Below the pieces are notes generated by a model. It was not told the origin of the DNA. It made no database searches and worked only from the letters and a program-made list of their open reading frames with translations. Positions 1-64,000 of a DNA stretch of 64,000 bases are shown here, one piece after another (position 1 is the first letter of the stretch; each line of letters starts with the position of its first letter). The stretch covers positions 2,418,001-2,482,000 of the forward strand of contig NZ_OY762974.1 of NCBI RefSeq assembly GCF_963667135.1, given 5' to 3'. The position numbers and the translations under genes are program-made. Source of the stretch: an uncultured Macellibacteroides sp. (lineage in GTDB: Bacteria > Bacteroidota > Bacteroidia > Bacteroidales > Tannerellaceae).

Positions 1-946
1 GATCGGCTCCCCCTTCTTTATGTGGACCATTGTCGCTTGTGAAAACAATCAGCGTGTTGTCGTATAAACCAAGTTTTTTCAGTTTAGTCACAACCTGACC
101 TACATATACATCCAAGCGGTAAACCATTGCCGCAAATGTGGCGCGAGGATATACCTGAGAGCAATATCCGCCTTTTCGGAATGCCGGACCTGCATCAATT
201 CCCTTGTAAGGGGTTTCGGGGTACATGCCTCTGAATTTTTTAATAATACTGTCTTCCGGAACAATTAGTTCGGCGTGGGGAAGCACATAAGGTAAAAACA
301 AGAAGAAGTTTTCATTTTTGTTCTTGTCTATAAATTCAAGCGCTTTCTCCTGAATCATATCTTGTGTATAGGAACCAAAGCCTCCGTTTTGGTTTTCGGG
401 TAGATCAATTCGTTTATCGTTTTCCCACAAGTGGTCTGCATAATAATTATGCGCAAGCAACTGGCAGTTATATCCGTAAAAATTATCTATACCTTGTTTG
501 TTTGGATCTCCTTCGGATCCGGGCGATCCAAGACCCCATTTACCAAAAGCTCCGGTTGCGTATCCTGCCTGTTTAAAAATAGAAAACATGGTTTGTGTTC
601 CTTCAGGGAGAGCGAATTGGCCTTCCGGCGCAATTTCTTTATTTCCTCTGATGGGGGTATGCCCGGTATGTAGCCCGGTAATAAGGCTTGAACGTGACGG
701 TGCGCTTACTGTAGTGCCCGAATAGCATTGCGTAAAACGTAAACCTTCCTGTGCAAGTTTGTCGATATTGGGAGTTCTGAATTTTTCCTGTCCGTAACAG
801 CTGAGGTCACCGTATCCCAGGTCGTCTGCAATAATAAAAACAACATTGGGGCGTTTGGGCTGACTTGATTTTTTATTATTTGCTGCATTTATGTAGGGAG
901 TAATGCAGGTTCCCGCAACAATCCCTGTAAGTAAAAGTGTTTTCAT
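1..946 (-). CDS. Sulfatase (arylsulfatase family), C-terminus cut off by the window edge
   Basis: About 315 residues are visible, reading leftward from an ATG at 946. The protein opens with a hydrophobic signal peptide and then has the sulfatase N-terminal strand NVVFIIADDLGYGDLSCYG, whose paired Asp residues bind the metal. The active-site signature reads SAPSR, i.e. the serine-type S-x-P-S-R; in this family the Ser is oxidised to formylglycine by a radical-SAM maturase (anSME), which is not in the window. Later blocks such as FGKWGLG, HAELIVPEDS and TSDNGPHKEGG are typical family elements. The enzyme is probably periplasmic and removes sulfate esters from host or algal glycans, but the substrate cannot be told. 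The 3' end and any sugar-utilisation neighbours lie outside the window. Confidence 0.93.
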   Translation of the reverse strand, partial: MKTLLLTGIVAGTCITPYINAANNKKSSQPKRPNVVFIIADDLGYGDLSCYGQEKFRTPNIDKLAQEGLRFTQCYSGTTVSAPSRSSLITGLHTGHTPIRGNKEIAPEGQFALPEGTQTMFSIFKQAGYATGAFGKWGLGSPGSEGDPNKQGIDNFYGYNCQLLAHNYYADHLWENDKRIDLPENQNGGFGSYTQDMIQEKALEFIDKNKNENFFLFLPYVLPHAELIVPEDSIIKKFRGMYPETPYKGIDAGPAFRKGGYCSQVYPRATFAAMVYRLDVYVGQVVTKLKKLGLYDNTLIVFTSDNGPHKEGGAD

Positions 947-1047
947 CCAATAATTGATTTAGTTTTGCAGACAAAAATAAGAAGAATTGTTAAGTTTCCG
1001 TGGGTTAAAATGAAAAAAGGCAGCTATTTGATAATAACTGCCTTTTG

Positions 1048-1120
1048 TGACCCGGGAGGGGCTCGAACCCTCGACCCATTGATTAAGAGTCAATTGCTCT
1101 ACCAGCTGAGCTACCGAGTC
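1048..1120 (-). tRNA. tRNA-Lys (anticodon CTT), copy 1
   Basis: The minus strand folds as a complete cloverleaf. A 7-bp acceptor stem (GACTCGG with CCGGGTC, one G-T pair) is followed by D arm, a 5-bp anticodon stem with loop CTCTTAA, and a T arm with TTCGAGC. The loop gives anticodon CTT, reading AAG (Lys). The discriminator base is A and CCA is not encoded. It lies 48 bp downstream of the second copy on the same strand and probably shares its transcript. The two copies differ by one base in the D loop. Confidence 0.96.
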
Positions 1121-1168
1121 TTTTACTGGTGAAATGCAAGTAAAATAAAGTTCGTCGTACATCTAAAG

Positions 1169-1241
1169 TGACCCGGGAGGGGCTCGAACCCTCGACCCAT
1201 TGATTAAGAGTCAATTGCTCTACCAACTGAGCTACCGAGTC
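1169..1241 (-). tRNA. tRNA-Lys (anticodon CTT), copy 2
   Basis: Same cloverleaf and anticodon CTT as the copy at 1048-1120, with AGTTGG instead of AGCTGG in the D region. It is the promoter-proximal copy: a good -33/-7 pair lies about 40-65 bp upstream on the minus strand. Confidence 0.96.
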
Positions 1242-1279
1242 TTATTTGTACGAGTTGCCTTCATTCCTGATTGCGGGTG

Positions 1280-1310
1280 CAAAGATACGGGATTTATTGT
1301 TATAGCCAAA
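1280..1310 (-). promoter_or_regulatory. Promoter of the tRNA-Lys pair
   Basis: On the minus strand there is a TTTG -33 box (1307-1310), then 19 bp, then TATCTTTG (1280-1287). This is the Bacteroidota primary sigma consensus TTTG-N19-TAnnTTTG. It sits about 40 bp upstream of the first tRNA-Lys. Confidence 0.75.
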
Positions 1311-1326
1311 CATTTTTCTTTTAAAA

Positions 1327-2130
1327 TCATTCGAATTCATATATTTCTGAAGGGGTTGTTCGCTTGAGAGCTGTAAGAGTTACGTCTTTTCCAACACGGA
1401 TTCCTTCTTCAAATAGGCGAATATCAATGGTTTTGCATGCAAGTTCCGGGTGATTGTTATCGCGGCTCAGGTGGCATAACCATATGTTTTTTAATTCGGG
1501 TGTATAATTTGTTGCAAGGTATTCTGCTGCTTCACGGTTGCTTAAATGTCCGGTAGGACTTGAAACCCGCTCTTTTAAAAAGGCTGGATAAGCCCCGAAT
1601 TGCAACATTTCTTCATCATAGTTTGCTTCAATAATCAAATGATTGGCCATAGACATATACTTACTTACTGTTTCGGTAATATGGCCTACATCGGTTGCAA
1701 ATGTAAACTTGTGTTTTCCGTAAACAATGTGGTAGCCAACATTATCCGTACTGTCATGAGGAACCTCAAAGGCTGTAATCGTAAAGTCTCTTATCATGAA
1801 AGGAACTTCTTTTTGAATAACCCTCCGCGAACCGTTTAGCGTTTCTTCGACGTACCTGCTATTGTCTATTCCCCGGTGAACATCCGCGGTTGTATATACA
1901 GGAAGGTACATTTTCTCACCTAAGTATCCAACCGTTTTGATGTGGTCGGCATGATCATGGGTAACAAGTACGGCAGCAATTTTAGATATATCTATATTGT
2001 TGTCTTTCAGAACTTTTTTGATTGTGCGAAAACTGATGCCTGCATCTATCAGGATCCCGAAATCCGGTGTTCCCAAATAGTAACAGTTTCCGCTGCTTCC
2101 ACTAGCTAAACTAATAAAAGATAGTTTCAT
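1327..2130 (-). CDS. MBL-fold metallo-hydrolase, YycJ/WalJ-like
   Basis: 267 residues from the chosen ATG. The family-typical N-terminus LSFISLASGSSGNCYYLG is followed by the metallo-beta-lactamase motif HDHADH, whose His and Asp residues bind two metals. A second His region (TDVGHITE) and SPTGHLSNREA also match. YycJ-type enzymes are predicted exonucleases or phosphodiesterases; the substrate is not shown by the sequence. The start at 2130 keeps the conserved MKLSF start. An upstream ATG at 2145 has the purine-rich AGAGAAG in front of it and would add five residues. The gene lies 42 bp after ansA on the same strand and is probably cotranscribed with it. Confidence 0.85.
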   Translation of the reverse strand: MKLSFISLASGSSGNCYYLGTPDFGILIDAGISFRTIKKVLKDNNIDISKIAAVLVTHDHADHIKTVGYLGEKMYLPVYTTADVHRGIDNSRYVEETLNGSRRVIQKEVPFMIRDFTITAFEVPHDSTDNVGYHIVYGKHKFTFATDVGHITETVSKYMSMANHLIIEANYDEEMLQFGAYPAFLKERVSSPTGHLSNREAAEYLATNYTPELKNIWLCHLSRDNNHPELACKTIDIRLFEEGIRVGKDVTLTALKRTTPSEIYEFE

Positions 2131-2172
2131 ATTTATATTATGCATCACTGCTTCTCTTTAATCAATCTGTAA

Positions 2173-3228
2173 TCATCGTAAAGATTCGGGTATGGTAATT
2201 TCTCCTATAAGAGAACAATTCATGTGTTCTTTTATTTCTTCAGGAGTAAGTCCATGTCCGAACAGAAACATCAATTTGGCAACAGCACTTTCTGTCGTAC
2301 TGTCGAATCCGCTTATAACACCGGCTTCCAATAATTTGTGTCCGGTTTCATAACGATGCATCTCAACGCTACCTGCACTGCACTGGGTTATGTTCACAAT
2401 TACTATACCACGGTCTACTGCATCTTTAAGCATTTTGAGGAACCATTCCTGACTGGGAGCATTTCCACTTCCAAAAGTTTCCATAACAATTCCTTTTATA
2501 CCAGGAATATTAAGAATGCTTTCTATTACCAAGGGAGAAATCCCGGGGAAAAGTTTCAGAATGGCAATATTTCTGTCTAGCAGAAAATGCGGTTTAAGCG
2601 GCTTGCGTGAAATGGGATGATATATCTGTCTGTCGTCATATTTAATGTAGATACCCGCATGTGCTAAAACCGGATAGTTGTAAGACCGGAACGCATTAAA
2701 GTGATCTGCATTAATTTTACTTGTTCGGTTGCCTCGCATTAGGTCATTCTCAAAGAAAATGCAAACTTCAGGTACTATAGGCTGACCGTTTTCCTTTGCT
2801 GCTGCAATCTCGATGGCTGTAATCAGATTTTCTTTTCCATCTGTCCGAAGCATGCCAATTGGAAGCTGAGAACCTGTAAGAATAACAGGCTTGTTTAGAT
2901 TTTCCAGCATGAAGCTTAATGCCGATGCTGTGAATGACATGGTGTCTGTCCCGTGAAGGACCACAAATCCATCGTATATATTATAATTATCAGCAATTAT
3001 CTTCACGATTTTTGTCCATGATTCCGGACCCATTTCAGATGAATCCATTGGTGGATCAAATTGGATGGTAGAAACGCCATATCCGAGTTTCTTTAACTCT
3101 GGCATATGTTCTTTAAGATGCTGGAAATTAAATGATTCGAGAACGCCTGTTTCAGAGTTTTCGATCATACCAATTGTTCCCCCAGTATATATTAAAAGGA
3201 TGGAAGCCTTATCTTGCTGCGTGATCAT
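2173..3228 (-). CDS. ansA: Type I L-asparaginase
   Basis: 351 residues, the usual length for cytoplasmic type I asparaginases; there is no signal peptide. The first catalytic Thr lies in TGGTIG near residue 15, and the Thr-Asp pair in HGTDTM near residue 94. The Lys-containing stretch LRTDGKENLITA is also present. The enzyme hydrolyses asparagine to aspartate and ammonia. It is the first gene of a probable two-gene operon with the MBL hydrolase. A minus-strand TATCTTTG box lies about 30 bp upstream. Confidence 0.93.
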   Translation of the reverse strand: MITQQDKASILLIYTGGTIGMIENSETGVLESFNFQHLKEHMPELKKLGYGVSTIQFDPPMDSSEMGPESWTKIVKIIADNYNIYDGFVVLHGTDTMSFTASALSFMLENLNKPVILTGSQLPIGMLRTDGKENLITAIEIAAAKENGQPIVPEVCIFFENDLMRGNRTSKINADHFNAFRSYNYPVLAHAGIYIKYDDRQIYHPISRKPLKPHFLLDRNIAILKLFPGISPLVIESILNIPGIKGIVMETFGSGNAPSQEWFLKMLKDAVDRGIVIVNITQCSAGSVEMHRYETGHKLLEAGVISGFDSTTESAVAKLMFLFGHGLTPEEIKEHMNCSLIGEITIPESLR

Positions 3229-3255
3229 AATGTGAAGCTTGAACGATATTGCTTA

Positions 3256-3263
3256 CAAAGATA
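3256..3263 (-). promoter_or_regulatory. -7 box of the ansA promoter
   Basis: TATCTTTG on the minus strand fits TAnnTTTG and lies 28 bp before the ansA ATG. No clear TTTG is seen at the right distance upstream, so this rests on the -7 box alone. Confidence 0.5.
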
Positions 3264-3277
3264 CTATTTTTTCTCGA

Positions 3278-3892
3278 TTAACTTTCTTCCCCTTTTAATA
3301 CTGGAACACTAATGTGATATTTTACGGCAATTATCCGGGTAAGGAATACACTTACTGCTGTGATAAATTGAATTATCGGCGACGATAATCCCGTAAATGT
3401 ACAGAGGTAATAAATTATTCCTCCCAGTACGCAGGCAAGGGCGTAAATATCTTTTCTGAAAATAAGAGGGACTTCATTAATTAAAATATCACGTAACATT
3501 CCCCCAAAAGATCCGGTTATGGTCCCCATTACAATGGCAACCCACATAGGAAACCCAAATTCAAGTGTTTTTACTATGCCGACAACGGCAAAAAGACCAA
3601 GTCCAATAGCATCAAATATGAAAAATGTGTTGGTTAGTCTGATTACAAATTTTCGAAAAATGATTACAAACAGGAGGGCTAGTGCAGATACTGTAAGGTA
3701 GGATGTCTGTTCCATCCAGAAAGGTGTTGCGTTAAGTAAAATATCGCGTAAAGTTCCACCGCCCACTGCCGTAACCAGACCGATTACGTAGGCACCAAAC
3801 CAGTCAAATTTCTTGGCAGAAGCCAGGCGAATGCCGCTAATGGCAAAGGCGAAAGTCCCTGAGTAATCACAAAGGGTAATGAAATCTATCAT
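3278..3892 (-). CDS. TRIC-like (UPF0126/YicG) membrane protein
   Basis: 204 residues with about seven hydrophobic segments. It contains the two glycine-rich repeats of the UPF0126 family: GLVTAVGGGTLRDILL near residue 40 and TGSFGGMLRDILINEVPLIF near residue 125. Prokaryotic members of this family have been shown to form trimeric cation (K+) channels in the inner membrane. It is a single gene with its own start, not obviously part of the ansA operon. Confidence 0.88.
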   Translation of the reverse strand: MIDFITLCDYSGTFAFAISGIRLASAKKFDWFGAYVIGLVTAVGGGTLRDILLNATPFWMEQTSYLTVSALALLFVIIFRKFVIRLTNTFFIFDAIGLGLFAVVGIVKTLEFGFPMWVAIVMGTITGSFGGMLRDILINEVPLIFRKDIYALACVLGGIIYYLCTFTGLSSPIIQFITAVSVFLTRIIAVKYHISVPVLKGEES

Positions 3893-4083
3893 TTTGTTGT
3901 TGCGTTATTGTGTTTTTTGTTTGCAAAAGTAACTATATTTTAGATGCGAATCGTACAGATATATGTAAGAATGTAACTTATTTAAAAATTGGAAGTGCTT
4001 TTGTCATTCTTTTGTGATGAGTTTTTTGTCAATAAATGTTATATATATATAGGTTCGCGGCTAATAGTAAACCAGGAATAAAA

Positions 4084-5559
4084 ATGAAGAAATGGTTCAT
4101 AATCATTCTGTTGCTGAGCGTTTTTATTCAGGAATTAAGATCACAGCAGCTTTTAAGGTCAGATTTGCCTGACTATAAGGAAGACTCGATCTGCTTTCTG
4201 CCGAAAAGACCATGGGTGGCGGCTACAGAAATCTGGGGATTGAATATGCTTGTATGGATGGGAAATCGTTACATCGCCAATCAACCCTATGCTTATATTG
4301 ATTTTACTACGATCAAAGATAATTTTAAAACTGCGCCTGTTTGGGATACCGATTTGTTTTCGACAAATATGATTGCTCATCCTTACCAAGGGGGGCTTTA
4401 TTATAACGCTGCCAGAAGTAGCGGTTATAATGTGTGGCAATCGGCAGCGTTTAATGTTGCAGGGAATTTTATGTGGGAATATTTTATGGAAAACGAATAT
4501 CCTTCCATAAATGATATGTTTACAACTACGTTTGCCGGCGTTGAATTGGGTGAAATAAGCTTTCGTCTTTCCGATTTATTTATCGACGACCGTTCCACTG
4601 GCTCCGAGAGGATTGGAAGAGAGGTTCTTGTCTCCCTGGTTTCACCCATGCGCGGATTTAACCGTCTTATTTCTGGTGATTCATGGAAACGACGTTCGTT
4701 TAAAGGTCGGTCTGTCCGATCTGTTCCTGTTGTTTTTGGGGCCAATCTGGGCCCCCGCTTTTTTACTGAACAGAATAATCTAAATAAGGGAAGCATGAGC
4801 ATGCAATTGAATTTTTATGTAGATTACGGTGATGCTTTAAGTGAAGAAGGGTTTTTACTGTACGATTGGTTTAAGCTAAGGGCAGGTTTTGACTTTTTTT
4901 CTTACGAACCTTTGCTGAACTATGTGAATGTGATTGGTGCTTTATGGGGGAAGCCGATTTGGAATAGGGGAGGTCAAACGATTTCAATGGGCGTGTTTCA
5001 ACACTTTGATTATTACGATTCTCAATTATCTTCTAAAAGTGTAGTAAATGTTCGACCTTATCATACATCCGAAGTAGCCGCTTTTGGATTAGGAATCTTA
5101 TACGGCAACCCTGCGGTTAAATTTGATAAAGTAGATTTTTATGCCAATTTCTATTTGACTGGTATAGCGCTGGGAACCAGTGTCTCTGATTATATGAAAG
5201 TTGGAGAGCGTGATTATAATATGGGAAGCGGATATAGTCTGAAGTTCTCTTCGAAATTAACTTACAATAAACATTGGTCAATATCGATAAATTTTGAAAA
5301 TTATCATATCTATTCATGGAAAGGATACAGCCCTGATTTGGATCTGGACGCCGTAGATCCCAGAACTTTTAATTATCAGGGAGATAAAAGTAATTCCTGT
5401 TTATCTGTATTATCAACGAACTTTGTATATAATTCTTCTCATAAATGGAACATAGCTTTAAGTAACAGCAGGTTTTTACGTAAAACAAATTATAAATATG
5501 AACCAGATATTGGCTATTCAACTTTTGATTTGATGTTAAGTTTGGGAATTCAACTCTAA
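4084..5559 (+). CDS. DUF3943 outer-membrane-associated protein, first of a tandem pair
   Basis: 491 residues from the ATG at 4084, chosen because it gives a clean signal peptide (MKKWFIIILLLSVFIQ, then a cut near RSQ). The DUF3943 core is recognisable from PWVAATEIWGLNMLVW through WDTDLFSTNMIAHPYQG, FMWEYFMENEYPSIND and LSDLFIDDRSTGSERIGRE. The C-terminal half alternates aromatic and polar residues and ends in LSLGIQL, consistent with a beta barrel. Function is unknown for the family; an outer-membrane place is inferred. The next gene is a close paralogue. Confidence 0.85.
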   Translation: MKKWFIIILLLSVFIQELRSQQLLRSDLPDYKEDSICFLPKRPWVAATEIWGLNMLVWMGNRYIANQPYAYIDFTTIKDNFKTAPVWDTDLFSTNMIAHPYQGGLYYNAARSSGYNVWQSAAFNVAGNFMWEYFMENEYPSINDMFTTTFAGVELGEISFRLSDLFIDDRSTGSERIGREVLVSLVSPMRGFNRLISGDSWKRRSFKGRSVRSVPVVFGANLGPRFFTEQNNLNKGSMSMQLNFYVDYGDALSEEGFLLYDWFKLRAGFDFFSYEPLLNYVNVIGALWGKPIWNRGGQTISMGVFQHFDYYDSQLSSKSVVNVRPYHTSEVAAFGLGILYGNPAVKFDKVDFYANFYLTGIALGTSVSDYMKVGERDYNMGSGYSLKFSSKLTYNKHWSISINFENYHIYSWKGYSPDLDLDAVDPRTFNYQGDKSNSCLSVLSTNFVYNSSHKWNIALSNSRFLRKTNYKYEPDIGYSTFDLMLSLGIQL

Positions 5560-5620
5560 GAGATGTGTTTTTATCTATATTTGATTTAAACCAAACCAAC
5601 ATAAATATGTTATTATGATA

Positions 5621-5628
5621 TATCTTTG
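5621..5628 (+). promoter_or_regulatory. -7 box between the two DUF3943 genes
   Basis: TATCTTTG, 75 bp before the ATG of the second DUF3943 gene. It suggests that the second gene has its own promoter although the two lie in tandem. No good -33 box is seen. Confidence 0.45.
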
Positions 5629-5702
5629 CACACTAATTAACCCTGTTATCCGGTTGTATGGATGTGTCTCATCAATATGGAGAGTATTAATTTGGAGTGA
5701 AA

Positions 5703-7178
5703 ATGAAGAAATACCCTATAATTCTTTTATTGATAGTTTGTTTTGCCCAAAGTGCAAAATGTCAGCAGTTTCCTCAAATGGATTCGCGCAAATATATAAG
5801 TGATACGATTCGGATTTTACCCAGCCAGCCATGGCTGGCTGCGTCAGAAGTTTTTGGTGTGAATATGTCTATATGGGGTGTGGATCGTTATATCGCCAAG
5901 GCAGAATTTGCCTATATTGATTTCAATACCATTAAAAATAATTTTAAGAAAGGACCAGTCTGGGATACGGATATGTTTTCTACCAATCTGGTGGCGCATC
6001 CTTATCACGGCTCACTGTATTTCAATGCAGCCCGAAGTAATGGAATGAATTTCTGGCAGTCTGTACCCTACAATGCAGCCGGAAGTTTTATGTGGGAGTT
6101 CTTTATGGAAAATGAATCTCCTTCCATCAACGATTTAATTTCTACTACTTTTGGAGGAGCTGAATTTGGAGAGATAACATTTCGTCTTTCCGATCTATTT
6201 ATAGATGATCGTACATCAGGCGTTGAACGTGTAGGACGTGAGATTTTAACGGGACTTATTTCTCCTATCAGAGGAATAAACCGACTTATTACAGGTGATT
6301 CGTGGAGATATCGTTCTACAAAAGGTCGTTCGTTTCGATCAGTTCCAGTCAATTTAATTCTTAATCTTGGCCCTCGTTTCCTTGCAGAACAAGAAAACTC
6401 TAAAAATGGAACTCTAGGAATGCATTTATCCATGCAGTTAAATTATGGAGACCCATTTAATGATGATTTTTATTCTCCCTATGAATGGTTTCATCTCCGG
6501 GCTGGCGTTGATGTATTATCAGATCAACCTTTTATTAATCAGGTGAACGCCATTGGGGCTTTGTGGGGGAAAACAGTCTGGACCAAAGGAAACAGAGCGC
6601 TTACTGCGGGGGTGTTTCAACATTTGGATTACTATGATTCGCAACTGTCTGCCGGAAGCAAATTGGAAGTAGCTCCATATAGAATATCTGAAGCGGTAGC
6701 TTTGGGTGGCGGATTGCTTTATAAGCAGTCGGCCGATAAAAACGATGTAGTGGATTCTTATGCAGAATTCTATCTAAACGGAATTGTTCTGGGGGCCAGT
6801 GTATCAGATTATATGAAGGTTGACGACCGGGATTATAACATGGGTAGCGGATACAGTTTAAAGTTTTCGTCAGGATTAACCTACCTAAAAAGATGGTCGT
6901 TTCTGCTGGATCTTGAAAATTACCATATTTTTACATGGAAGGGGTATGATACGTCTGTAGACTGGAGTACGGTTGATCCGGAAACATTAAACGTGCAAGG
7001 CGATAAAAGCAATGCACGTTTAACTGTATTTACAACAAAACTGATTTATAATTCTCCGAAAAAGTGGAACCTTACATTAAGTAACCGATACTTTACACGT
7101 AGAACGAATTACGCGTATTACCCGGATGTACAACATTCCACCTACGATATAATGTTAAGTCTGGGTGTCCGGATTTAA
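5703..7178 (+). CDS. DUF3943 outer-membrane-associated protein, second of a tandem pair
   Basis: 491 residues from the ATG at 5703; a GTG two codons upstream is possible but the paralogue supports ATG-AAG-AAA. It has a signal peptide ending near SAKCQ. It matches the first copy block by block over its whole length (PWLAASEVFGVNM, DTDMFSTNLVAHPYHG, FMWEFFMENESPSIND, RLSDLFIDDR, DYMKVDDRDYNMGSGYSLKFSSGLTY), so this is an old local duplication. Its TAA stop overlaps the stop of the convergent ABC-F gene by four bases. Confidence 0.85.
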   Translation: MKKYPIILLLIVCFAQSAKCQQFPQMDSRKYISDTIRILPSQPWLAASEVFGVNMSIWGVDRYIAKAEFAYIDFNTIKNNFKKGPVWDTDMFSTNLVAHPYHGSLYFNAARSNGMNFWQSVPYNAAGSFMWEFFMENESPSINDLISTTFGGAEFGEITFRLSDLFIDDRTSGVERVGREILTGLISPIRGINRLITGDSWRYRSTKGRSFRSVPVNLILNLGPRFLAEQENSKNGTLGMHLSMQLNYGDPFNDDFYSPYEWFHLRAGVDVLSDQPFINQVNAIGALWGKTVWTKGNRALTAGVFQHLDYYDSQLSAGSKLEVAPYRISEAVALGGGLLYKQSADKNDVVDSYAEFYLNGIVLGASVSDYMKVDDRDYNMGSGYSLKFSSGLTYLKRWSFLLDLENYHIFTWKGYDTSVDWSTVDPETLNVQGDKSNARLTVFTTKLIYNSPKKWNLTLSNRYFTRRTNYAYYPDVQHSTYDIMLSLGVRI

Positions 7179-8812
7179 TTCGTTCGCTCCAATTCACGCA
7201 GATTGTCCATTTTCTTGTGTTGCAGAAATTCATAAATTCCTTCAAGGTGTTCTTTGACTTTCTTGTTGCCGAATTCATATACTTTGGTAACAAGTCCATC
7301 CAGAAAATCACGGTCGTGCGAAACGACAATAAGTGTTCCGTCGAAATCCTTTAAGGCACTTTTTAAAATGTCTTTTGTTTTCATATCCAGGTGATTGGTG
7401 GGCTCATCCAGAATCAAAAGGTTTACCGGCTCAAGCAATAACTTAATCATTGCCAGGCGGGTTCGTTCTCCTCCGGAGAGAACCTTCACTTTCTTCGTCG
7501 AATTTTCGCCTCCAAACATAAAGGCGCCTAGTAAGTCTCTGATCTTATTTCGGATATCACCCATTGCTACATCGTCTATTGTCTGGAAAACCGTAAGATT
7601 CTCGTCCAATAAAGAGGCCTGGTTTTGTGCAAAGTAACCAATCTTTACATTATGACCCAGTGTAAGCGTTCCGTCATAATCGATTTCTTTCATTATACAC
7701 TTTACCAGTGTTGATTTTCCTTCTCCGTTTTTTCCTACAAAGGCAATTTTATCTCCTCGTTCGATAGTGAGATTCGCATTTTCAAAAACGCTCTTATCTC
7801 CATATTTTTTAGTTACACCTTCAATGGTAACCGGATATGTTCCCGAACGGGGAGAAGGAGGGAACTTAAGACGCAGAGCCGATGTGTCTTCTTCGTCAAC
7901 TTCCAGCAACTCTAATTTCTCAAGCATTTTAACCCTGGACTGAACCTGAAGGGTTTTGGAGTAGGTTCCTTTAAATCGTTCAATGAATTCCTGCGTTTCC
8001 GCTATGAATTTCTGTTGTTCGTCGAATGCCTTTTGTTGCTGTTCGCGTCGTTCCAGACGCAAAGTGAGATAAGTGGAGTAGTTTACTTTATAATCGTAAA
8101 TTCTACCCATTGTTACCTCGATGGTGCGCGTGGTTATATGATCTACAAAGGCGCGGTCGTGACTAATTACTACCACAGCTTTGGCACTGTTGATCAGGAA
8201 TTCTTCCAGCCATAAAATAGATTCAATATCCAGATGATTTGTAGGCTCATCCAACAGTATCACGTCTGGTTTTTTTAGCAGAAGCTTTGCCAGTTCGATA
8301 CGCATGCGCCATCCTCCGCTAAAGTCGCTTGTTTGACGGTCGAAATCTTCCCGTTTGAAACCCAATCCCAGTAACGTTTTCTCTATGTCCGCATCATAAT
8401 TTGTTTCTTCAATGGAGTAGAACTTCTCGCTAAGAACAGATACACGCTCAATCAATTCATAATAAGCTTCGGAATCGTAGTCTGTTCTTGTTTCTAACTC
8501 CTTGTTAATAGCTTCTATTTCAGCTTCCATTGCATGAAGTTCGGAGAACGTCTGAGCTGTTTCTTCGAAAACTGTTCTGCCATCTTCTGTCATCAAATGT
8601 TGAGGAAGGTAAGCTATTACTGTATCTTTAGGTGATGAAACCTTTCCCCGGGAAGGTTCCCTTACGCCGGCGAGAATTTTTAGCAAAGTTGATTTGCCGG
8701 CTCCGTTCTTTCCCATCAGGGCGATACGGTCTTTTTCATTAATTACAAAGGATATATCTGCAAAAAGCGTGGAACCACTAAACTCTACCGTAAGTCCGTC
8801 TACTGAAATCAT
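7175..8812 (-). CDS. ABC-F family ATPase
   Basis: 545 residues with two ABC cassettes and no membrane segments. The Walker A motifs read GKNGAGKST (near residue 35) and GKNGEGKST (near 360). The signatures are SGGWRMRIELA and SGGERTRLAMIK, each followed by LLDEPTNHLD or ILDEPTNHLD. Between them lies the charged linker typical of ABC-F proteins (RREQQQKAFDEQQKFI). ABC-F proteins act on the ribosome, not in transport. This one resembles the housekeeping YbiT/YkpA type more than resistance proteins, but the subgroup is not certain. It is divergent from rpsP. Confidence 0.92.
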   Translation of the reverse strand: MISVDGLTVEFSGSTLFADISFVINEKDRIALMGKNGAGKSTLLKILAGVREPSRGKVSSPKDTVIAYLPQHLMTEDGRTVFEETAQTFSELHAMEAEIEAINKELETRTDYDSEAYYELIERVSVLSEKFYSIEETNYDADIEKTLLGLGFKREDFDRQTSDFSGGWRMRIELAKLLLKKPDVILLDEPTNHLDIESILWLEEFLINSAKAVVVISHDRAFVDHITTRTIEVTMGRIYDYKVNYSTYLTLRLERREQQQKAFDEQQKFIAETQEFIERFKGTYSKTLQVQSRVKMLEKLELLEVDEEDTSALRLKFPPSPRSGTYPVTIEGVTKKYGDKSVFENANLTIERGDKIAFVGKNGEGKSTLVKCIMKEIDYDGTLTLGHNVKIGYFAQNQASLLDENLTVFQTIDDVAMGDIRNKIRDLLGAFMFGGENSTKKVKVLSGGERTRLAMIKLLLEPVNLLILDEPTNHLDMKTKDILKSALKDFDGTLIVVSHDRDFLDGLVTKVYEFGNKKVKEHLEGIYEFLQHKKMDNLRELERTN

Positions 8813-8830
8813 AGTTATCTTTTAAAGTGA

Positions 8831-8887
8831 GGCGCAAAGATAGCCGTTTTATTTGGTAGAATAAAATAAAGCTGCTATCTTTGCGCC
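8831..8887. promoter_or_regulatory. Mirror-image divergent promoters of ABC-F and rpsP
   Basis: A perfect 13-bp inverted repeat, GGCGCAAAGATAG (8831-8843) and CTATCTTTGCGCC (8875-8887), contains a -7 box on each strand: TATCTTTG on minus at 8835-8842 and on plus at 8876-8883. For rpsP a TTTG -33 box lies at 8852-8855 with 20 bp spacing. The ABC-F -33 box is not clear. Confidence 0.65.
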
Positions 8888-8923
8888 GCTAATACAAACA
8901 GCTTAAATAATTTATTCAAGAAA

Positions 8924-9460
8924 ATGGCAACAAAGATCAGATTGCAAAGACACGGTCGTAAAGGTTATGCTTTTTACCAAATCGTAGTCGCAGACAGCAG
9001 GGCTCCACGTGATGGAAAGTTTATTGAAAGGATAGGTTCATATAATCCGAACACTAATCCTGCTACAATAGATTTGAATTTCGAAAGAGCCTTGTATTGG
9101 TTACAGGTAGGTGCCCAACCTACAGACACAACCCGTAATATCCTTTCAACAGAAGGAGTATGCATGAAAAAGCATTTATTGGAAGGTGTTAAGAAGGGTG
9201 CATTCGACGTAGAAGCATGCGAAGTAAAATTCCAGGCTTGGTTGAATAGCAAAAATACTTCATTACAATCTGCAAAACAGAAGGACAGCGAAGCAGCTAA
9301 AGCAGCAGCTAAAGCTCGTTTGGAAGCAGAAAAAGAAGTAAACAAGGCAAAAGCAGAAGCTTTAGCTCAGAAAAAAGCTGAACTAGCTGCCGCCGCAGCT
9401 GCAGCAAATGCTCCGGCAGAAGCTCCAGTAGCAGAAGCACCGGCAGAAAGCGCTGAATAA
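8924..9460 (+). CDS. rpsP: 30S ribosomal protein S16 (bS16) with long C-terminal tail
   Basis: 178 residues. The first 80 or so are a classic bS16 ([35 protein letters not shown]). The remainder is a low-complexity Ala/Lys/Glu tail rich in [16 protein letters not shown]-type sequence. bS16 in many bacteria is only 80-90 residues; a long charged tail is usual in Bacteroidota. The gene is monocistronic: its own promoter lies upstream and a strong terminator directly follows. It is not followed here by rimM or trmD as in Proteobacteria. Confidence 0.97.
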
Positions 9461-9480
9461 TTTGTTCAAAGCCAAATAGA

Positions 9481-9514
9481 AAGAGGTTACCTTTTACAGG
9501 TAGCCTCTTTTTTT
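9481..9514 (+). terminator. Rho-independent terminator of rpsP
   Basis: A hairpin with arms AAGAGGTTACC and GGTAGCCTCTT (small mismatch) is followed by a run of T, 20 bp after the rpsP stop. Confidence 0.85.
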
Positions 9515-9554
9515 GTTTTAACAGCTTTGTTTATCTAATTAATTTAAAAAAGAG

Positions 9555-9562
9555 TATTTTTG
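9555..9562 (+). promoter_or_regulatory. -7 box of the CDF transporter gene
   Basis: TATTTTTG fits TAnnTTTG. A TTTG at 9526-9529 is 25 bp upstream, longer than ideal. The box overlaps a possible TTG start at 9560, which therefore cannot be the start if this promoter is used. Confidence 0.45.
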
Positions 9563-9652
9563 AATTCTAATATAAAACCGTCCTGTTACTCGAAACAGGT
9601 AACAGCAATGCTGTACCGAGGAAAATGGATTGTTTTAACAATAGATAATGTA

Positions 9653-10639
9653 ATGGAAGATGGTTTATTAAAACAAAAAGTTCAGCGGTGGATTGTTTCC
9701 CTTTCTATAATCATATTGATAGGGAAATTTCTCGCTTTCTATCTGACAAATTCTGTGGGGATACTAACCGATGCCATGGAAAGTATTGTCAATGTAGTTG
9801 CCGGTCTGATTAGTCTCTTTAGTTTATATCTTTCTGCCAAACCAAAAGACAAGTCTCATCCTTTCGGACATGGGAAAATAGAACTTATATCAGCTTCTGT
9901 TGAAGGAATATTAATAATGATAGCCGGTGGTCTGATTATTTATGAAGCTGTAAAACGGCTTTTTGAGCCAGCCTTGATTGATAAACTTGATATTGGTATC
10001 ATTATTGTTGCTCTTGGCGGATTGATGAACTATCTGATGGGGTGGTATAGCATTCGCATGGGACGGAAATACGATTCCATAGCTCTGGTTGCCGGCGGAA
10101 AGCACCTGCAATCTGATACCTATTCAACAATAGGACTTGTGTTAGGATTGACTCTTCTCTATTTTACAAGAATTAGTTGGATTGATAGCTCGCTGGCGCT
10201 TATATTTGGTTCAATTATTCTGATAACCGGAGTCAATATACTTCGAAAAACTGTGGCTAACCTAATGGATGAAGCGGATGTTCTGGTTCTGGAAAGTATG
10301 GTGAAAGCTATTTCAGATCATCGTAAACCCGATTGGATTGATGTTCACAATGCCAAAACCATTAAATATGGCAGTCAGCTTTTTGTTGACTGTGATTTAA
10401 CGTTACCTTGGTACTACAATATAACTGAGAGTCACAACGCTTGTGATGAACTAAAGGCTCTACTAACAAGCGAATTTTCAGGACGGGTATTGGTATCCAT
10501 TCACTCGGATCCTTGCGGTGAAAAGCATTGCATCCATTGTTTACAAGCAAGCTGTGTTTATCGAAAATGTCCGTTTGAACATGAACATATACTCACCTTG
10601 TCTGAGCTTATTCAAACAGATGAGGACAGAAACGAATAA
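9653..10639 (+). CDS. Cation diffusion facilitator family transporter
   Basis: 328 residues from ATG 9653. This start fits the family N-terminus (MEDGLLKQKVQRW); the frame stays open upstream and an ATG at 9608 is possible. About six membrane segments carry the family motifs GILTDAMESIVNVVAG, HPFGHGKIE and HLQSDTYSTIGLVLG, whose Asp and His residues make the metal site. The cytoplasmic tail ends in a Cys/His-rich stretch (CGEKHCIHCLQASCVYRKC), which could bind metal and is not general in the family. It probably exports Zn, Fe or similar divalent ions. Confidence 0.9.
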   Translation: MEDGLLKQKVQRWIVSLSIIILIGKFLAFYLTNSVGILTDAMESIVNVVAGLISLFSLYLSAKPKDKSHPFGHGKIELISASVEGILIMIAGGLIIYEAVKRLFEPALIDKLDIGIIIVALGGLMNYLMGWYSIRMGRKYDSIALVAGGKHLQSDTYSTIGLVLGLTLLYFTRISWIDSSLALIFGSIILITGVNILRKTVANLMDEADVLVLESMVKAISDHRKPDWIDVHNAKTIKYGSQLFVDCDLTLPWYYNITESHNACDELKALLTSEFSGRVLVSIHSDPCGEKHCIHCLQASCVYRKCPFEHEHILTLSELIQTDEDRNE

Positions 10640-10642
10640 AAT

Positions 10643-10680
10643 AAAAAAGGCTGAGATTATTAGATCTCAGCCTTTTTTAT
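10643..10680. terminator. Bidirectional terminator
   Basis: The hairpin GGCTGAGAT / ATCTCAGCC with a 6-nt loop has A-runs on the left and T-runs on the right. It can end transcription both of the CDF gene (+) and of the convergent thioredoxin gene (-). Confidence 0.85.
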
Positions 10681-10694
10681 TTTATTCGTCAGAA

Positions 10695-11174
10695 TTATTT
10701 TCCTAATAGATAGCTGTCTATTTGCTTTACAAATTCTTCTCTTGGTAAAGCACCCATAGCCATCTGAGGCTTTCCTTTTACCGGAACAAAAAGTATGGTT
10801 GGAATACTTTGAACATCGAATGCCGCAGCAAGCTCTTTTTCGTTATCAACATTAATCTTATATACAACGATATCATTTTTATACAGAATAGCCAGATCAC
10901 GCAAGATCGGAGCAACCTTTTTGCAGGGACCACACCAGTCTGCATAAAAGTCAATCACACAGGGCTTATCACCTTCGTACACCCATTCGTTCTGATTCTT
11001 TTCGAAATTATATACTTTGGTAAGGAAGGTGGCTTTATCCAGCACGATAACTTCACCTTTAGCGGCAGTTTTGTTACTTTCCCCTTGTTCAGGTTGTTCC
11101 GGTTTGGCAGTCAACGTGCAGCTAACCAGCAGCAATGCAAAAGAAATAAATAATAAACTTGTCAACTTTCTCAT
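10695..11174 (-). CDS. Thioredoxin-fold lipoprotein
   Basis: 159 residues from the ATG at 11174, which gives a lipoprotein signal peptide (MRKLTSLLFISFALLLVSC). The lipobox Cys is residue 19. The C-terminal domain is a thioredoxin with the redox motif ADWCGPCKK and the cis-Pro loop SIPTILF. It is therefore probably a membrane-anchored periplasmic thiol-disulfide protein. It faces the CDF gene and is separated from it by a shared terminator. The upstream partner is not fixed by context. Confidence 0.88.
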   Translation of the reverse strand: MRKLTSLLFISFALLLVSCTLTAKPEQPEQGESNKTAAKGEVIVLDKATFLTKVYNFEKNQNEWVYEGDKPCVIDFYADWCGPCKKVAPILRDLAILYKNDIVVYKINVDNEKELAAAFDVQSIPTILFVPVKGKPQMAMGALPREEFVKQIDSYLLGK

Positions 11175-11297
11175 ATAAAACAGATTACTACAATTGTTAT
11201 TACTAAATACAAATGTAACAAGAATAACCACAGAACGTTCATTATTCGTTCAATATTAAAGAAAATTAGGGTAGAGTGTAAAAAAAGATTTCGATTA

Positions 11298-11328
11298 TTT
11301 GCGGGGAATCAAAAAACGATTACCTTTG
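11298..11328 (+). promoter_or_regulatory. Promoter of the first tRNA-Ser
   Basis: TTTG (11298-11301), 19 bp, TACCTTTG (11321-11328): an ideal Bacteroidota promoter, 40 bp before the tRNA. Confidence 0.8.
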
Positions 11329-11367
11329 CACTCGCAATTAAGAAAAATACTTAATGGCATGCCAACT

Positions 11368-11453
<86 letters not shown>

Positions 11454-11455
11454 TG

Positions 11456-11504
11456 AATGAAAAGTTCACACAGAAAAGATCCTGTAATAGAAATATTACG
11501 GGAT
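11456..11504 (+). repeat. Left copy of a 49-bp direct repeat (includes the tRNA-Ser terminator)
   Basis: 46 of 49 bases equal 15548-15596. The core contains ATCCTGTAATAGAAATATTA and folds as a hairpin (GATCCTGTAAT / ATTACGGGATC, one G-T pair) followed by a T-run to about 11513, so it also works as the tRNA-Ser terminator. With the right copy it brackets the poxB cassette. Confidence 0.85.
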
Positions 11505-11842
11505 CTTTTTTGTATGTTTCAGACAGTGTACTCCCCAAGAAAAAGCCAAATAGCAACAACTTCTCGTTACTAAATCGTTGCTGAAAATAACAAGTTTCAC
11601 AAAAACATAAATGGGTTTGAACCTAAATCCCTGATGTGCATCCTGTTAACTATTAAGTATATGCACATAATCCTAAATGAGAATTATGTGTGAATTATGT
11701 AATTCTATTCTATTTTTATGTAACATTCGTGATACCTGTTATATATATATTTGCCAGATAGATTTCCTACTGAATGTATTACCGATGCTTCAATTAGAAT
11801 CAGACATTTCTCTTTTATGCAAATAATCAAAATACGATTCTT
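11505..11842 (+). promoter_or_regulatory. Intergenic stretch with a probable -7 box of the hydrolase-poxB operon
   Basis: 338 bp, AT-rich, with no convincing gene. TATATTTG at 11746-11753 fits TAnnTTTG, about 90 bp before the first hydrolase ATG. No good -33 box is seen. Nothing else is recognised. Confidence 0.45.
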
Positions 11843-12670
11843 ATGCGTTACTTCGAAAAAAATATAAACTTGTTTTTAAACAACCTAAAGGTTTGCTACA
11901 CGGATGATGGACCAGCTGATGGCCCTGTTATCATATTTATTCATGGTTTTCCGCTTAATAAATCCATGTGGAACAAACAGCTTACAGCTATTAAGCAATC
12001 CTATCGTGTCATAGCTTATGATGTTCGTGGACATGGAGGATCTGAATCGGGTAACTCGCCCACATTCAGTATCGAGAGTTTTGCGTATGATCTTGTTTAT
12101 TTTATGGATGCACTAAAAATTGACAAGGCATCGGTTTGTGGATTATCAATGGGCGGGTATATCGCTTTAAATGTTATGGAAAACTATTCGCACCGTTTTG
12201 AATCGCTTGTTTTATGTGATACCAGTTGCTTTCCAGATACAGCGGAAGCTATAGAAAAACGAATGAAAACTGTCGAAAGTATTAAGGAAAAAGGAATTAT
12301 GGAGTATGCAGACAACAGTTTGAAAATTCTTTTTTCACCTGAATCGCAGGCAACTAAGGTTGCGGAAATAGCAGCTGTAAAAGAAATGATACTCACTACT
12401 TCTGTTCAATCACTTAGCAAGACATTACAGGCGTTGTGTGATCGTAAAGAAACAAGCAGCCTGTTGCCACGCATACAGATACCTGTACTTATATTGGTGG
12501 GCGAAGAGGATACAATCACGCCCCCTGCCATAGCAATGTATATGCACGAAAACATCAAGAATTCTGATTTGCACGTAATCAAACATGCCGGGCATTTAAG
12601 CAATCTAGAGAATTCGGATGACTTCAATAAACAACTGAAAACATTTTTTGCTTCGGTATATAAACATTAA
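11843..12670 (+). CDS. Alpha/beta hydrolase, first gene of the poxB cassette
   Basis: 275 residues without a signal peptide. The fold markers are FIHGFPLNKSMW (oxyanion region), DVRGHGGSE, the nucleophile elbow GLSMGGY with Ser102, Asp223 in GEEDTITPP, and His251 in KHAGHLSNLE. The catalytic triad is thus complete. It resembles 3-oxoadipate enol-lactonase/esterase types, but the substrate is unknown. It starts a run of three genes with short gaps (30 bp, then 3 bp) and is therefore probably cotranscribed with the second hydrolase and the PoxB-like enzyme. Confidence 0.85.
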   Translation: MRYFEKNINLFLNNLKVCYTDDGPADGPVIIFIHGFPLNKSMWNKQLTAIKQSYRVIAYDVRGHGGSESGNSPTFSIESFAYDLVYFMDALKIDKASVCGLSMGGYIALNVMENYSHRFESLVLCDTSCFPDTAEAIEKRMKTVESIKEKGIMEYADNSLKILFSPESQATKVAEIAAVKEMILTTSVQSLSKTLQALCDRKETSSLLPRIQIPVLILVGEEDTITPPAIAMYMHENIKNSDLHVIKHAGHLSNLENSDDFNKQLKTFFASVYKH

Positions 12671-12700
12671 CAAACAACCCCAATTTATTAAACAGAAATC

Positions 12701-13552
12701 ATGGATAAGATAAAAACAAATATTGAACCCAAAATAGCAAGAGCTGAATATATAGAAGTGGAACCAAATGTACGACTTCATGTTACCGATGTCGGCGAAG
12801 GTCAGGTGATCGTGCTTATACCCGGTTGGCCTTTGAGCGAGGAGATGTATGAGTATCAGTACAATGATTTGATAAACGGAGGTTTTCGTGTTATAGGCAT
12901 AACTTTGCGGGGATTCGGTAAATCTGATAAACCTTATGGTTTATACAATTACGATATACATGCGTTGGATATCAAACGGGTTTTAGATCAGTTGGACATA
13001 ACATCTGCGACACTCTGCGGTTTTTCAATGGGGGGAGCCATTGCCGTTAGATATGTTTCATTATATGGTTCTATGCGGGTTGTAAAACTGGTATTGGCTG
13101 GGGCTGCTACACCGAGTTGGACACAACGCGAAGATTTCCCTTACAATATTCTCAAAAGCGACGTGGATGATTTAATAGCACTGAATAATACCGACCGACC
13201 TAAACTATTGTCCAATTTTGCAAAGATATTCTCGGCTACAGAAACGACCTTAAATGAAGGGATCGGCAATTGGTTGACAGCCATCAATCTAAGCGCATCG
13301 TCGTATGCTACTGGTAAATGTTTAATGGCTTTGCGGGATACCGATTTGCGACGCGACTTGCAAAATATAGAAATTCCAACGCTGATTATGCATGGAAAGA
13401 AAGACAAAATATGTTCTTTCGTTTTGGCAGAACAGACCTTGAAACTCATTCCGAATTCACAGCTTGTTGCTTTTGATAAAAGTGGTCATAGTCTGTTTTT
13501 AGAAGAAACAAAGAAGTTCAATGCAGAGTTAATTAAGTTTGCAAAAATGTAA
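12701..13552 (+). CDS. Alpha/beta hydrolase, second gene of the poxB cassette
   Basis: 283 residues, cytoplasmic. It has PGWPLSEEMYEYQ (cofactor-free haloperoxidase-like HG-type loop), LRGFGKSDKP, nucleophile Ser109 in GFSMGGAIA, an Asp in HGKKDKICSF, and a His in DKSGHSLFLEE. It is only distantly similar to the previous gene, so this is not a recent duplication. The stop is 3 bp before the poxB start, suggesting translational coupling. A role with the oxidase, for instance in detoxifying a product, is inference only. Confidence 0.85.
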   Translation: MDKIKTNIEPKIARAEYIEVEPNVRLHVTDVGEGQVIVLIPGWPLSEEMYEYQYNDLINGGFRVIGITLRGFGKSDKPYGLYNYDIHALDIKRVLDQLDITSATLCGFSMGGAIAVRYVSLYGSMRVVKLVLAGAATPSWTQREDFPYNILKSDVDDLIALNNTDRPKLLSNFAKIFSATETTLNEGIGNWLTAINLSASSYATGKCLMALRDTDLRRDLQNIEIPTLIMHGKKDKICSFVLAEQTLKLIPNSQLVAFDKSGHSLFLEETKKFNAELIKFAKM

Positions 13553-13555
13553 ATA

Positions 13556-15286
13556 ATGAGTAAAAATGTATCTGATCAACTAGTGGAAACACTTGTTTCG
13601 GCAGGAATAAAACGAATTTACGCCGTTACTGGAGATAGTCTTAATTATGTAAATGAAGCTATACAACGTAACGGAAAAATTAAATGGATTCATGTTCGAA
13701 ATGAGGAAACTGCTGCATTTGCAGCAGGTGCCGAAGCACAGCTAACAGGCTTGGCATGTTGTGCCGGAAGTAGTGGTCCGGGGCATGTTCATCTTATCAA
13801 CGGTTTATATGATGCCCATCGTTCATCGGCTCCGGTATTGGCTATTGCTTCTACCATTCCTACCAAGGAATTTGGAACTGATTATTTTCAGGAAACAAAC
13901 ATTTTTAAACTGTTTGACGATTGCAGTTGCTATAACCAAATGGCTGCAACGCCTACACAGTTTCCCCGTATGTTACAAGCCGCTCTTCAGCACGCTGTAC
14001 ATAAAAAAGGTGTAGCTGTTATTGGATTGCCAGGCGATATAACCAACCTTCCGGCTGTTGTAGCCGAAACAACAACAACCCTTTTTAGAAATAAACCTGT
14101 TGTCAGGCCATCTGAAAATGAATTGAATCAACTTGCCGAATTATTGAACTCTCACCCTAAAATTACCATCTATTGTGGACTGGGTGCTGCAGAAGCGCAT
14201 AATGAGGTAATTCAGTTTGCAGAGAAATTAAATGCACCGGTCGCTTATTCATATAAAGCAAAAATGGCTATACAGTATGATAATCCGTACGAAGTTGGAC
14301 TTACCGGATTGTTGGGAATTCCGTCGGCCTACCAAAGTATGTACGAATGTGATTTGCTGATATTACTTGGAACAGATTTTCCGTATACACCTTTCATGCC
14401 TGTTCACAATAAAATTGTACAAATCGACATTAAACCCGAGAATCTTGGACGAAGAGCTAAGCTTTATCTTGGACTTTGTGGAGATGTAAAAGATACTTTG
14501 CAGGCTCTCTTACCCCTTGTCGAAGATAAAGAAGACATCACTTTTCTCGATAAACAATTAAAGTTTTACAAAGAGGTAAAAAAGAATTTATCGTATTATG
14601 TAAATGATCGTGGAGAACTCAATGCCATTCATCCTGAATACGTTGCTTCGGTAGTTAATGAGTTAGCCGACAAGGATACTATATTCACGGTCGACACCGG
14701 AATGTGTTGTGTTTGGGCTGCCCGTTACATTGATGGAACCGGCGAACGAAAGATGTTGGGTTCATTCAATCACGGATCTATGGCTAATGCCATGCCACAA
14801 GCCATTGGTGCAGCACTTGCCTGTCCCGACAAACAAGTGATTGCTTTCTGCGGTGATGGTGGTTTATCTATGATGATGGGCGATCTAATGACAATCGTAC
14901 AATATAATCTTCCGGTGAAAATTATCCTTTTTAATAACCGTTCGTTAGGAATGGTGAAACTGGAAATGGAAGTAGCCGGAATACCTGATGTGGAAACAGA
15001 TATGCTGAATCCAGATTTTACAAAACTGGCAGAAGCAATGGGGATGTATGGAATTACTGTAAATGACCCCGCTGGCGTAAGATCAGCATTAGAGAAAGCC
15101 TTTGAGCTAAGCGGTCCAGCATTAATTGCTATTCAGACCGATCCGAATGCCCTTGCTATGCCACCTAAAATGAAGTTTGAGCAAATGAAAGGTTTTGCTT
15201 TTTATATGGGAAAGATGATGTTAAGTGGTCGTGCAAATGAAGTCTTTAAAATAATCAAATCCAATTATAAACATTTGGGGAGCTAA
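13556..15286 (+). CDS. poxB: ThDP-dependent pyruvate oxidase/dehydrogenase (quinone), PoxB-like
   Basis: 576 residues, the length of E. coli PoxB. The N-terminal ThDP domain has the catalytic Glu in VRNEETAAFAAGAEAQ (residue 50-51). The central domain carries the FAD-binding region, and the C-terminal domain has the ThDP motif from GDGGLSMMMGD near residue 432 to the paired Asn in LFNNRS. The enzyme decarboxylates pyruvate to acetate, passing electrons to quinone, or to oxygen in the oxidase type; which one is not decided by the sequence. The last 20 residues may form the membrane-binding helix. Its place beside pflB in an anaerobe suggests use under microaerobic stress (inference). Confidence 0.9.
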   Translation: MSKNVSDQLVETLVSAGIKRIYAVTGDSLNYVNEAIQRNGKIKWIHVRNEETAAFAAGAEAQLTGLACCAGSSGPGHVHLINGLYDAHRSSAPVLAIASTIPTKEFGTDYFQETNIFKLFDDCSCYNQMAATPTQFPRMLQAALQHAVHKKGVAVIGLPGDITNLPAVVAETTTTLFRNKPVVRPSENELNQLAELLNSHPKITIYCGLGAAEAHNEVIQFAEKLNAPVAYSYKAKMAIQYDNPYEVGLTGLLGIPSAYQSMYECDLLILLGTDFPYTPFMPVHNKIVQIDIKPENLGRRAKLYLGLCGDVKDTLQALLPLVEDKEDITFLDKQLKFYKEVKKNLSYYVNDRGELNAIHPEYVASVVNELADKDTIFTVDTGMCCVWAARYIDGTGERKMLGSFNHGSMANAMPQAIGAALACPDKQVIAFCGDGGLSMMMGDLMTIVQYNLPVKIILFNNRSLGMVKLEMEVAGIPDVETDMLNPDFTKLAEAMGMYGITVNDPAGVRSALEKAFELSGPALIAIQTDPNALAMPPKMKFEQMKGFAFYMGKMMLSGRANEVFKIIKSNYKHLGS

Positions 15287-15393
15287 TCTAATTTTAATAA
15301 AAATAGTAGTACAAGTCATTTTTACGAATAAGAAGAGCAAGTCACAATAGTTCTAACCAAATTAAAACATCAATAATTTAAAGTAGAAACATC

Positions 15394-15549
15394 ATGGGAA
15401 ATATTCTTTATCTAGTTGCAGTAGTTCTGATAATATTCTGGTTAATTGGTTTTTTTGCCTATAGCCTGGGATCTATTATTCACATACTGCTCGTTTTAGC
15501 GATAATCTCTATCCTGGTAAGAATTATATCCGGAAATAAAAGAGTATAA
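15394..15549 (+). CDS. Small membrane protein, lmo0937 family
   Basis: 51 residues, nearly all hydrophobic: GNILYLVAVVLIIFWLIGFF, a short turn with YSLG, then IHILLVLAIISILVRII and a basic end. This two-helix pattern with central G-x-I-H is typical of the lmo0937 family of tiny membrane proteins, often linked to stress. The family function is unknown. The stop codon lies at the first bases of the right copy of the 49-bp repeat. Confidence 0.8.
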   Translation: MGNILYLVAVVLIIFWLIGFFAYSLGSIIHILLVLAIISILVRIISGNKRV

Positions 15550-15596
15550 TGAAGTGTTCACACAGAAAAAATCCTGTAATAGAAATATTACGGGAT
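15548..15596 (+). repeat. Right copy of the 49-bp direct repeat
   Basis: 46 of 49 bases equal 11456-11504, including the hairpin ATCCTGTAAT/ATTACGGGAT and a following T-rich stretch. It overlaps the stop of the lmo0937-like gene and acts as the cassette terminator. Confidence 0.85.
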
Positions 15597-15655
15597 TCTT
15601 TTGTTTGTATGGTGACTGTAAGCGTCTCTTAGGGGGAGATTTCTTGCTTGCATGA

Positions 15656-16303
15656 TTAGATTAATTTCAGAATATCTTCTGCTTTATCTATAATATAATC
15701 TGGGTTAAATTTTTCCAGTTCTTTTCGCGGACGAAATCCCCATGTAACACCTGCTCCGTATACTCCACTGTTTTTAATTGTTTCCATATCTACACCGGAA
15801 TCCCCCACATAAAGTGTTTCTTCCTTTTCAACGGATGCAAACGAGAGTATTTCATATACCACAGCGGGGTCTGGCTTAGCCGCAATTCCCTCTCGTAGTC
15901 CTAAAACGGATACAAACGATATATTCGGGAAATAATGATCTACCAGCTTACTAGTGGCTTCCTGATACTTGTTAGACGCTACGGCAAGCTTAATCCCTTT
16001 TTGCTGCAACGTATGAAGAAGTTCGGGCATTCCGGGGTAGGGGCTGCTTAGGCAGTGGTTAAATTTATCGTAGTGAGGTAAGAATTTATGACGTACAAGT
16101 CGAATGTTTTCTTCATTTCTTTCGCCTTCCGGTAAGGCCCGTTCAAATAGTTTATTAATTCCGTTTCCTACAAAAAAGTTATATTCGTCTGTTTCGTGAG
16201 TTGGAAATCCACATTGACTTAGAGCGTAATTGGTACTATTTGCCAGGTCGGCAATGGTATTAAGCAGGGTTCCGTCAAGATCGAATATTACTAATTTTAT
16301 CAT
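15656..16303 (-). CDS. gph: HAD-family phosphoglycolate phosphatase-like hydrolase
   Basis: 215 residues with the four HAD motifs in order: FDLDGTLLNT (nucleophile Asp, residue 8), VASNKYQE (motif II), Lys in AAKPDPAVV, and GDSGVDMETIKNSG (motif IV). The helical cap lies between residues 15 and 90. Length and motifs fit Gph/PGP-type enzymes, which dephosphorylate 2-phosphoglycolate; other small phosphates are possible. The start lies 31 bp after the stop of the CDF gene upstream on the same strand, so an operon is plausible. Confidence 0.85.
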   Translation of the reverse strand: MIKLVIFDLDGTLLNTIADLANSTNYALSQCGFPTHETDEYNFFVGNGINKLFERALPEGERNEENIRLVRHKFLPHYDKFNHCLSSPYPGMPELLHTLQQKGIKLAVASNKYQEATSKLVDHYFPNISFVSVLGLREGIAAKPDPAVVYEILSFASVEKEETLYVGDSGVDMETIKNSGVYGAGVTWGFRPRKELEKFNPDYIIDKAEDILKLI

Positions 16304-16334
16304 GATAATTAAATGTTATGTGCGCCTGTTTATA

Positions 16335-17252
16335 TTAAATAAGATCCTTGTTCAGCCCGAATTTTTCTTCCGAATGGTGCTTGTCTTTGGGTTCCACATG
16401 CACAACGATATCGTACACGTTTTCTATGGACTGTTTGATGCTCATTTCCACTTCATTTGCAATATCATGGGCATCGTTTAAGGTGAGATTTCCGTCTGTT
16501 TCTATATCGAGAACAATCATATACATGTTGCCAATCTGGCGGGATCTTACGCGGTGAGGATTACTAGCCCCCGGAACTTGCTCTACAGCCTCGAATATCT
16601 TTTTGTACACCGAGGTGTCTTTTACTCCGTCCATCAGAGCTACATTGCTTTCCATAAAGATATCTACAGACGATCTTATTATATATAGACTGATGAGCAA
16701 ACCTGTAACTGAGTCAAGGATGGGCATGTTAAGCTGAAAAGTAAATATAAGCCCAAGCAATACCCCGGCTGATATAATTACATCGTTGTGCATATTTTTA
16801 GCATTAGCTATCAACATGGAACTTCCGGCTAGCTTACCCTGGCGAAACTGATAATAAGCTAATCCCAGTTTACCAATCATCGAAAAAATAGTAACATAGA
16901 TTGTAAACACAGACGGAAGTTCCCGGGGTACCGAGAAAAGGATGTTTTTACCCGTTGAAATAAGCATTTGCATCCCGGCAAAAAAGATAACAAAAGAGAG
17001 GACCTTGGCTGCTATGGTATCTGCTTTTTCGTATCCATAGGCATAATTGTTATTTGGAGGTCGGCTTACTACCCTGGCCGTGAATAGCGTGACAATCGAT
17101 ATCACAACATCTGTAGCCGAGTCGATTCCATCACCAAGTACAGCCAGACTTCCTCCAAAGATTCCAACCCCTATTTTTGATACGGATAATATAGCATTGC
17201 CAATAATACTGACCCACGAAGCACGAATCAAGATCTTCTCTCTTTTCTTCAT
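16335..17252 (-). CDS. Cation diffusion facilitator family transporter (second in the window)
   Basis: 305 residues, about six membrane helices. Metal-site motifs are LGDGIDSATDVVIS in helix 2 and NMHNDVIISAGVLLG in helix 5; NYAYGYEKADTIAA lies between. The soluble C-terminal dimerisation domain contains NLTLNDAHDIANEVE and HVEPKDKHH. It is clearly different from the transporter at 9653. Probable export of Zn, Mn or Fe; specificity is not readable. Confidence 0.9.
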   Translation of the reverse strand: MKKREKILIRASWVSIIGNAILSVSKIGVGIFGGSLAVLGDGIDSATDVVISIVTLFTARVVSRPPNNNYAYGYEKADTIAAKVLSFVIFFAGMQMLISTGKNILFSVPRELPSVFTIYVTIFSMIGKLGLAYYQFRQGKLAGSSMLIANAKNMHNDVIISAGVLLGLIFTFQLNMPILDSVTGLLISLYIIRSSVDIFMESNVALMDGVKDTSVYKKIFEAVEQVPGASNPHRVRSRQIGNMYMIVLDIETDGNLTLNDAHDIANEVEMSIKQSIENVYDIVVHVEPKDKHHSEEKFGLNKDLI

Positions 17253-17298
17253 ATCATTTAACTCCCCTTTTGTTGATGGGGTTACAAAGATATAACAA

Positions 17299-17577
17299 TT
17301 AATCTTTATTTTTCCATCGCTTTAATTGAGGGAAAAACTTTGTCATTTCTTTAATTGCCTCTTCTTTTGTATACTTCACTTCGGAGTCTTTGTTAAACTC
17401 ATCCAGATACTGAACACAATGATCGATCATCTCATTCATGCTAATGTCTTGGGTAAATTTTCCGTCTTTAAAACAGTAGCAGCAATACTCATCATTGGAT
17501 GTCCCATCTGCATTTGTCCCTAGAAGATCGTTATTTGTTAACGTCATACCGCAACTTTGGCAAAACTTCTGTTCCAT
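17299..17577 (-). CDS. Zinc-ribbon domain protein
   Basis: 92 residues. The N-terminal half has CQSCGM and CCYCFKDGKF, two Cys pairs that make a zinc ribbon of the putative zinc-ribbon (zf-ribbon) family. The C-terminal half is helical and acidic/basic. Family members are cytoplasmic and of unknown role. It lies 46 bp upstream of the CDF gene on the same strand and may form an operon with it and gph. Confidence 0.8.
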   Translation of the reverse strand: MEQKFCQSCGMTLTNNDLLGTNADGTSNDEYCCYCFKDGKFTQDISMNEMIDHCVQYLDEFNKDSEVKYTKEEAIKEMTKFFPQLKRWKNKD

Positions 17578-17957
17578 GATTTTTTTTAGTTTAGTAGATT
17601 AATAATTAAATGATTTGTCTCTTGTGTAAAGATACAATAAGTTATACTATTCTTGTTCTTGTTTAAAAATTATAAATAATAAAAAAATTAACGATCGCTC
17701 TGAGTAGATTGATTTATTTGTGTTAATCATTTGTATTGTAACAGGTAAAAATTAGATTAATTCCAATATATTATGAATAAAAATTTATTAATAAACGCTT
17801 TATTATGGATATAATTCAACAAGTTGTAATGTGTAGTTGTTTTAATTATATCCAGTGGTATTTGTTGTTAATTATATCGATCCGATTTTTGTTTGACATG
17901 AAATTGTAATGGGTTTTTTAGTAGGGGATTGTTATTCTGTAATTGACACTATTTAGT
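17578..17957. other. AT-rich intergenic region before the TonB receptor
   Basis: 380 bp between divergent genes, very AT-rich, with many TTATTAAT-like stretches. No ORF is convincing and no full TTTG/TAnnTTTG pair is evident. Confidence 0.4.
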
Positions 17958-20276
17958 ATGATACGCCAAAAAGGTTTTATCCTAACGTGTTTTCTTATGT
18001 CTGGTTTATTCCTTTATGCTCAGGATAAACCATCTGAAATTATTGTGCAGGGGAAAATATCAGACGCATCTTCGGGCGAAGCACTTTCAGGGGCATCTTT
18101 ATATATTGTGGAACTAAAACAAGGTGCTGTTGCCGAAGAAGACGGTGTATATAGAATCTCTTTGCCTGATTTGGGAATTTATACACTTCAGGTTTCGCAC
18201 ATAGGTTATAAGAGTCAGACTATTCGGATCAGTTCATCTTTTTTCCAGGTGATAAATATTAAACTTGAAGGAAATGCTACGTTGAAAGAAGTCGTTGTGA
18301 CTGCTAAAACACTTAATGAAAATATTACCCGTTTGCACATGGGGGTAGAAAAACTCGACATTCTTCAAATTCGCAAGATGCCAGCTTTTCTTGGAGAAGT
18401 TGATATTATTAAAGCAATTCAGATGCTTCCCGGCGTATGTTCCAGCGGAGAAGGAGGTACAGGTTTTATTGTTCGCGGGGGGTATCCTGATCAGAATCTG
18501 ATTCTTTTGGATAATGCTCCTGTATATAATGCATCACATCTGCTAGGTTTTTTTTCGGTTTTTAATAATGATGTAATCAGTGGTTTGGAACTGTATAAAG
18601 GAGATATTCCACTTAAATATGGTGGAAGATTATCTTCATTGCTGGATATTCATACAGTTGATCGTACGCCCGACCATGTTAGCGGATCAGGTGGAATTGG
18701 GTTGATATCAAGTCGTTTGGTTTTGGAAGGTCCATTAGGTAATAAAACGTCTTGGTTGATAGGGGCGAGGAGGAGTTATGCCGATCAGTTTTTACGACTT
18801 TCAAATGATAAGTCAGTAAAAGATCTTTCCATCTATTTTTATGATCTTAATGCTAAACTTACTCATAGATTTTCTTCCAGAAATGTACTTTCGTTTAATA
18901 CTTACTATGGGAAAGATGTTTTCGGAGCCGATATTTTTGGGCTTAATTATGGTAATTGGGCTACATCATTAACATGGAATCATACATTTAGTGAAAAAGT
19001 AAATACCAGGTTTATAGTGAACATGAGTAATTATAAGTATGGTTTGCAGACAGACATTGACGGGGCAACCATGGAATGGAATTCAGATATTGCTGAAATA
19101 ATGATTCGGTCCGACTTTACCCATGCTGTAAATAAGCGGATAAATCTTTCGTATGGTTTTACTGGAATATTGTATGATTTTACTCCCGGAATCGTAAAGA
19201 CTCCCGATTATGGAAATTATATACTTCCCTCAAATTACGCTTATGAGCATGTGTTTTACCTATCCAATGATCATTCTATTACAGATAAACTGACTTTTCG
19301 GTACGGACTTCGCTGGATTGCGTTTCGTAATATTGGAAAGGCTACAGTTTATACATATACTGAGGATAATCAGGTATCCGATTCTGTAACATATGGTTCC
19401 GGCAAGGTATATAATATATACAATGTTCTCGAACCCCGAATAGGATTGGTCCTCTCTCTTACGAAGCATTCCTCTTTCAAAGCAAATTTTTCCCACAATA
19501 CACAGTTCATGCAACTGGCGAATAGTTCATCTTCTGGCTCTCCCTTAGATATCTGGTTTCTGGCTGGTCCGGAAATTAAACCACAGAAGGTGAATATTTT
19601 TTCCGCTGGATATTTTTTAAACTTTAATCGAAGCAAGTTAGAAACTTCTGTTGAGCTCTATTACAAATCAGTAAACAACTTGATCGATTTTGTTGATCAT
19701 GCAGACCTGGTACTAAACAAACATCTTGAAAAAGAGGTTTTGGTTGGTAAAGGAAAGGCTTATGGAATCGAACTCATGGTAAAGAAGAATACGGGGCGAG
19801 TAAATGGATTTCTCAACTACACGCTATCTAATTCAGAACGTACCATACCAGGAATAAATAATGGGAAAACTTATTTATCACCTTTCGATAAACCTCATAA
19901 TCTGAAGATTTTGTTAAATTATCAGTTGTCATCTGCAGTTACGTTTTCGGCTACATGGATGTATGCAACCGGCACTCCGGCTACCTATCCATCGGGACGG
20001 TTCAAGATAGTCAACGATTATTTTCCAATCTATTCGGGCAGAAACGATTCGCGCAAGCCTGATTATCATCGGCTGGATCTTTCTTGTACTATTCTGGTAA
20101 ACCCCAGGTCGGCAAAAAAATGGAAAAGTGAATGGAATATTTCGATCTACAACGCATACGGCTGTAAGAATCCTTACATGATTACTTACGACCACGAAGT
20201 GGCCGGAGCCCCTTTTGCTCAAAGTACGTACCTGTTTGGGGTAATTCCTTCCGTTACATACAACTTTAAATTCTAA
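17958..20276 (+). CDS. TonB-dependent receptor with N-terminal carboxypeptidase-like domain
   Basis: 772 residues from the ATG at 17958; a TTG five codons upstream is in frame but less likely. After a signal peptide ending near LYAQ comes a CarboxypepD_reg-like domain (about residues 30-110, with VQGKISDASSGEALSGAS). The plug contains GTGFIVRGGYPDQNLILLDN. The barrel runs to the C-terminal aromatic strand TYNFKF. It is not SusC-like (no SusD partner). It pairs with the DUF4249 lipoprotein 5 bp downstream, an arrangement common in Bacteroidota; the ligand is unknown. Confidence 0.9.
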   Translation: MIRQKGFILTCFLMSGLFLYAQDKPSEIIVQGKISDASSGEALSGASLYIVELKQGAVAEEDGVYRISLPDLGIYTLQVSHIGYKSQTIRISSSFFQVINIKLEGNATLKEVVVTAKTLNENITRLHMGVEKLDILQIRKMPAFLGEVDIIKAIQMLPGVCSSGEGGTGFIVRGGYPDQNLILLDNAPVYNASHLLGFFSVFNNDVISGLELYKGDIPLKYGGRLSSLLDIHTVDRTPDHVSGSGGIGLISSRLVLEGPLGNKTSWLIGARRSYADQFLRLSNDKSVKDLSIYFYDLNAKLTHRFSSRNVLSFNTYYGKDVFGADIFGLNYGNWATSLTWNHTFSEKVNTRFIVNMSNYKYGLQTDIDGATMEWNSDIAEIMIRSDFTHAVNKRINLSYGFTGILYDFTPGIVKTPDYGNYILPSNYAYEHVFYLSNDHSITDKLTFRYGLRWIAFRNIGKATVYTYTEDNQVSDSVTYGSGKVYNIYNVLEPRIGLVLSLTKHSSFKANFSHNTQFMQLANSSSSGSPLDIWFLAGPEIKPQKVNIFSAGYFLNFNRSKLETSVELYYKSVNNLIDFVDHADLVLNKHLEKEVLVGKGKAYGIELMVKKNTGRVNGFLNYTLSNSERTIPGINNGKTYLSPFDKPHNLKILLNYQLSSAVTFSATWMYATGTPATYPSGRFKIVNDYFPIYSGRNDSRKPDYHRLDLSCTILVNPRSAKKWKSEWNISIYNAYGCKNPYMITYDHEVAGAPFAQSTYLFGVIPSVTYNFKF

Positions 20277-20281
20277 ATAAG

Positions 20282-21148
20282 ATGAGAAGTCTTACTCTAT
20301 ACCTTAGTTTGCTGGCTATTCCGTCAATCTCTTGTACGGAGTACATAGACATTGAAACAACCGATTCTGATTCCGTAATTGCAATTTATGGGGTTATTAC
20401 AAACGAAACAGCTTATCAATGGATTGAGATCAGCCGTTCCTCTTCCTATTTTGATACTGTTCCTAATTTATTCGTGACGGGAGCTAATGTAACAATAACC
20501 TCACTTGATGGAAAAGAATCATGGACCTTAAAAGAGCGCGCCAAAGGCCTTTACCGTACTGAGCGCCGGGTAGCCGGTCGGGTTGAAAGCTCGTATAAGT
20601 TAAATGTTTCATACGATTTTAATAATGACGGTGTTCCCGAAGAGTATGATGCTTCGGCAACGATTCTTAAGCCCTTTCAGATTGATTCGCTTAAGATAAA
20701 TTCAATGTACCTATTGGGCCGTCATTATTTTAATATTCTTTTGTATGCTCCGGAACCCTTAGGTACTGATTATTATTTATGTAAGTTCTATATAAACGGA
20801 GGACTTGCAACAGCTTTGATAAAGTGGTATATTGTAATAAACGATAAACTGATAGATGGAGCGTATCTTAATGGATTGCTGATCTATTCTTTTTCTGATC
20901 AAAACAAGGAAGGAGAATACGATCCGGGCAAGGTCCTTTTTGTTAAATCGGGCGATACAATTACTGTAGAGGTTAACCGAATTGATAAAGGATACTATGA
21001 TTTTATTTTGCAATGTAAAAATTCAAGGGACGGAGAAACTCCATTCTTTGGGGGTCCGCCTGCAAATATAGTAACCAACTTCTCTCTCGGAGCTGTAGGT
21101 TACTTTTCGGCGTATAGTCCTGCCCGAAAGAGTATCATCGTACCCTGA
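20282..21148 (+). CDS. DUF4249 lipoprotein
   Basis: 288 residues with a lipoprotein signal peptide (LLAIPSISC, Cys near residue 18). The family pattern follows: VIAIYGVITNETAYQWIEISRS-type opening, GANVTITSLDG, LKERAKGLYRTE. DUF4249 proteins are usually encoded directly after TonB receptors with a carboxypeptidase-like domain, as here, and are presumably surface or periplasmic partners of the receptor. Function is otherwise unknown. Confidence 0.85.
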   Translation: MRSLTLYLSLLAIPSISCTEYIDIETTDSDSVIAIYGVITNETAYQWIEISRSSSYFDTVPNLFVTGANVTITSLDGKESWTLKERAKGLYRTERRVAGRVESSYKLNVSYDFNNDGVPEEYDASATILKPFQIDSLKINSMYLLGRHYFNILLYAPEPLGTDYYLCKFYINGGLATALIKWYIVINDKLIDGAYLNGLLIYSFSDQNKEGEYDPGKVLFVKSGDTITVEVNRIDKGYYDFILQCKNSRDGETPFFGGPPANIVTNFSLGAVGYFSAYSPARKSIIVP

Positions 21149-21151
21149 ATG

Positions 21152-21877
21152 TTAGTTTACAAAAACTACCGGAAAGTATTGTTCAAACAATTTTCTGGCA
21201 TTTTCAAGCTTTTCGGGAGTATTTTCTTTTACTCCTTTTAGCAGGTAAGGCTTTTTCAGAGCTTCGTATTTGTGAGCACCCAAAGTGTGATAGGGCAGTA
21301 TCTCGATGCGTTGAATCATGGAGTATGACTGAAAGTGCGTGCCAAGCGCACGGATGTCTTCTTCAAAATCGGTATGTCCGGGTACCAAAACATAACGGAT
21401 CCACATGGGTATGTTGTTAGCCTGCAGATAGGCGGCTGTTTCCAGTGTGTTGTTGTTCTCACGTCCTGTAATCAGGAAATGACGTTCGGCATTGAATTCC
21501 TTTATATCAAGCAGTACCAGGTCGGTCAGCTTAAACAACTCTTTTGTGTCGTCGTTCAGAATACTTCCATTGCTGTCCAGACAAATATGTATACCCTCCT
21601 CTTTGAGGCGTTTAAATAAAGGGATCAGGGCTTTGGCCTGCAAGGTGGGTTCGCCGCCCGAAAAAGTGATACCACCTCTTTTACCAAAGAAAGCTTTCTG
21701 ACTGAGGGCCATACGTACAATTTCTTCAATCTCTGTAGGTTTACCGCCTTTCAAAGGAATAGTGTCCGGATTGGCACAATACAAACACCGAAAATTACAG
21801 CCTTGCAGAAAAACAACCAGCCGAAGGCCAGGACCATCAAATGTGCCCATTGATTCGTATGAGTGGACATTTATCAT
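21152..21877 (-). CDS. pflA: Pyruvate formate-lyase activating enzyme
   Basis: 241 residues. It is a radical-SAM protein with the cluster Cys in GCNFRCLYCANPDT (Cys27, 31, 34) and the SAM-binding GGE motif in TFSGGEPTLQ. It abstracts hydrogen from the glycine of PflB to make the active radical. The gene follows pflB after a 59-bp gap that holds a terminator-like hairpin. Confidence 0.95.
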   Translation of the reverse strand: MINVHSYESMGTFDGPGLRLVVFLQGCNFRCLYCANPDTIPLKGGKPTEIEEIVRMALSQKAFFGKRGGITFSGGEPTLQAKALIPLFKRLKEEGIHICLDSNGSILNDDTKELFKLTDLVLLDIKEFNAERHFLITGRENNNTLETAAYLQANNIPMWIRYVLVPGHTDFEEDIRALGTHFQSYSMIQRIEILPYHTLGAHKYEALKKPYLLKGVKENTPEKLENARKLFEQYFPVVFVN

Positions 21878-21897
21878 ATGCTTTGAATAAAAAGGAA

Positions 21898-21922
21898 GAG
21901 GACAGTCATTTCGACTGTCCTC
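21898..21922 (-). terminator. Hairpin between pflB and pflA (partial terminator or mRNA stabiliser)
   Basis: A perfect 10-bp stem GAGGACAGTC / GACTGTCCTC with a 5-nt loop; on the minus strand it is followed by TTCCTTTTTATT. It stands after the pflB stop and before the pflA start, so it may reduce pflA expression relative to pflB. Confidence 0.7.
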
Positions 21923-21936
21923 AGTTTATGTTTTAG

Positions 21937-24165
21937 TTAAAATCTCTCGTGAAAACTTCTTGAAAGAACTTCCAGCTGATGTTCGCGGCTTAGTCGAACA
22001 AAGTTCACGGCATAACCGGAAACACGGATCGTAAGCTGTGGATAGTTCTCGGGATGTTCCATCGCATCTTCCAACATTTCGCGGTTCAAAACGTTCACGT
22101 TCAAATGGTGTGCATTCTTCGAGAAGTAACCATCCATCATAGAAATAAGATTCTCAACTCTGTCTTCGGCAGTTACACCAAGCGAACGGGGAACGATAGA
22201 GAATGTGTTACTTACACCATCCTGAGCATCATCGTAGTTGATCTTTGATACAGAAGATAGCGATGCAATGGCACCCTTTTCATCGCGTCCGTGCATTGGA
22301 TTTGCTCCCGGAGCAAAAGCAACACCCTTTAAACGACCATCAGGAGTAGCACCTGTTTTCTTTCCATACATTACATTCGAAGTAATGGTAAGAATTGAAA
22401 GGGTAGGGCGTGCATTCTTGTAAATTGGCAATTCGGCCAATGTATCACTAAAGAACTTGGTAACACCAACTGCAAGATTATCCACACGGTCGTCGTCGTT
22501 TCCATAGAAAGGAAACTCACCCTGAATATCGAAGCCTTCGGTCAGCCCATTTTCATTGCGCTTTGTCTTAACAGTCGCAAATTTAATAGCAGAAAGCGAG
22601 TCGGCTACAATAGAAAGACCGGCAGCACCGTAAGCTAAATTGATACGGGGATTTGTATCGATAAGGGCCATCTGAGCCTTTTCGTAATAATACTTGTCGT
22701 GCATGTAATGAATGATGTTCATGGCATCGTTATATACACGGGCAATTTCCTTCAACACCTTTTTGTAATTTACCATAACCTCGTCGAAGTTAAGTACATC
22801 ACCCTTCAATTCAGGAATATCCTTCACCATAAGTGTACCAGTGTTTTCGCAGCGTCCGCCGTTAATTGCCAGCAGCAATGCTTTGGCAAGATTTGTACGG
22901 GCTCCGAAGAACTGAATTTGTCTTCCTATATCCTGGAAAGAAACACAGCAGGCAATACCGTAATCATCACTATGACGTATTTCGCGCATCAAATCATCGT
23001 TCTCATATTGGATAGAAGATGTATCGATGGAAACCTGTGCACAAAATGCCTTAAAGCCCTCAGGCAATTCCGGCGACCAAAGTACTGTAAGGTTTGGTTC
23101 GGGAGAAGCACCAAGGTTATAAAGTGTTTGAAGGAATCGGAACGAAGTCTTGGTTACCTTATGTCTTCCGTCGTTCAATCTTCCGCCGATCGATTCGGTT
23201 ACCCAGGTAGGATCTCCGGCAAATATATCATTATATGAATTCATGCGAAGGTGACGAACCATACGTAGTTTGATAACAAACTGGTCGATCAACTCCTGAG
23301 CAAATGTTTCATCAATTGTTCCGTTGCTCAAATCATGCTCAATGTAAATGTCAAGAAACGAAGAAACGTTTCCAAGAGACATGGCAGCTCCATCTTGTTC
23401 CTTTACGGCAGACAGATAAGCCATATATACCCATTGAACAGCTTCCTGAGCAGTATAAGCAGGACGAGAAAGATCAAGGCCGTAATATTCGCCCATCAAT
23501 TTCATCTCTTTAAGCGCCTTTATCTGATCGCTAACTTCCTCACGCAAGCGAATGCGAGCTTCAGTCATCGGACCGGCAAGATTTGCTAAATCCTGATTTT
23601 TAGCTTCGATCAAGCGGTTCAAGCCATACAATGCCAAACGACGGTAATCTCCAATTATACGGCCACGAGCATAGTTATCAGGCAAACCGGTAAGAAATCC
23701 CAACGAACGGAACGAGCGAATTTCTTCATTATATACATCGAAAACACCTTCGTTATGAGTTTTACGGTAATGCGTGAAAATGTCTTTTACATGTTCGTCT
23801 ACTTCCACTCCGTTTTCGTGACAAGCTTTCGCTACTACGTTAATTCCACCAAACGGTTTGATAGCTCTGCGAAGCAGTTCGTCTGTTTGCAAGCCTACAA
23901 TCAGTTCGTTTTCCTTATCAATGTATCCGGCTTTATGAGAAGAAATAGTTGAAACAGTTTTGTTGTCAATCGAACGAACACCATTATTGGCACGTTCTTC
24001 GGCAAGTGCAGTAAGGCAAGCAGACCAGATGCGTTTTGTCCGTTCTGTTGGTCCTGCAAGGAAAGAAGCATCTCCATCATATGGGGTGATGTTCTTTAAT
24101 ACGAAATCCCTGACATTAACCTCTTTACTCCAAATCCCGTCTGCGAAGTTTTTGTTTAATTCCAT
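21937..24165 (-). CDS. pflB: Formate C-acetyltransferase (pyruvate formate-lyase)
   Basis: 742 residues, usual PflB length (about 740-760). The active-site Cys pair is in [12 protein letters not shown], and the radical glycine is in RVSGYAVNF near residue 717, 25 residues from the end. The enzyme converts pyruvate and CoA to acetyl-CoA and formate under anaerobic conditions. pflA follows. No regulator is adjacent. Confidence 0.97.
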
Positions 24166-24403
24166 AAAAATATTTACTATGATCTTTATTATTGATATGT
24201 TTGTACTTTGAGTCTACAAAAATAAGCGTTTTAGACCACATTTTGTTCATTTTATGTCAATAAATAGTGTTATAAAACATCTTTTATTGTAAATGAATGA
24301 AAGCAAATCAATAGTGATATGAAATTGATTCAGCTATATTATTAATATAGAGTAAGTTGATAAAGTAGGGTATACTAATATCAAAAAATGTTATCCCAAT
24401 AAG

Positions 24404-24433
24404 TTTGTAGATTCAAAAAAAGTCCTACCTTTG
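24404..24433 (+). promoter_or_regulatory. Promoter of the second tRNA-Ser
   Basis: TTTG (24404-24407), 18 bp, TACCTTTG (24426-24433), 37 bp before the tRNA. The rest of the 305-bp gap between pflB and the tRNA is AT-rich and holds nothing else recognisable. Confidence 0.75.
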
Positions 24434-24470
24434 CAGAGCTTTTGAAAAGCAACGCAATCGAAAAGTCATT

Positions 24471-24556
<86 letters not shown>

Positions 24557-24593
24557 TGAAAGGTCTGGACAAAACCAGACAATAACAGTACAG

Positions 24594-24627
24594 AAACCTA
24601 CAAGTCAGCAACTTGTAGGTTTTTTTG
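24594..24627 (+). terminator. Terminator of the second tRNA-Ser
   Basis: AAACCTACAAGT / ACTTGTAGGTTT hairpin followed by a T-run. Confidence 0.85.
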
Positions 24628-24923
24628 TGTCCAATATGTCCGTCAAAAAAGACGGATCAACGTAAAAAGTGGCGCAAGGTATATTATAAGGAGTTAGATG
24701 TTATCTCATTAAAGCGAGCCATTCCATCCTTCAATAGCGACATGAACACTATTTGTAATAGTCACTTGGCAATGGCACAAGTGAAGACTTTTTCAATTGG
24801 AGGAGAGACTATTAATACGTAAGTTCTGTTGAAAATAATTAGCAGAAATCATCTGCCAAACAAAAAATAGTTAATTTTGTCTTCACTAATAGTAAAATTA
24901 TAGGCCAATTAAATTAAAATTTT
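24628..24923 (+). other. Intergenic stretch with no clear gene
   Basis: About 300 bp. One frame is open for some 60 codons (ending near 24822) but has no recognisable domain, RBS or promoter; it could be a remnant. Base composition falls toward the AT-rich gene that follows. Confidence 0.3.
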
Positions 24924-26147
24924 ATGTCGAACTCACGTTATATTATGATAATAATTAAGACAATGTGTCTATTGATTATTTTATCAATGCATTCAAATAA
25001 TGTATTGGCTCAATCAAAAACAGAATTTTTGAAGCATAATAGATATGATATAAACAAAACGTTACCTCCTATTTTAAAGTCTAATACAAGAATAATAGGA
25101 TTTGGAGCATATCACGGTTCTGCCAAAACAGAAGTGGCAGAATTAATTATTTTAGAAAATTTGATAAAAACAAAAGAACTTAAATACTACTTACCTGAAG
25201 TTGATGTTTGTTTGGCTTATTATTTTAATCAATATTTAAAGACAGGTAACGAAACTTTACTAAAAGAATTGGTTATTTCGTATGGTAAACGCGTTCCACA
25301 TGAACAAAGTTATCAAACTTTTGAAAAATGGCGGTCATTATATCAACTACTAAAAAAATATAACTACAAAATTACTGTTATTGGTCCGGATTTTCTTATT
25401 CCTTGTCGTTTAACTTTTAAATATATATTGCAATTATTACAAGATAAAGCGAATATTATAGATTTATCTGATATAGAAAACAGGTACAAAAGCCTAACAA
25501 CAGGAGCTAAATCTACATGGGATGAAAATATTGAAGTTTTAGCTACATTTTTACCTAAGTATGAAGCAAATAGAGACAAGATCGAACCAAATTTTGAACT
25601 TGTTTTTTTAATGAATCTGATAAAAGAGGCTGTATTAGATAACAAAAGTAGAGAAAATGTTATTTTTGAAAACTATGTAAAACTTGCAAATGAATATAAA
25701 TTAAGTAATAATCTACAATTTGTACGTATGGGATTCAGTCACCTTATTAAATCACGTTTTTGCCCTGGTTCATCATTTTTTACTAAGTTGATAGAAAATA
25801 AGATTTATCAGTCGTCCGAAATAATTACAATTCTAGGCTATCTCACACAAAGTCGTGTACAATATGACAATAGTACTAAAGGAAATTCCAATATTGGTGA
25901 TTCATGGAGAGAACATTACCTCGGCATAAAATATCTAAAACGAAATAGAATTTCAGATTTAACGCTATTTCATATTAATAAAATAAATTCGCCTTATCGT
26001 AATGATTGTTTAGATTTGATATCAGTATGTAAACCATTTAGAAAGAACGATTATAAAAAATATACAATAGGCAAAACTACTACGGATTTTTTAGACTATG
26101 CTCTTCTTATTTCAAATTCAGCAGCCAATGTGAAGTTATCTTTTTAA
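24924..26147 (+). CDS. Secreted protein of unknown function, faint EreA/ChaN-like features
   Basis: 407 residues with a signal peptide ending near NVLAQ. The only recognisable part is RIIGFGAYHGSAKTEVAEL followed by a strand with YYLPEVD, resembling the opening (glycine, His, then Glu) of the erythromycin-esterase/ChaN-like fold. The later stretch KYNYKITVIGPD would fit its next strand. No close family can be named. The gene is markedly richer in A and T than its neighbours and lies just behind a tRNA-Ser, suggesting horizontal gain. It seems intact and stands alone. Confidence 0.6.
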   Translation: MSNSRYIMIIIKTMCLLIILSMHSNNVLAQSKTEFLKHNRYDINKTLPPILKSNTRIIGFGAYHGSAKTEVAELIILENLIKTKELKYYLPEVDVCLAYYFNQYLKTGNETLLKELVISYGKRVPHEQSYQTFEKWRSLYQLLKKYNYKITVIGPDFLIPCRLTFKYILQLLQDKANIIDLSDIENRYKSLTTGAKSTWDENIEVLATFLPKYEANRDKIEPNFELVFLMNLIKEAVLDNKSRENVIFENYVKLANEYKLSNNLQFVRMGFSHLIKSRFCPGSSFFTKLIENKIYQSSEIITILGYLTQSRVQYDNSTKGNSNIGDSWREHYLGIKYLKRNRISDLTLFHINKINSPYRNDCLDLISVCKPFRKNDYKKYTIGKTTTDFLDYALLISNSAANVKLSF

Positions 26148-26306
26148 GGTTTACGCGAAAAATATAATATTATCGCTGAATATATCACACCAAATGTGCC
26201 ACTTTTCACAGGCTGTAATTAGATTGCTAAAGTAGTTATTGGGAATCTGGTTTGATGTATAGCTATTGAGATCAATAAATCGTTTCTCGATTCAATGCAA
26301 ATATTT

Positions 26307-26942
26307 ATGAATAAGGCTATTATATTCGATATGGATGGAGTCTTGATTGACTCGGAGAGCTTATGGGGACAGGCAGAAAAAGAGGTATTCACATCGTTGG
26401 GTGTAATAGTATCGGACGCGAACCGTGCACTCACCCAATCAATGACTACTTCCGAAGTAACCAGGTTCTGGTACGGAAAATACCCATGGGACAATACTGA
26501 CCTGGATTCAGTGGAACAAATGGTTGTTATGCGTGTTATCGCATTAATCCAAACGCAGGATTGTCAAATACTAGGGGTGAAGAAATTTATTGAGAACCTA
26601 AAATCAAAGAACTACAAGATTGGATTGGCCACAAATTCTCCCGAGAAGATTATTCCTGTGGTATTACATAAATTGGACATTTTGCATTTGTTTGACTCTG
26701 TTTCCTCTGCGGAGAATGAAATTAAGGGTAAGCCTGATCCTGCAATATATTTGAATACTGCCGAAAAATTAGCTGTAAAACCTGAAAATTGCGTTGTCAT
26801 TGAAGATTCATATTCAGGAATGTTGGCTGCAAAGAATGCAGGGATGAAAGTCGTAGCTTTCACAAATGGAAACTATGAGATTGATTTTGATATAGCTGAT
26901 TATAAGATAGGTAACTTTGTTGATAACAATATAATTTTTTAA
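26307..26942 (+). CDS. HAD-family sugar-phosphatase / beta-phosphoglucomutase-like
   Basis: 211 residues from ATG 26307; an ATG four codons earlier is possible. HAD motifs: FDMDGVLIDSE (nucleophile Asp), LATNSPEK, Lys in KGKPDPAIY, and IEDSYSGMLAAKNAGM. Cap type 1. The DGVLIDSE variant and overall length fit hexitol/sugar phosphatases such as YniC; beta-phosphoglucomutase is possible. The next gene starts 1 bp after the stop, so the two are coupled. Confidence 0.82.
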   Translation: MNKAIIFDMDGVLIDSESLWGQAEKEVFTSLGVIVSDANRALTQSMTTSEVTRFWYGKYPWDNTDLDSVEQMVVMRVIALIQTQDCQILGVKKFIENLKSKNYKIGLATNSPEKIIPVVLHKLDILHLFDSVSSAENEIKGKPDPAIYLNTAEKLAVKPENCVVIEDSYSGMLAAKNAGMKVVAFTNGNYEIDFDIADYKIGNFVDNNIIF

Positions 26943-26943
26943 G

Positions 26944-27723
26944 ATGACAAATAATCGTACAAAAGATTGGTTTACCATTGAGAGAGTTGATGACAATACG
27001 TCAATTATCAGCGAATACGATCATTGGGAGGAAACACATTGCTACGTGTTGAACGGAACTGAACGTTGCCTGCTGATTGACACCGGTCTAGGCGTAGAGA
27101 ATATTTGGGAACAAGTTCAAAGGCTGACCGATAAGCCCGTTACAGCAGTTACAACGCATGTGCATTACGACCACTTCGGAGGACATAAGTATTTTAAGGA
27201 CTTTTATGTGCATGAAGCTGAAACAGAATGGATACAAGGCGGATTTCCTTTAACAATAGAACAGGTACGAAATTTCTTAGTAGAAGAACCGTGTGAATTT
27301 CCAAAGGATTTTGATGTTGATAATTATACGTTATTTGAAGGAGTTCCTACCAGGGTGTTGAAGGATAATGATACAATTGAGTTGGGCGAACGTTCGATTC
27401 AGGTACTTCATACCCCGGGACATTCTCCTGGTCATATATGTTTATATGAAAAAGATAAAGGATATTTATATACCGGCGACTTGATTTATATGGGTGATCT
27501 GTTTGCCTATTACCCATCCACAGACCCAATTGCTTATATGCACTCGATAAAAAGATTGGTATCGCTCCCTATAAAAAAGATTTTGCCTGGACACCATGAC
27601 TTAGATGTTCCATTATCTATTATTAAGGAAATGGACAAAGCTTTTACGGAGTTGTTCCAGGAAGGTAAGCTAAAGCATGGAAGTGGATTGCATACCTATC
27701 CGAACTTTGGAATAAAACTATAA
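26944..27723 (+). CDS. MBL-fold metallo-hydrolase
   Basis: 259 residues, no signal peptide. Metal motif THVHYDHFGGHKYF near residue 75, second His in HTPGHSPGHICLY, Asp in YTGDLIY, and the last His in LPGHHDLD. It resembles glyoxalase II-like and quorum-lactonase-like MBL hydrolases; the substrate is unknown. Probably cotranscribed with the HAD phosphatase. Confidence 0.85.
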   Translation: MTNNRTKDWFTIERVDDNTSIISEYDHWEETHCYVLNGTERCLLIDTGLGVENIWEQVQRLTDKPVTAVTTHVHYDHFGGHKYFKDFYVHEAETEWIQGGFPLTIEQVRNFLVEEPCEFPKDFDVDNYTLFEGVPTRVLKDNDTIELGERSIQVLHTPGHSPGHICLYEKDKGYLYTGDLIYMGDLFAYYPSTDPIAYMHSIKRLVSLPIKKILPGHHDLDVPLSIIKEMDKAFTELFQEGKLKHGSGLHTYPNFGIKL

Positions 27724-27768
27724 ATATTGTCAGGAGAAGAAGCAAATAGAAACCAAGCATTTCAATAA

Positions 27769-27810
27769 GTAATCTAAACTGTTTTACAAATGTACAACAG
27801 TTTAGATTAC
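27769..27810. terminator. Long hairpin between convergent genes
   Basis: A perfect 15-bp stem (GTAATCTAAACTGTT / AACAGTTTAGATTAC) with a 12-nt loop. It overlaps the stop codon of the minus-strand gene at 27807. No T-run follows, so termination may be weak or factor-dependent. Confidence 0.6.
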
Positions 27811-28571
27811 GGTCTCATTTCTTTTGGTTTATTCTTACTTCGCCTTAGAGTTGCTGTGAACCATTTTAATCTTTTCATAACATGTAAAATCAGGAATATA
27901 AATAAGATTATTGTTAGTTTGTCATGTATTTCGAGAAAAATCTTTCGAGTTATTTGATCATTTCCAGTTAAATCAATCGTCCAAGGTATAAATCCGGTAA
28001 TAGCAACTAAAATAAAAACCGTTGACAGAATGAATATTTGTATATTTTTTGTTACAAGATTTTTCTTAACAATTGTTTTATACCATTTCCAATGCTGGAC
28101 TGTATGGAAAACCATTAATACCGAAAGTAATGTAATTGCAATTTTATGAATATTCGTCCAACCTGAATAATTGGCATTTAACACAATTCTGTTGATATCT
28201 ATTTCTCCATGATGCCCCATATGGTAACTGAATTGTATTAGAAATCCAGAATAAACAGCAATAAATCCGGTTAAAAGCAGTCCAATATTAATTATGAAGC
28301 GGTCATAAGGATTTTTCTGATTTATTATTGTGTCGTCGTTACTTGAAATTTTAGATATAGCCATAAACTCGCAGGCTTTTATACACTTCGTACAACCGTT
28401 ACAATTATCACTATTGATAATTAATGCATGTTTATGCCAAGGTAAATTCACAGTTCCTATTACATCGTTTGGACAGGTTTCCACACACTTCCAACAGGCT
28501 TCACATTTTCTGGTATCTAACTGAATATATTTACTTCTTGTTTGTCTACGGTTATTTCTTCTTGCTTCCAT
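27807..28571 (-). CDS. Membrane 4Fe-4S/haem protein (ferredoxin + DUF4405-like)
   Basis: 254 residues. The N-terminal part has two 4Fe-4S motifs, Cys23/26/29/33 (CEACWKCVETC) and Cys57/60/63/67 (CNGCTKCIKAC). Then come four membrane helices with paired His residues (HKIAITLLSVLMVFHTVQH; HDKLTIILFIFLILH) that probably hold b-type haem, as in DUF4405. It looks like a membrane electron carrier between soluble Fe-S donors and the quinone pool (inference). A Crp/Fnr regulator, an NTF2-like protein and a second small ferredoxin lie upstream on the same strand. Confidence 0.8.
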   Translation of the reverse strand: MEARRNNRRQTRSKYIQLDTRKCEACWKCVETCPNDVIGTVNLPWHKHALIINSDNCNGCTKCIKACEFMAISKISSNDDTIINQKNPYDRFIINIGLLLTGFIAVYSGFLIQFSYHMGHHGEIDINRIVLNANYSGWTNIHKIAITLLSVLMVFHTVQHWKWYKTIVKKNLVTKNIQIFILSTVFILVAITGFIPWTIDLTGNDQITRKIFLEIHDKLTIILFIFLILHVMKRLKWFTATLRRSKNKPKEMRP

Positions 28572-28640
28572 CTTGCTTTTTTCTGCAAAAATACGGTACC
28601 GAAAATCTTCATAACGATAACAAAAGATAAGAAACGAAGT

Positions 28641-29195
28641 CTATTTTTTATTTCTTATTCTGCTCAAAGAAACAGGTGTTATACCTAAAAACGAGGCTAT
28701 ATAATGCTGTGGAACTCGTTTGATAATTTCAGGTTGATCTCTATATAAATTTTCGTAGCGTTTCGTTGGACAATCTGTAATTCTGGAAAGAAAAAGCTGA
28801 GCATAGTTTCTAAATCTTTGAAAAATAAAACCTTGGAATCTATCTTTTATTTCGGGATAGACAATAAAAAGTCTTTCAAAGTCTTCTTTTCTGACCGAAA
28901 CAATAATTGAAGGTTCAATACTTTCAATCGAAAACAAACTAGGCTTACTATTCATAAAACTATCAATTGAAGCAACAGCCTGTCCTTCAAAGAAAAACTG
29001 GAAGGTAATATCTTTTCCGTCATTATTAAACCACTCACGTAAACACCCTTTTTTAATAAAAAATATATGATTGGCTATCTCTCCTGCATTTAACAATACG
29101 GTCTTTGATTCAATTTTTCTTTCAACGAAAATACTCTCGAACTCGTCCCAGTTTTCTTTATCTTCTTTTATTCTGTTAATTATTTTGTCAATCAT
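28641..29195 (-). CDS. Crp/Fnr-family transcriptional regulator
   Basis: 184 residues. A cyclic-nucleotide-binding-like beta-roll (residues 15-115, with LNAGEIANHIFFIKKGCLREW) is followed by a short HTH (VPQHYIASFLGITPVSLSRIR). It lacks the N-terminal Cys cluster of FNR, so it does not sense oxygen by a 4Fe-4S cluster. This short type is common in Bacteroidota. It probably controls the neighbouring redox genes (inference). Confidence 0.85.
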   Translation of the reverse strand: MIDKIINRIKEDKENWDEFESIFVERKIESKTVLLNAGEIANHIFFIKKGCLREWFNNDGKDITFQFFFEGQAVASIDSFMNSKPSLFSIESIEPSIIVSVRKEDFERLFIVYPEIKDRFQGFIFQRFRNYAQLFLSRITDCPTKRYENLYRDQPEIIKRVPQHYIASFLGITPVSLSRIRNKK

Positions 29196-29257
29196 ATGTC
29201 GGATTGTCTAATTTTATTATAATCCATCAGCCGTCTTTGTTTTCTTTATTTCTTAAT

Positions 29258-29644
29258 TTATGGAAGTTTAGTCGGAGAAAAATGGCAGTGGATAATTTTC
29301 CATTTGTTATTTTCTTCCAGCCTGTACACTTCCGTACAATTCTCTTTCCAGAGCGTTTCTCCTGAATACGAATCCAGATTGTAAGTCAGAACAGCCATAG
29401 TATCGGTTGCTTGTACAACGGGATTTATCATTTCAAATCTATCCATTTTAACTTTTCCCCGTAAACTTTCATACAGCTCTTTTATTTTGTCCCAGCCGTC
29501 AAGCCGTACTTCCTGACCTGGATCGAAATAAGTGAAGTCTTTCGAATAAAGTTCGAGAAAAGGAGAGGGGTTACCATCATGCCATGCACTCATAGCCTCT
29601 CTTTCCAAAGCGATGATTGTTTCTGAAACAGTATTTTTATCCAT
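29258..29644 (-). CDS. NTF2-like (SnoaL/DUF4440) protein
   Basis: 128 residues with the NTF2-like alpha+beta cone. LEREAMSAWHDGNPSPFLELYS, DFTYFDPG, KENCTEVYRLEENNKWKIIHCHFS are the family blocks. Could be an enzyme or a ligand-binding protein; no catalytic set is recognised. Cytoplasmic. Confidence 0.78.
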   Translation of the reverse strand: MDKNTVSETIIALEREAMSAWHDGNPSPFLELYSKDFTYFDPGQEVRLDGWDKIKELYESLRGKVKMDRFEMINPVVQATDTMAVLTYNLDSYSGETLWKENCTEVYRLEENNKWKIIHCHFSPTKLP

Positions 29645-29786
29645 AATAATGTATGTTAGTAAGTTTATTTTTAAGTGCTTATCGATTTATTTACTGCAGA
29701 AATTTGAATCCGCTGTGTCAATTATCAAATAGACAGTATTGTATTCTTTTGCAATGAATGAATGCAGACGCCCTTATTCTCCTTTT

Positions 29787-30071
29787 TCATTTTATTCTGT
29801 CAACTAATTTCATCGCATTGAATTTACAAGCTATAACACAATCTCGACAAGCAGTGCATCTTTCGGGGTATTTCAGCACAACATGTCGTCCGTTGTCGTC
29901 ATTTAACACCTCCAACGCCTTCCGCCGACACTTTTTAATGCAACGTTGACAACCGGTGCAATTTTCCTCAATAATGCTTATAACCTTAGCTTTCGCACGC
30001 TTTTTTTTACTAATTATCCCAACGATATATAGTAGAATCAAAATCGATAAAACAATTATAAATGTATTCAT
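29787..30071 (-). CDS. Small membrane-anchored 2[4Fe-4S] ferredoxin
   Basis: 94 residues: one N-terminal membrane helix (FIIVLSILILLYIVGII), a basic stretch, then two 4Fe-4S motifs, CTGCQRCIKKC and CTACRDCVIAC. Likely the electron donor or acceptor for the Fe-S/haem membrane protein at 27807 (inference from proximity). Confidence 0.82.
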   Translation of the reverse strand: MNTFIIVLSILILLYIVGIISKKKRAKAKVISIIEENCTGCQRCIKKCRRKALEVLNDDNGRHVVLKYPERCTACRDCVIACKFNAMKLVDRIK

Positions 30072-30158
30072 TTTATTTTATTTAGAAGTAATTGTTACAC
30101 CACAAAAGTATGGAAGTTCTGCTAGGGTGGAAATAGATAGACGAGGGAAGAAGTTGGA

Positions 30159-31031
30159 CTATACGTGGAATTTGCGTCTGAAAGCGCTTGGGGATAATCC
30201 TGCAGTTTTGGTGAACAGACGGGAGAAATAGGTGTGGTCTTCATAACCCAATTGGAATCCTATCTCTTTCACGTCGAGATCGGTATAGTAAAGAAGGCGC
30301 TTAGCTTCCAGTATTATCTGTTGGTGTATACTGTAGCTTACAGGAAATCCAGTAACATTTTTTACCGATTCATTTAGGTGTGAAAGCGAATAATTCAGCA
30401 TTCGTGCGTATTCTACAGGGCTTTTTATCGTTTTGAAATTCTCAGAAAGAAGACTTTTGAATTGATGCGCTATCAAGGCGGAACGCGATTTTTTATGTAT
30501 TAAATCCTCCCGTTGAGAGGCGTACTGTTCTGCAATGATTCCAATAAAAACATTGGCTAGATTCGAAATAATACCATTGCTGAAGGGTGTTTGAGTTGCA
30601 TTGATCAAGGTGAGCAACAGACCGGCTGTTTCGCTCAACTTCGTCATTGTAACAGTATCTATAGATGTTGGTTTTTGCGTGTAAAAGCCTCCTTCAAAGA
30701 AATTTTTATATGCATTTTCGACCAACATCGAGTCAATAGCCATAGACCAACCCCGAACTTTTTGAATAGAAGAGACAAAATGCACCTGACCGGGACGAAT
30801 ATATATAACGGTCTTGTCCTGCCATCTATTCTCTTCAAAATCTATGGAAAATACAACATCGGCTACCTCCAGTAACAGGAACATATAATAGTCGTCACGA
30901 TGAACCTCATTCTTGTTCGACTTCGCCATTAATCCGGAAATCTCCGATGAATATTCAATTTGATGGAATTGGATACCGAGCTGAGACTCCGGGTTCATGT
31001 TGTGAACAGGGATAATGTGTTTATTTTTCAT
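30159..31031 (-). CDS. AraC-family transcriptional regulator
   Basis: 290 residues. An N-terminal cupin-like sensor (about 1-170) with VIYIRPGQVHFVSS, and a C-terminal double HTH with IHQQIILEAKRLLYYTDLDVKEIGFQLGYEDHTYFSRLFTKTAGLSPSAFR. It resembles Bacteroidota AraC activators of oxidoreductase genes. The ATG overlaps the stop (ATGA) of a DUF3788 remnant upstream. Confidence 0.88.
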   Translation of the reverse strand: MKNKHIIPVHNMNPESQLGIQFHQIEYSSEISGLMAKSNKNEVHRDDYYMFLLLEVADVVFSIDFEENRWQDKTVIYIRPGQVHFVSSIQKVRGWSMAIDSMLVENAYKNFFEGGFYTQKPTSIDTVTMTKLSETAGLLLTLINATQTPFSNGIISNLANVFIGIIAEQYASQREDLIHKKSRSALIAHQFKSLLSENFKTIKSPVEYARMLNYSLSHLNESVKNVTGFPVSYSIHQQIILEAKRLLYYTDLDVKEIGFQLGYEDHTYFSRLFTKTAGLSPSAFRRKFHV

Positions 31032-31171
31032 TTTAAACTCTTTTTAAAACGGACAACGGTAAACAAGTCCTTAAGTTGTTTTTCGTTGTTCGCCTCGATA
31101 ATCATCGGAAGTGGCTGTCTTATAGGTTCTTCTTCAGTAACCTTTTTGCGCTGCACCTTCATAACAAACAT
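31028..31171 (-). pseudogene. Degenerate copy of a DUF3788 gene (3' end)
   Basis: 47 codons. The last 34 read EEPIRQPLPMIIEANNEKQ, then LKDLFTVVRFKKSLK, almost the same as the end of the intact DUF3788 gene at 35376. The first part (KVQRKKVT) equals an earlier stretch of the intact gene (KVQHKKKTV), so about 35-40 codons are missing internally and the 5' half is lost. Confidence 0.8.
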
Positions 31172-31459
31172 ATAAATCAATACTTACGAAACTAGACTTC
31201 AGTCTTAATGTACACAAAGATAGTATCTTTATGTGTATAATTGATAAGTTTGGATTTAAAAAAGAGCACAAATTTACTACTTGAGTATGGATATAATTTT
31301 TGAGGAAAAGCATTCTCAATTTTCCAGTGCATTCTATAATTGGTCATAAACAAAATGATTCCTATTTTTGTATTTTCTTTAGATTTCGCATTCACCCCTC
31401 GTGAAGTTAAACGATTGCTTTTGCTTAAGCAAAATTGGTGAACCGGAACGAGCTGCTGG
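31172..31459. other. Intergenic stretch with no clear gene
   Basis: Between the DUF3788 remnant and the NimA-like gene. One minus frame is open for most of it but shows no family features, no RBS and poor codon use. Nothing else is recognised. Confidence 0.3.
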
Positions 31460-31936
31460 CTATTTATAGTATTTTCCGGAACATTCAATAATCTGTATTT
31501 CTATTATCCCTGTTGCTTTCATCATTTTTTCCGGGAAACTCATATGGGAAAGTTGTGGAGTATATTTTGCAACAATTGAGCTTAAAATCTCATTTTTAAA
31601 AACAGGATCATCTACCATCCGGGCGGTACCCAGAATAATAACACTTCTGTAAGCCGTGTTTGTATCACAGGCATTTTCATAATCAGGAATAATCGCACTC
31701 ATCTCATCCACTTCAAATCCCACTTTATCATTTCGAAGCAGATTTGAAATTTTTTGTCCCTTTATTAAACCGTGTACATACAGCTTATCTTCCATATGGA
31801 CAAAATGTACGGGGACAATATAGGGGTATCCGTTCTCATTTTGAGTTGCGATACGTCCTACTTGGGCACATGATAATATTTCATTGATTTCTTCTTTTAA
31901 CAACTGATGTTGTTTCATTCTTCCTTGCATATTCAT
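31460..31936 (-). CDS. Pyridoxamine 5'-phosphate oxidase-like FMN protein (NimA-like)
   Basis: 158 residues with a split-barrel flavin fold: EILSCAQVGRIATQNENGYPY, VPVHFVHMEDKLYVHG, KISNLLRNDKVGFEVDE, and YRSVIILGTARMVDD. It is of the family that holds the nitroimidazole-resistance protein NimA; sequence alone does not show that activity. It is divergent from a MocR regulator, which is a frequent pairing. Confidence 0.85.
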   Translation of the reverse strand: MNMQGRMKQHQLLKEEINEILSCAQVGRIATQNENGYPYIVPVHFVHMEDKLYVHGLIKGQKISNLLRNDKVGFEVDEMSAIIPDYENACDTNTAYRSVIILGTARMVDDPVFKNEILSSIVAKYTPQLSHMSFPEKMMKATGIIEIQIIECSGKYYK

Positions 31937-31983
31937 TGAATTAATTAGACTGTGCGAAAGTATGAATTATTTGAGCTATATTT

Positions 31984-33426
31984 ATGGTTCAGATTCGATA
32001 TAAACAGATAGTCCAGATGATAAACCTACCTATTTTGAGATCCCGGTTAAACAGATCCGGCGAAAAAGCTATTTACATCCAGATTGCAGACGAGATAATC
32101 GGGTGTATAAAGAAAGGTATACTTAACGCAGGCGAAACACTACCGGGTACCCGACTGATGGCAGCAGGGCTGAATGTAAACCGGAATACAGTTGTTCAGG
32201 CATTGGATGTTTTAATTAATGAGGGCTGGCTTATCTCTGAAGAACGGAAAAAAACATATGTTTCTGATAAAATACATCTATCTCAAACCCCGGACAGGAA
32301 CCCCGGACAGATCAAAACGAGAGAGGTTTTCGGTAAAGGACTGCTCTTTTTTGATGATGGTTTGCCGGATACCCAAAGTACCCCTATGGTCGAATTAGCC
32401 AGAGCGTATCGCCGTATTTTCAGTCGTAAGTCCCGGTGGCAAATTATGAATCTTGCAAGCGAGTTCGGAGATGAACAATTTAGAGAAACAATTTCTAATA
32501 TGCTCAATCAGAATCGCGGCATGCAAACATCTGCTTCTGAGGTATGCATAACGCGCGGAAGTCAGATGGCCCTGTTTTTAGCGGCACATTGTCTACTTAA
32601 AAGAGGCGACATCGTTTTAGTGGAAAATCCCGGATACAGCCCTGCCTGGAATACATTTAAGCATGCACAAGCAGATCTGATTCCTGTACCAGTCGATAAC
32701 GAGGGCATAGATGTTGATATGATCGAACGAATCGCAAAAAAACAATCGGTTAAAGCGGTTTATTTAACGCCGCATCACCAATATCCTACAACTGTAACAC
32801 TAAGTTTGCCGCGGCGGCTACAACTAATCGAATTGTCAAACCGATTTGGGTTTACGATTATTGAAGACGATTACGACAATGAATATCATTTTGGTCAGCG
32901 TCCCATTATGCCCGTATCTTCGCTCGAAGGGATACATAATTATATATATATTGGGACTTTAAGTAAATTAATAGCACCCACCATCCGAATCGGTTACATT
33001 GTAAGTTCACAGCAATTTATTGCAGCAGTCGGGGAATTGAGAAAAATTATAGATTTACAGGGCGATGCAATTATGGAGCAATCAATATTGGATTTGATGC
33101 AATCCGGAGATATTCGCAGACATCAAAAACGTATGTTAAGTCATTATCAGGAGAAAAGAGATTTCTTTGCAGATCTTATTGATAACTGCCTGAATGACAA
33201 AGTAACCTACAAAAAACCAGACGGTGGACTAGCGTTTTGGATAAAACCAGTGAAAGAGGTTGATTTATTCAAATTAAAAGAAAAAGCAAATTCAGAATTG
33301 CTGAGCTTCTACACTCCAGACCGATTTAGTTTTGACAAACCCGTTTTGGGATTACGAATTGGATATGCTTCATTATCTGAATCAAATATAGAAAAAGGGA
33401 TACATGTTTTAGAAAAGTTGTTATAA
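31984..33426 (+). CDS. MocR/PdxR-type GntR-aminotransferase regulator
   Basis: 480 residues. An N-terminal GntR winged helix (about 25-95, AIYIQIADEIIGCIKKG, ALDVLINEGWL) is joined to a fold type I aminotransferase domain with the PLP Lys in GTLSKLIAPTIRIGY. Such proteins sense PLP or an amino acid and control a neighbouring gene. Here the divergent gene is the PNPOx-like flavoprotein, its likely target. The start is uncertain; an ATG 12 codons downstream is possible. Confidence 0.9.
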   Translation: MVQIRYKQIVQMINLPILRSRLNRSGEKAIYIQIADEIIGCIKKGILNAGETLPGTRLMAAGLNVNRNTVVQALDVLINEGWLISEERKKTYVSDKIHLSQTPDRNPGQIKTREVFGKGLLFFDDGLPDTQSTPMVELARAYRRIFSRKSRWQIMNLASEFGDEQFRETISNMLNQNRGMQTSASEVCITRGSQMALFLAAHCLLKRGDIVLVENPGYSPAWNTFKHAQADLIPVPVDNEGIDVDMIERIAKKQSVKAVYLTPHHQYPTTVTLSLPRRLQLIELSNRFGFTIIEDDYDNEYHFGQRPIMPVSSLEGIHNYIYIGTLSKLIAPTIRIGYIVSSQQFIAAVGELRKIIDLQGDAIMEQSILDLMQSGDIRRHQKRMLSHYQEKRDFFADLIDNCLNDKVTYKKPDGGLAFWIKPVKEVDLFKLKEKANSELLSFYTPDRFSFDKPVLGLRIGYASLSESNIEKGIHVLEKLL

Positions 33427-33482
33427 TGATTAGGCTATTTACGCTGTCCGAAAATAGCCGTTCTGCACGAACTATATCTTAA

Positions 33483-34193
33483 TTAATCCAATAGACCCAG
33501 TTTTCTTGCGTAATTAATAGCTTCAATTACATTATTGGTATTCATTTTTTGCATTATATTCTGTCGATGTTTATTAACTGTATGAATACTTATAAATAAT
33601 TTATCTGATATCTCTTTGCTTAGCATTCCCACGCTAGCCATTTTGAGTATTTCCTTTTCTCTATCCGACAGTTTAATATCACTTTCCCGTTCAACAATAG
33701 AGAATGGGACAATTTCCCCTGTTTTGTAATTTATAACGCGCACTTTTGCATGTTCCAAGGGTGACGTATTTGGAGATATATCGAAAACACCAAATAGGAG
33801 CCATGGATTACCATTTTCATCAAGTTCTAATATCTGTTGTTGAACAATAAAACGAATATAATTTCCTTCTGCATTTTTTGCCCGACACTCATAAATATGT
33901 TTGTAATCCTTCCTTTTATCGATAGTTATGGTCTTAATATATTCCATCAATTTACGTTGTGTTTTGCCAAGAACAATCAGGTCATCTGGATGGATTCGAG
34001 TTTCCAAATACCCAGAGGTAATATCAGGCGAGCGTATTATCTTAGGGTCATATCCGAAAATTTGGAAATTGTCAGATAAAAACCAATAACTCACGCATAG
34101 TTCCGCTACAAACACACAACTATTGTTTACTTTAGACAATAGTTCTATATATTCTTGATGTTTATCCCAAATTTTCTGATTCTCTTTATTCAT
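33483..34193 (-). CDS. PAS-domain LuxR-type regulator
   Basis: 236 residues. A PAS fold (about 25-150) is followed by a LuxR HTH (LSDREKEILKMASVGMLSKE, then ISDKLFISIHTVNKHRQNIM). There is no receiver domain or TM segment, so it is a one-component sensor. It is divergent from the small membrane protein at 34321. Confidence 0.85.
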   Translation of the reverse strand: MNKENQKIWDKHQEYIELLSKVNNSCVFVAELCVSYWFLSDNFQIFGYDPKIIRSPDITSGYLETRIHPDDLIVLGKTQRKLMEYIKTITIDKRKDYKHIYECRAKNAEGNYIRFIVQQQILELDENGNPWLLFGVFDISPNTSPLEHAKVRVINYKTGEIVPFSIVERESDIKLSDREKEILKMASVGMLSKEISDKLFISIHTVNKHRQNIMQKMNTNNVIEAINYARKLGLLD

Positions 34194-34260
34194 TGACTAT
34201 TACTAATCTTTGATGAAATTATAGCTAAAAATAGTAATTGACTAATGTCCTTTACCAAAG

Positions 34261-34268
34261 TAACTTTG
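34261..34268 (+). promoter_or_regulatory. -7 box of the small membrane protein gene
   Basis: TAACTTTG, 52 bp before the ATG at 34321. No clear -33 box. Confidence 0.5.
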
Positions 34269-34320
34269 CACAAAAATACTTATAAAACACGAATAAGATT
34301 AGATAAAAAGAATATTCAAA

Positions 34321-34731
34321 ATGAAAAAGGTAAATTATTACTACATCACAGCAGGGCTATTTGCAATCCTTTTTTCGATAACACACGAATTAAATGGGCT
34401 ACAAAGAGTAATTCCTGCACTGTCATCTGGCGCATTAGATATTAGTGCTGTAACGACCATCAACTATATTTGGCATGTTATTACAGCCGAGAATTTTATT
34501 TTTGGTATTGCATTTATTATCATGGCATTCTATAGGGACAGGAAAAATGTAAGATTCTCAGCATGGTTGATTTGCTCGATTTTAATAACTCGACTATTTG
34601 TTATTGTAGGCACTACTTTAATAATGACAGGAGGACAAATAAATGATTTAATAATTGATATAATTGCAATAGTGATTTATACAGCAATAATCCTAGTAGG
34701 CACAAGAGCAAAAAGCGATAAAAAACGTTAG
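34321..34731 (+). CDS. Small integral membrane protein of unknown function
   Basis: 136 residues with four predicted helices (YYITAGLFAILFSITHELNG; FIFGIAFIIMAFYR; WLICSILITRLFVIVGTTLI; IIAIVIYTAIILVG). A His in helix 1 and another near the end of loop 1 (YIWHVITAENF) are the only polar residues that stand out. No family recognised. Divergent from the PAS-LuxR regulator, which may control it. Confidence 0.7.
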   Translation: MKKVNYYYITAGLFAILFSITHELNGLQRVIPALSSGALDISAVTTINYIWHVITAENFIFGIAFIIMAFYRDRKNVRFSAWLICSILITRLFVIVGTTLIMTGGQINDLIIDIIAIVIYTAIILVGTRAKSDKKR

Positions 34732-34794
34732 CCATTTGATAATATTTAACCTTATCCCAAATCTTCAATGATTATATTTCAGGGATTAGACACC

Positions 34795-35322
34795 TCAAAC
34801 GATTTTCTCGTATAGTTTGAACCAATCTAGTCCGTAGTTACCATATCCCAAATCTACGGTATCTATGTATTCAAAGCCGCATTTTTCGTACAGCGAGATT
34901 GCCGGAAGGTTTTTCTCGTACACATCCAAACGAATGGACTTCATGCCTGTCTGTCGGGCCAGCTCAAACGAATAGTCCATCAATGCACGACCAATGCCCA
35001 TTTTAAGAAATGAGGGATGCACCACAAAAGTACGTATCACAAAAATGCAACTGTAGTCTGCATCAACCTTCCATTTTACACCATTATAGGCTTCATCGGG
35101 ATAGTGGTCTAAGATAATAGATCCAGCAATCTTACCTTCGTGTCTTACAACGAAAAGGTTATTATCTTGTATGCCAATAACCGCATTTTCACGAATAGGA
35201 TAGATGCCTTTTATCCATCCGGGATAATTAGTAGTAGCCGATAGATAGTCATTCAGATCATCATACAGCATTTCCAATTCGTCAATATCGGCAGGAGTGC
35301 TGGATTCTATTACAAACTTCAT
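34795..35322 (-). CDS. GNAT-family N-acetyltransferase
   Basis: 175 residues. The acetyl-CoA motif is FVVHPSFLKMGIGRALMDY, with the later strand SIRLDVYEKNLPAISLYEKCGFEYIDTV. Substrate unknown. Single gene. Confidence 0.87.
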   Translation of the reverse strand: MKFVIESSTPADIDELEMLYDDLNDYLSATTNYPGWIKGIYPIRENAVIGIQDNNLFVVRHEGKIAGSIILDHYPDEAYNGVKWKVDADYSCIFVIRTFVVHPSFLKMGIGRALMDYSFELARQTGMKSIRLDVYEKNLPAISLYEKCGFEYIDTVDLGYGNYGLDWFKLYEKIV

Positions 35323-35375
35323 AATTACAACTGTTTGGGATGCAAAGATATTATTCGGGATAATCTATTTATCTT

Positions 35376-35801
35376 TCATTTCAAACTCTTTTTAGAACGG
35401 ACAACGGTCAACAAGTCCTTAAGTTGGTTTTCGTTGTTCACCTCGATAACCATCGGAAGCAGCCGTCCGGTAGGTTCTTCACAGGCAAACTTATTTTTGA
35501 CCGTTTCCGAAATATCCAATGCCGCAATTGCTTCGAGGTGCTTTTCTGTGAAAAAGAAACTCACCTTGAAAAAGCCTTCCCACACCGAAAGCCACAAAAC
35601 GGTTTTCTTTTTGTGTTGCACCTTACCAAGCCACGCTTTACCATCATTATAGTATCTCCATTCAAAGCTCAGTACGTACTCTTCATTTGTAATCGTTCCG
35701 AGAAAAGAATCCAACACATTATAAACGTCTCCAAGCGCATCTTTCAAAACCTTGTCAGACGGGAAAGTGTCCGCATTCCGCAATAACATTTGTGCTTCCA
35801 T
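35376..35801 (-). CDS. DUF3788 family protein (intact copy)
   Basis: 141 residues with the family pattern: NVLDSFLGTITNEEYVLSFEWRYYNDGKAWLGK-type opening (in parts), WLSVWEGFFKVSFFFTEKHLEAI, CEEPTGRLLPMVIEVNNENQL. Function unknown. Its 3' end and about 20 bp beyond also occur, diverged and deleted, at 31028-31171. Confidence 0.8.
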   Translation of the reverse strand: MEAQMLLRNADTFPSDKVLKDALGDVYNVLDSFLGTITNEEYVLSFEWRYYNDGKAWLGKVQHKKKTVLWLSVWEGFFKVSFFFTEKHLEAIAALDISETVKNKFACEEPTGRLLPMVIEVNNENQLKDLLTVVRSKKSLK

Positions 35802-35820
35802 AGTCGCCTTGCTAATACCT

Positions 35821-36966
35821 TTATTTAATTTTCATGTTTTCAATTAAAGGGGTCGAATCAATAAGCTCTAACTCTTGCACCATATCGAGTGTACCTTGTT
35901 TGTATTTAAGAAAATGAGGTGTTTTGATATGACTTTGATATGCCTCTTCGTTTGCATATATTTCAAGAATTGTAATTCTGTTCGGACGTTCTTTTTCGAA
36001 CGTAGCGTATAAAGTCAGCACCCCCGGTTCAAGACGCATCGACGACTCTATCTCGTCTTTCAGATAGGCATTATATTCGTTCAAACGAGCCTGATCAACC
36101 ACAATTTTAGCCAGACGTACTTTTTGACTACCGGTTATTGTATCAGGTTCTTTCGTTTCTTGAATTATTCGGAGGGTTTTCATTGCTGCAGGAAATCCAA
36201 TATAAGGTAAACATTGGATCACTACCGATGTTAGCGTCGATTTATCGTTACCCAGTTTTATATTGCTTAATGTATGCGAACGAAGCTGACTATCAGCTTC
36301 AAGAGTTGTTATTACAGCATAGACAAGTAATTCTTTGGTTTTAAGATCCAATCCGCCACGTGTATATATGTCGCCAAAACCATACTCAGTAAGAAAACGG
36401 GCAACATCATACCCTAAACCATCCGGCAAATCTTTTAAAGCCTTTTTAATCGCATCTCCATAAAGAGGCTGCTGGATTTCTGCCCCTTTTGTACCTCGAT
36501 TCTGCTCGTTAACCATCCCCTGCTTTTCCAACGGAAGAGCAATGCCTCGTTCTTTGAAAACCTCATTTGCCGTAGCGAGTGCATTAAGTGTTTTAGGAAA
36601 ACCAATAAAAGGAGCGCACAAATAGATTGATTCACGAACCTCGATAGGTGTTATTCCAATGTTAAGTGATGCACCAATGTGGGCCTTCAACTGCGGTAAA
36701 GTTTGCATAGTTGTAAGCGTTACACAGGTAATCATTTCACGTGTTTTAATGTCCAGATTCCCTGTTTGAAACACCTCTCCAAAAATAAATTTTTGAAGTA
36801 AATCCATCATTTCAGGATCGGTACCTTGTCCGCTTAAAGCTTCTCCACCAAATAATGCAGCGTAATTTTTTTTACACAATTCGATTCTATCCATTTTATT
36901 TTCTTGTGTGAAAACGGGTACTACTGTAATGAACAGTAATACCAAAGTTACTACTATTTTTTTCAT
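35821..36966 (-). CDS. Secreted CMD-CMD-ABM fusion protein
   Basis: 381 residues from ATG 36966, chosen for its signal peptide (MKKIVVTLVLLFITVV). Two carboxymuconolactone-decarboxylase-like domains follow (residues about 30-140 and 165-265), then an antibiotic-biosynthesis-monooxygenase-like domain (RLAKIVVDQARLNEYNAYL; LTLYATFEKERPNRITILEIY). No CxxC redox pair of AhpD type is seen. A periplasmic place and the triple fusion are unusual. It lies 16 bp after the aldo/keto reductase and is probably cotranscribed. Confidence 0.82.
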   Translation of the reverse strand: MKKIVVTLVLLFITVVPVFTQENKMDRIELCKKNYAALFGGEALSGQGTDPEMMDLLQKFIFGEVFQTGNLDIKTREMITCVTLTTMQTLPQLKAHIGASLNIGITPIEVRESIYLCAPFIGFPKTLNALATANEVFKERGIALPLEKQGMVNEQNRGTKGAEIQQPLYGDAIKKALKDLPDGLGYDVARFLTEYGFGDIYTRGGLDLKTKELLVYAVITTLEADSQLRSHTLSNIKLGNDKSTLTSVVIQCLPYIGFPAAMKTLRIIQETKEPDTITGSQKVRLAKIVVDQARLNEYNAYLKDEIESSMRLEPGVLTLYATFEKERPNRITILEIYANEEAYQSHIKTPHFLKYKQGTLDMVQELELIDSTPLIENMKIK

Positions 36967-36982
36967 GCAATACGATTTCCCG

Positions 36983-38104
<1,122 letters not shown>

Positions 38105-38381
38105 AACCCAATTTTTTCGATTTACCTGTTTATACTCTATACGCAACTTTCTCCAGTCCTTATTTTTCAACGTTTCTCAGCAGATATTCCGGGCGTCATT
38201 CTCCGTGTCATTTACTGATAGTAAGTAGATAATGCAAAATTAAGAATTTCATTGGGGGGGCACTTATACAGATTACGGTTTTACTTATAAAAATTACTGA
38301 TTAACAGTATTATATGTCGAAACATTGTATAGCTACGTGTATTGATCAAATACACAGATTTAAATGTTTAGAGGTCAATTC

Positions 38382-38473
38382 GCCAAATCAACAAGCAAAA
38401 CGTTGCCAAATCAGGAAGTATAAATCAGCCAAACAGGGAAGTGAAATTATGCCAAACTAGGAATTTATTAGCA
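38382..38473 (+). repeat. Four 23-bp direct repeats
   Basis: Units start at 38382, 38405, 38428 and 38451, an exact 23-bp period. Each begins GCCAAA; units 2 and 3 go on with a purine-rich GGAAGT element, unit 1 has CAAG and unit 4 has GGAAT there. The array lies 40 bp before the -7 box of the ATPase gene. Period 23 is not a multiple of three, so it is not coding; it looks like an operator array or a small repeat remnant. Confidence 0.75.
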
Positions 38474-38513
38474 GATTTATACGGTAAAACACTTGATTTT
38501 AAGATATTTAATT

Positions 38514-38521
38514 TATATTTG
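38514..38521 (+). promoter_or_regulatory. -7 box of the DUF4143 ATPase gene
   Basis: TATATTTG, 28 bp before the ATG; a CTTG 18 bp upstream is a weak -33 box. Confidence 0.55.
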
Positions 38522-38548
38522 CAATAGAATATTACATAATTGTTGATT

Positions 38549-39820
38549 ATGCAGATAAAAGACTATTATCCAAGAATCGTAGACAAACTTCTTGATTTGC
38601 AACTACAAGCCTCTGGAGCAGTGCTTATAGAAGGTGCCAAGTGGATTGGAAAAACCTATACAGGTAGAGTAAAAGCCAGTAGTGTGTTGTATATGCAAGA
38701 CACAGACCATTCGGCTTCGTATTTGAAATTGGCCGAAACGCAACCTTCTCTTTTGCTAAGGGGAGAGATACCCCGATTATTGGATGAATGGCAAGAAGCC
38801 CCTGTGTTATGGGATGCGGTTCGTTTCGCAACAGACCAGCGAGGCGAGATGGGACAATTTATTTTGACAGGCTCTGCCGTCCCGAGTGACAGTGAGACCA
38901 AACATACGGGTACCGGTCGTATTGCCAGAGTGCTCATGCGTCCCATGAGTTTGTATGAGTCGAAAGAGTCTAGCGGTGATGTTTCGCTGAAGTCATTGTT
39001 TGATGGTGTTGAAACGGTAGAAGGATTTAATCACATTACTATTGAGCAAATGGCATTTATACTTTGCCGGGGGGGGTGGCCAGCAGCAGTTAAACAGACG
39101 AATGAAAAAGTGGCTTTACAAACCGCCCGAAACTATGTGATACAGGTTTCTGAACACGATATTCAACGAGTGGATGGTACGGAAAAGAATCCTGACCGTG
39201 TGCGTCTTGTTTTACGCTCATTGGCCCGCAACATTTCCACTATGGCGACTATACAAACAATCAAGGCAGATATTGAAGCCAATGATAGTATGGTCTCTGA
39301 TAAAACTATTGCTAACTATATCAATGCCCTTCGCCGAATTTATGTAGTAGAGGATATTCCAGCATGGCAACCTTCCTTACGTTCTAAAACGGCAATTCGT
39401 ACATCAAGCAAGCGTCAGTTTGTAGACCCCTCAATAGGATTGGCAGCATTGCGCGCCAATCCAGAAAGCATATTAAAAGACTTCAACTCATTCGGTTTCT
39501 TCTTTGAATCCTTGTGTACTCGTGATATGCGTGTATATGCAGCTGCCAATGATGGCGAAATCTATCATTACCGAGACAAAAGTAATTTAGAAAGCGATTT
39601 GATTATCCGGCTTTACGATGGTCGATGGGCTCCTGTAGAAGTTAAGTTAGGATCAAAGGATATTGAACAAGCAGCCAAGCATTTGCTTGAATTAAAGGCT
39701 AAGATTGATACCACGAAAGTAGGTGAACCATCTTTCATGATGATTCTCACAGGTGGGCAATTTGCTTATCGCCGTGAAGACGGTGTTTATGTGGTGCCAA
39801 TTGGCTGCCTGAAAGATTAG
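38549..39820 (+). CDS. AAA ATPase with DUF4143
   Basis: 423 residues from ATG 38549. Walker A reads GAKWIGKTYT (Gly29-Thr36), Walker B LLDEWQ, and sensor region LTGSAVPSDSETKHTGTGRI. The C-terminal DUF4143 region ends with an endonuclease-like PD-ExK stretch (ESDLIIRLYDGRWAPVEVKLG). This family is widespread, often mobile, and of unknown role. The four 23-bp repeats in front of it may be its operator. Confidence 0.86.
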   Translation: MQIKDYYPRIVDKLLDLQLQASGAVLIEGAKWIGKTYTGRVKASSVLYMQDTDHSASYLKLAETQPSLLLRGEIPRLLDEWQEAPVLWDAVRFATDQRGEMGQFILTGSAVPSDSETKHTGTGRIARVLMRPMSLYESKESSGDVSLKSLFDGVETVEGFNHITIEQMAFILCRGGWPAAVKQTNEKVALQTARNYVIQVSEHDIQRVDGTEKNPDRVRLVLRSLARNISTMATIQTIKADIEANDSMVSDKTIANYINALRRIYVVEDIPAWQPSLRSKTAIRTSSKRQFVDPSIGLAALRANPESILKDFNSFGFFFESLCTRDMRVYAAANDGEIYHYRDKSNLESDLIIRLYDGRWAPVEVKLGSKDIEQAAKHLLELKAKIDTTKVGEPSFMMILTGGQFAYRREDGVYVVPIGCLKD

Positions 39821-39943
39821 GGACGAGGGTGTCGAGGCTAACAATATCCAACCAAAACGAATTAATGTCGTTTTAATCTGTCACCTATCATATAAGGTGT
39901 CAGAACCCTTTGCTGGTCAGGGTTGGGCGGGTGAGAGATGCCT

Positions 39944-39985
39944 GGTGACGGATGCGAAAGATCTCTCATCTGTCACCTTTTTATT
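39944..39985 (+). terminator. Terminator of the DUF4143 ATPase gene
   Basis: GGTGACGGATG / CATCTGTCACC hairpin (one G-T pair) with a 12-nt loop, followed by TTTTTATTTT. It reaches to the stop of the convergent HU-like gene. Confidence 0.8.
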
Positions 39986-40582
39986 TTAGGCACGCAGCAT
40001 GTATAACACATTCTTTCCGGAACCCAGTTTCTCTACCTTCTCCGCTTCAATAAGCAGATGCAGGTCCTGCAAAGCGATGTAGCGGGAACACTGATTCACG
40101 CGCATACAATCGGTGCTGTTGGCCGTGCGATGGTCCTTAAGGTAAGCAAGAATACGCAGCAAACGTTCTTCGCCGGCATATTCATTCTTCTTTTCGGCAG
40201 GCACACGTTCCAGCTTCATTGATTTTAAGGTCGCTTTCATTTTTTGCGAGCAACGGAAATTTACACTTTTAAAGTGAACCGACTCGGACCGTATCTGCTT
40301 GTCGCTGGTAACATCTTTGGGGCAACCCAGCGAAACCGAGTAACTCCCCAGTCCCTCCAGATTTACATTCTCTCCATTTTTGAGGCGACTGCCTACTACT
40401 TGTGTAAAACTAGCCAGCAACCCTTTGATATCGCCCAGCGAAAACGACGACATTGTGGAAATTTCGGCAGCCAGGTCATCGATGGTTGCCGTACGTGAAG
40501 GCACAATACGCGCATGCAAGGCAGTAACGCCGTTCTTTGCAGCAGCAGGAGGATTCTCAATCAACTTATATTTAGCACTCAT
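39986..40582 (-). CDS. HU/IHF-like DNA-binding protein with C-terminal winged-helix extension
   Basis: 198 residues, twice the length of plain HU. Residues 1-130 follow the Bacteroidota HU-like pattern (HARIVPSRTATIDDLAAEIS, LKNGENVNLEGLGSYSVS). The rest is a winged-helix-like domain (LLRILAYLKDHRTANSTDCMRV). Such proteins are chromosomal in many Bacteroides and often sit next to prophage- or VapE-like genes, none of which is here. Its leader, about 185 nt if the -7 box at 40767 is used, contains a large palindrome. Confidence 0.83.
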   Translation of the reverse strand: MSAKYKLIENPPAAAKNGVTALHARIVPSRTATIDDLAAEISTMSSFSLGDIKGLLASFTQVVGSRLKNGENVNLEGLGSYSVSLGCPKDVTSDKQIRSESVHFKSVNFRCSQKMKATLKSMKLERVPAEKKNEYAGEERLLRILAYLKDHRTANSTDCMRVNQCSRYIALQDLHLLIEAEKVEKLGSGKNVLYMLRA

Positions 40583-40634
40583 TAAACGATAAAGTATTAG
40601 AAAGTATTAAGTAAACTAACGCAAAGACTTAAAT

Positions 40635-40758
40635 CAAGTATTCGTTTTCCAATTGACAAACGCAAAGTCAACATATGGATACCTTACGTTTGCAATATGT
40701 TGAACGCAAGATATCCATATCGCAAACGGAAAGTATCCAATTGTCAAACGAATACTTG
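40635..40758. repeat. 124-nt imperfect palindrome in the leader of the HU-like gene
   Basis: The arms align without gaps: 13 outer bases (CAAGTATTCGTTT) are perfect, 18 of the first 20 match, and a second matching block (ATGGATACCT against ATGGATATCT and adjacent bases) lies near the centre. The middle of each arm does not pair. An alternative small hairpin uses TCAACATAT / ATATGTTGA. Many AACGCAAA-like words occur in it. Confidence 0.7.
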
Positions 40759-40766
40759 TTCGTAGG

Positions 40767-40774
40767 CAAAGATA
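40767..40774 (-). promoter_or_regulatory. -7 box of the HU-like gene
   Basis: TATCTTTG on the minus strand. If used, transcription starts before the palindrome and the whole of it would be in the RNA. Confidence 0.5.
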
Positions 40775-40922
40775 TAAAAGTATATGGTGAAAATGCTACT
40801 TTACAGGATATAAATAGCAAATGACTCTATTCTTTTTCCGGAATCCATCGGTTAGTTTCTTCTGTTTTGGAGAGTACTTTATGTACTCCTTTTTATATTC
40901 TTATATTATATATAATGATAGA

Positions 40923-41043
40923 GCGTTAGGTTTGCGTCAGGTTTGCGTTAGGGTTGTGTAACGGAATCTCTCAAAAGCCTCACGGGTGCAGGGTTCTGAG
41001 CGTTCAGTTTGCGTCAGGTTTGCGTCAGGTTTGCGTTCGGCTA
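40923..41043 (+). repeat. Two clusters of 11-bp direct repeats (iteron-like)
   Basis: The unit is GCGT(T/C)AGGTTT. Starts are at 40923, 40934, 40945, 40956 and at 41000, 41011, 41022, 41033. The two clusters are 77 bp apart, exactly seven units, so all eight starts share one 11-bp register. The last unit of each cluster is degenerate. No replication gene is near. Confidence 0.8.
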
Positions 41044-41130
41044 ATTTTTCAGCATATTTATTGCCTCTTTCGATAATAAAAACCCTTGTTTTTAATCAAT
41101 TGATATGTCTTGTATTGTTAAAATAATCGC

Positions 41131-41138
41131 TACATTTG
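41131..41138 (+). promoter_or_regulatory. -7 box before the DUF1016 remnant
   Basis: TACATTTG with CTTG 18 bp upstream, 39 bp before the small ORF at 41177. Fits the Bacteroidota promoter pattern. Confidence 0.5.
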
Positions 41139-41176
41139 AAGACAGAAAGTAAGAATAGTATTGTTGATGGTTTACT

Positions 41177-41275
41177 ATGGATGATGAAGACGATTTTAAC
41201 TTTGAAGAACGTTTTGCCGAACAGATCAAAGAAGAACAACGGCTTAATGCTTTTATTTTTGGAGAATCTGGCTAA
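41177..41275 (+). CDS. Very small acidic ORF, doubtful
   Basis: 32 residues (DDEDDFNFEERFAEQIKEEQ...), strongly acidic with a helical pattern. It follows a good -7 box and precedes the DUF1016 remnant by 20 bp. It could be a true small protein or the head of a broken gene. No family recognised. Confidence 0.35.
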   Translation: MDDEDDFNFEERFAEQIKEEQRLNAFIFGESG

Positions 41276-41297
41276 AATAAAAATGGAGAAATAATGA

Positions 41298-41636
41298 ACA
41301 AACTTAATCGTATACAAAACATGGGGTCGGCAGATACCAGGATACCGAAAGCTGCTTTCGGTCGAAAATGAGCAAGCTCGCATGTGGTATATGAATGAGG
41401 CAGCCAACGAAAACTGGTCGATCCGACAACTTAACAGGCAAATTTCAGTGCTTTACTTCGAAAGGTTTTTATCCAGTACCACTCCGGAGGCTGTGAAAAA
41501 GGAAGCCGTTGAACTTTTAGGAAAACCAACTCCCGAAGAATTCATTCGGAATCCTTATATTTTGAATTTCATGGATCTCAAAACCGAAGCATCTTATTTT
41601 GAGAAAGATATCGAGCAAGGGTTAATATGCAATTAG
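41298..41636 (+). pseudogene. Remnant of a DUF1016 (YhcG-type) nuclease
   Basis: The 113-codon frame has no proper start but reads YRKLLSVENEQARMWYMNEA, NENWSIRQLNRQISVLYFER, and PEEFIRNPYILNFMDL, the N-terminal domain of DUF1016 proteins. It ends at EASYFEKDIEQGLI just before the PD-(D/E)xK nuclease domain, which is missing. The gene is thus truncated at both ends and surely inactive as a nuclease. Confidence 0.8.
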
Positions 41637-41705
41637 TCGGCCTATTATAAGTTAGCAACTTTGGAAAAGTGATTGTGTGAGGGTTGCGATACCTTTGCCG
41701 CAGAG

Positions 41706-42569
41706 ATGGAAAAGAAAAAGTTAACAACACAGGAAGATTACAGGAAGCGTGTCGATCAGGTAACAGAATATATCCGTGAACACCTTGATTGTGAAATTGA
41801 TATTCGGACACTTGCCAAGCTATCGGCATTTTCTCCGTTTCACTTTCATCGCGTTATGCGTGGTTATTTGGGCGAACCTATTGGGGCGTTTATCGTGCGC
41901 ACAAGGGTGCAGGCGGCTGCTAATCTATTACGTTACACCGAATTATCGGTGTCTGAAATTGCTTATCGGGTGGGTTATGACACTCCGTCATCGCTAACTA
42001 AATCTTTCTGCAAACTTTTTGGCATCTCTCCAAAAGAGTATCGTCTAACTAAAAATTATCAGATTATGACAACACAATCACCAAAAACAGAGGTTAAACT
42101 CAGCCGTACCAAAATTGTGGAGCTGGAACCGAAAACAGTTCTTTACATCAGTGCATCGGGAAGTTACAAGAATGTCGAGTACGGCACACTATATGAACGT
42201 ATGTGGGCAGAGGTAAAACGGCAGGGCCTATTTTCGGCAGGGATCGAACACTTGGCTTTTTATTACGACAATCCAGAAATCGCTACCGAAGAGAATTTAA
42301 AATGCGATGTCTGCTTGCGAGTATGTAAGCAGGCAGAACCTAACGGAGATATTGGAGTCAAAGCCATTTGCGGCGGACGTTTTGCAATGTTCACCTACAT
42401 TGGTGAATACAACAAAGTGGGTGCGGCTTACGATAAAATTTACGGTGAGTTACTCGCAATAGGCGGTTTTCAGGCACGAGGTAACTACTGTTTCGAAAAA
42501 TATGTGAGCGACCCTCGTCGTACCGCTCCAGAGAAGCTAAAAACAGAGATTTATATTCCGATTGAATAG
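41706..42569 (+). CDS. AraC-family regulator with GyrI-like effector domain
   Basis: 287 residues from ATG 41706. The N-terminal double HTH (KRVDQVTEYIREHLDCEIDI, FHFHRVMRGYLGEPIGAFI, SVSEIAYRVGYDTPSSLTKSF) is followed by a GyrI-like small-molecule domain (residues about 125-287, RTKIVELEPKTVLYISASGS, KAICGGRFAMFTYIGEY). MarA/Rob-like; probably binds an organic cation. Single gene ending in a strong terminator. Confidence 0.88.
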   Translation: MEKKKLTTQEDYRKRVDQVTEYIREHLDCEIDIRTLAKLSAFSPFHFHRVMRGYLGEPIGAFIVRTRVQAAANLLRYTELSVSEIAYRVGYDTPSSLTKSFCKLFGISPKEYRLTKNYQIMTTQSPKTEVKLSRTKIVELEPKTVLYISASGSYKNVEYGTLYERMWAEVKRQGLFSAGIEHLAFYYDNPEIATEENLKCDVCLRVCKQAEPNGDIGVKAICGGRFAMFTYIGEYNKVGAAYDKIYGELLAIGGFQARGNYCFEKYVSDPRRTAPEKLKTEIYIPIE

Positions 42570-42704
42570 CTTTTATTGGTTTCGTCCTGTAAAAAAAGCT
42601 TTTATGAGTAGCTCTTCCTGTGGATATCTTTGCGTTTATAGAAAGTGTTCTTCTTCGCTCTTTGATGACATTTCCTAGTAGCTATCGGGTATTATTTAAT
42701 AAGT

Positions 42705-42749
42705 AAGGTTGCAAGATTTTAGATTGCACATCCAAAATCTTGCAACCTT
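42705..42749. terminator. Long hairpin terminator between convergent genes
   Basis: Perfect 16-bp stem AAGGTTGCAAGATTTT / AAAATCTTGCAACCTT with a 13-nt loop. It serves the AraC-GyrI gene and the convergent barrel gene. Confidence 0.75.
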
Positions 42750-42787
42750 TAATTTATATCATAAATAACAAAATTATGGCACTTTAT

Positions 42788-43462
42788 TTAGAACTTGTAT
42801 CCAATGCCAATTATAAGACTTCGGCTCCTTAAGGCATTGCCCATTTTTCCATAACCATTCCACACCTTATTGAATCCAAAATCATATGCTCCGTGGCAAA
42901 TAATATTACCGGCCTCGATATTTAATCCGGATCGTACTCCATAATCCCAACGTTCGAAGGCTGTTACAGTCGTTTGCGCCCAATCATTAAACTTTTCGTC
43001 TTTAAATGGATTCCAGCTGTTATCTGCAAACCGAAATACTTCTTCTGCTTCAAAATTTATGGATTTAATCTCACTATGACCATGTAAACCATACGAAACA
43101 AAAATACCTACATTAGGAATTAGTCTGATATTGTTCCCAATAGGAATTTTATATCCTAAAGATAGTGGAAGTTCCAGATATGATAGTTGGACATCGAACA
43201 TTTTCAACTGCTGAGAATAGTTCAAATCGCTCCACAATCCGTTTACACCTTTAACCACGTATCCCAGTCCGCTTAAAAGAGTTAAGTCTTCATTTAACTT
43301 GTAATTGCATAGCACACCAATCTGTATACCTGTTTTACTTTTAGCAAAATTTTCAGAAAGGGTTGATGAAGTTATAGATGCATTAACTCCAAACGAAACT
43401 TGGCCGTGGCATAAAATACTAAAGAAACATCCTAAAATTACACATAATATACTTTTTCTCAT
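42788..43462 (-). CDS. Outer-membrane beta-barrel protein (PorT-like)
   Basis: 224 residues with a signal peptide (MRKSILCVILGCFFSILCHGQ) and alternating strands (VSFGVNASITSSTLSENF, GIQIGVLCNYKLNEDLTLLS, LSYLELPLSLGYKIPIG) ending in LIIGIGYKF. The pattern is that of the outer-membrane beta-barrel domain common in Bacteroidota. Function unknown. Confidence 0.8.
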   Translation of the reverse strand: MRKSILCVILGCFFSILCHGQVSFGVNASITSSTLSENFAKSKTGIQIGVLCNYKLNEDLTLLSGLGYVVKGVNGLWSDLNYSQQLKMFDVQLSYLELPLSLGYKIPIGNNIRLIPNVGIFVSYGLHGHSEIKSINFEAEEVFRFADNSWNPFKDEKFNDWAQTTVTAFERWDYGVRSGLNIEAGNIICHGAYDFGFNKVWNGYGKMGNALRSRSLIIGIGYKF

Positions 43463-43888
43463 TGTTGGAAGATTTAGTGTGTAGTAAATAATTAATAGAT
43501 TGACCCATATAAATCTTAAAAATCATATATTTGATTTTGATATTCTGTTACAATTCTATGTTGACATGTTGGTCCCATATCTGGAGCTGGATGATTTTCC
43601 CACTCTAAAAACTCTTTACCCGTTTTCACGACTATCATTTGAAAACAAATTTTCTTCATTATTACAAGAAGATAAAATTAGTGAAATCAAAAATAGAAAA
43701 AAATAGTTTTGTTTCATGGTTTCTTTTTTTAGAGTTAATAATTACTTTTATGAGTATGATTTGTAAAAGAGAAGATAATGAGTTTAATTAGTTATCTAAT
43801 GACGTGCTTTTTATTTAACAAAACAAATATAGTCAGTTATCATTAATTAATATATCATAAATATGGTTAATTGATAGTTTGATAAATG
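43463..43888. other. AT-rich intergenic stretch, no convincing gene
   Basis: A plus frame starting with TTG at 43500 is open for 68 codons but shows no family pattern and lacks a promoter. The rest is very AT-rich. Confidence 0.3.
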
Positions 43889-44032
43889 TTAATTAATAAC
43901 AAAGTCCTTTAAAGTGATGTAATCCAATTCTACCGGTTTGTTCAATGCAGCAACATACGTCCCAAACTCCTTAATTTTTTCTATGAATACAGCCGGTTCT
44001 ACTACAACAAGTCCCTTTTTCCCTCCAATGTT
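43889..44032 (-). pseudogene. C-terminal fragment of an unknown protein
   Basis: 47 codons without a start: GGKKGLVVVEPAVFIEKIKE, then FGTYVAALNKPVELDYITL, then KDFVIN and a stop. A stop codon lies right before it and the 5' part is missing, the flavin reductase promoter being there instead. It reads like a protein C-terminus, but no family is recognised. Confidence 0.35.
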
Positions 44033-44046
44033 TTAGTTATTATACG

Positions 44047-44054
44047 TACATTTG
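44047..44054 (+). promoter_or_regulatory. -7 box of the flavin reductase gene
   Basis: TACATTTG, 27 bp before the ATG; upstream a TTTTAG is a poor -33 box. Confidence 0.55.
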
Positions 44055-44080
44055 CAAGTAGAATTCAAACAGTAAAAATC

Positions 44081-44596
44081 ATGAACAGTTTTAAGGAAAT
44101 AAAAACAAAAGACCTGAACATCAGTGCTTTTGATCTCAAAAACAAATGGATGTTGGTTACCGCTTCGAAACCGGATGGTACAGTAAATACGATGACTGCC
44201 AATTGGGGTGGTTTTGGCTATCTGTGGAATAAAGAGGTTGTTTTCGTTTTTATACGTCCACAACGCTTTACCAAGGAGTTTGTTGATGCCTCCGATTCTT
44301 TCACTTTGACATTTTTTGCCGACGAATATAAAAAGAGTGCCTTGGCTTATCTAGGTAAAGCATCTGGCAGAGATGAAGATAAAATAGGAAAAACAGGTCT
44401 TACTATCGCTAAGAATGAGGATGGAATACCCTATTTTGAAGAAGCAGAATCCGTTTTATTCGTTAAAAAGTTATACATGCAACCAATGGCTGCGGAGCAC
44501 TTTCTGGAAAAAGAAATTATCGATCAATGGTTCCCCGGGGGAGATTTTCATGAATTGTATATTGCAGAAATAAGCAAGGTGTTGACTAAGTGCTAA
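44081..44596 (+). CDS. Flavin reductase-like FMN-binding protein
   Basis: 171 residues. Split-barrel markers: NKWMLVTASKPDGTVNTMTANWGG, VFVFIRPQRFTKEFVDASDSFTLTF in parts, and YLGKASGRDEDKIGKTGL. Binds FMN and probably reduces it or moves its electrons. 26 bp before the S9 peptidase, so the two may share a transcript. Confidence 0.86.
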   Translation: MNSFKEIKTKDLNISAFDLKNKWMLVTASKPDGTVNTMTANWGGFGYLWNKEVVFVFIRPQRFTKEFVDASDSFTLTFFADEYKKSALAYLGKASGRDEDKIGKTGLTIAKNEDGIPYFEEAESVLFVKKLYMQPMAAEHFLEKEIIDQWFPGGDFHELYIAEISKVLTKC

Positions 44597-44622
44597 TTAT
44601 TGTAGGAGATAAATAAAGTAAA

Positions 44623-47346
44623 ATGAAAGTATTGAGGTTGTTTTTCCTTATAGTCCCCTTTATAAGTGCTTGTACTATGTTGCAGGCGCAAGTTACAAAG
44701 AAAACCCTGACATGGGATGATGTGGTAAGCTGGAAACAGATTACCGATAAAGCTGTTTCGGATAACGGGAAATGGGTATTCTGTAAAATGGCACCGTGGC
44801 GTGGTGATGCTACCGTTTATTTGTATAATGAAATGGGAGAGGAGAAGGCTACGTTTCAATCGGCAGAAGGGGCTTCCTTTTCATCTTCTTCTCAGTTTTT
44901 AGTTGTTACAGAGAAGCCTGCACTTAAGGTTACGGAAGAGCTTAAACTGAAAAAGACCAAAGAAGAGAATATGCCGATGAATAAGCTTGTGATTTATAAT
45001 CTGCAGGCTAACGAAAAAGAGGTTATCGATTCAATAAGGTCCTTTAAATTGTCGGAAACGGCCGATTGGCTTGCCTATCAGCGAGGAAGTAAAGCGGATT
45101 CTGCGCTCTATGTCCGCGCGTTGGATGGTTCTAAAACTGTTTCATTTGCTACGGTTACAGATTTTGGTTTTGCAAAGAAAGGGAATGTTTTATTCTATAC
45201 CTCTGCCGGATCTGATAAACAAGAGAAGAAGGAAACAGCTGGCTTGTTTACTTACGCTCCCGAAAATGGCAGTACCCTGCTTTATGATGGTAAAGGCGTT
45301 TTTAAAAATGTATCTTTCGATGAGAAAGGAGATAAATTAGCTTTTCTTTATTGTGCCGACAAAGATTCTGCTGCTACAGGTCTTTCTCTCTATATTTCGG
45401 AAAAGAATGCCATGGCTCGTTTAATAGCGGACCGTAAAAATTCTGCGTTCCCGGCTGGGTGGGTGATTAGTGAAAACGAAAATATTCGTTTTTCTGCTAA
45501 TTCAGGTCGTTTATTTTTTGGTACTGCTCCCGAACCGAAGCAAAAGGATACGACGATGTTGTCCGAAAACCGGCCCAATGTACAGGTTTGGAACTGGAAT
45601 GAAGGAGTGCAGTATACACAACAGCTAAATGACAAAGCGAAAGAGTTGAAGAGGACTTACACGGCTGTCTTTAACCTTAAGAGCAATAAGATCTATCAAC
45701 TGGCAACAATCGATATGCCCGATTTGAAAGTAGCGGACGAAGGAAATGCTCCGCTTGCTTTGCTCACTTCCTCGAAGGCTTACGAAAAAGAAAGCATGTG
45801 GAAGGGTAGCAACCGGGTGGATATTTACCGGATAAATATGGACAATGGGATTCGTGTGCAGATTAAGAGTGCAGCCAACAGTTCGATGCAATTATCGCCA
45901 AAAGGGTATTATGCTTACTGGTATAGTGCTCAGGATAGTTCCTGGTATACGTACGGAATGGACAGCGGAAAGGAATACCGTCTCACTACGCCCGGCAGTT
46001 TTACTGCATGGGATGAGGATAATGATGTGCCCGATTATCCCAGTCCGTATGGTTTGGCAGGTTGGACAACGGACGACAAGGCGCTGCTTATTTACGACCG
46101 CTATGATATCTGGCGATTTGATCCTTCGGCAGTGAAAGCTCCCGTAAACCTTACCGTAAACGGAAAGAAGGAAAAACTTACCTATCGTAGGGTAAAATTG
46201 GATACAGAAGAGAAGTCGGTCGACAGTAACAAAGACCAGTTCCTTACAAGCTTCAATGAATCAACCAAAGGCTCCGGCTATTATAATACGCGTTTCACGG
46301 CCCCCGCAGTACCCGGGGAGTTGCTTGCGGGTAACTTTATGCTGCAAACTCCCTTAAAAGCAAAGAAGGCGGATGTGGTGCTGTATACTACCGAAACATT
46401 CGGACAGTATCCTGATTTACAGTTGGCCGATCTCGGTTTTAAGAAGAGTGTGCAACTTACGCACGGAGCTGATCAGCAGGCTGGTTTTAACTGGGGAACA
46501 GCCGAACTGGTAACCTGGACATCGTTAGATGGTCGTCCGCTTGAAGGGGTGGTTTACAAACCCGAAAACTTTGATCCGTCAAAGAAATATCCTGTTATTG
46601 TAAATTTCTACGAACGTAATGCCGAGACATTATACTCTTATCGTATGCCGGAAGCACACCGATCCACGATAGATTATCATTTTTATACCAGCAACGGATA
46701 CATTGTTTTCAATCCCGATATTCGGTATAAAGATGGATATCCCGGCGAAAGCTGCTTCAATAGTGTAATGCCGGGAATTGCTTCGCTCATAGAGAAAGGA
46801 TATGTTAACGAGAAGGCAATTGCTGCCCAGGGACATAGCTGGGGTGGATACCAGGTTGCTTATCTGGCTACACGCACCAATCTGTTCGCAGCTATCGAAT
46901 CCGGCGCTCCGGTTGTAAATATGCTTAGTGCTTACGGAGGTATTCGTTGGAGCACAGGTTTGAATCGTTCTTTTCAATACGAGCATGGGCAGAGCCGTAT
47001 AGGCGGAACTATTTGGGATACGCCGCTCCGTTACATGGAGAATTCTCCGCTTTTGACCATGGATAAGGTGCAGACTCCTATTCTGATTATGCACAACGAC
47101 AATGACGGACATGTGCCATGGTACCAGGGAATCGAATATTTTGTGGCGCTTAAACGCTTACAGAAACCTGCATGGTTGCTTAATTATACCGGCGAGGTTC
47201 ACTGGCCATCCCGATTAGCCAATAAAATTGATTTCCAGAAAAGGATGTATCAGTTTTTTGAACATTACCTCAGAAACCAACCTATGCCCTTATGGATGAG
47301 CCAGGGAATCCCGGCTGTAGACCAAGAGTTTGAATTAGGGTATTAA
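44623..47346 (+). CDS. S9-family prolyl oligopeptidase-like peptidase
   Basis: 907 residues with a signal peptide ending near MLQAQ. The N-terminal two thirds form a beta-propeller-like part. The C-terminal alpha/beta hydrolase has the nucleophile in GHSWGGYQVAYLA, Asp in NDNDGHVPW, and His in GEVHWPSR. Periplasmic; cleaves short peptides, probably as a dipeptidyl peptidase-like enzyme. It is longer than most DPP IV-type enzymes (about 700-750). Its terminator lies inside the end of the convergent gene. Confidence 0.9.
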   Translation: MKVLRLFFLIVPFISACTMLQAQVTKKTLTWDDVVSWKQITDKAVSDNGKWVFCKMAPWRGDATVYLYNEMGEEKATFQSAEGASFSSSSQFLVVTEKPALKVTEELKLKKTKEENMPMNKLVIYNLQANEKEVIDSIRSFKLSETADWLAYQRGSKADSALYVRALDGSKTVSFATVTDFGFAKKGNVLFYTSAGSDKQEKKETAGLFTYAPENGSTLLYDGKGVFKNVSFDEKGDKLAFLYCADKDSAATGLSLYISEKNAMARLIADRKNSAFPAGWVISENENIRFSANSGRLFFGTAPEPKQKDTTMLSENRPNVQVWNWNEGVQYTQQLNDKAKELKRTYTAVFNLKSNKIYQLATIDMPDLKVADEGNAPLALLTSSKAYEKESMWKGSNRVDIYRINMDNGIRVQIKSAANSSMQLSPKGYYAYWYSAQDSSWYTYGMDSGKEYRLTTPGSFTAWDEDNDVPDYPSPYGLAGWTTDDKALLIYDRYDIWRFDPSAVKAPVNLTVNGKKEKLTYRRVKLDTEEKSVDSNKDQFLTSFNESTKGSGYYNTRFTAPAVPGELLAGNFMLQTPLKAKKADVVLYTTETFGQYPDLQLADLGFKKSVQLTHGADQQAGFNWGTAELVTWTSLDGRPLEGVVYKPENFDPSKKYPVIVNFYERNAETLYSYRMPEAHRSTIDYHFYTSNGYIVFNPDIRYKDGYPGESCFNSVMPGIASLIEKGYVNEKAIAAQGHSWGGYQVAYLATRTNLFAAIESGAPVVNMLSAYGGIRWSTGLNRSFQYEHGQSRIGGTIWDTPLRYMENSPLLTMDKVQTPILIMHNDNDGHVPWYQGIEYFVALKRLQKPAWLLNYTGEVHWPSRLANKIDFQKRMYQFFEHYLRNQPMPLWMSQGIPAVDQEFELGY

Positions 47347-47366
47347 GCTGGATAGATACTTTTTAT

Positions 47367-48302
47367 TTATTTTTGAAACGCCTCCGCTATTTTTCGGAGG
47401 TGTTTTTCGTTTGTTCCGCAACAGCCGCCATAGATTTTGAGAGAAAAGTCTGCATGAAGATGCAACATCCGTTCAGTCAGCTCTTCGGCTGAAGAGGAAC
47501 AAAGGACTTTGGATTCATTTAGTTCTTCGGGGCTGAGGCTAGATGCATTAGCCTGTATACCCTGAAATCTTGTTTTTACCAATTTACGTCTGTTGGCAGG
47601 ATGAGACAATGCTTCGTGCAGAATATTGGGGTGTATACAGTTTGCCATATAACACAGAGGCTGGTGTTGCGTGTTTTTGTCTATAGTTGCAATTGCATCG
47701 TGAATTGTTGTGCCGTCTATTAATACTCCAGCTCTACGAATCATGAAACTTATAATGTAAGGAAGGCCAGTTGTTTCCATGCTATTGGCTATGGCAATAC
47801 TTTCTGTAACAGTTGGCATAATTCCGGCAAAAAGAAAATCGACGCCTGCTTCCCGAAAGGATTGCATTGTTGGAGTGTGGAACTGAATGGCTTCATCAAG
47901 TGTGAATGGTGTTGAGGAGCTGTAAGCATCACCCATGCATCCTGTTAGTCCGCCAATGTAAACAGGCGTGTTATATCCAGCCTTTAGCTGATTTAGAAAG
48001 TCCACATTGTCTGCTATAACCCTTCGGTCTTTGAATTCAGATAGAGCTATCCGTTCGAGATTGGCTCGCCGGGTTGGCGTCATAATCATGATAGGCAGGT
48101 TGTAAGCCTCTGCAATATCCAAATATTGTTTATAAATACCTGAAAGGGCAATCCTGTATTCGCTGTTGTATATTAATCCCGCATGTACAATATTTTCGTC
48201 CAGCGGTATTGAAAACTCTCGCCGTAAGCGTTCAACTATCGCCCCTTCAGTAAGGATGATACCGCTGGAACGAAAGAAAGTCTCAAAAGGTAGTAATCCC
48301 AT
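47367..48302 (-). CDS. Homocysteine S-methyltransferase family protein
   Basis: 311 residues. The zinc Cys set is GGLTGCMGD (near 120) and GGCCGTNEKHL (near 293), as in BHMT/MHT-type enzymes. Opening LTEGAIVERLRREFSIPLDE is less typical than the usual DGGMGTEL. Transfers a methyl group to homocysteine (donor unknown: S-methylmethionine or betaine type). Confidence 0.87.
   Translation of the reverse strand: MGLLPFETFFRSSGIILTEGAIVERLRREFSIPLDENIVHAGLIYNSEYRIALSGIYKQYLDIAEAYNLPIMIMTPTRRANLERIALSEFKDRRVIADNVDFLNQLKAGYNTPVYIGGLTGCMGDAYSSSTPFTLDEAIQFHTPTMQSFREAGVDFLFAGIMPTVTESIAIANSMETTGLPYIISFMIRRAGVLIDGTTIHDAIATIDKNTQHQPLCYMANCIHPNILHEALSHPANRRKLVKTRFQGIQANASSLSPEELNESKVLCSSSAEELTERMLHLHADFSLKIYGGCCGTNEKHLRKIAEAFQK
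47377..47405 (+). terminator. Terminator of the S9 peptidase, inside the convergent coding end
   Basis: AACGCCTCCG / CGGAGGTGTT hairpin followed by TTTTTCG. It overlaps the last codons of the homocysteine methyltransferase gene (47367-48302). Confidence 0.7.
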
Positions 48303-48344
48303 TTCGTTTTTTTTGCAAATTAAACGAAAAATTACTGTCTAAAG

Positions 48345-48929
48345 TCAAAACAACATCCCTAAATTAAAAGCCCAGGAGCTGTTTTTTGCTCCATAATTAT
48401 TGGACTTATAGTCGTCCAGGAATCCTCTCTGGTATTCAGCTCCCAATTGAAAGTGCTTAAAAAGCTCAACACCTAATTTACCGTTTGCTCCCACGGTAAA
48501 TCGCTCGGCGTACCATCTGCCATTCTCATCGTCGCCAACCCCTTTTAAATAGCTGTTTCCCGAAAGTCTCAGACTTGCGTATGGACCCAGTCCGCCATAC
48601 AAAGAAAGATGTTTAAGTAAAGGGTATTTATAAACTAAGTAAACAGGAAGACTAATATACTTGCTTTTGCTTTCTTTTGTCTTGTAGATAGCTCCTCTTT
48701 CGGATAATGATATGCCGGCCGACAAGGCAAAGACTGAATTAACTTTTGAAACTTCTCCCAATAATCCCACGTTATATCCGTTGTAATTGTCAAAGTTTGT
48801 AACTCCTTTTTCAGTTGTTAGTCCCGTAACACTTACACCACCGATTGCCCCCAATCTCAATTTAATCTGAGCAGTTGAACTCAACGTAAAGAATAAAGCG
48901 CAGTAAGATAATAAGAATAACTTTTTCAT
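48345..48929 (-). CDS. Outer-membrane beta-barrel (porin-like) protein
   Basis: 194 residues from ATG 48929, chosen for the signal peptide (MKKLFLLSYCALFFTLSSTAQ). Strands such as LRLGAIGGVSVTGL, YNVGLLGEVSK, LGAEYQRGFLD, and the aromatic end AFNLGMLF fit an eight-stranded barrel. Function unknown. Divergent from the third tRNA-Ser. Confidence 0.8.
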   Translation of the reverse strand: MKKLFLLSYCALFFTLSSTAQIKLRLGAIGGVSVTGLTTEKGVTNFDNYNGYNVGLLGEVSKVNSVFALSAGISLSERGAIYKTKESKSKYISLPVYLVYKYPLLKHLSLYGGLGPYASLRLSGNSYLKGVGDDENGRWYAERFTVGANGKLGVELFKHFQLGAEYQRGFLDDYKSNNYGAKNSSWAFNLGMLF

Positions 48930-49105
48930 ATGTCTATCGTATTTTATTACATTCGACATCAAAGATATTGGGAAGTAAATGAACCACCTATTTATATCTA
49001 CCTGACCATACATTCAATTCGATGGAATCAGCAATATTGTCGGTGAACAAGTTTTGGAGTAGATAAGTTTCTTAAGTCTTTTCAAAAAAATATGACTTAA
49101 AAGTA

Positions 49106-49136
49106 TTTGAGATGTCTGGATTAAATTATAGCTTTG
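49106..49136 (+). promoter_or_regulatory. Promoter of the tRNA-Ser(CGA)
   Basis: TTTG (49106-49109), 19 bp, TAGCTTTG (49129-49136), 35 bp before the tRNA. Confidence 0.75.
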
Positions 49137-49171
49137 TGGGACTAAAGAATGAATATTGTTCGATAACTTTT

Positions 49172-49256
49172 GGAGAGATGGCAGAGTGGTCGATCGCGAC
49201 GGTCTCGAACACCGTTAAACCAGTAGGTTTCGAGGGTTCGAATCCCTCTCTCTCCG
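49172..49256 (+). tRNA. tRNA-Ser (anticodon CGA)
   Basis: 85 nt, same acceptor stem as the two TGA copies, with anticodon loop CTCGAAC (CGA, reading UCG) and a long variable arm that differs. The 3' end is the attachment site of the decayed element that follows. Confidence 0.95.
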
Positions 49257-49292
49257 CTGAACGGTATGGATAAAACCGGACAATAAACAGAC

Positions 49293-49329
49293 AAGTCTCA
49301 CAATTTCAATGAATTGTGCGACTTTTTTT
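49293..49329 (+). terminator. Terminator of the tRNA-Ser(CGA)
   Basis: AAGTCTCACAATT / AATTGTGCGACTT hairpin (one mismatch) followed by a T-run. Confidence 0.8.
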
Positions 49330-49398
49330 ATGCTCTTTGGCGAGGTCGGCAGACACATTTTCGCCACAAAATGACAGGTTTCATAACCTATTCCGTAC

Positions 49399-49867
49399 CC
49401 CCTAATGCGTGGAATGCAACAGTAGAACGAGCCTTCGGGCGTTCAGCCGAGATATTATGATAAACAGGCTGCTCGATGAAATCAGGGCATCTTTGCATAT
49501 CATTTACCACGATATGCAGCGGCGTGATAACTATGTTACCGCCGAAAAGGTAAAAAAATGAGTTTTTGGGACATACCGAATATCACGACACCATCCTGAA
49601 CCTGTATCAGAAGCACAATGATGATGTAAAACAGTTGGTCGGCATACCCAAAACTCCAGCCACCTATCTGACGTATGAAGTAACCCGCCGCCACCTCGCA
49701 ACTTTATCCAACGCAGATACAATTTGTAGGATATATCCATTAAGGAGATTACCCCGATGTTCATTACCGACTTCGAGTTGTATTTGCGTACAGTCGGCAA
49801 ATGTGGAGCAAACACCACCGCAGAGTTTATGCAGTTTTTCAAACGCATCATCCTTATAGCCCGCAAG
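49399..49867 (+). pseudogene. Tyrosine recombinase (integrase) pseudogene
   Basis: Bacteroidota-type integrase SAM-like and core-binding parts are spread over three frames: WNATVERAFGRSAEI, then MINRLLDEIRASLHIIYHDM and RDNYVTAEKVK, then FLGHTEYHDTILNLYQKHND and YEVTRRHLA, then FIQRRYNL, an in-frame stop, DISIKEITPMFITDFELYLR, NTTAEFMQFFKRIILIARKN. Thus at least three frameshifts and one stop. The catalytic domain (R-H-R-Y) is gone. Confidence 0.85.
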
Positions 49868-50398
49868 AATGCCGAACTGCTTGCTACCCAAATGCCGAAT
49901 CTTGCGGCCATTGTTTTTGTAGATGCTCTGCATTATCAGCTTCACCAATAGCGGGCTTTCGTTCTCCAGCTCTCGGAAATAGATATTTATTCGGGTATGT
50001 GAAAAATCGCTGGTGACCTCGTTTTCCAAAAAATCTTTCATCTCGATGTTGAGCATTTCCGGTTCATGGGCGTACTTCGCATTGACACTGTAAAAACTGC
50101 CATCCTCACAAATCACTGAAAAGTTCGTTTCACCCAGGAACCCCTCTGTGGTAGCTTTCACCCGGATTACGTTTTCCGCTCCATCTGCTTTCCCGACGAT
50201 AATGTAGTTGCTCCCCAAATCCACATAGAGAACAGCGGAAGGGAAAATGATATGCACCGTTTTGGCAAACGTAACCTGTACCCCGTAGGGTGTTACCATT
50301 TGGCGATACGGTAGTTTGCGGGTGATACCCTGATACAAATCGTTACCGGGCAAACCGTGTTGTTTACCTGTGCTTTTACTGATACCACGTCCATTTCT
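49868..50398 (-). pseudogene. traN: Conjugative-transposon traN fragment
   Basis: In the minus frame there is a good match to TraN: DLYQGITRKLPYRQMVTPYG, VTFAKTVHIIFPSAVLYVDL, GKADGAENVIRVKA and RHLGSKQFGI. The signal peptide and start are missing, and the protein is cut at the junction to the integrase, losing its C-terminal half. TraN is an envelope protein of the conjugation channel. Confidence 0.82.
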
Positions 50399-50707
50399 TT
50401 ATCGGTCTATATTATAATGCGTATGTTTTATAGCAATAGATTTTATCGCTGTTGCAAAAACGATAATACTTATACAATTATGTTTATTTTTGCTTTACTT
50501 TTTTATGACGGTAAAATTTATAGAGAGAAAAATGGGATGACAGTAAACTATCTCTCTAAATAGATGGAGTGATTTTTGAATTAAAGTTTAGCACATAAAC
50601 ATCTTGTCTGTTTTTTTAGGAGTTTAAAAGATAGATATTTCTTTATTCTTTAGTGATTTTAATACAAAAAATAATTAACTTTGAAGAAATCATTAAACTT
50701 ATATGTT
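50399..50707 (+). promoter_or_regulatory. AT-rich stretch with promoter of the 41-residue ORF
   Basis: About 309 bp, no gene. TAACTTTG at 50676-50683 fits TAnnTTTG and is 24 bp before the ATG at 50708; a TTTAG 22 bp upstream is a poor -33 box. Confidence 0.5.
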
Positions 50708-50833
50708 ATGGGAAATTTAAAACCAGGCCCAAAGCCAATTGCTAAATCTACAGGAGAAGTAGATAAGCGTCGCCGAGACAATAAAGAGACTCCCGGGAAT
50801 AATCCAAAACTTAAACCAAAAGGAACTAAATAG
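50708..50833 (+). CDS. Small basic protein of unknown function
   Basis: 41 residues rich in Lys, Pro and Asn (MGNLKPGPKPIAKSTGEVDK, then RRRDNKETPGNNPKLKPKGTK), with no hydrophobic segment. It has a fitting -7 box right before it and a proper start. It lies inside the decayed element. Could be nucleic-acid binding and disordered. No family recognised. Confidence 0.55.
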   Translation: MGNLKPGPKPIAKSTGEVDKRRRDNKETPGNNPKLKPKGTK

Positions 50834-51103
50834 CACTTTTGTTTAAGCTAACCAAACTGGTAATCTCCAAATTTTAGTGTAAGGTGCAATCAATTTATAA
50901 ATATAGTTTGCACCAATAATTAATCATTAAGAATCAGATATTTGGTTATTTCAAAAATTTCTCATATCCTTGAACCTGAGTTTTATGCAGACATCAGTCC
51001 GACAACGGGCGACAAAATGTTATGGTTGAGCTTACCCCAAGTTGTACCCCCTAAGACATATGAAAAGATATAAAATACAGAAAGTGTGAGACATATGAGA
51101 GCA
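50834..51103. other. Right part of the decayed element, no gene seen
   Basis: 270 bp without an ORF worth naming. It contains GTACCCCCTAA, also present near the left border. Confidence 0.35.
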
Positions 51104-51128
51104 GGTTCAGAACCCTCTCTCTCCTCTG
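51104..51128 (+). repeat. attR-like repeat of the tRNA-Ser 3' end
   Basis: 21 of 25 bases equal 49235-49259 (the end of tRNA-Ser(CGA)), with CCCTCTCTCTCC intact. It marks the far end of the decayed element. Confidence 0.75.
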
Positions 51129-51355
51129 GCGATAAAAATCGCTGATTTTCAGTATTTTTATTTGATAGTGAGAATGTAATGTCGAACTTTGTACTTTAGA
51201 TTCAAGACTCCATCCATTTTTTTCTTCCAGAAATTTTTTATAAGTATCAATAGATAATAACCAAGTTTCGCTACAACATGAAAACGAGTATTATTTTCCA
51301 TAATCGGAGCGGTAATAAACTGGGATTATTTTACTGCTATTTATTATAAAAGCAG

Positions 51356-51363
51356 TATATTTG
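51356..51363 (+). promoter_or_regulatory. -7 box of the abiE operon
   Basis: TATATTTG, 21 bp before the AbiEi start. No good -33 box. The 220 bp between attR and here hold no gene. Confidence 0.5.
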
Positions 51364-51383
51364 TTCTGATCAATATAAAGCAT

Positions 51384-51968
51384 ATGGACGCAAAACTTCA
51401 AATACTATTTGCTGAAAACAACGGCTATCTGACACGTAGGCAAATGCCGGATAAACCGACTTATAACCATTTGCTGAAATTAGTGGATCAAGGTATTGTG
51501 GAACGCATAAAGCATGGTGTGTATTTCTATGGAGATACATCCAAGGATCACATGATGATTGATGTGGAAAAAATAGTACCCGGAGGTGTGCTTTGCCTTT
51601 ATTCGGCTTGGGAACATTACTGCCTGACAGTACAGATACCTCAATCATTCAATATCGCAATCGAAAAAAGCAGGAAAGTATCACTTCCTGATTATCCTCC
51701 TGTAACATTGTATTACTGGAAGCAGGAATACTATGAAATGGGCATTATAACAAAGGAAATCAGTGGCTATACCGTCAAAATATATGATCTGGAGAAATCG
51801 GTATGCGACGCGGTGAAATACCGGACAAAAATAGGAATGGAAACAGCTTCAGAAATACTGAAAACTTATCTGAAAAGGAAAGACCGGAATCTGACTAAGC
51901 TGATTGGATATGCAAAGAAAATGAGAGTAGAAAAAATATTGAAAACATATTTGGAAATCCAGTTATGA
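51384..51968 (+). CDS. AbiEi-like antitoxin (type IV toxin-antitoxin)
   Basis: 194 residues. An N-terminal winged helix (NNGYLTRRQMPDKPTYNHLL, GIVERIKHGVYFY) is followed by the AbiEi C-terminal part (IKIYDLEKSVCDAVKYR-like, VKIYDLEKSVCDAVKYRTKI). It represses its own promoter and neutralises the nucleotidyltransferase in known systems. Its stop overlaps the toxin start in ATGA, so the two are coupled. Confidence 0.87.
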   Translation: MDAKLQILFAENNGYLTRRQMPDKPTYNHLLKLVDQGIVERIKHGVYFYGDTSKDHMMIDVEKIVPGGVLCLYSAWEHYCLTVQIPQSFNIAIEKSRKVSLPDYPPVTLYYWKQEYYEMGIITKEISGYTVKIYDLEKSVCDAVKYRTKIGMETASEILKTYLKRKDRNLTKLIGYAKKMRVEKILKTYLEIQL

Positions 51969-52831
51969 CAAAAGATGTAGCAAAATCAATCAAAGCAAGG
52001 TTGTTGAATATAGCAAAAAATAGGGACATTAATTATCAACAACTCATCATCCGGTATCTATATGAACGGTTGTTATATCGTTTATCGGTGAGCAAATATA
52101 AAAACAGGTTTTGCCTGAAAGGAGGTGCATTGCTTTATGCTTTTGAAAAAGAGATTCCACGTCCGACACTGGATATTGACTTCTTAGGGATGAAGATTAA
52201 GAATGATGTCCATACGATTAAAAACGTATTCAAGGAAATTCTAGCAATCCCATGTGATGACGGAATACAATTCGACGTATCAACTATTGATGCTGAAGAA
52301 ATCAATGAGAGCAAGGCATATCAAGGGGTGAGGATTACTTTTACAGCTCAATTGGACTCAATCAAGCAAAATATGAGAATGGATATTGGATTTGGCGATG
52401 TAATTATTCCTACGGCTCAAAACCTGACATATCCCGTGTTAATGGATGAACTCCCCGCTCCCGAAGTATTAGCTTATTCGCTCGAATCGGTTGTTGCAGA
52501 AAAATTTCAGGCAATGATTGAATTATCGGAAACCAATAGCCGTTATAAGGATTTTTATGACGTCTATAAGATTCTTTCCAACCAGCAATTGGATGATGCT
52601 ATACTGAATGAAGCCATTCATGCAACCTTCAATAACAGATCCACAGTTTACCAGGATGCGCATCCTTTATTCGCAGATTCCTTTATGAAAGAGGGGGGCC
52701 GAAATACGCAATGGAAACGATTTTTGAAAAAGATAAAACAAGATGAAGATTTGGATTTTAAAGATGTGATGACTCTGATTTCTTCAAGATTGCGCCTATT
52801 TTACGAAACACTTAACACCAACAAGAAATGA
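51965..52831 (+). CDS. AbiEii-like nucleotidyltransferase toxin
   Basis: 288 residues. The nucleotidyltransferase motif is LKGGALLYAFEKEIPRPTLDIDFLG (GG, then DxD), followed by AEKFQAMIELSETNSRYKDFYDV, as in AbiEii/AbiGii. Known AbiE toxins block phage growth or cell growth by adding nucleotides to tRNA. It seems intact and sits just outside the att scar, a typical defence place. Confidence 0.87.
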   Translation: MTKDVAKSIKARLLNIAKNRDINYQQLIIRYLYERLLYRLSVSKYKNRFCLKGGALLYAFEKEIPRPTLDIDFLGMKIKNDVHTIKNVFKEILAIPCDDGIQFDVSTIDAEEINESKAYQGVRITFTAQLDSIKQNMRMDIGFGDVIIPTAQNLTYPVLMDELPAPEVLAYSLESVVAEKFQAMIELSETNSRYKDFYDVYKILSNQQLDDAILNEAIHATFNNRSTVYQDAHPLFADSFMKEGGRNTQWKRFLKKIKQDEDLDFKDVMTLISSRLRLFYETLNTNKK

Positions 52832-53007
52832 GTTCCGCTTCAAAAGCGTAACTCCATTGTCTTTTTATACCTCCGGCAACATGTAATTACTATCAGTAAT
52901 TATGGTTAGCATACCTGTAATTCGGGTAATTTTATTAGACTTTTAGCAACTAATTTTGTATTCGAATTTACGTCAATAATAAACAATTAAATTAAGAGGA
53001 TAAAACA

Positions 53008-54156
53008 ATGAAGAACTTCAGTTATCACAATCCCACCCGCATTGAGTTCGGAACAGGGAAAGAAGAAAATGTCGGTCAATATATTTCGGAACACGGCATA
53101 TCAAAAGTGTTGATCGTTTACGGTTCGGAACGTATCAAAAAGAACGGTTTGTTCGACAAAGTAGCCAAATTACTTACCGACAATGGTATCAGTTTTGAAG
53201 CGTTAGGTGGCGTGCAAAGTAATCCGTTGCTTAGTAAAGTGTATGAAGGAATAGAAATTGCCAAATCTAAAAACGTGGAAGCAGTTCTTGCTATCGGAGG
53301 CGGTTCGGTACTTGATTCGTCGAAAGCCATTGCAGCCGGAGCAAAATACGACGGCGATGTATGGGATTTCTTTACATATAAAGGAATTCCTTCTAATGCA
53401 TTGAAGATTTTTGATATTATGACGCTGGCAGCTACCGGTAGCGAGATGAATAATTTCGCTGTAGTAACTAATGACGAAACAAAGGAAAAATTCAGTCTGG
53501 CCGGACCTGCCACTTATCCAACAGTCTCGGTTATTAATCCTGAATTACAAGCTACAGTTGGCAACGATTATCTGGCATATTCGGCAGCCGATATTTTTGC
53601 TCACAGTCTGGATATGTACCTCTCAGCTACTTATTTGCCCGAATATATGGCCGGATATGTGGAAAATATTCTGAAAACAGTGATACGTACCACCAATATT
53701 CTGCTGGCCGATACCAACAACTACGAAGCACGTGCCGAATTTGCCTGGGCTGCAACGCAAGCCTTGAATTTTACTACTTTCTGCGGAGTAGAGAATAACA
53801 GGTACGATACTCATTTTCTGGAACATACCCTTTCGGCCGAATATAATATTGCACACGGAGCTGGACTTTCTATCCTGATGCCAGCCTGGATGAAGTGGCA
53901 AAAGCAATTTCTGCCCGAACGATTCGATCGTTTTGCCAAAGTCATGTTTAACGTAGAAGGTGCAGACGCAGGTATCGAAGCCTTAAAAGGATGGTATTCT
54001 AAAATTGGTGCACCCGTAACTCTGAAAGAAGGAAATATACCAGAAGAAGATATACCAATGCTGGTTGGAAAACTATCTGCAGTGGCAAAAAACTGGGGAT
54101 CCGAAGCTTTGTATACCAGGGAGATGATTACTACAGTATTGGAAAATGCAAAATAA
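53008..54156 (+). CDS. Iron-containing alcohol dehydrogenase
   Basis: 382 residues. NAD(P) site AIGGGSVLDSSKAIAAG near residue 98. The iron ligands are a late Asp-His set in AADIFAHSLDMYLS, HTLSAEYNIAHGAGLSILMPAW. It resembles the YqhD/BdhA group, which reduces aldehydes or makes butanol-type alcohols. It fits a fermenting cell. Confidence 0.92.
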   Translation: MKNFSYHNPTRIEFGTGKEENVGQYISEHGISKVLIVYGSERIKKNGLFDKVAKLLTDNGISFEALGGVQSNPLLSKVYEGIEIAKSKNVEAVLAIGGGSVLDSSKAIAAGAKYDGDVWDFFTYKGIPSNALKIFDIMTLAATGSEMNNFAVVTNDETKEKFSLAGPATYPTVSVINPELQATVGNDYLAYSAADIFAHSLDMYLSATYLPEYMAGYVENILKTVIRTTNILLADTNNYEARAEFAWAATQALNFTTFCGVENNRYDTHFLEHTLSAEYNIAHGAGLSILMPAWMKWQKQFLPERFDRFAKVMFNVEGADAGIEALKGWYSKIGAPVTLKEGNIPEEDIPMLVGKLSAVAKNWGSEALYTREMITTVLENAK

Positions 54157-54185
54157 TAACCTGTAATCTTAACATATTCTTTTAT

Positions 54186-54193
54186 TACCTTTG
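54186..54193 (+). promoter_or_regulatory. -7 box of the EFR1 gene
   Basis: TACCTTTG, 29 bp before the ATG; no clear -33 box. Confidence 0.5.
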
Positions 54194-54221
54194 CAAGGTT
54201 TAAAAATATAGAGGAACATAT

Positions 54222-54992
54222 ATGATATTTTATTTTTCAGGAACAGGTAACTCCAAATGGATAGCCAATACGGTTTCTTCTTATCAGCAGGAGAGATTGA
54301 TTTCTATTGCAGGAGAAATGACAGATCCCGCAAATTCATTTCATTACACTTTACAGAATAATGAAAAGATAGGTTTTGTATTTCCGGTATACTCGTGGGC
54401 TCCTCCGGCTATTGTTTTGGATTTCATCCGAAAAATACGCCTTGAAAACTATCACGGTCAATATATGTTTTTTATCTGCTCCTGCGGAGATGAAGCCGGA
54501 CTCACTTTACCTATAATTCAAAAAGAAGCTGAATTGAAAGGGTTGAAATGGAACGCTGGATTTTCTGTAATTATGCCTAATAATTATGTATCATTACCAG
54601 GATTTGATACCGATCCGAAGGATTTGGAAAAAAAGAAACTGGAAGAATGTATTCCTGAGCTTCAGCGAATTAATAAGCTTATTGCGGAATGCTCTCCGGA
54701 TATATTTGAATGCAAAAAAGGAAGTTGGGCTTACCTGAAAAGTCGTATAATAAACCCGTTATTCAATAAATATCAGGTTACAGCCAAACCATTTTTTGCA
54801 ACTGATGCATGTATCTCTTGTGGATTATGTGAAAAGATCTGTCCCATGCGTAATGTTTCGGTTGATATAAAACCTGTTTGGGGCGATAATTGTACATCCT
54901 GCCTGGCATGTTATCATATTTGTCCGAATCATGCCGTTCAATATGGCAAAGCAACTAAAAATAAACATCAGTATTTTAATCCCAATGTCTGA
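54222..54992 (+). CDS. EFR1-family flavodoxin-ferredoxin
   Basis: 256 residues. An N-terminal flavodoxin-like part (IFYFSGTGNSKWIA, GFVFPVYSWAPP) is fused to two 4Fe-4S motifs at the C-terminus (CISCGLCEKICPM and CTSCLACYHICP). This makes it an internal electron-transfer protein of the EFR1 family. Partner unknown. Ends with a strong terminator. Confidence 0.9.
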   Translation: MIFYFSGTGNSKWIANTVSSYQQERLISIAGEMTDPANSFHYTLQNNEKIGFVFPVYSWAPPAIVLDFIRKIRLENYHGQYMFFICSCGDEAGLTLPIIQKEAELKGLKWNAGFSVIMPNNYVSLPGFDTDPKDLEKKKLEECIPELQRINKLIAECSPDIFECKKGSWAYLKSRIINPLFNKYQVTAKPFFATDACISCGLCEKICPMRNVSVDIKPVWGDNCTSCLACYHICPNHAVQYGKATKNKHQYFNPNV

Positions 54993-54997
54993 TTAAT

Positions 54998-55032
54998 AAA
55001 AAAGCTCTGCATAACTGCAGAGCTTTTTTTTC
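54998..55032 (+). terminator. Terminator of the EFR1 gene
   Basis: AAAGCTCTGCA / TGCAGAGCTTT hairpin followed by eight T. The next 255 bp to the LytTR gene hold no gene. Confidence 0.88.
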
Positions 55033-55288
55033 GGGTTGTTATTTTTGAACGGTTTTGGTTGAACTCAAAAATAACAGTGGTTTAGAATATATTCATAGGG
55101 TTAGTGCCGTTTTATTCGTATTGTCCTAAGTAAATATTCACTGGTATATAGAAAAAGAATAGAGTTAGTTGTAAATAATTTAATTTATCGTATTTATGCA
55201 AAGAAAAGGAATAGTTTCCTTCTTCTAATCGACTAATTTGAATTCGATAAAAGAAAGAACATATAAGTGTTATTTGGCTTTGAATCCG

Positions 55289-56032
55289 TTAAAGCTTGTT
55301 GAGTAGGTCTATTAGCTGTTGTTTTTGTCTGGATGAAACCGGTATCTGTGTCTTGTCTTTTAATATTAAAAAGCCCCCATCACTCTTGTCTAACTTCTTG
55401 ATATAATTGATGTTAACTAAATGAGATTGATGAGGCCTCAGAAAGCCGAAGCCGGCAAGTAAATCGGCATATTCTCCTATTCCTTTGGATACCACAATTT
55501 TTTCTCCTGTATTTAGACGAAATGTAGTGTAGGCATTATCGGATACACAATGTACTATTTCGCTGATATTTACGATATGAATCTCTTGCGATGTTCGAAG
55601 TACCAATTTCCTTTCTTTTGTACTTTCCTGATTGGCGAAGAGGGTATCTGTTTGTGAGGAGTTATTTATTTTCCCTATTTCAAGAATGGCCCGTTCGACT
55701 CCGTTTTTAAATTCAAACTCATTTATCGGTTTTAATATGTAGTCAATTGCACTGAATTTTATGGCTTTAATCGCAAAATCATTGAATGCTGTGATAAAAA
55801 TCAGTTTAAAGTCACGCTTTTTGAGCCTTTGTAGCACATGAAGTCCGGTTCCTCCCTTAATCTCAATATCAAGGAAAACTAGTTCAGGGTTCTGCTCTTC
55901 GATAATTTTCACAGCATCATCCACACTTTCTGCCTCAGCAGAAACAGTAACTTCCGGGAAATAATCCGCCAATAAAAACTTGATAGTTTCTCTTGAGCTT
56001 TTTTCGTCATCTATAATAACAACTCTAACCAT
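55289..56032 (-). CDS. LytTR-type response regulator
   Basis: 247 residues. A receiver domain (residues 1-120; phospho-Asp in LVFLDIEIKGG, switch in FITAF) is followed by a LytTR DNA-binding domain (EIVHCVSDNAYTTFRL; FLRPHQSHLVNINYIKKLD). It pairs with the histidine kinase 5 bp upstream on the same strand. Target not readable. Confidence 0.9.
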   Translation of the reverse strand: MVRVVIIDDEKSSRETIKFLLADYFPEVTVSAEAESVDDAVKIIEEQNPELVFLDIEIKGGTGLHVLQRLKKRDFKLIFITAFNDFAIKAIKFSAIDYILKPINEFEFKNGVERAILEIGKINNSSQTDTLFANQESTKERKLVLRTSQEIHIVNISEIVHCVSDNAYTTFRLNTGEKIVVSKGIGEYADLLAGFGFLRPHQSHLVNINYIKKLDKSDGGFLILKDKTQIPVSSRQKQQLIDLLNKL

Positions 56033-56037
56033 GCGAA

Positions 56038-57942
56038 TTATGTTTTTAATGGAAGTTTAACAGTAACCAATGTTCCCGATCCGTTTTCCCGGCTTTTGTC
56101 GGTGATGTTATAGGTAATAGCTGTTCCGTATTTTTTTTTCAAATTAGCCACTCTCTCCCTGAATATCTGTAAAGCGTACGATACATGAGTAGATAGGGTT
56201 GTCTGAGTAGAATTACTTATGCCTGGACCGTTGTCGTCTACAGAGATCACCAACCAATCACCTTCTTTACTAAAGTTAAGTGCAATGTATCCATTTTTCT
56301 CCAATTGTTCGATGCCATGTATTACGGCATTTTCTACAAATGGCTGGATAAGCATGGGGGGTATAAATATGTCTTCCGTATCCAATTCCTCAGAAACATT
56401 GATGACAAAAGAAAGTTTATCTCCCAACCTCAATTTGTGAAGCAACAGGTAGTTCTCCAGTGTTTGCTTTTCCTCCTGAAGGGAAATCAGCTCTTCTCTG
56501 GAATTTTTAAGGATAGAACGCATTAAAGAGGAAAAGCTGCTGAGATAAAATGCCGCTTTACGACCATCATTCTGTAGCATATAGTTTTGAATCGCACCTA
56601 GAGAATTGAAAAGAAAATGAGGATTCATCTGGGAACGCAGAAGTTTTTGCTCCAGTTCAATCTGCTTGGCTTTTTGTCGTCTGCGTTTCTGCTGAGCTAC
56701 CCAAAAAGCTGCGGCTGCAAAAAGCAGAACGAACATGGTTCCACCCCATATGTAAAGATTTTGAAATCGAATGCGGGCATTCTTAAGTTCGTTTTCCTTG
56801 TTGAGGGACTCTATTTGTCTTTCTTTTTTTTCGTTTTGATATTTTGCCTCAATTTCAACAACCTTTTCCTGTAAATTTTGGCTTTGAAGAGAATCCCCCA
56901 GCGAATAGAAGTTCTCGTGATATATGAGGGCTTCTTTCCAGTCTCCTTGCTTCTTTGCCGCTTTGTACAAACCCTCAAGTGAATTCTTCTTTTCCTGAAC
57001 GAAATTGAATTTTTCTGCGATTTTGAGCCCTCTTAAAAAGTTATTACCGGCATCAACCGGTTTATTTAATACAAGATTTACTTCGCCTAATAGATTGTAC
57101 GAATAAACCAATCCATAGTAATTATTGTCTTTTGTGTTAATTTGCAATGCCTCTTGTGCTGCTGTTAATGCTTTCTGACTTTGATTCGCAGCCAGATAAA
57201 CACTGGAAAGATTATTCAGGGCAGTAGACATTCCGACGGTGTAATGCTCTTTTTTACAACGTTCGTACATTTCGAGGTAATACTTGATGGACTCATCGTA
57301 TTTTTTCTCTGTTTCACATGTAGACCCAAGTTCGTTTAGAATGCTGATCTGTGTAGTGAATTTAGCGTATTTAGGATTTACAGCAAGTATTCGGGCTTTT
57401 TCAATAAATACTTTCCACATTTTATCGATGTTCAACTGTTTGTAGACATCTCCAATATTCAGATAATAAGCCGCGATATTCGTAGAATCGCCACATTGGA
57501 GCCGCAATTCCAATGCTTCGAGTTGCACTTTTAAGGCTTCCTCATATTTCCCGGCATCAATATAATCTATTCCTATGTTTAATAATGCATTGGCGGCTCT
57601 GGATGTATCACCTGCCAACAAATACGTTTTGCTTGATTTGTATGAAAGATCAATGCCTTCTTTTCTATTTCCGGAATCACTTAAGATTATAGCCAGATTA
57701 TTCAATATCTGAGCCTTCATGTGAAGATTGTTTTCTGCTTCTGCATGAGTAAGAGCAATCCTGTAGGTCTCGATACTTTTTTCGATATTTCCGGCTGTCT
57801 CGTACGACTCAGCTTTATCAAACCATTTTTTTGACTCATGGAATGATGCCGCAAATATTTCCTGGGTAATTGTTATAAAAAACAATCCCCAAAGAATCAT
57901 TCGTAGAAAGCTAACTCTATTTATATAAATGATAATGTTCAA
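56038..57942 (-). CDS. TPR-containing LytS-type sensor histidine kinase
   Basis: 634 residues. A signal-like segment, about six tetratricopeptide repeats (residues 40-340, e.g. AAYYLNIGDVYKQL, NALLNIGIDYIDAGKYEEAL), a coiled coil (KNELKNARIRFQN), one membrane helix near 405, and a His_kinase domain (PHFLFNSLGAIQNYML, DDNGPGIS). The periplasmic TPRs sense an unknown partner; the LytTR regulator follows. The start may be ATG at residue 15. Confidence 0.88.
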   Translation of the reverse strand: MNIIIYINRVSFLRMILWGLFFITITQEIFAASFHESKKWFDKAESYETAGNIEKSIETYRIALTHAEAENNLHMKAQILNNLAIILSDSGNRKEGIDLSYKSSKTYLLAGDTSRAANALLNIGIDYIDAGKYEEALKVQLEALELRLQCGDSTNIAAYYLNIGDVYKQLNIDKMWKVFIEKARILAVNPKYAKFTTQISILNELGSTCETEKKYDESIKYYLEMYERCKKEHYTVGMSTALNNLSSVYLAANQSQKALTAAQEALQINTKDNNYYGLVYSYNLLGEVNLVLNKPVDAGNNFLRGLKIAEKFNFVQEKKNSLEGLYKAAKKQGDWKEALIYHENFYSLGDSLQSQNLQEKVVEIEAKYQNEKKERQIESLNKENELKNARIRFQNLYIWGGTMFVLLFAAAAFWVAQQKRRRQKAKQIELEQKLLRSQMNPHFLFNSLGAIQNYMLQNDGRKAAFYLSSFSSLMRSILKNSREELISLQEEKQTLENYLLLHKLRLGDKLSFVINVSEELDTEDIFIPPMLIQPFVENAVIHGIEQLEKNGYIALNFSKEGDWLVISVDDNGPGISNSTQTTLSTHVSYALQIFRERVANLKKKYGTAITYNITDKSRENGSGTLVTVKLPLKT

Positions 57943-58051
57943 TGTCTTATATATAATAAGCTGATAAATGCAAAAGTATCACTTTCAAGTTATATTTATA
58001 GTGATTTGCTCCTTTATTTTATATAAAATGTCGTTTTTCCTTTGAATTAGC

Positions 58052-58987
58052 TTACGTTTTAGCCTGTAAATTCTCAAAGAACAATATTATATCTTTCAGC
58101 TCAGTATCCTTTAGTATTACCTTTTTTTCTTTATCCAGCAGATAAAGCGTTGGCATCGCTTTAAGATCGTATAACTCTTCATTTAAAATTTGTTGTATCT
58201 CATCGTAGCCATTTACCCAGTTGCCGGGCATTTCGGAGTGCATTTTATTCCAGCTTTCAGTATCATTTTGAGTGTATAGCGATAGAATTGCAAGGGTATG
58301 CTTATTTATCAATTCATTTATTACATCAGATTCTGCAAGTTCTTTCATTGTCTGTTTGCAGTCTTCGCAATCGATGTCATTCAAAAAAAGCAAAAGGTAC
58401 GGACTTTTAAGATTTCGAAGCTGTCTTTTTCTACCATCAGCCAGGGTATAAGTGAAGTTTGTTGCAACGGAGCCCGGCTGGTTCTTTTGTGCCAAAGTTA
58501 ACAAAGCTTCGAAGCGTATGCAGTCTGCATCGCTTGTCAGTTTTGAACTTACCAAGGTTTCAAGAACGGGAATATATAATTGTTCGTTTTGAAAGGGCGA
58601 ATTGGGATCATACAGATATTTCTCTGCCAATCCTGCAAAATAATGAAAAACAAGACTATCTTTTTCGGCAGCCTTCATCATGCTGCTAATATAACCATAG
58701 GCCCTTTCTTTATCGGTAAGTTTCAGCACATCGATGTAATTGACAAATGCCTGTTCGGTAACTTTAGGCATGTGTATGTAGGCTGTATCTGAAAAGTCAA
58801 AATGTACCCAGTAATTTTTTGCCAGGTAGTCTGCCCGTTCTTCGGGTACAGTGATGGTAACAGGCACGGTTGGCAACTGAAATTCCTTAGATTCCGGTTG
58901 AGTTTCAGGAAATGATTTACCTGACTGACCGCACGACATTGTTCCTCCCAATCCTAAAAGGAATAATAAGACCATTGCTATTTTCAT
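58052..58987 (-). CDS. DUF5106/thioredoxin-like lipoprotein
   Basis: 311 residues. Lipoprotein signal (LFLLGLGGTMSC). The N-terminal half (to about 185) is of DUF5106 type (RADYLAKNYWVHFDFSDTAY). The C-terminal half is a thioredoxin-like fold with CEDC in LNDIDCEDCKQTM and the cis-Pro region KAMPTLYLLD. Probably a periplasmic thiol-disulfide protein, anchored. Confidence 0.82.
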   Translation of the reverse strand: MKIAMVLLFLLGLGGTMSCGQSGKSFPETQPESKEFQLPTVPVTITVPEERADYLAKNYWVHFDFSDTAYIHMPKVTEQAFVNYIDVLKLTDKERAYGYISSMMKAAEKDSLVFHYFAGLAEKYLYDPNSPFQNEQLYIPVLETLVSSKLTSDADCIRFEALLTLAQKNQPGSVATNFTYTLADGRKRQLRNLKSPYLLLFLNDIDCEDCKQTMKELAESDVINELINKHTLAILSLYTQNDTESWNKMHSEMPGNWVNGYDEIQQILNEELYDLKAMPTLYLLDKEKKVILKDTELKDIILFFENLQAKT

Positions 58988-59084
58988 TTTTCGGATGTTT
59001 TAATTTATTTCAAAAGTAATCAATTTATTTAAAACTTACTAGTCTAACATAAATTTATCAGATCACTATTTTAGGAAAAAAATA

Positions 59085-59114
59085 AGCCCTGGTAAATTTG
59101 ATTTTACCAGGGCT
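59085..59114 (-). terminator. Terminator of the fimbrial operon
   Basis: On the minus strand AGCCCTGGTAAA / TTTACCAGGGCT, a perfect 12-bp stem with 6-nt loop, is followed by TATTTTTTTCC, 40 bp after the stop of the DUF4906 gene. Confidence 0.88.
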
Positions 59115-59154
59115 GTCAAAGAATGTGTTCACTGCTTACTATGTTTTGGCTAAC

Positions 59155-61236
59155 TTATGGGAGAGATGCGGCGTTCGAATTCAAGCTATACCGATACACA
59201 CAGCGTACCTGTCTCGCCGTATTCCGAGTGTTTGTTGTCGTGGTAATTGTTGTTACCGGAGAAACCTGTGGTGTCGTAACATGATCCCAATAGTACGTAT
59301 ACTTTTTTAAATTGTCACTTGGCGCTGACGAACTCCAGTAATCCAAGGTCGTTTTAATTGGATTGTGGTACTGGTACGGATCAGTTGGATCTCCAACATA
59401 TCCTATCACTTTACCTAATTCACTTACGGAAGGCATATAATAGGCTGCTCTTTGTGACGCCGTGAGAGGAGCTCCACCCGGAATACCGGTTAAATCGTAT
59501 CCAGCTTTTTGCATGCAAAGTTGAGCTGAAGGAGACTTAGGCGTTCCCGCTTTATTATATAAATACAATGTATTAATCCATCCGTTGACTTCAACTCCGT
59601 CAAAGGTAAACGTATAACCGGATTGAGTATTTGGCAATGTAATATTATCATTCCCCCAGGCAAGGCTATTTCCGTCTTCCTCGAACCGTTCCATATATAA
59701 CCCATTTTCCAATAGGATGGGTGCCCACTGTCTAATTGTAACTACCTGAGGTATATCTCCACCATCGTGCCATGTTTTAATCTTTGTTTCCCTATATGGT
59801 AGAACATTGGGATCGTTTGGATCGCCAGAATATTGCCAGGGAAGAATATAATATACATAGTACATGTTAGGAACGGTTCCTATTTCCTTGAAATCTGCGC
59901 TTCCACTTGGGAATATCCAACTGCTTCCATTTGATTTCAGAAATTTAAGCCAGTTAGTACTTTCGTATCCTGCAACGAAATCTACTTTATAACCTCCTTT
60001 TAGAACCTGTATGTATCCTGATGACGCATGTGCATCAAAATTAAATTCATCCTGTAAGAAACCCCAGTCACGTAAAGCCAAGTCAACACGCCAACTAACT
60101 CCGGGCGCATCTCCTTCAACAACAAGATCTGCTGATCCGTTTATATGTCCGTCTTCTAGCGCACCTCCCCAACCGGACAAATCTAGTGTAACTGCATATT
60201 GGGTGTTGCGTTCTACATCGAAGTTTGTTGTAATGTTGCTACCTAAACTGAATCTGTAAATAATGGTCCCAGACATTTTAATGGCAGAACTTTCATAGTA
60301 TTGATAGAAGGCTTCTATTTCCAGATAGGAACTGTTTGGTTTATCTCCAACTTTTTTAGCTGTTTGATCAGGATTAGGACTTTTCTCTCCTTGTTTATTT
60401 TCAAATTGAAACAAAGGAATAGCGGTTCCTTCGTGCCCTCCGGCAATTTTTGTACCCGTCGCAGAAGTTAGCGTTCCCCAAGAAGTAACAATAGCCTCAT
60501 CACCTGCCAATACATTCGTTGTATTAGTTCCACTTGCATTATTTATGTCGTTTCCCAATACACAACTGGTTGGTACATTGCGTAATTTGATTGTTTTAGG
60601 AATAATTCTAATTTCCTTCCCAGTTCCTACAGATAAATTAGTGCCGTCAATCTTCACGGTTACCATGGCTAATGTTCTTACCAATTTTGCATCCATATTT
60701 GTTACGCTTCCCAGTGTAACGGGAGTTGCCTCGGCATACATCATACATTTGTTTGGTATCCCGTTTGTCGCAATTTGATTAAGATTTTTTAAATCATTTA
60801 AAGAGTTTATTGTTGCTGTCGAGGTTATTTTACTCCCATAATTAGCCACAAGATAGAATTTAGAGTTTGCCTCCACACCGTTAAATGTCAAAATAGTAGA
60901 CAATGTTGAACTATTTAAAGGCAATCCTGGTGTAACGGTTGGCAAAGGAGCTGTACCTGCATAGTTTGCGTCAAAATAGTACGACCCAAGTATTACGGTA
61001 CCCGTTGTGTTGAAAACAAGTACATTGATGTCGTTTACTGTATTGTAATCCGTACGGGTGCTATATGCTTTTGTAGATATACTTTTCACGATAGGTTCCG
61101 GTAAAGTAATTGTCATCCTTACATCCACAACTTCATCTGTTGGACATTGATTATCAAGTGAATCGTCAATACAAGATGGTAATATAAATATTGACAGAAT
61201 CACCGAACCGGTTAATATTTGCTTTATTGATAACAT
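59155..61236 (-). CDS. DUF4906 fimbrial-locus lipoprotein
   Basis: 693 residues. Lipoprotein signal with LPSCIDD. The N-terminal part resembles a fimbrillin (VVDVRMTITLPEP; DYNTVNDINVLVFNTTG). DUF4906 follows, then a C-terminal part rich in Trp and Tyr that resembles FISUMP/fibro-slime or lectin-like ends (YYMPSVSELGKVIGYVG; YWSSSAPS; RCVYRY). Likely the tip or anchor adhesin of the fimbria, as it stands last in the operon. Confidence 0.82.
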   Translation of the reverse strand: MLSIKQILTGSVILSIFILPSCIDDSLDNQCPTDEVVDVRMTITLPEPIVKSISTKAYSTRTDYNTVNDINVLVFNTTGTVILGSYYFDANYAGTAPLPTVTPGLPLNSSTLSTILTFNGVEANSKFYLVANYGSKITSTATINSLNDLKNLNQIATNGIPNKCMMYAEATPVTLGSVTNMDAKLVRTLAMVTVKIDGTNLSVGTGKEIRIIPKTIKLRNVPTSCVLGNDINNASGTNTTNVLAGDEAIVTSWGTLTSATGTKIAGGHEGTAIPLFQFENKQGEKSPNPDQTAKKVGDKPNSSYLEIEAFYQYYESSAIKMSGTIIYRFSLGSNITTNFDVERNTQYAVTLDLSGWGGALEDGHINGSADLVVEGDAPGVSWRVDLALRDWGFLQDEFNFDAHASSGYIQVLKGGYKVDFVAGYESTNWLKFLKSNGSSWIFPSGSADFKEIGTVPNMYYVYYILPWQYSGDPNDPNVLPYRETKIKTWHDGGDIPQVVTIRQWAPILLENGLYMERFEEDGNSLAWGNDNITLPNTQSGYTFTFDGVEVNGWINTLYLYNKAGTPKSPSAQLCMQKAGYDLTGIPGGAPLTASQRAAYYMPSVSELGKVIGYVGDPTDPYQYHNPIKTTLDYWSSSAPSDNLKKYTYYWDHVTTPQVSPVTTITTTTNTRNTARQVRCVYRYSLNSNAASLP

Positions 61237-61257
61237 ACTATATATGTATTTAAAGTT

Positions 61258-62139
61258 TTACAATATGGGGTCAAGTTCTTCTATATACCAATCTGGTACA
61301 GTAACGATTACACCTACGCTGCTGAACTTGATCAGGATAGGTATGAGTACTTCATTTTTTGTTACATCAATGCTGGGATTGGCAATCAGAAAATCTTCCA
61401 GTCTCAGACTGTGTAATATCTCTCCTGATGGATAAACCAAATCAATGGTTACAGGATTCTCTTTTTCGATCCTGAATATATTAAATCGGGCAGTCATGTT
61501 CAGCCTGCTTTCATTGTATGTCATTGTTGGATAATAAGAACAAAGTTCACCACCTGCGCTGTTTGTGAAATCGGTATATGGATATAGATTGTTCACAACT
61601 AATGTTGCCGAAGGCCCGCTATTTGCAGCAGGACCTAATCCTCTCACTTCTACAGTCATTTTAATGTGAGAGCTTTCAAAAGGAATTGTATCACGTACCC
61701 AGTAAGTTTCGGGAACGTTGATGATTTTGCTTCCAAAATACAATGAGTCGTTCGTGTTTATAACTGTGTTATCAAAATATCCGGGATGGGCAAAGAGGAT
61801 ATTTCCCATATTGCCGGCCTGTGGATCGCTAACTTTGGTGTCATCATATGGGTTTCCAATACATACGATACGATAATCTCCTGGTTCCAGTTTTAATCGG
61901 GTACTTTGTCTGGTTATCAGTTCGTTCTGATCTACTTCTTTCGTTTGAACAAGATGATTCTCTGAGTCGAAAACATACAGATTTACCTTCCCGATTTTCT
62001 GGTTAAATATCTGCGTAACCCCGTCTCCCTTATAGCTAAAATATAGGTAGGTTCTTTCGCATTCATCCATATCATCATTAATACATCCTGTCGTCAGAAC
62101 GATAAACAACAGCATTGTAATAGTTTGTATGTATTTCAT
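61258..62139 (-). CDS. FimB/Mfa2-family fimbrial anchor
   Basis: 293 residues. Lipobox in LTTGCINDD. Family blocks: CERTYLYFSYKGDG, IGKVNLYVFDSENHLVQTKE, LKLEPGDYRIVCIGNPYDDT. Mfa2/FimB anchors the fimbria in the outer membrane and limits its length in Porphyromonas; the same role is inferred here. Confidence 0.87.
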   Translation of the reverse strand: MKYIQTITMLLFIVLTTGCINDDMDECERTYLYFSYKGDGVTQIFNQKIGKVNLYVFDSENHLVQTKEVDQNELITRQSTRLKLEPGDYRIVCIGNPYDDTKVSDPQAGNMGNILFAHPGYFDNTVINTNDSLYFGSKIINVPETYWVRDTIPFESSHIKMTVEVRGLGPAANSGPSATLVVNNLYPYTDFTNSAGGELCSYYPTMTYNESRLNMTARFNIFRIEKENPVTIDLVYPSGEILHSLRLEDFLIANPSIDVTKNEVLIPILIKFSSVGVIVTVPDWYIEELDPIL

Positions 62140-62165
62140 TTCTGTATGTTTTAATGAGTTAAAGA

Positions 62166-62193
62166 CAGGCGGGCAGGCATTGCTGCCCGCCTG
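62166..62193 (-). terminator. GC-rich hairpin between fimbrillin and Mfa2 genes
   Basis: CAGGCGGGCAG / CTGCCCGCCTG, perfect 11-bp stem, 6-nt loop. The U-tract is weak (TCTTTAACTC on the minus strand). It probably attenuates transcription or protects the major-subunit mRNA. Confidence 0.65.
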
Positions 62194-62225
62194 GTTGTAT
62201 TTGCTTAAATCAACCTGATTCCGGT

Positions 62226-63368
62226 TTAATGGAATACAGGAGTCAGTGTTTCAATAGTCCAAGGAAGAACTGTTACATCTACGTTTACGCAGATAGTGGA
62301 AGTAGGATCCCATGGTCCAATGTTGATTTCTTTAAATGTGAGATTAATCTGATAAATGTGACCGGCTATTGGAGCTGCATGCCCTGTAAAGGTTGCTGTT
62401 GCTACGTATTTGTAAGTCACAACTACATTTGGATCTAATGCCAAAACATTGTCAAGAACCAGTTTGATGTTTGGGAAACCATTCGGGAAGAAATTGTACG
62501 CATATCTTTCAGAATTAGTTGTTCCAGGATTATAGATGTCACTAGGAGCATCCATAAGAATTGATGCAATGCTATTGTAGGCCCAAGCAATTTCAGGAGC
62601 AGCTCCGAATACATATTTGCCGGCAACAGGAGTTGAACCTGGTTCAAGAATATCAGTATTAATTAATAGTTTAGGAGCAACAGCTACACCTGTTCCTAGT
62701 GTTACAAACCGGTTGAAGTCTATTAGTCCAATTCCTTTTAGTACAAAACTGGAATATAAAGCTGAATTTAAATTATCACACTGTATATTACCGATTTCAA
62801 AACGAGCAACCAACGGTTTAAGTTCAATTTCTGCATTATACAAGGTGTAGTGAGGATCTGCATTTGTCTCTGGAACAACAGCTAAAGTGAGGTCTTCACC
62901 ATAAAGAGTAACATACTCTTTTGTATCACCTGTTACAGCTTCAGTATTTTCGCCGGCTGCATCCAACTGGGATGCTTTAATAGTATTGGCGTTGGTCCAG
63001 GTAATGGTTTTACCAACATTATTACCAACAATTAAAACTGCATCAATCAACGGATTCAAGTTGTGATAAATAACTCCACTCCCTGTTGTAAGAGCTGCCC
63101 AATCAGTGCTGGCATCTGTTACAGTTTCTGATCTGTAAATTGTACCGCTTCCTTGATTGTAGAATACAATTTTAACATCTTTCAATCGCATAGTTGTTGA
63201 AACTGAAGGTGCATCAACAGCCTTAGTATCCAAGGCGCTGGCTACTCCATTGATCTTTAATGTTACACTCTTTGATCCATCAGCAACTGAAGGAACTTCG
63301 TCTTCTGTGCTGCACGCGAACAAACCTAGGCCCGCGCAGGCAACTAGTAAATATCCAAAAAGTTTCAT
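62226..63368 (-). CDS. Mfa1-family major fimbrillin
   Basis: 380 residues. Lipoprotein signal (LLVACAGLGLFAC, Cys near 19). Then SVTLKINGVASALDTKAVDAP, whose basic/Arg-free stretch would be the protease site; no clear Arg-gingipain site is seen. Two immunoglobulin-like sandwich domains follow, and the C-terminal donor strand VDVTVLPWTIETLTPVF. The subunits polymerise by strand exchange outside the cell. Main subunit of the operon. Confidence 0.85.
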   Translation of the reverse strand: MKLFGYLLVACAGLGLFACSTEDEVPSVADGSKSVTLKINGVASALDTKAVDAPSVSTTMRLKDVKIVFYNQGSGTIYRSETVTDASTDWAALTTGSGVIYHNLNPLIDAVLIVGNNVGKTITWTNANTIKASQLDAAGENTEAVTGDTKEYVTLYGEDLTLAVVPETNADPHYTLYNAEIELKPLVARFEIGNIQCDNLNSALYSSFVLKGIGLIDFNRFVTLGTGVAVAPKLLINTDILEPGSTPVAGKYVFGAAPEIAWAYNSIASILMDAPSDIYNPGTTNSERYAYNFFPNGFPNIKLVLDNVLALDPNVVVTYKYVATATFTGHAAPIAGHIYQINLTFKEINIGPWDPTSTICVNVDVTVLPWTIETLTPVFH

Positions 63369-63412
63369 AATAAATAGTGTTAACTGTGAGTGAAAAAATA
63401 ATTAACTGTGAA

Positions 63413-64000
63413 TCATAAATCTTCCAGTAGTTTATTCAGTTGGTCCAGATTTTCGCTGGCTTCTGAGAGGCCCTTATCAGCCGCCTTGATGAAATATTCT
63501 TTCGCCTCCGTGTATTTGCCACTTTGGGCCAAAGCAACTCCAAGGTTATTCCACACCTCTGGCTGATCTTTCATTTTTCCCATATTCTTCATAGCTTCAG
63601 TAGGCTGACCTTTTTCAATCAGTACTGCTGCAGCATTGGTTATCGCTACCGGGCTTTCCGGAAACGTTTGTGCGGCAATGGCGAATGCTTCGTTTCTTGC
63701 CTGGGAGCCTTTCTCGTAACTGTAAGCTACCTGATACATTTCGTTCAGGCTCAATAGCTTTGGATTTGTTTTAATTTGTTCTTTTGCTTTGTCTATAGTA
63801 AATTGTTTAACGGTGAAGTTTACAACACAAGTATTGCGACGAAGGGGTGGAAACAGATCCTGTAGAATTGTCTGATATGTTTTACCACTGTTAAGCTCCA
63901 TGATTCTTCTTTCGCGACCATCCATTACGTCGGTACTCTTAATAATATCAAGGACCTTGTCTTTATCTTCGATTGTATAACTCTCTAACGCTTTTACCAG
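63413..64000 (-). CDS. DUF3868-type fimbrial-locus protein with TPRs, 5' end outside the window
   Basis: 196 residues visible; the frame stays open to the window edge. The C-terminal part carries tetratricopeptide-like repeats (NAAAVLIEKGQPTEAMKNMG; EVWNNLGVALAQSGKYTEAKEYF). In Bacteroidales Mfa loci a DUF3868 protein, often preceded by DUF3575, stands directly upstream of the fimbrillin, and PPLRRNTCVVNFTVKQF fits that family. The next gene starts 44 bp downstream. Confidence 0.75.
   Translation of the reverse strand: MVKALESYTIEDKDKVLDIIKSTDVMDGRERRIMELNSGKTYQTILQDLFPPLRRNTCVVNFTVKQFTIDKAKEQIKTNPKLLSLNEMYQVAYSYEKGSQARNEAFAIAAQTFPESPVAITNAAAVLIEKGQPTEAMKNMGKMKDQPEVWNNLGVALAQSGKYTEAKEYFIKAADKGLSEASENLDQLNKLLEDL

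What the first reader, a model, noticed from the sequence alone, without database searches (positions are those of the whole stretch)
40923..41043. Two iteron-like clusters sharing one 11-bp register
Eight copies of GCGT(T/C)AGGTTT-type units lie in two groups of four, 77 bp (7 x 11) apart, so all are close to one face of the helix. Nothing annotated explains this. Placed between the HU-like gene and a decayed nuclease, it may be a protein-binding array, an origin remnant of a lost element, or the operator of a lost divergent gene.
Basis: partly seen in the sequence, partly recalled or inferred. Interest (0 to 1): 0.75.

Follow-up and report, generated by a model that had tools for sequence, protein, structure and literature searches.

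The report
Orphan iteron array from replication module
The repeats are a real, conserved DNA site of a kind that, in related loci, sits just in front of a small DNA-replication gene set beside capsule or defence genes; in this window the site stands without those partner genes.

Summary
The array is real: six good and two weak 11-bp units in two clusters 77 bp apart, the only strong lag-11 signals in the 64 kb, 0 of 200 shuffles. Related arrays lie at three more places in this chromosome and at the orthologous locus of a sister species, each behind an AT-rich block. One copy (D) directly precedes a DnaD/lambda-O-like winged-helix gene, then DnaB and DnaG. Searching by that gene, DnaB accompanies it in 35 of 45 loci, an AT block precedes it in 38 of 39, and paired clusters of 11/12-bp units recur, also in held-out loci. 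Units are private to a locus but shared by its two clusters (0 of 20,000 permutations). Best reading: iterons plus AT block of an island replication module, orphaned here. Origin activity is inferred, not shown; an operator is the main rival. Against: 8 of 10 arrays found by DNA model lack the winged-helix gene, and 17 of 38 loci show no significant repeat singly. HU-like neighbours are frequent, not constant. 'One helix face' fails: 77 bp is 7.3 turns.

The parts
40872..40894 (+). terminator-like hairpin (GAGTAC-TTTAT-GTACTC) with T-run
   Evidence: sequence; kept in copies B, C, D, with one A-T to C-G exchange of both sides in D; termination not tested
40890..40921 (+). AT-rich block, unwinding-element-like by position and composition
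   Evidence: sequence; kept in four copies; AT block of 18/20 or more upstream of 38 of 39 winged-helix genes against 76 of 270 other genes
40923..40966 (+). cluster 1: three good 11-bp units and one weak
40967..40999 (+). spacer between the clusters, partly conserved (..CAAAAGCC..GGGTGCAGGGTTCTGA)
   Evidence: alignment of four copies; no consistent hairpin over the wider family
41000..41043 (+). cluster 2: three good 11-bp units and one weak
41110..41138 (+). promoter-like TTG..N..TACATTTG downstream of the array, with counterparts in B and G026
   Evidence: by eye and the alignment ends; the Bacteroides promoter consensus is recalled
39986..40582 (-). HU-HIG gene, 198 aa, pointing away from the array
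   Evidence: PF18291 1.8e-31; TIGR01201; duplicated with the array in B and C
41382..41636 (+). fragment of a DUF1016/YhcG-type nuclease, unrelated to the array
   Evidence: PF17761 and PF06250 below their cut-offs

Best explanation
The array is the cis-acting site of a chromosomal replication-type module: an AT-rich block followed by two clusters of 11-bp iterons, which the module's own winged-helix (DnaD/lambda-O-like) initiator would bind so that the AT block opens and the DnaB and DnaG encoded next to it are loaded. Shown: relatedness of this site to the one before such an operon in the same chromosome (D); the recurring architecture; units private to a locus and shared by its two clusters; absence of the module genes in the window. 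Inferred: that the winged-helix protein binds the units, that the AT block unwinds, that synthesis starts there. The window copy is an orphan: a relic, or a site still used in trans by D, whose units are nearly the same.
For: D: array about 80 bp before a winged-helix gene with PHROG matches to DnaD-like loaders and O-like initiators (2.6e-9 to 1.3e-3), then DnaB (PF03796 1e-58) and DnaG-type primase. DnaB in 35 of 45 winged-helix loci (13 of 17; 5 of 6; 16 of 20; D; L057 none). AT block 38 of 39 against 76 of 270. Mean lag signal at 12 and 11 in 18 loci outside G000 (z 1.70, 1.19; null 99% of the maximum 0.71) and at 12, 55, 56 in 20 held-out loci (1.78, 1.27, 1.17; null 99% 0.74). Clusters of a locus share units: 8.69 against 5.38 letters between loci, 0 of 20,000 permutations, 39 loci; without G000 8.00 against 5.37, n=33. 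Units change by exact 11-bp steps between copies. Orphan and winged-helix-linked arrays share units within a genome twice: A/B with D in G000, G014:C1 with G014:C155 (by eye).
Against: No binding or replication data. The wider loci were found by the winged-helix gene, so its presence there is by selection; of the ten arrays found by the DNA model that I judge real, only two (D, G014:C155) have it downstream. 17 of 38 winged-helix loci show no significant repeat on their own; in held-out loci lag 11 alone (0.59) is below the null line and 12 leads. A DnaA box (TTWTNCACA) lies in 400 bp upstream of only 4 of 39. The fold model gives only generic winged helices, no match at E 0.001 or better. Orphans C and G026 have no module with matching units among those I read.
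Confidence: 0.55

Rival explanations
1. Operator only: the winged-helix protein regulates its own operon by binding the repeats; no replication starts there. The window copy is an operator left behind.
For: Same position upstream of the gene; winged-helix domain also resembles Crp/MarR-type domains; Foldseek finds transcription regulators; it and the origin reading are compatible.
Against: The operon encodes helicase and primase; two spaced clusters with a strongly AT-rich block are more than an operator needs.
Confidence: 0.25
2. A dispersed regulatory or architectural array bound by an HU-HIG or another host protein, independent of the module.
For: HU-HIG genes are near A, B, C, D and G026 and in the stretch of 15 of 23 further loci; 8 of 10 DNA-found arrays lack the winged-helix gene; G014:C1, C60 and G015:C28, C32 lie between ordinary genes.
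Against: A and C have 96% identical HU proteins but different units; only 3 of 12 such HU genes in G000 have a model-detected array; private units fit a locus-specific binder better.
Confidence: 0.12
3. Neutral tandem repeat made and kept by replication slippage.
For: Copy number changes by whole units between copies; unit sequence differs between loci.
Against: Slippage does not spread a unit across a spacer of about 33 bp or more, yet the two clusters share units; the same two-cluster architecture recurs with unrelated units.
Confidence: 0.05

Closest known systems
oriV of the chromosomal island SGI1 (PMC7433901; passages seen)
   Same: Iterons and AT-rich DNA beside a rep gene on a chromosomal island
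   Different: There four 17-bp iterons, a DnaA box, downstream of rep; here two clusters of 11/12-bp units upstream of a winged-helix gene followed by DnaB and DnaG, DnaA boxes rare
Origin of the phage satellite PLE with RepA_N initiator (PMC7145576; passages seen)
   Same: Satellite element with own initiator and repeats; winged-helix-type initiator domain (a chain titled 'Structure of initiator', 4pt7, is hit 28 of the fold search, E 0.012; that it is a staphylococcal RepA is recalled)
   Different: Semi-palindromic longer iterons there; no sequence match of our protein to RepA_N was seen in Pfam
Phage lambda origin with O and P (recalled)
   Same: O-like winged helix, iterons beside an AT-rich stretch, DnaB loading
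   Different: Lambda iterons lie inside O (recalled); here upstream, with own helicase and primase genes; no tblastn match of the D protein in 50,697 phage records, a weak test for a protein this diverged

Membership tests
Iteron-type replication origin | Several direct repeats of one unit at the site | tested here: met
   Window. Over the family as a mean effect; singly 21 of 38 winged-helix loci at p 0.025 or less in one of two tests
Iteron-type replication origin | Adjacent AT-rich unwinding-type region | tested here: met
   Window 40890-40921; 38 of 39 loci against 76 of 270 genes, controls not matched for intergenic position
Iteron-type replication origin | Linked initiator gene | tested here: inconclusive
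   Met for D and G014:C155; not met for the window: no winged-helix remnant in 36001-46000, best E 1.3
Iteron-type replication origin | DnaA box (common in such origins, not in all; recalled) | tested here: not met
   4 of 39 loci with TTWTNCACA within 400 bp upstream
Iteron-type replication origin | Initiator binds the repeats and replication starts there | not testable with these tools
   needs bench work
DnaD/O-like initiator or loader | Sequence match to DnaD-like loader or O-like families | tested here: met
   phrog_186, 2514, 270, 391, 428 and others, E 2.6e-9 to 3.7e-3; no NCBIfam match
DnaD/O-like initiator or loader | Fold beyond a generic winged helix | tested here: inconclusive
   Model mean pLDDT 78; Foldseek best hits are CRP, CodY, HlyU, none at E 0.001 or better
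HU-bound array | Constant HU neighbour and HU binding | tested here: inconclusive
   Frequent, not constant; binding not tested

The most novel reading that the evidence does not exclude
This bacterial family carries several chromosomal initiator-helicase-primase modules per genome (six winged-helix genes in G000, eight each in G026 and G040) at capsule and defence islands, each with its own private iteron code, so that islands replicate or amplify independently; orphan arrays such as the window's are satellite origins that a full module of the same code drives in trans (D for A and B in G000; G014:C155 for G014:C1).
Probability: 0.2. Interest if true: 0.87.

Novelty: new variant of a known kind. 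Interest (0 to 1): 0.6.

Why it matters
If right, capsule and restriction or toxin islands in this family carry their own replication start machinery with locus-private recognition sequences, which would give a testable mechanism for how such islands move, multiply and stay distinct, and would give an unexplained repeat a named partner protein. My searches of the held library (result listings only) showed no description of such a module; that library lacks most subscription journals.

Tried and rejected
HU-HIG as the constant partner: frequent but not constant. A hairpin in the spacer: noticed by eye, but a scan gave no consistent stem over the collected loci; dropped. RNA leader: the array folds no better than shuffles (z +0.48); Rfam gives one match far below its gathering score, on the neighbouring palindrome. 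Plasmid or phage source: no tblastn match of the D winged-helix protein at E 0.01 (weak test); D's DnaB matches 1,247 plasmid and 1,620 phage records, all below 60% identity, the listed rows at 28-33%. Viral contigs were not scanned. Initiator remnant beside orphans A, B, C, G026, G014:C1, G015:C32 (best E 1.3) and G014:C60, G015:C28 (best E 1.6): none. Order-wide profile search: 22 of 295 genomes; outside the family I read only L081, L083, L085 upstream regions, larger proteins, no such array visible. G124 match: 32 bp of AT-rich DNA, no array seen. Structural second look unavailable.

Corrections made on checking. Of the eleven R1 places outside G000, six are arrays by eye (G026; G014:C1, C60, C155; G015:C28, C32), one is unclear (G013), four are not (G057 and G048 lie in fully open frames; G103 and G009 show no units). 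So clear arrays are in 4 of 123 family genomes by this model. (2) The inside-gene control is not at null: 0.84 at lag 87 against a null maximum of 0.81; it shows nothing among its listed top lags at 11, 12 or 55-57. (3) HU neighbours are commoner than I first wrote.

Selection to declare: I examined 45 of the 53 places; not examined: G024, G002:C83, two of G029, G055, G046:1575390, G120:C97, G036. The 'held-out' loci were printed before the test, which had been fixed in its main form; three of the 20 are from G000, and several share genomes with the first set. Dropped as near-duplicates there: L108, L111, L143, L152, L158, L159. Dropped: these, plus L142, L153, L156 (no clear AT block), L026, B and the G014:C1 orphan. 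In one search: the six, L026, B and G014:C1. In one search the control genes include those within operons, so the contrast is generous. One search counts DnaB anywhere in the fetched stretch; within 5.5 kb downstream on the same strand. No control was run for how often capsule or defence genes flank arbitrary loci. Capsule flanks were confirmed by Pfam for D and chosen proteins of L063, L067, L069, L071; the rest are read by eye.

Full report
WHAT IS THERE. The window is 2,418,001-2,482,000 of one 4.46-Mb contig. Between a minus-strand HU-HIG gene (39986-40582) and a fragment of a DUF1016/YhcG nuclease (41382-41636) lie, reading along the plus strand, a terminator-like hairpin with T-run (40872-40894), an AT-rich block (40890-40921), a first cluster of 11-bp units (40923-40966), a spacer, and a second cluster (41000-41043). 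Six units match GCGTCAGGTTT at 8-11 of 11 positions, the last of each cluster at 5 and 7. TRF, shuffles (0 of 200) and the lag scan of the whole window put this beyond chance. The clusters are 77 bp apart, 7.33 turns at 10.5 bp, so not on one face.

COPIES IN THE SAME GENOME. Pattern search, DNA search and a sequence model R1 made from the four copies give four places: A (window), B at 2,837 kb, C at 2,720 kb, D at 704 kb. A and B share 1,311 bp at 94% including the HU gene; C shares 777 bp (94%, HU part) and 425 bp (89%, array part), which are separated in C by a transposase-like ORF (by eye); D shares only 201 bp (79%), the array with its AT block. Cluster 2 of B and cluster 1 of C are each one unit shorter, an exact 11-bp gap.

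WHAT D SHOWS. In D (L012) the array lies about 80 bp before a winged-helix gene whose protein matches PHROGs of DnaD-like loaders and O-like initiators (2.6e-9 and weaker); then DnaB (PF03796, 1e-58) and a DnaG-type primase (Zn_ribbon_DnaG 1.4e-23, Toprim) on the same strand. On the other side are two genes without Pfam match, DUF4248, a divergent HU-HIG gene, a glucosaminidase and a polysaccharide synthesis gene.

THE MODULE IN RELATIVES. The D protein finds relatives in 15 of 123 family genomes; an 18-member profile finds 53 places in 22 of 123 at E 1e-10, six in G000 and eight each in G026 and G040. I examined 45 of the 53. DnaB is present in 35 of 45 (13 of 17, D, 5 of 6, 16 of 20, L057 none). 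HU-HIG genes lie in the fetched stretch of 10 of 17 and 5 of 6. An AT block (18 or more of 20 A/T, 75-270 bp before the start) is present in 38 of 39 non-redundant loci against 76 of 270 other genes; at 19 of 20 the counts are 26 of 39 and 37 of 270.

REPEATS IN RELATIVES. Upstream regions show paired clusters of short units whose sequence differs by locus. Averaged over 18 loci outside G000, lags 12 and 11 stand out (mean z 1.70, 1.19; null 99% of the maximum 0.71), then 57, 69, 80 (0.98, 0.91, 0.82). In 20 held-out non-redundant loci lags 12, 55 and 56 stand out (1.78, 1.27, 1.17; null 99% 0.74), while 78 (0.66) and 11 (0.59) stay below the line. Controls 900 bp upstream stay below (0.60 against 0.72); controls inside the gene reach 0.84 at lag 87 against 0.77, not at the array lags. 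Locus by locus 21 of 38 reach p 0.025 in one of two tests, 17 do not. The two clusters of one locus share units: mean longest common word 8.69 within against 5.38 between loci, 0 of 20,000 permutations over 39 loci (these include A, C, D and two orphans); without G000 8.00 against 5.37, n=33, 0 of 20,000. Units private to a locus yet common to two separated clusters are what sites for one cognate protein would look like.

ORPHANS. The loci above were found by the winged-helix gene, so its presence there proves nothing; the DNA model R1 is the unbiased side. Outside G000 it gives eleven places in eight genomes: six are arrays (G026; G014:C1, C60, C155; G015:C28, C32), one is unclear, four are not. 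Of the ten real ones including G000, D and G014:C155 have the winged-helix gene downstream; A, B, C, G026, G014:C1, G014:C60, G015:C28 and G015:C32 have none by profile. In two genomes an orphan shares its units with a winged-helix-linked array: A/B with D, and G014:C1 with G014:C155 (GCGTTCAAGTT; by eye). That is the ground for the bolder reading, satellite sites served in trans. G015:C28 lies just upstream of a DnaB gene of its own (30% identical to D's).

CONSERVATION AND LOSS. In the sister species G026 the stretch 36983-41149 has its counterpart: the neighbouring reductase gene (81%), the HU part (75%) and the array part (69%), with two genes between HU and array and without the window's ATPase gene. 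Its units differ (GCGTGCACGAT, GCGACCACTTT) but the two-cluster layout is kept; lag 11 is significant, cluster sharing is not (p 0.003 and 0.106). G027, the same species by the tool's table, shows no array. The element is accessory.

SURROUNDINGS. Polysaccharide genes were confirmed beside D, L063, L067, L069 and L071. In G000, L107 and L108 carry type I restriction genes, L109 a HipA gene, L111 helicase/PLD genes with PADLOC matches; orphan B lies beside Vsr and a cytosine methylase, C beside HipA, G026 beside an AbiLi-like gene. No enrichment test was made.

MECHANISM. Most likely the initiator binds both clusters, the AT block opens, and the module's DnaB and DnaG are loaded; only anatomy and statistics support this. 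An autoregulatory operator explains position and pattern as well, though not the helicase and primase, and both may hold. The number of orphans and the frequent HU neighbour keep a host-protein reading alive.

KNOWN RELATIVES. SGI1 and PLE show that chromosomal islands can carry iteron origins; neither has this architecture. Paper searches listed nothing on such a module. Hence a new variant of a known kind, interest 0.6.

Noticed in passing
window 40585-40770: The leader of the HU-HIG gene is a long imperfect palindrome (RNA fold z -6.6) that is a dispersed repeat: 31 matches, about 19 places, in G000, also in G026 and G027. Of ten copies read, three have an ORF of 60 aa or more close behind (two are HU-HIG).
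   Followed up: partly
L012 7972-8490 (-) and counterparts: A gene of about 150-170 aa without Pfam match lies upstream of the array on the same strand in D and many modules; eleven of twelve candidates are linked to each other by BLASTP.
   Followed up: partly
window 34432-35464 and 32883-33087; L036 14447-15431 and 12543-12747: Further stretches of the window are duplicated beside copy C (93-98% identity), so A and C share pieces of one island.
   Followed up: no
window 38307-39853: The AAA/DUF4143 ATPase gene has no counterpart at the G026 locus, where the flanks are about 10 bp apart: a clean gain or loss next to the HU-array unit.
   Followed up: no
L017, L041, L052 (G014): A second repeat class of about 21 bp with GCTCCCG words lies on the far side of the array in G014 loci.
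   Followed up: no
L059 (G015:C28) 4554-4681 (-) and 2810-4324 (-): An orphan array sits directly upstream of a 504-aa DnaB gene followed by a Clp-like gene (by eye), in a genome without a winged-helix profile match.
   Followed up: partly
L077 4239-4829: The only named relative of the window's HU protein (68%) is on a short contig labelled Candidatus Izemoplasmatales, perhaps misbinned; palindromes precede it but no array is seen in 4.2 kb.
   Followed up: partly
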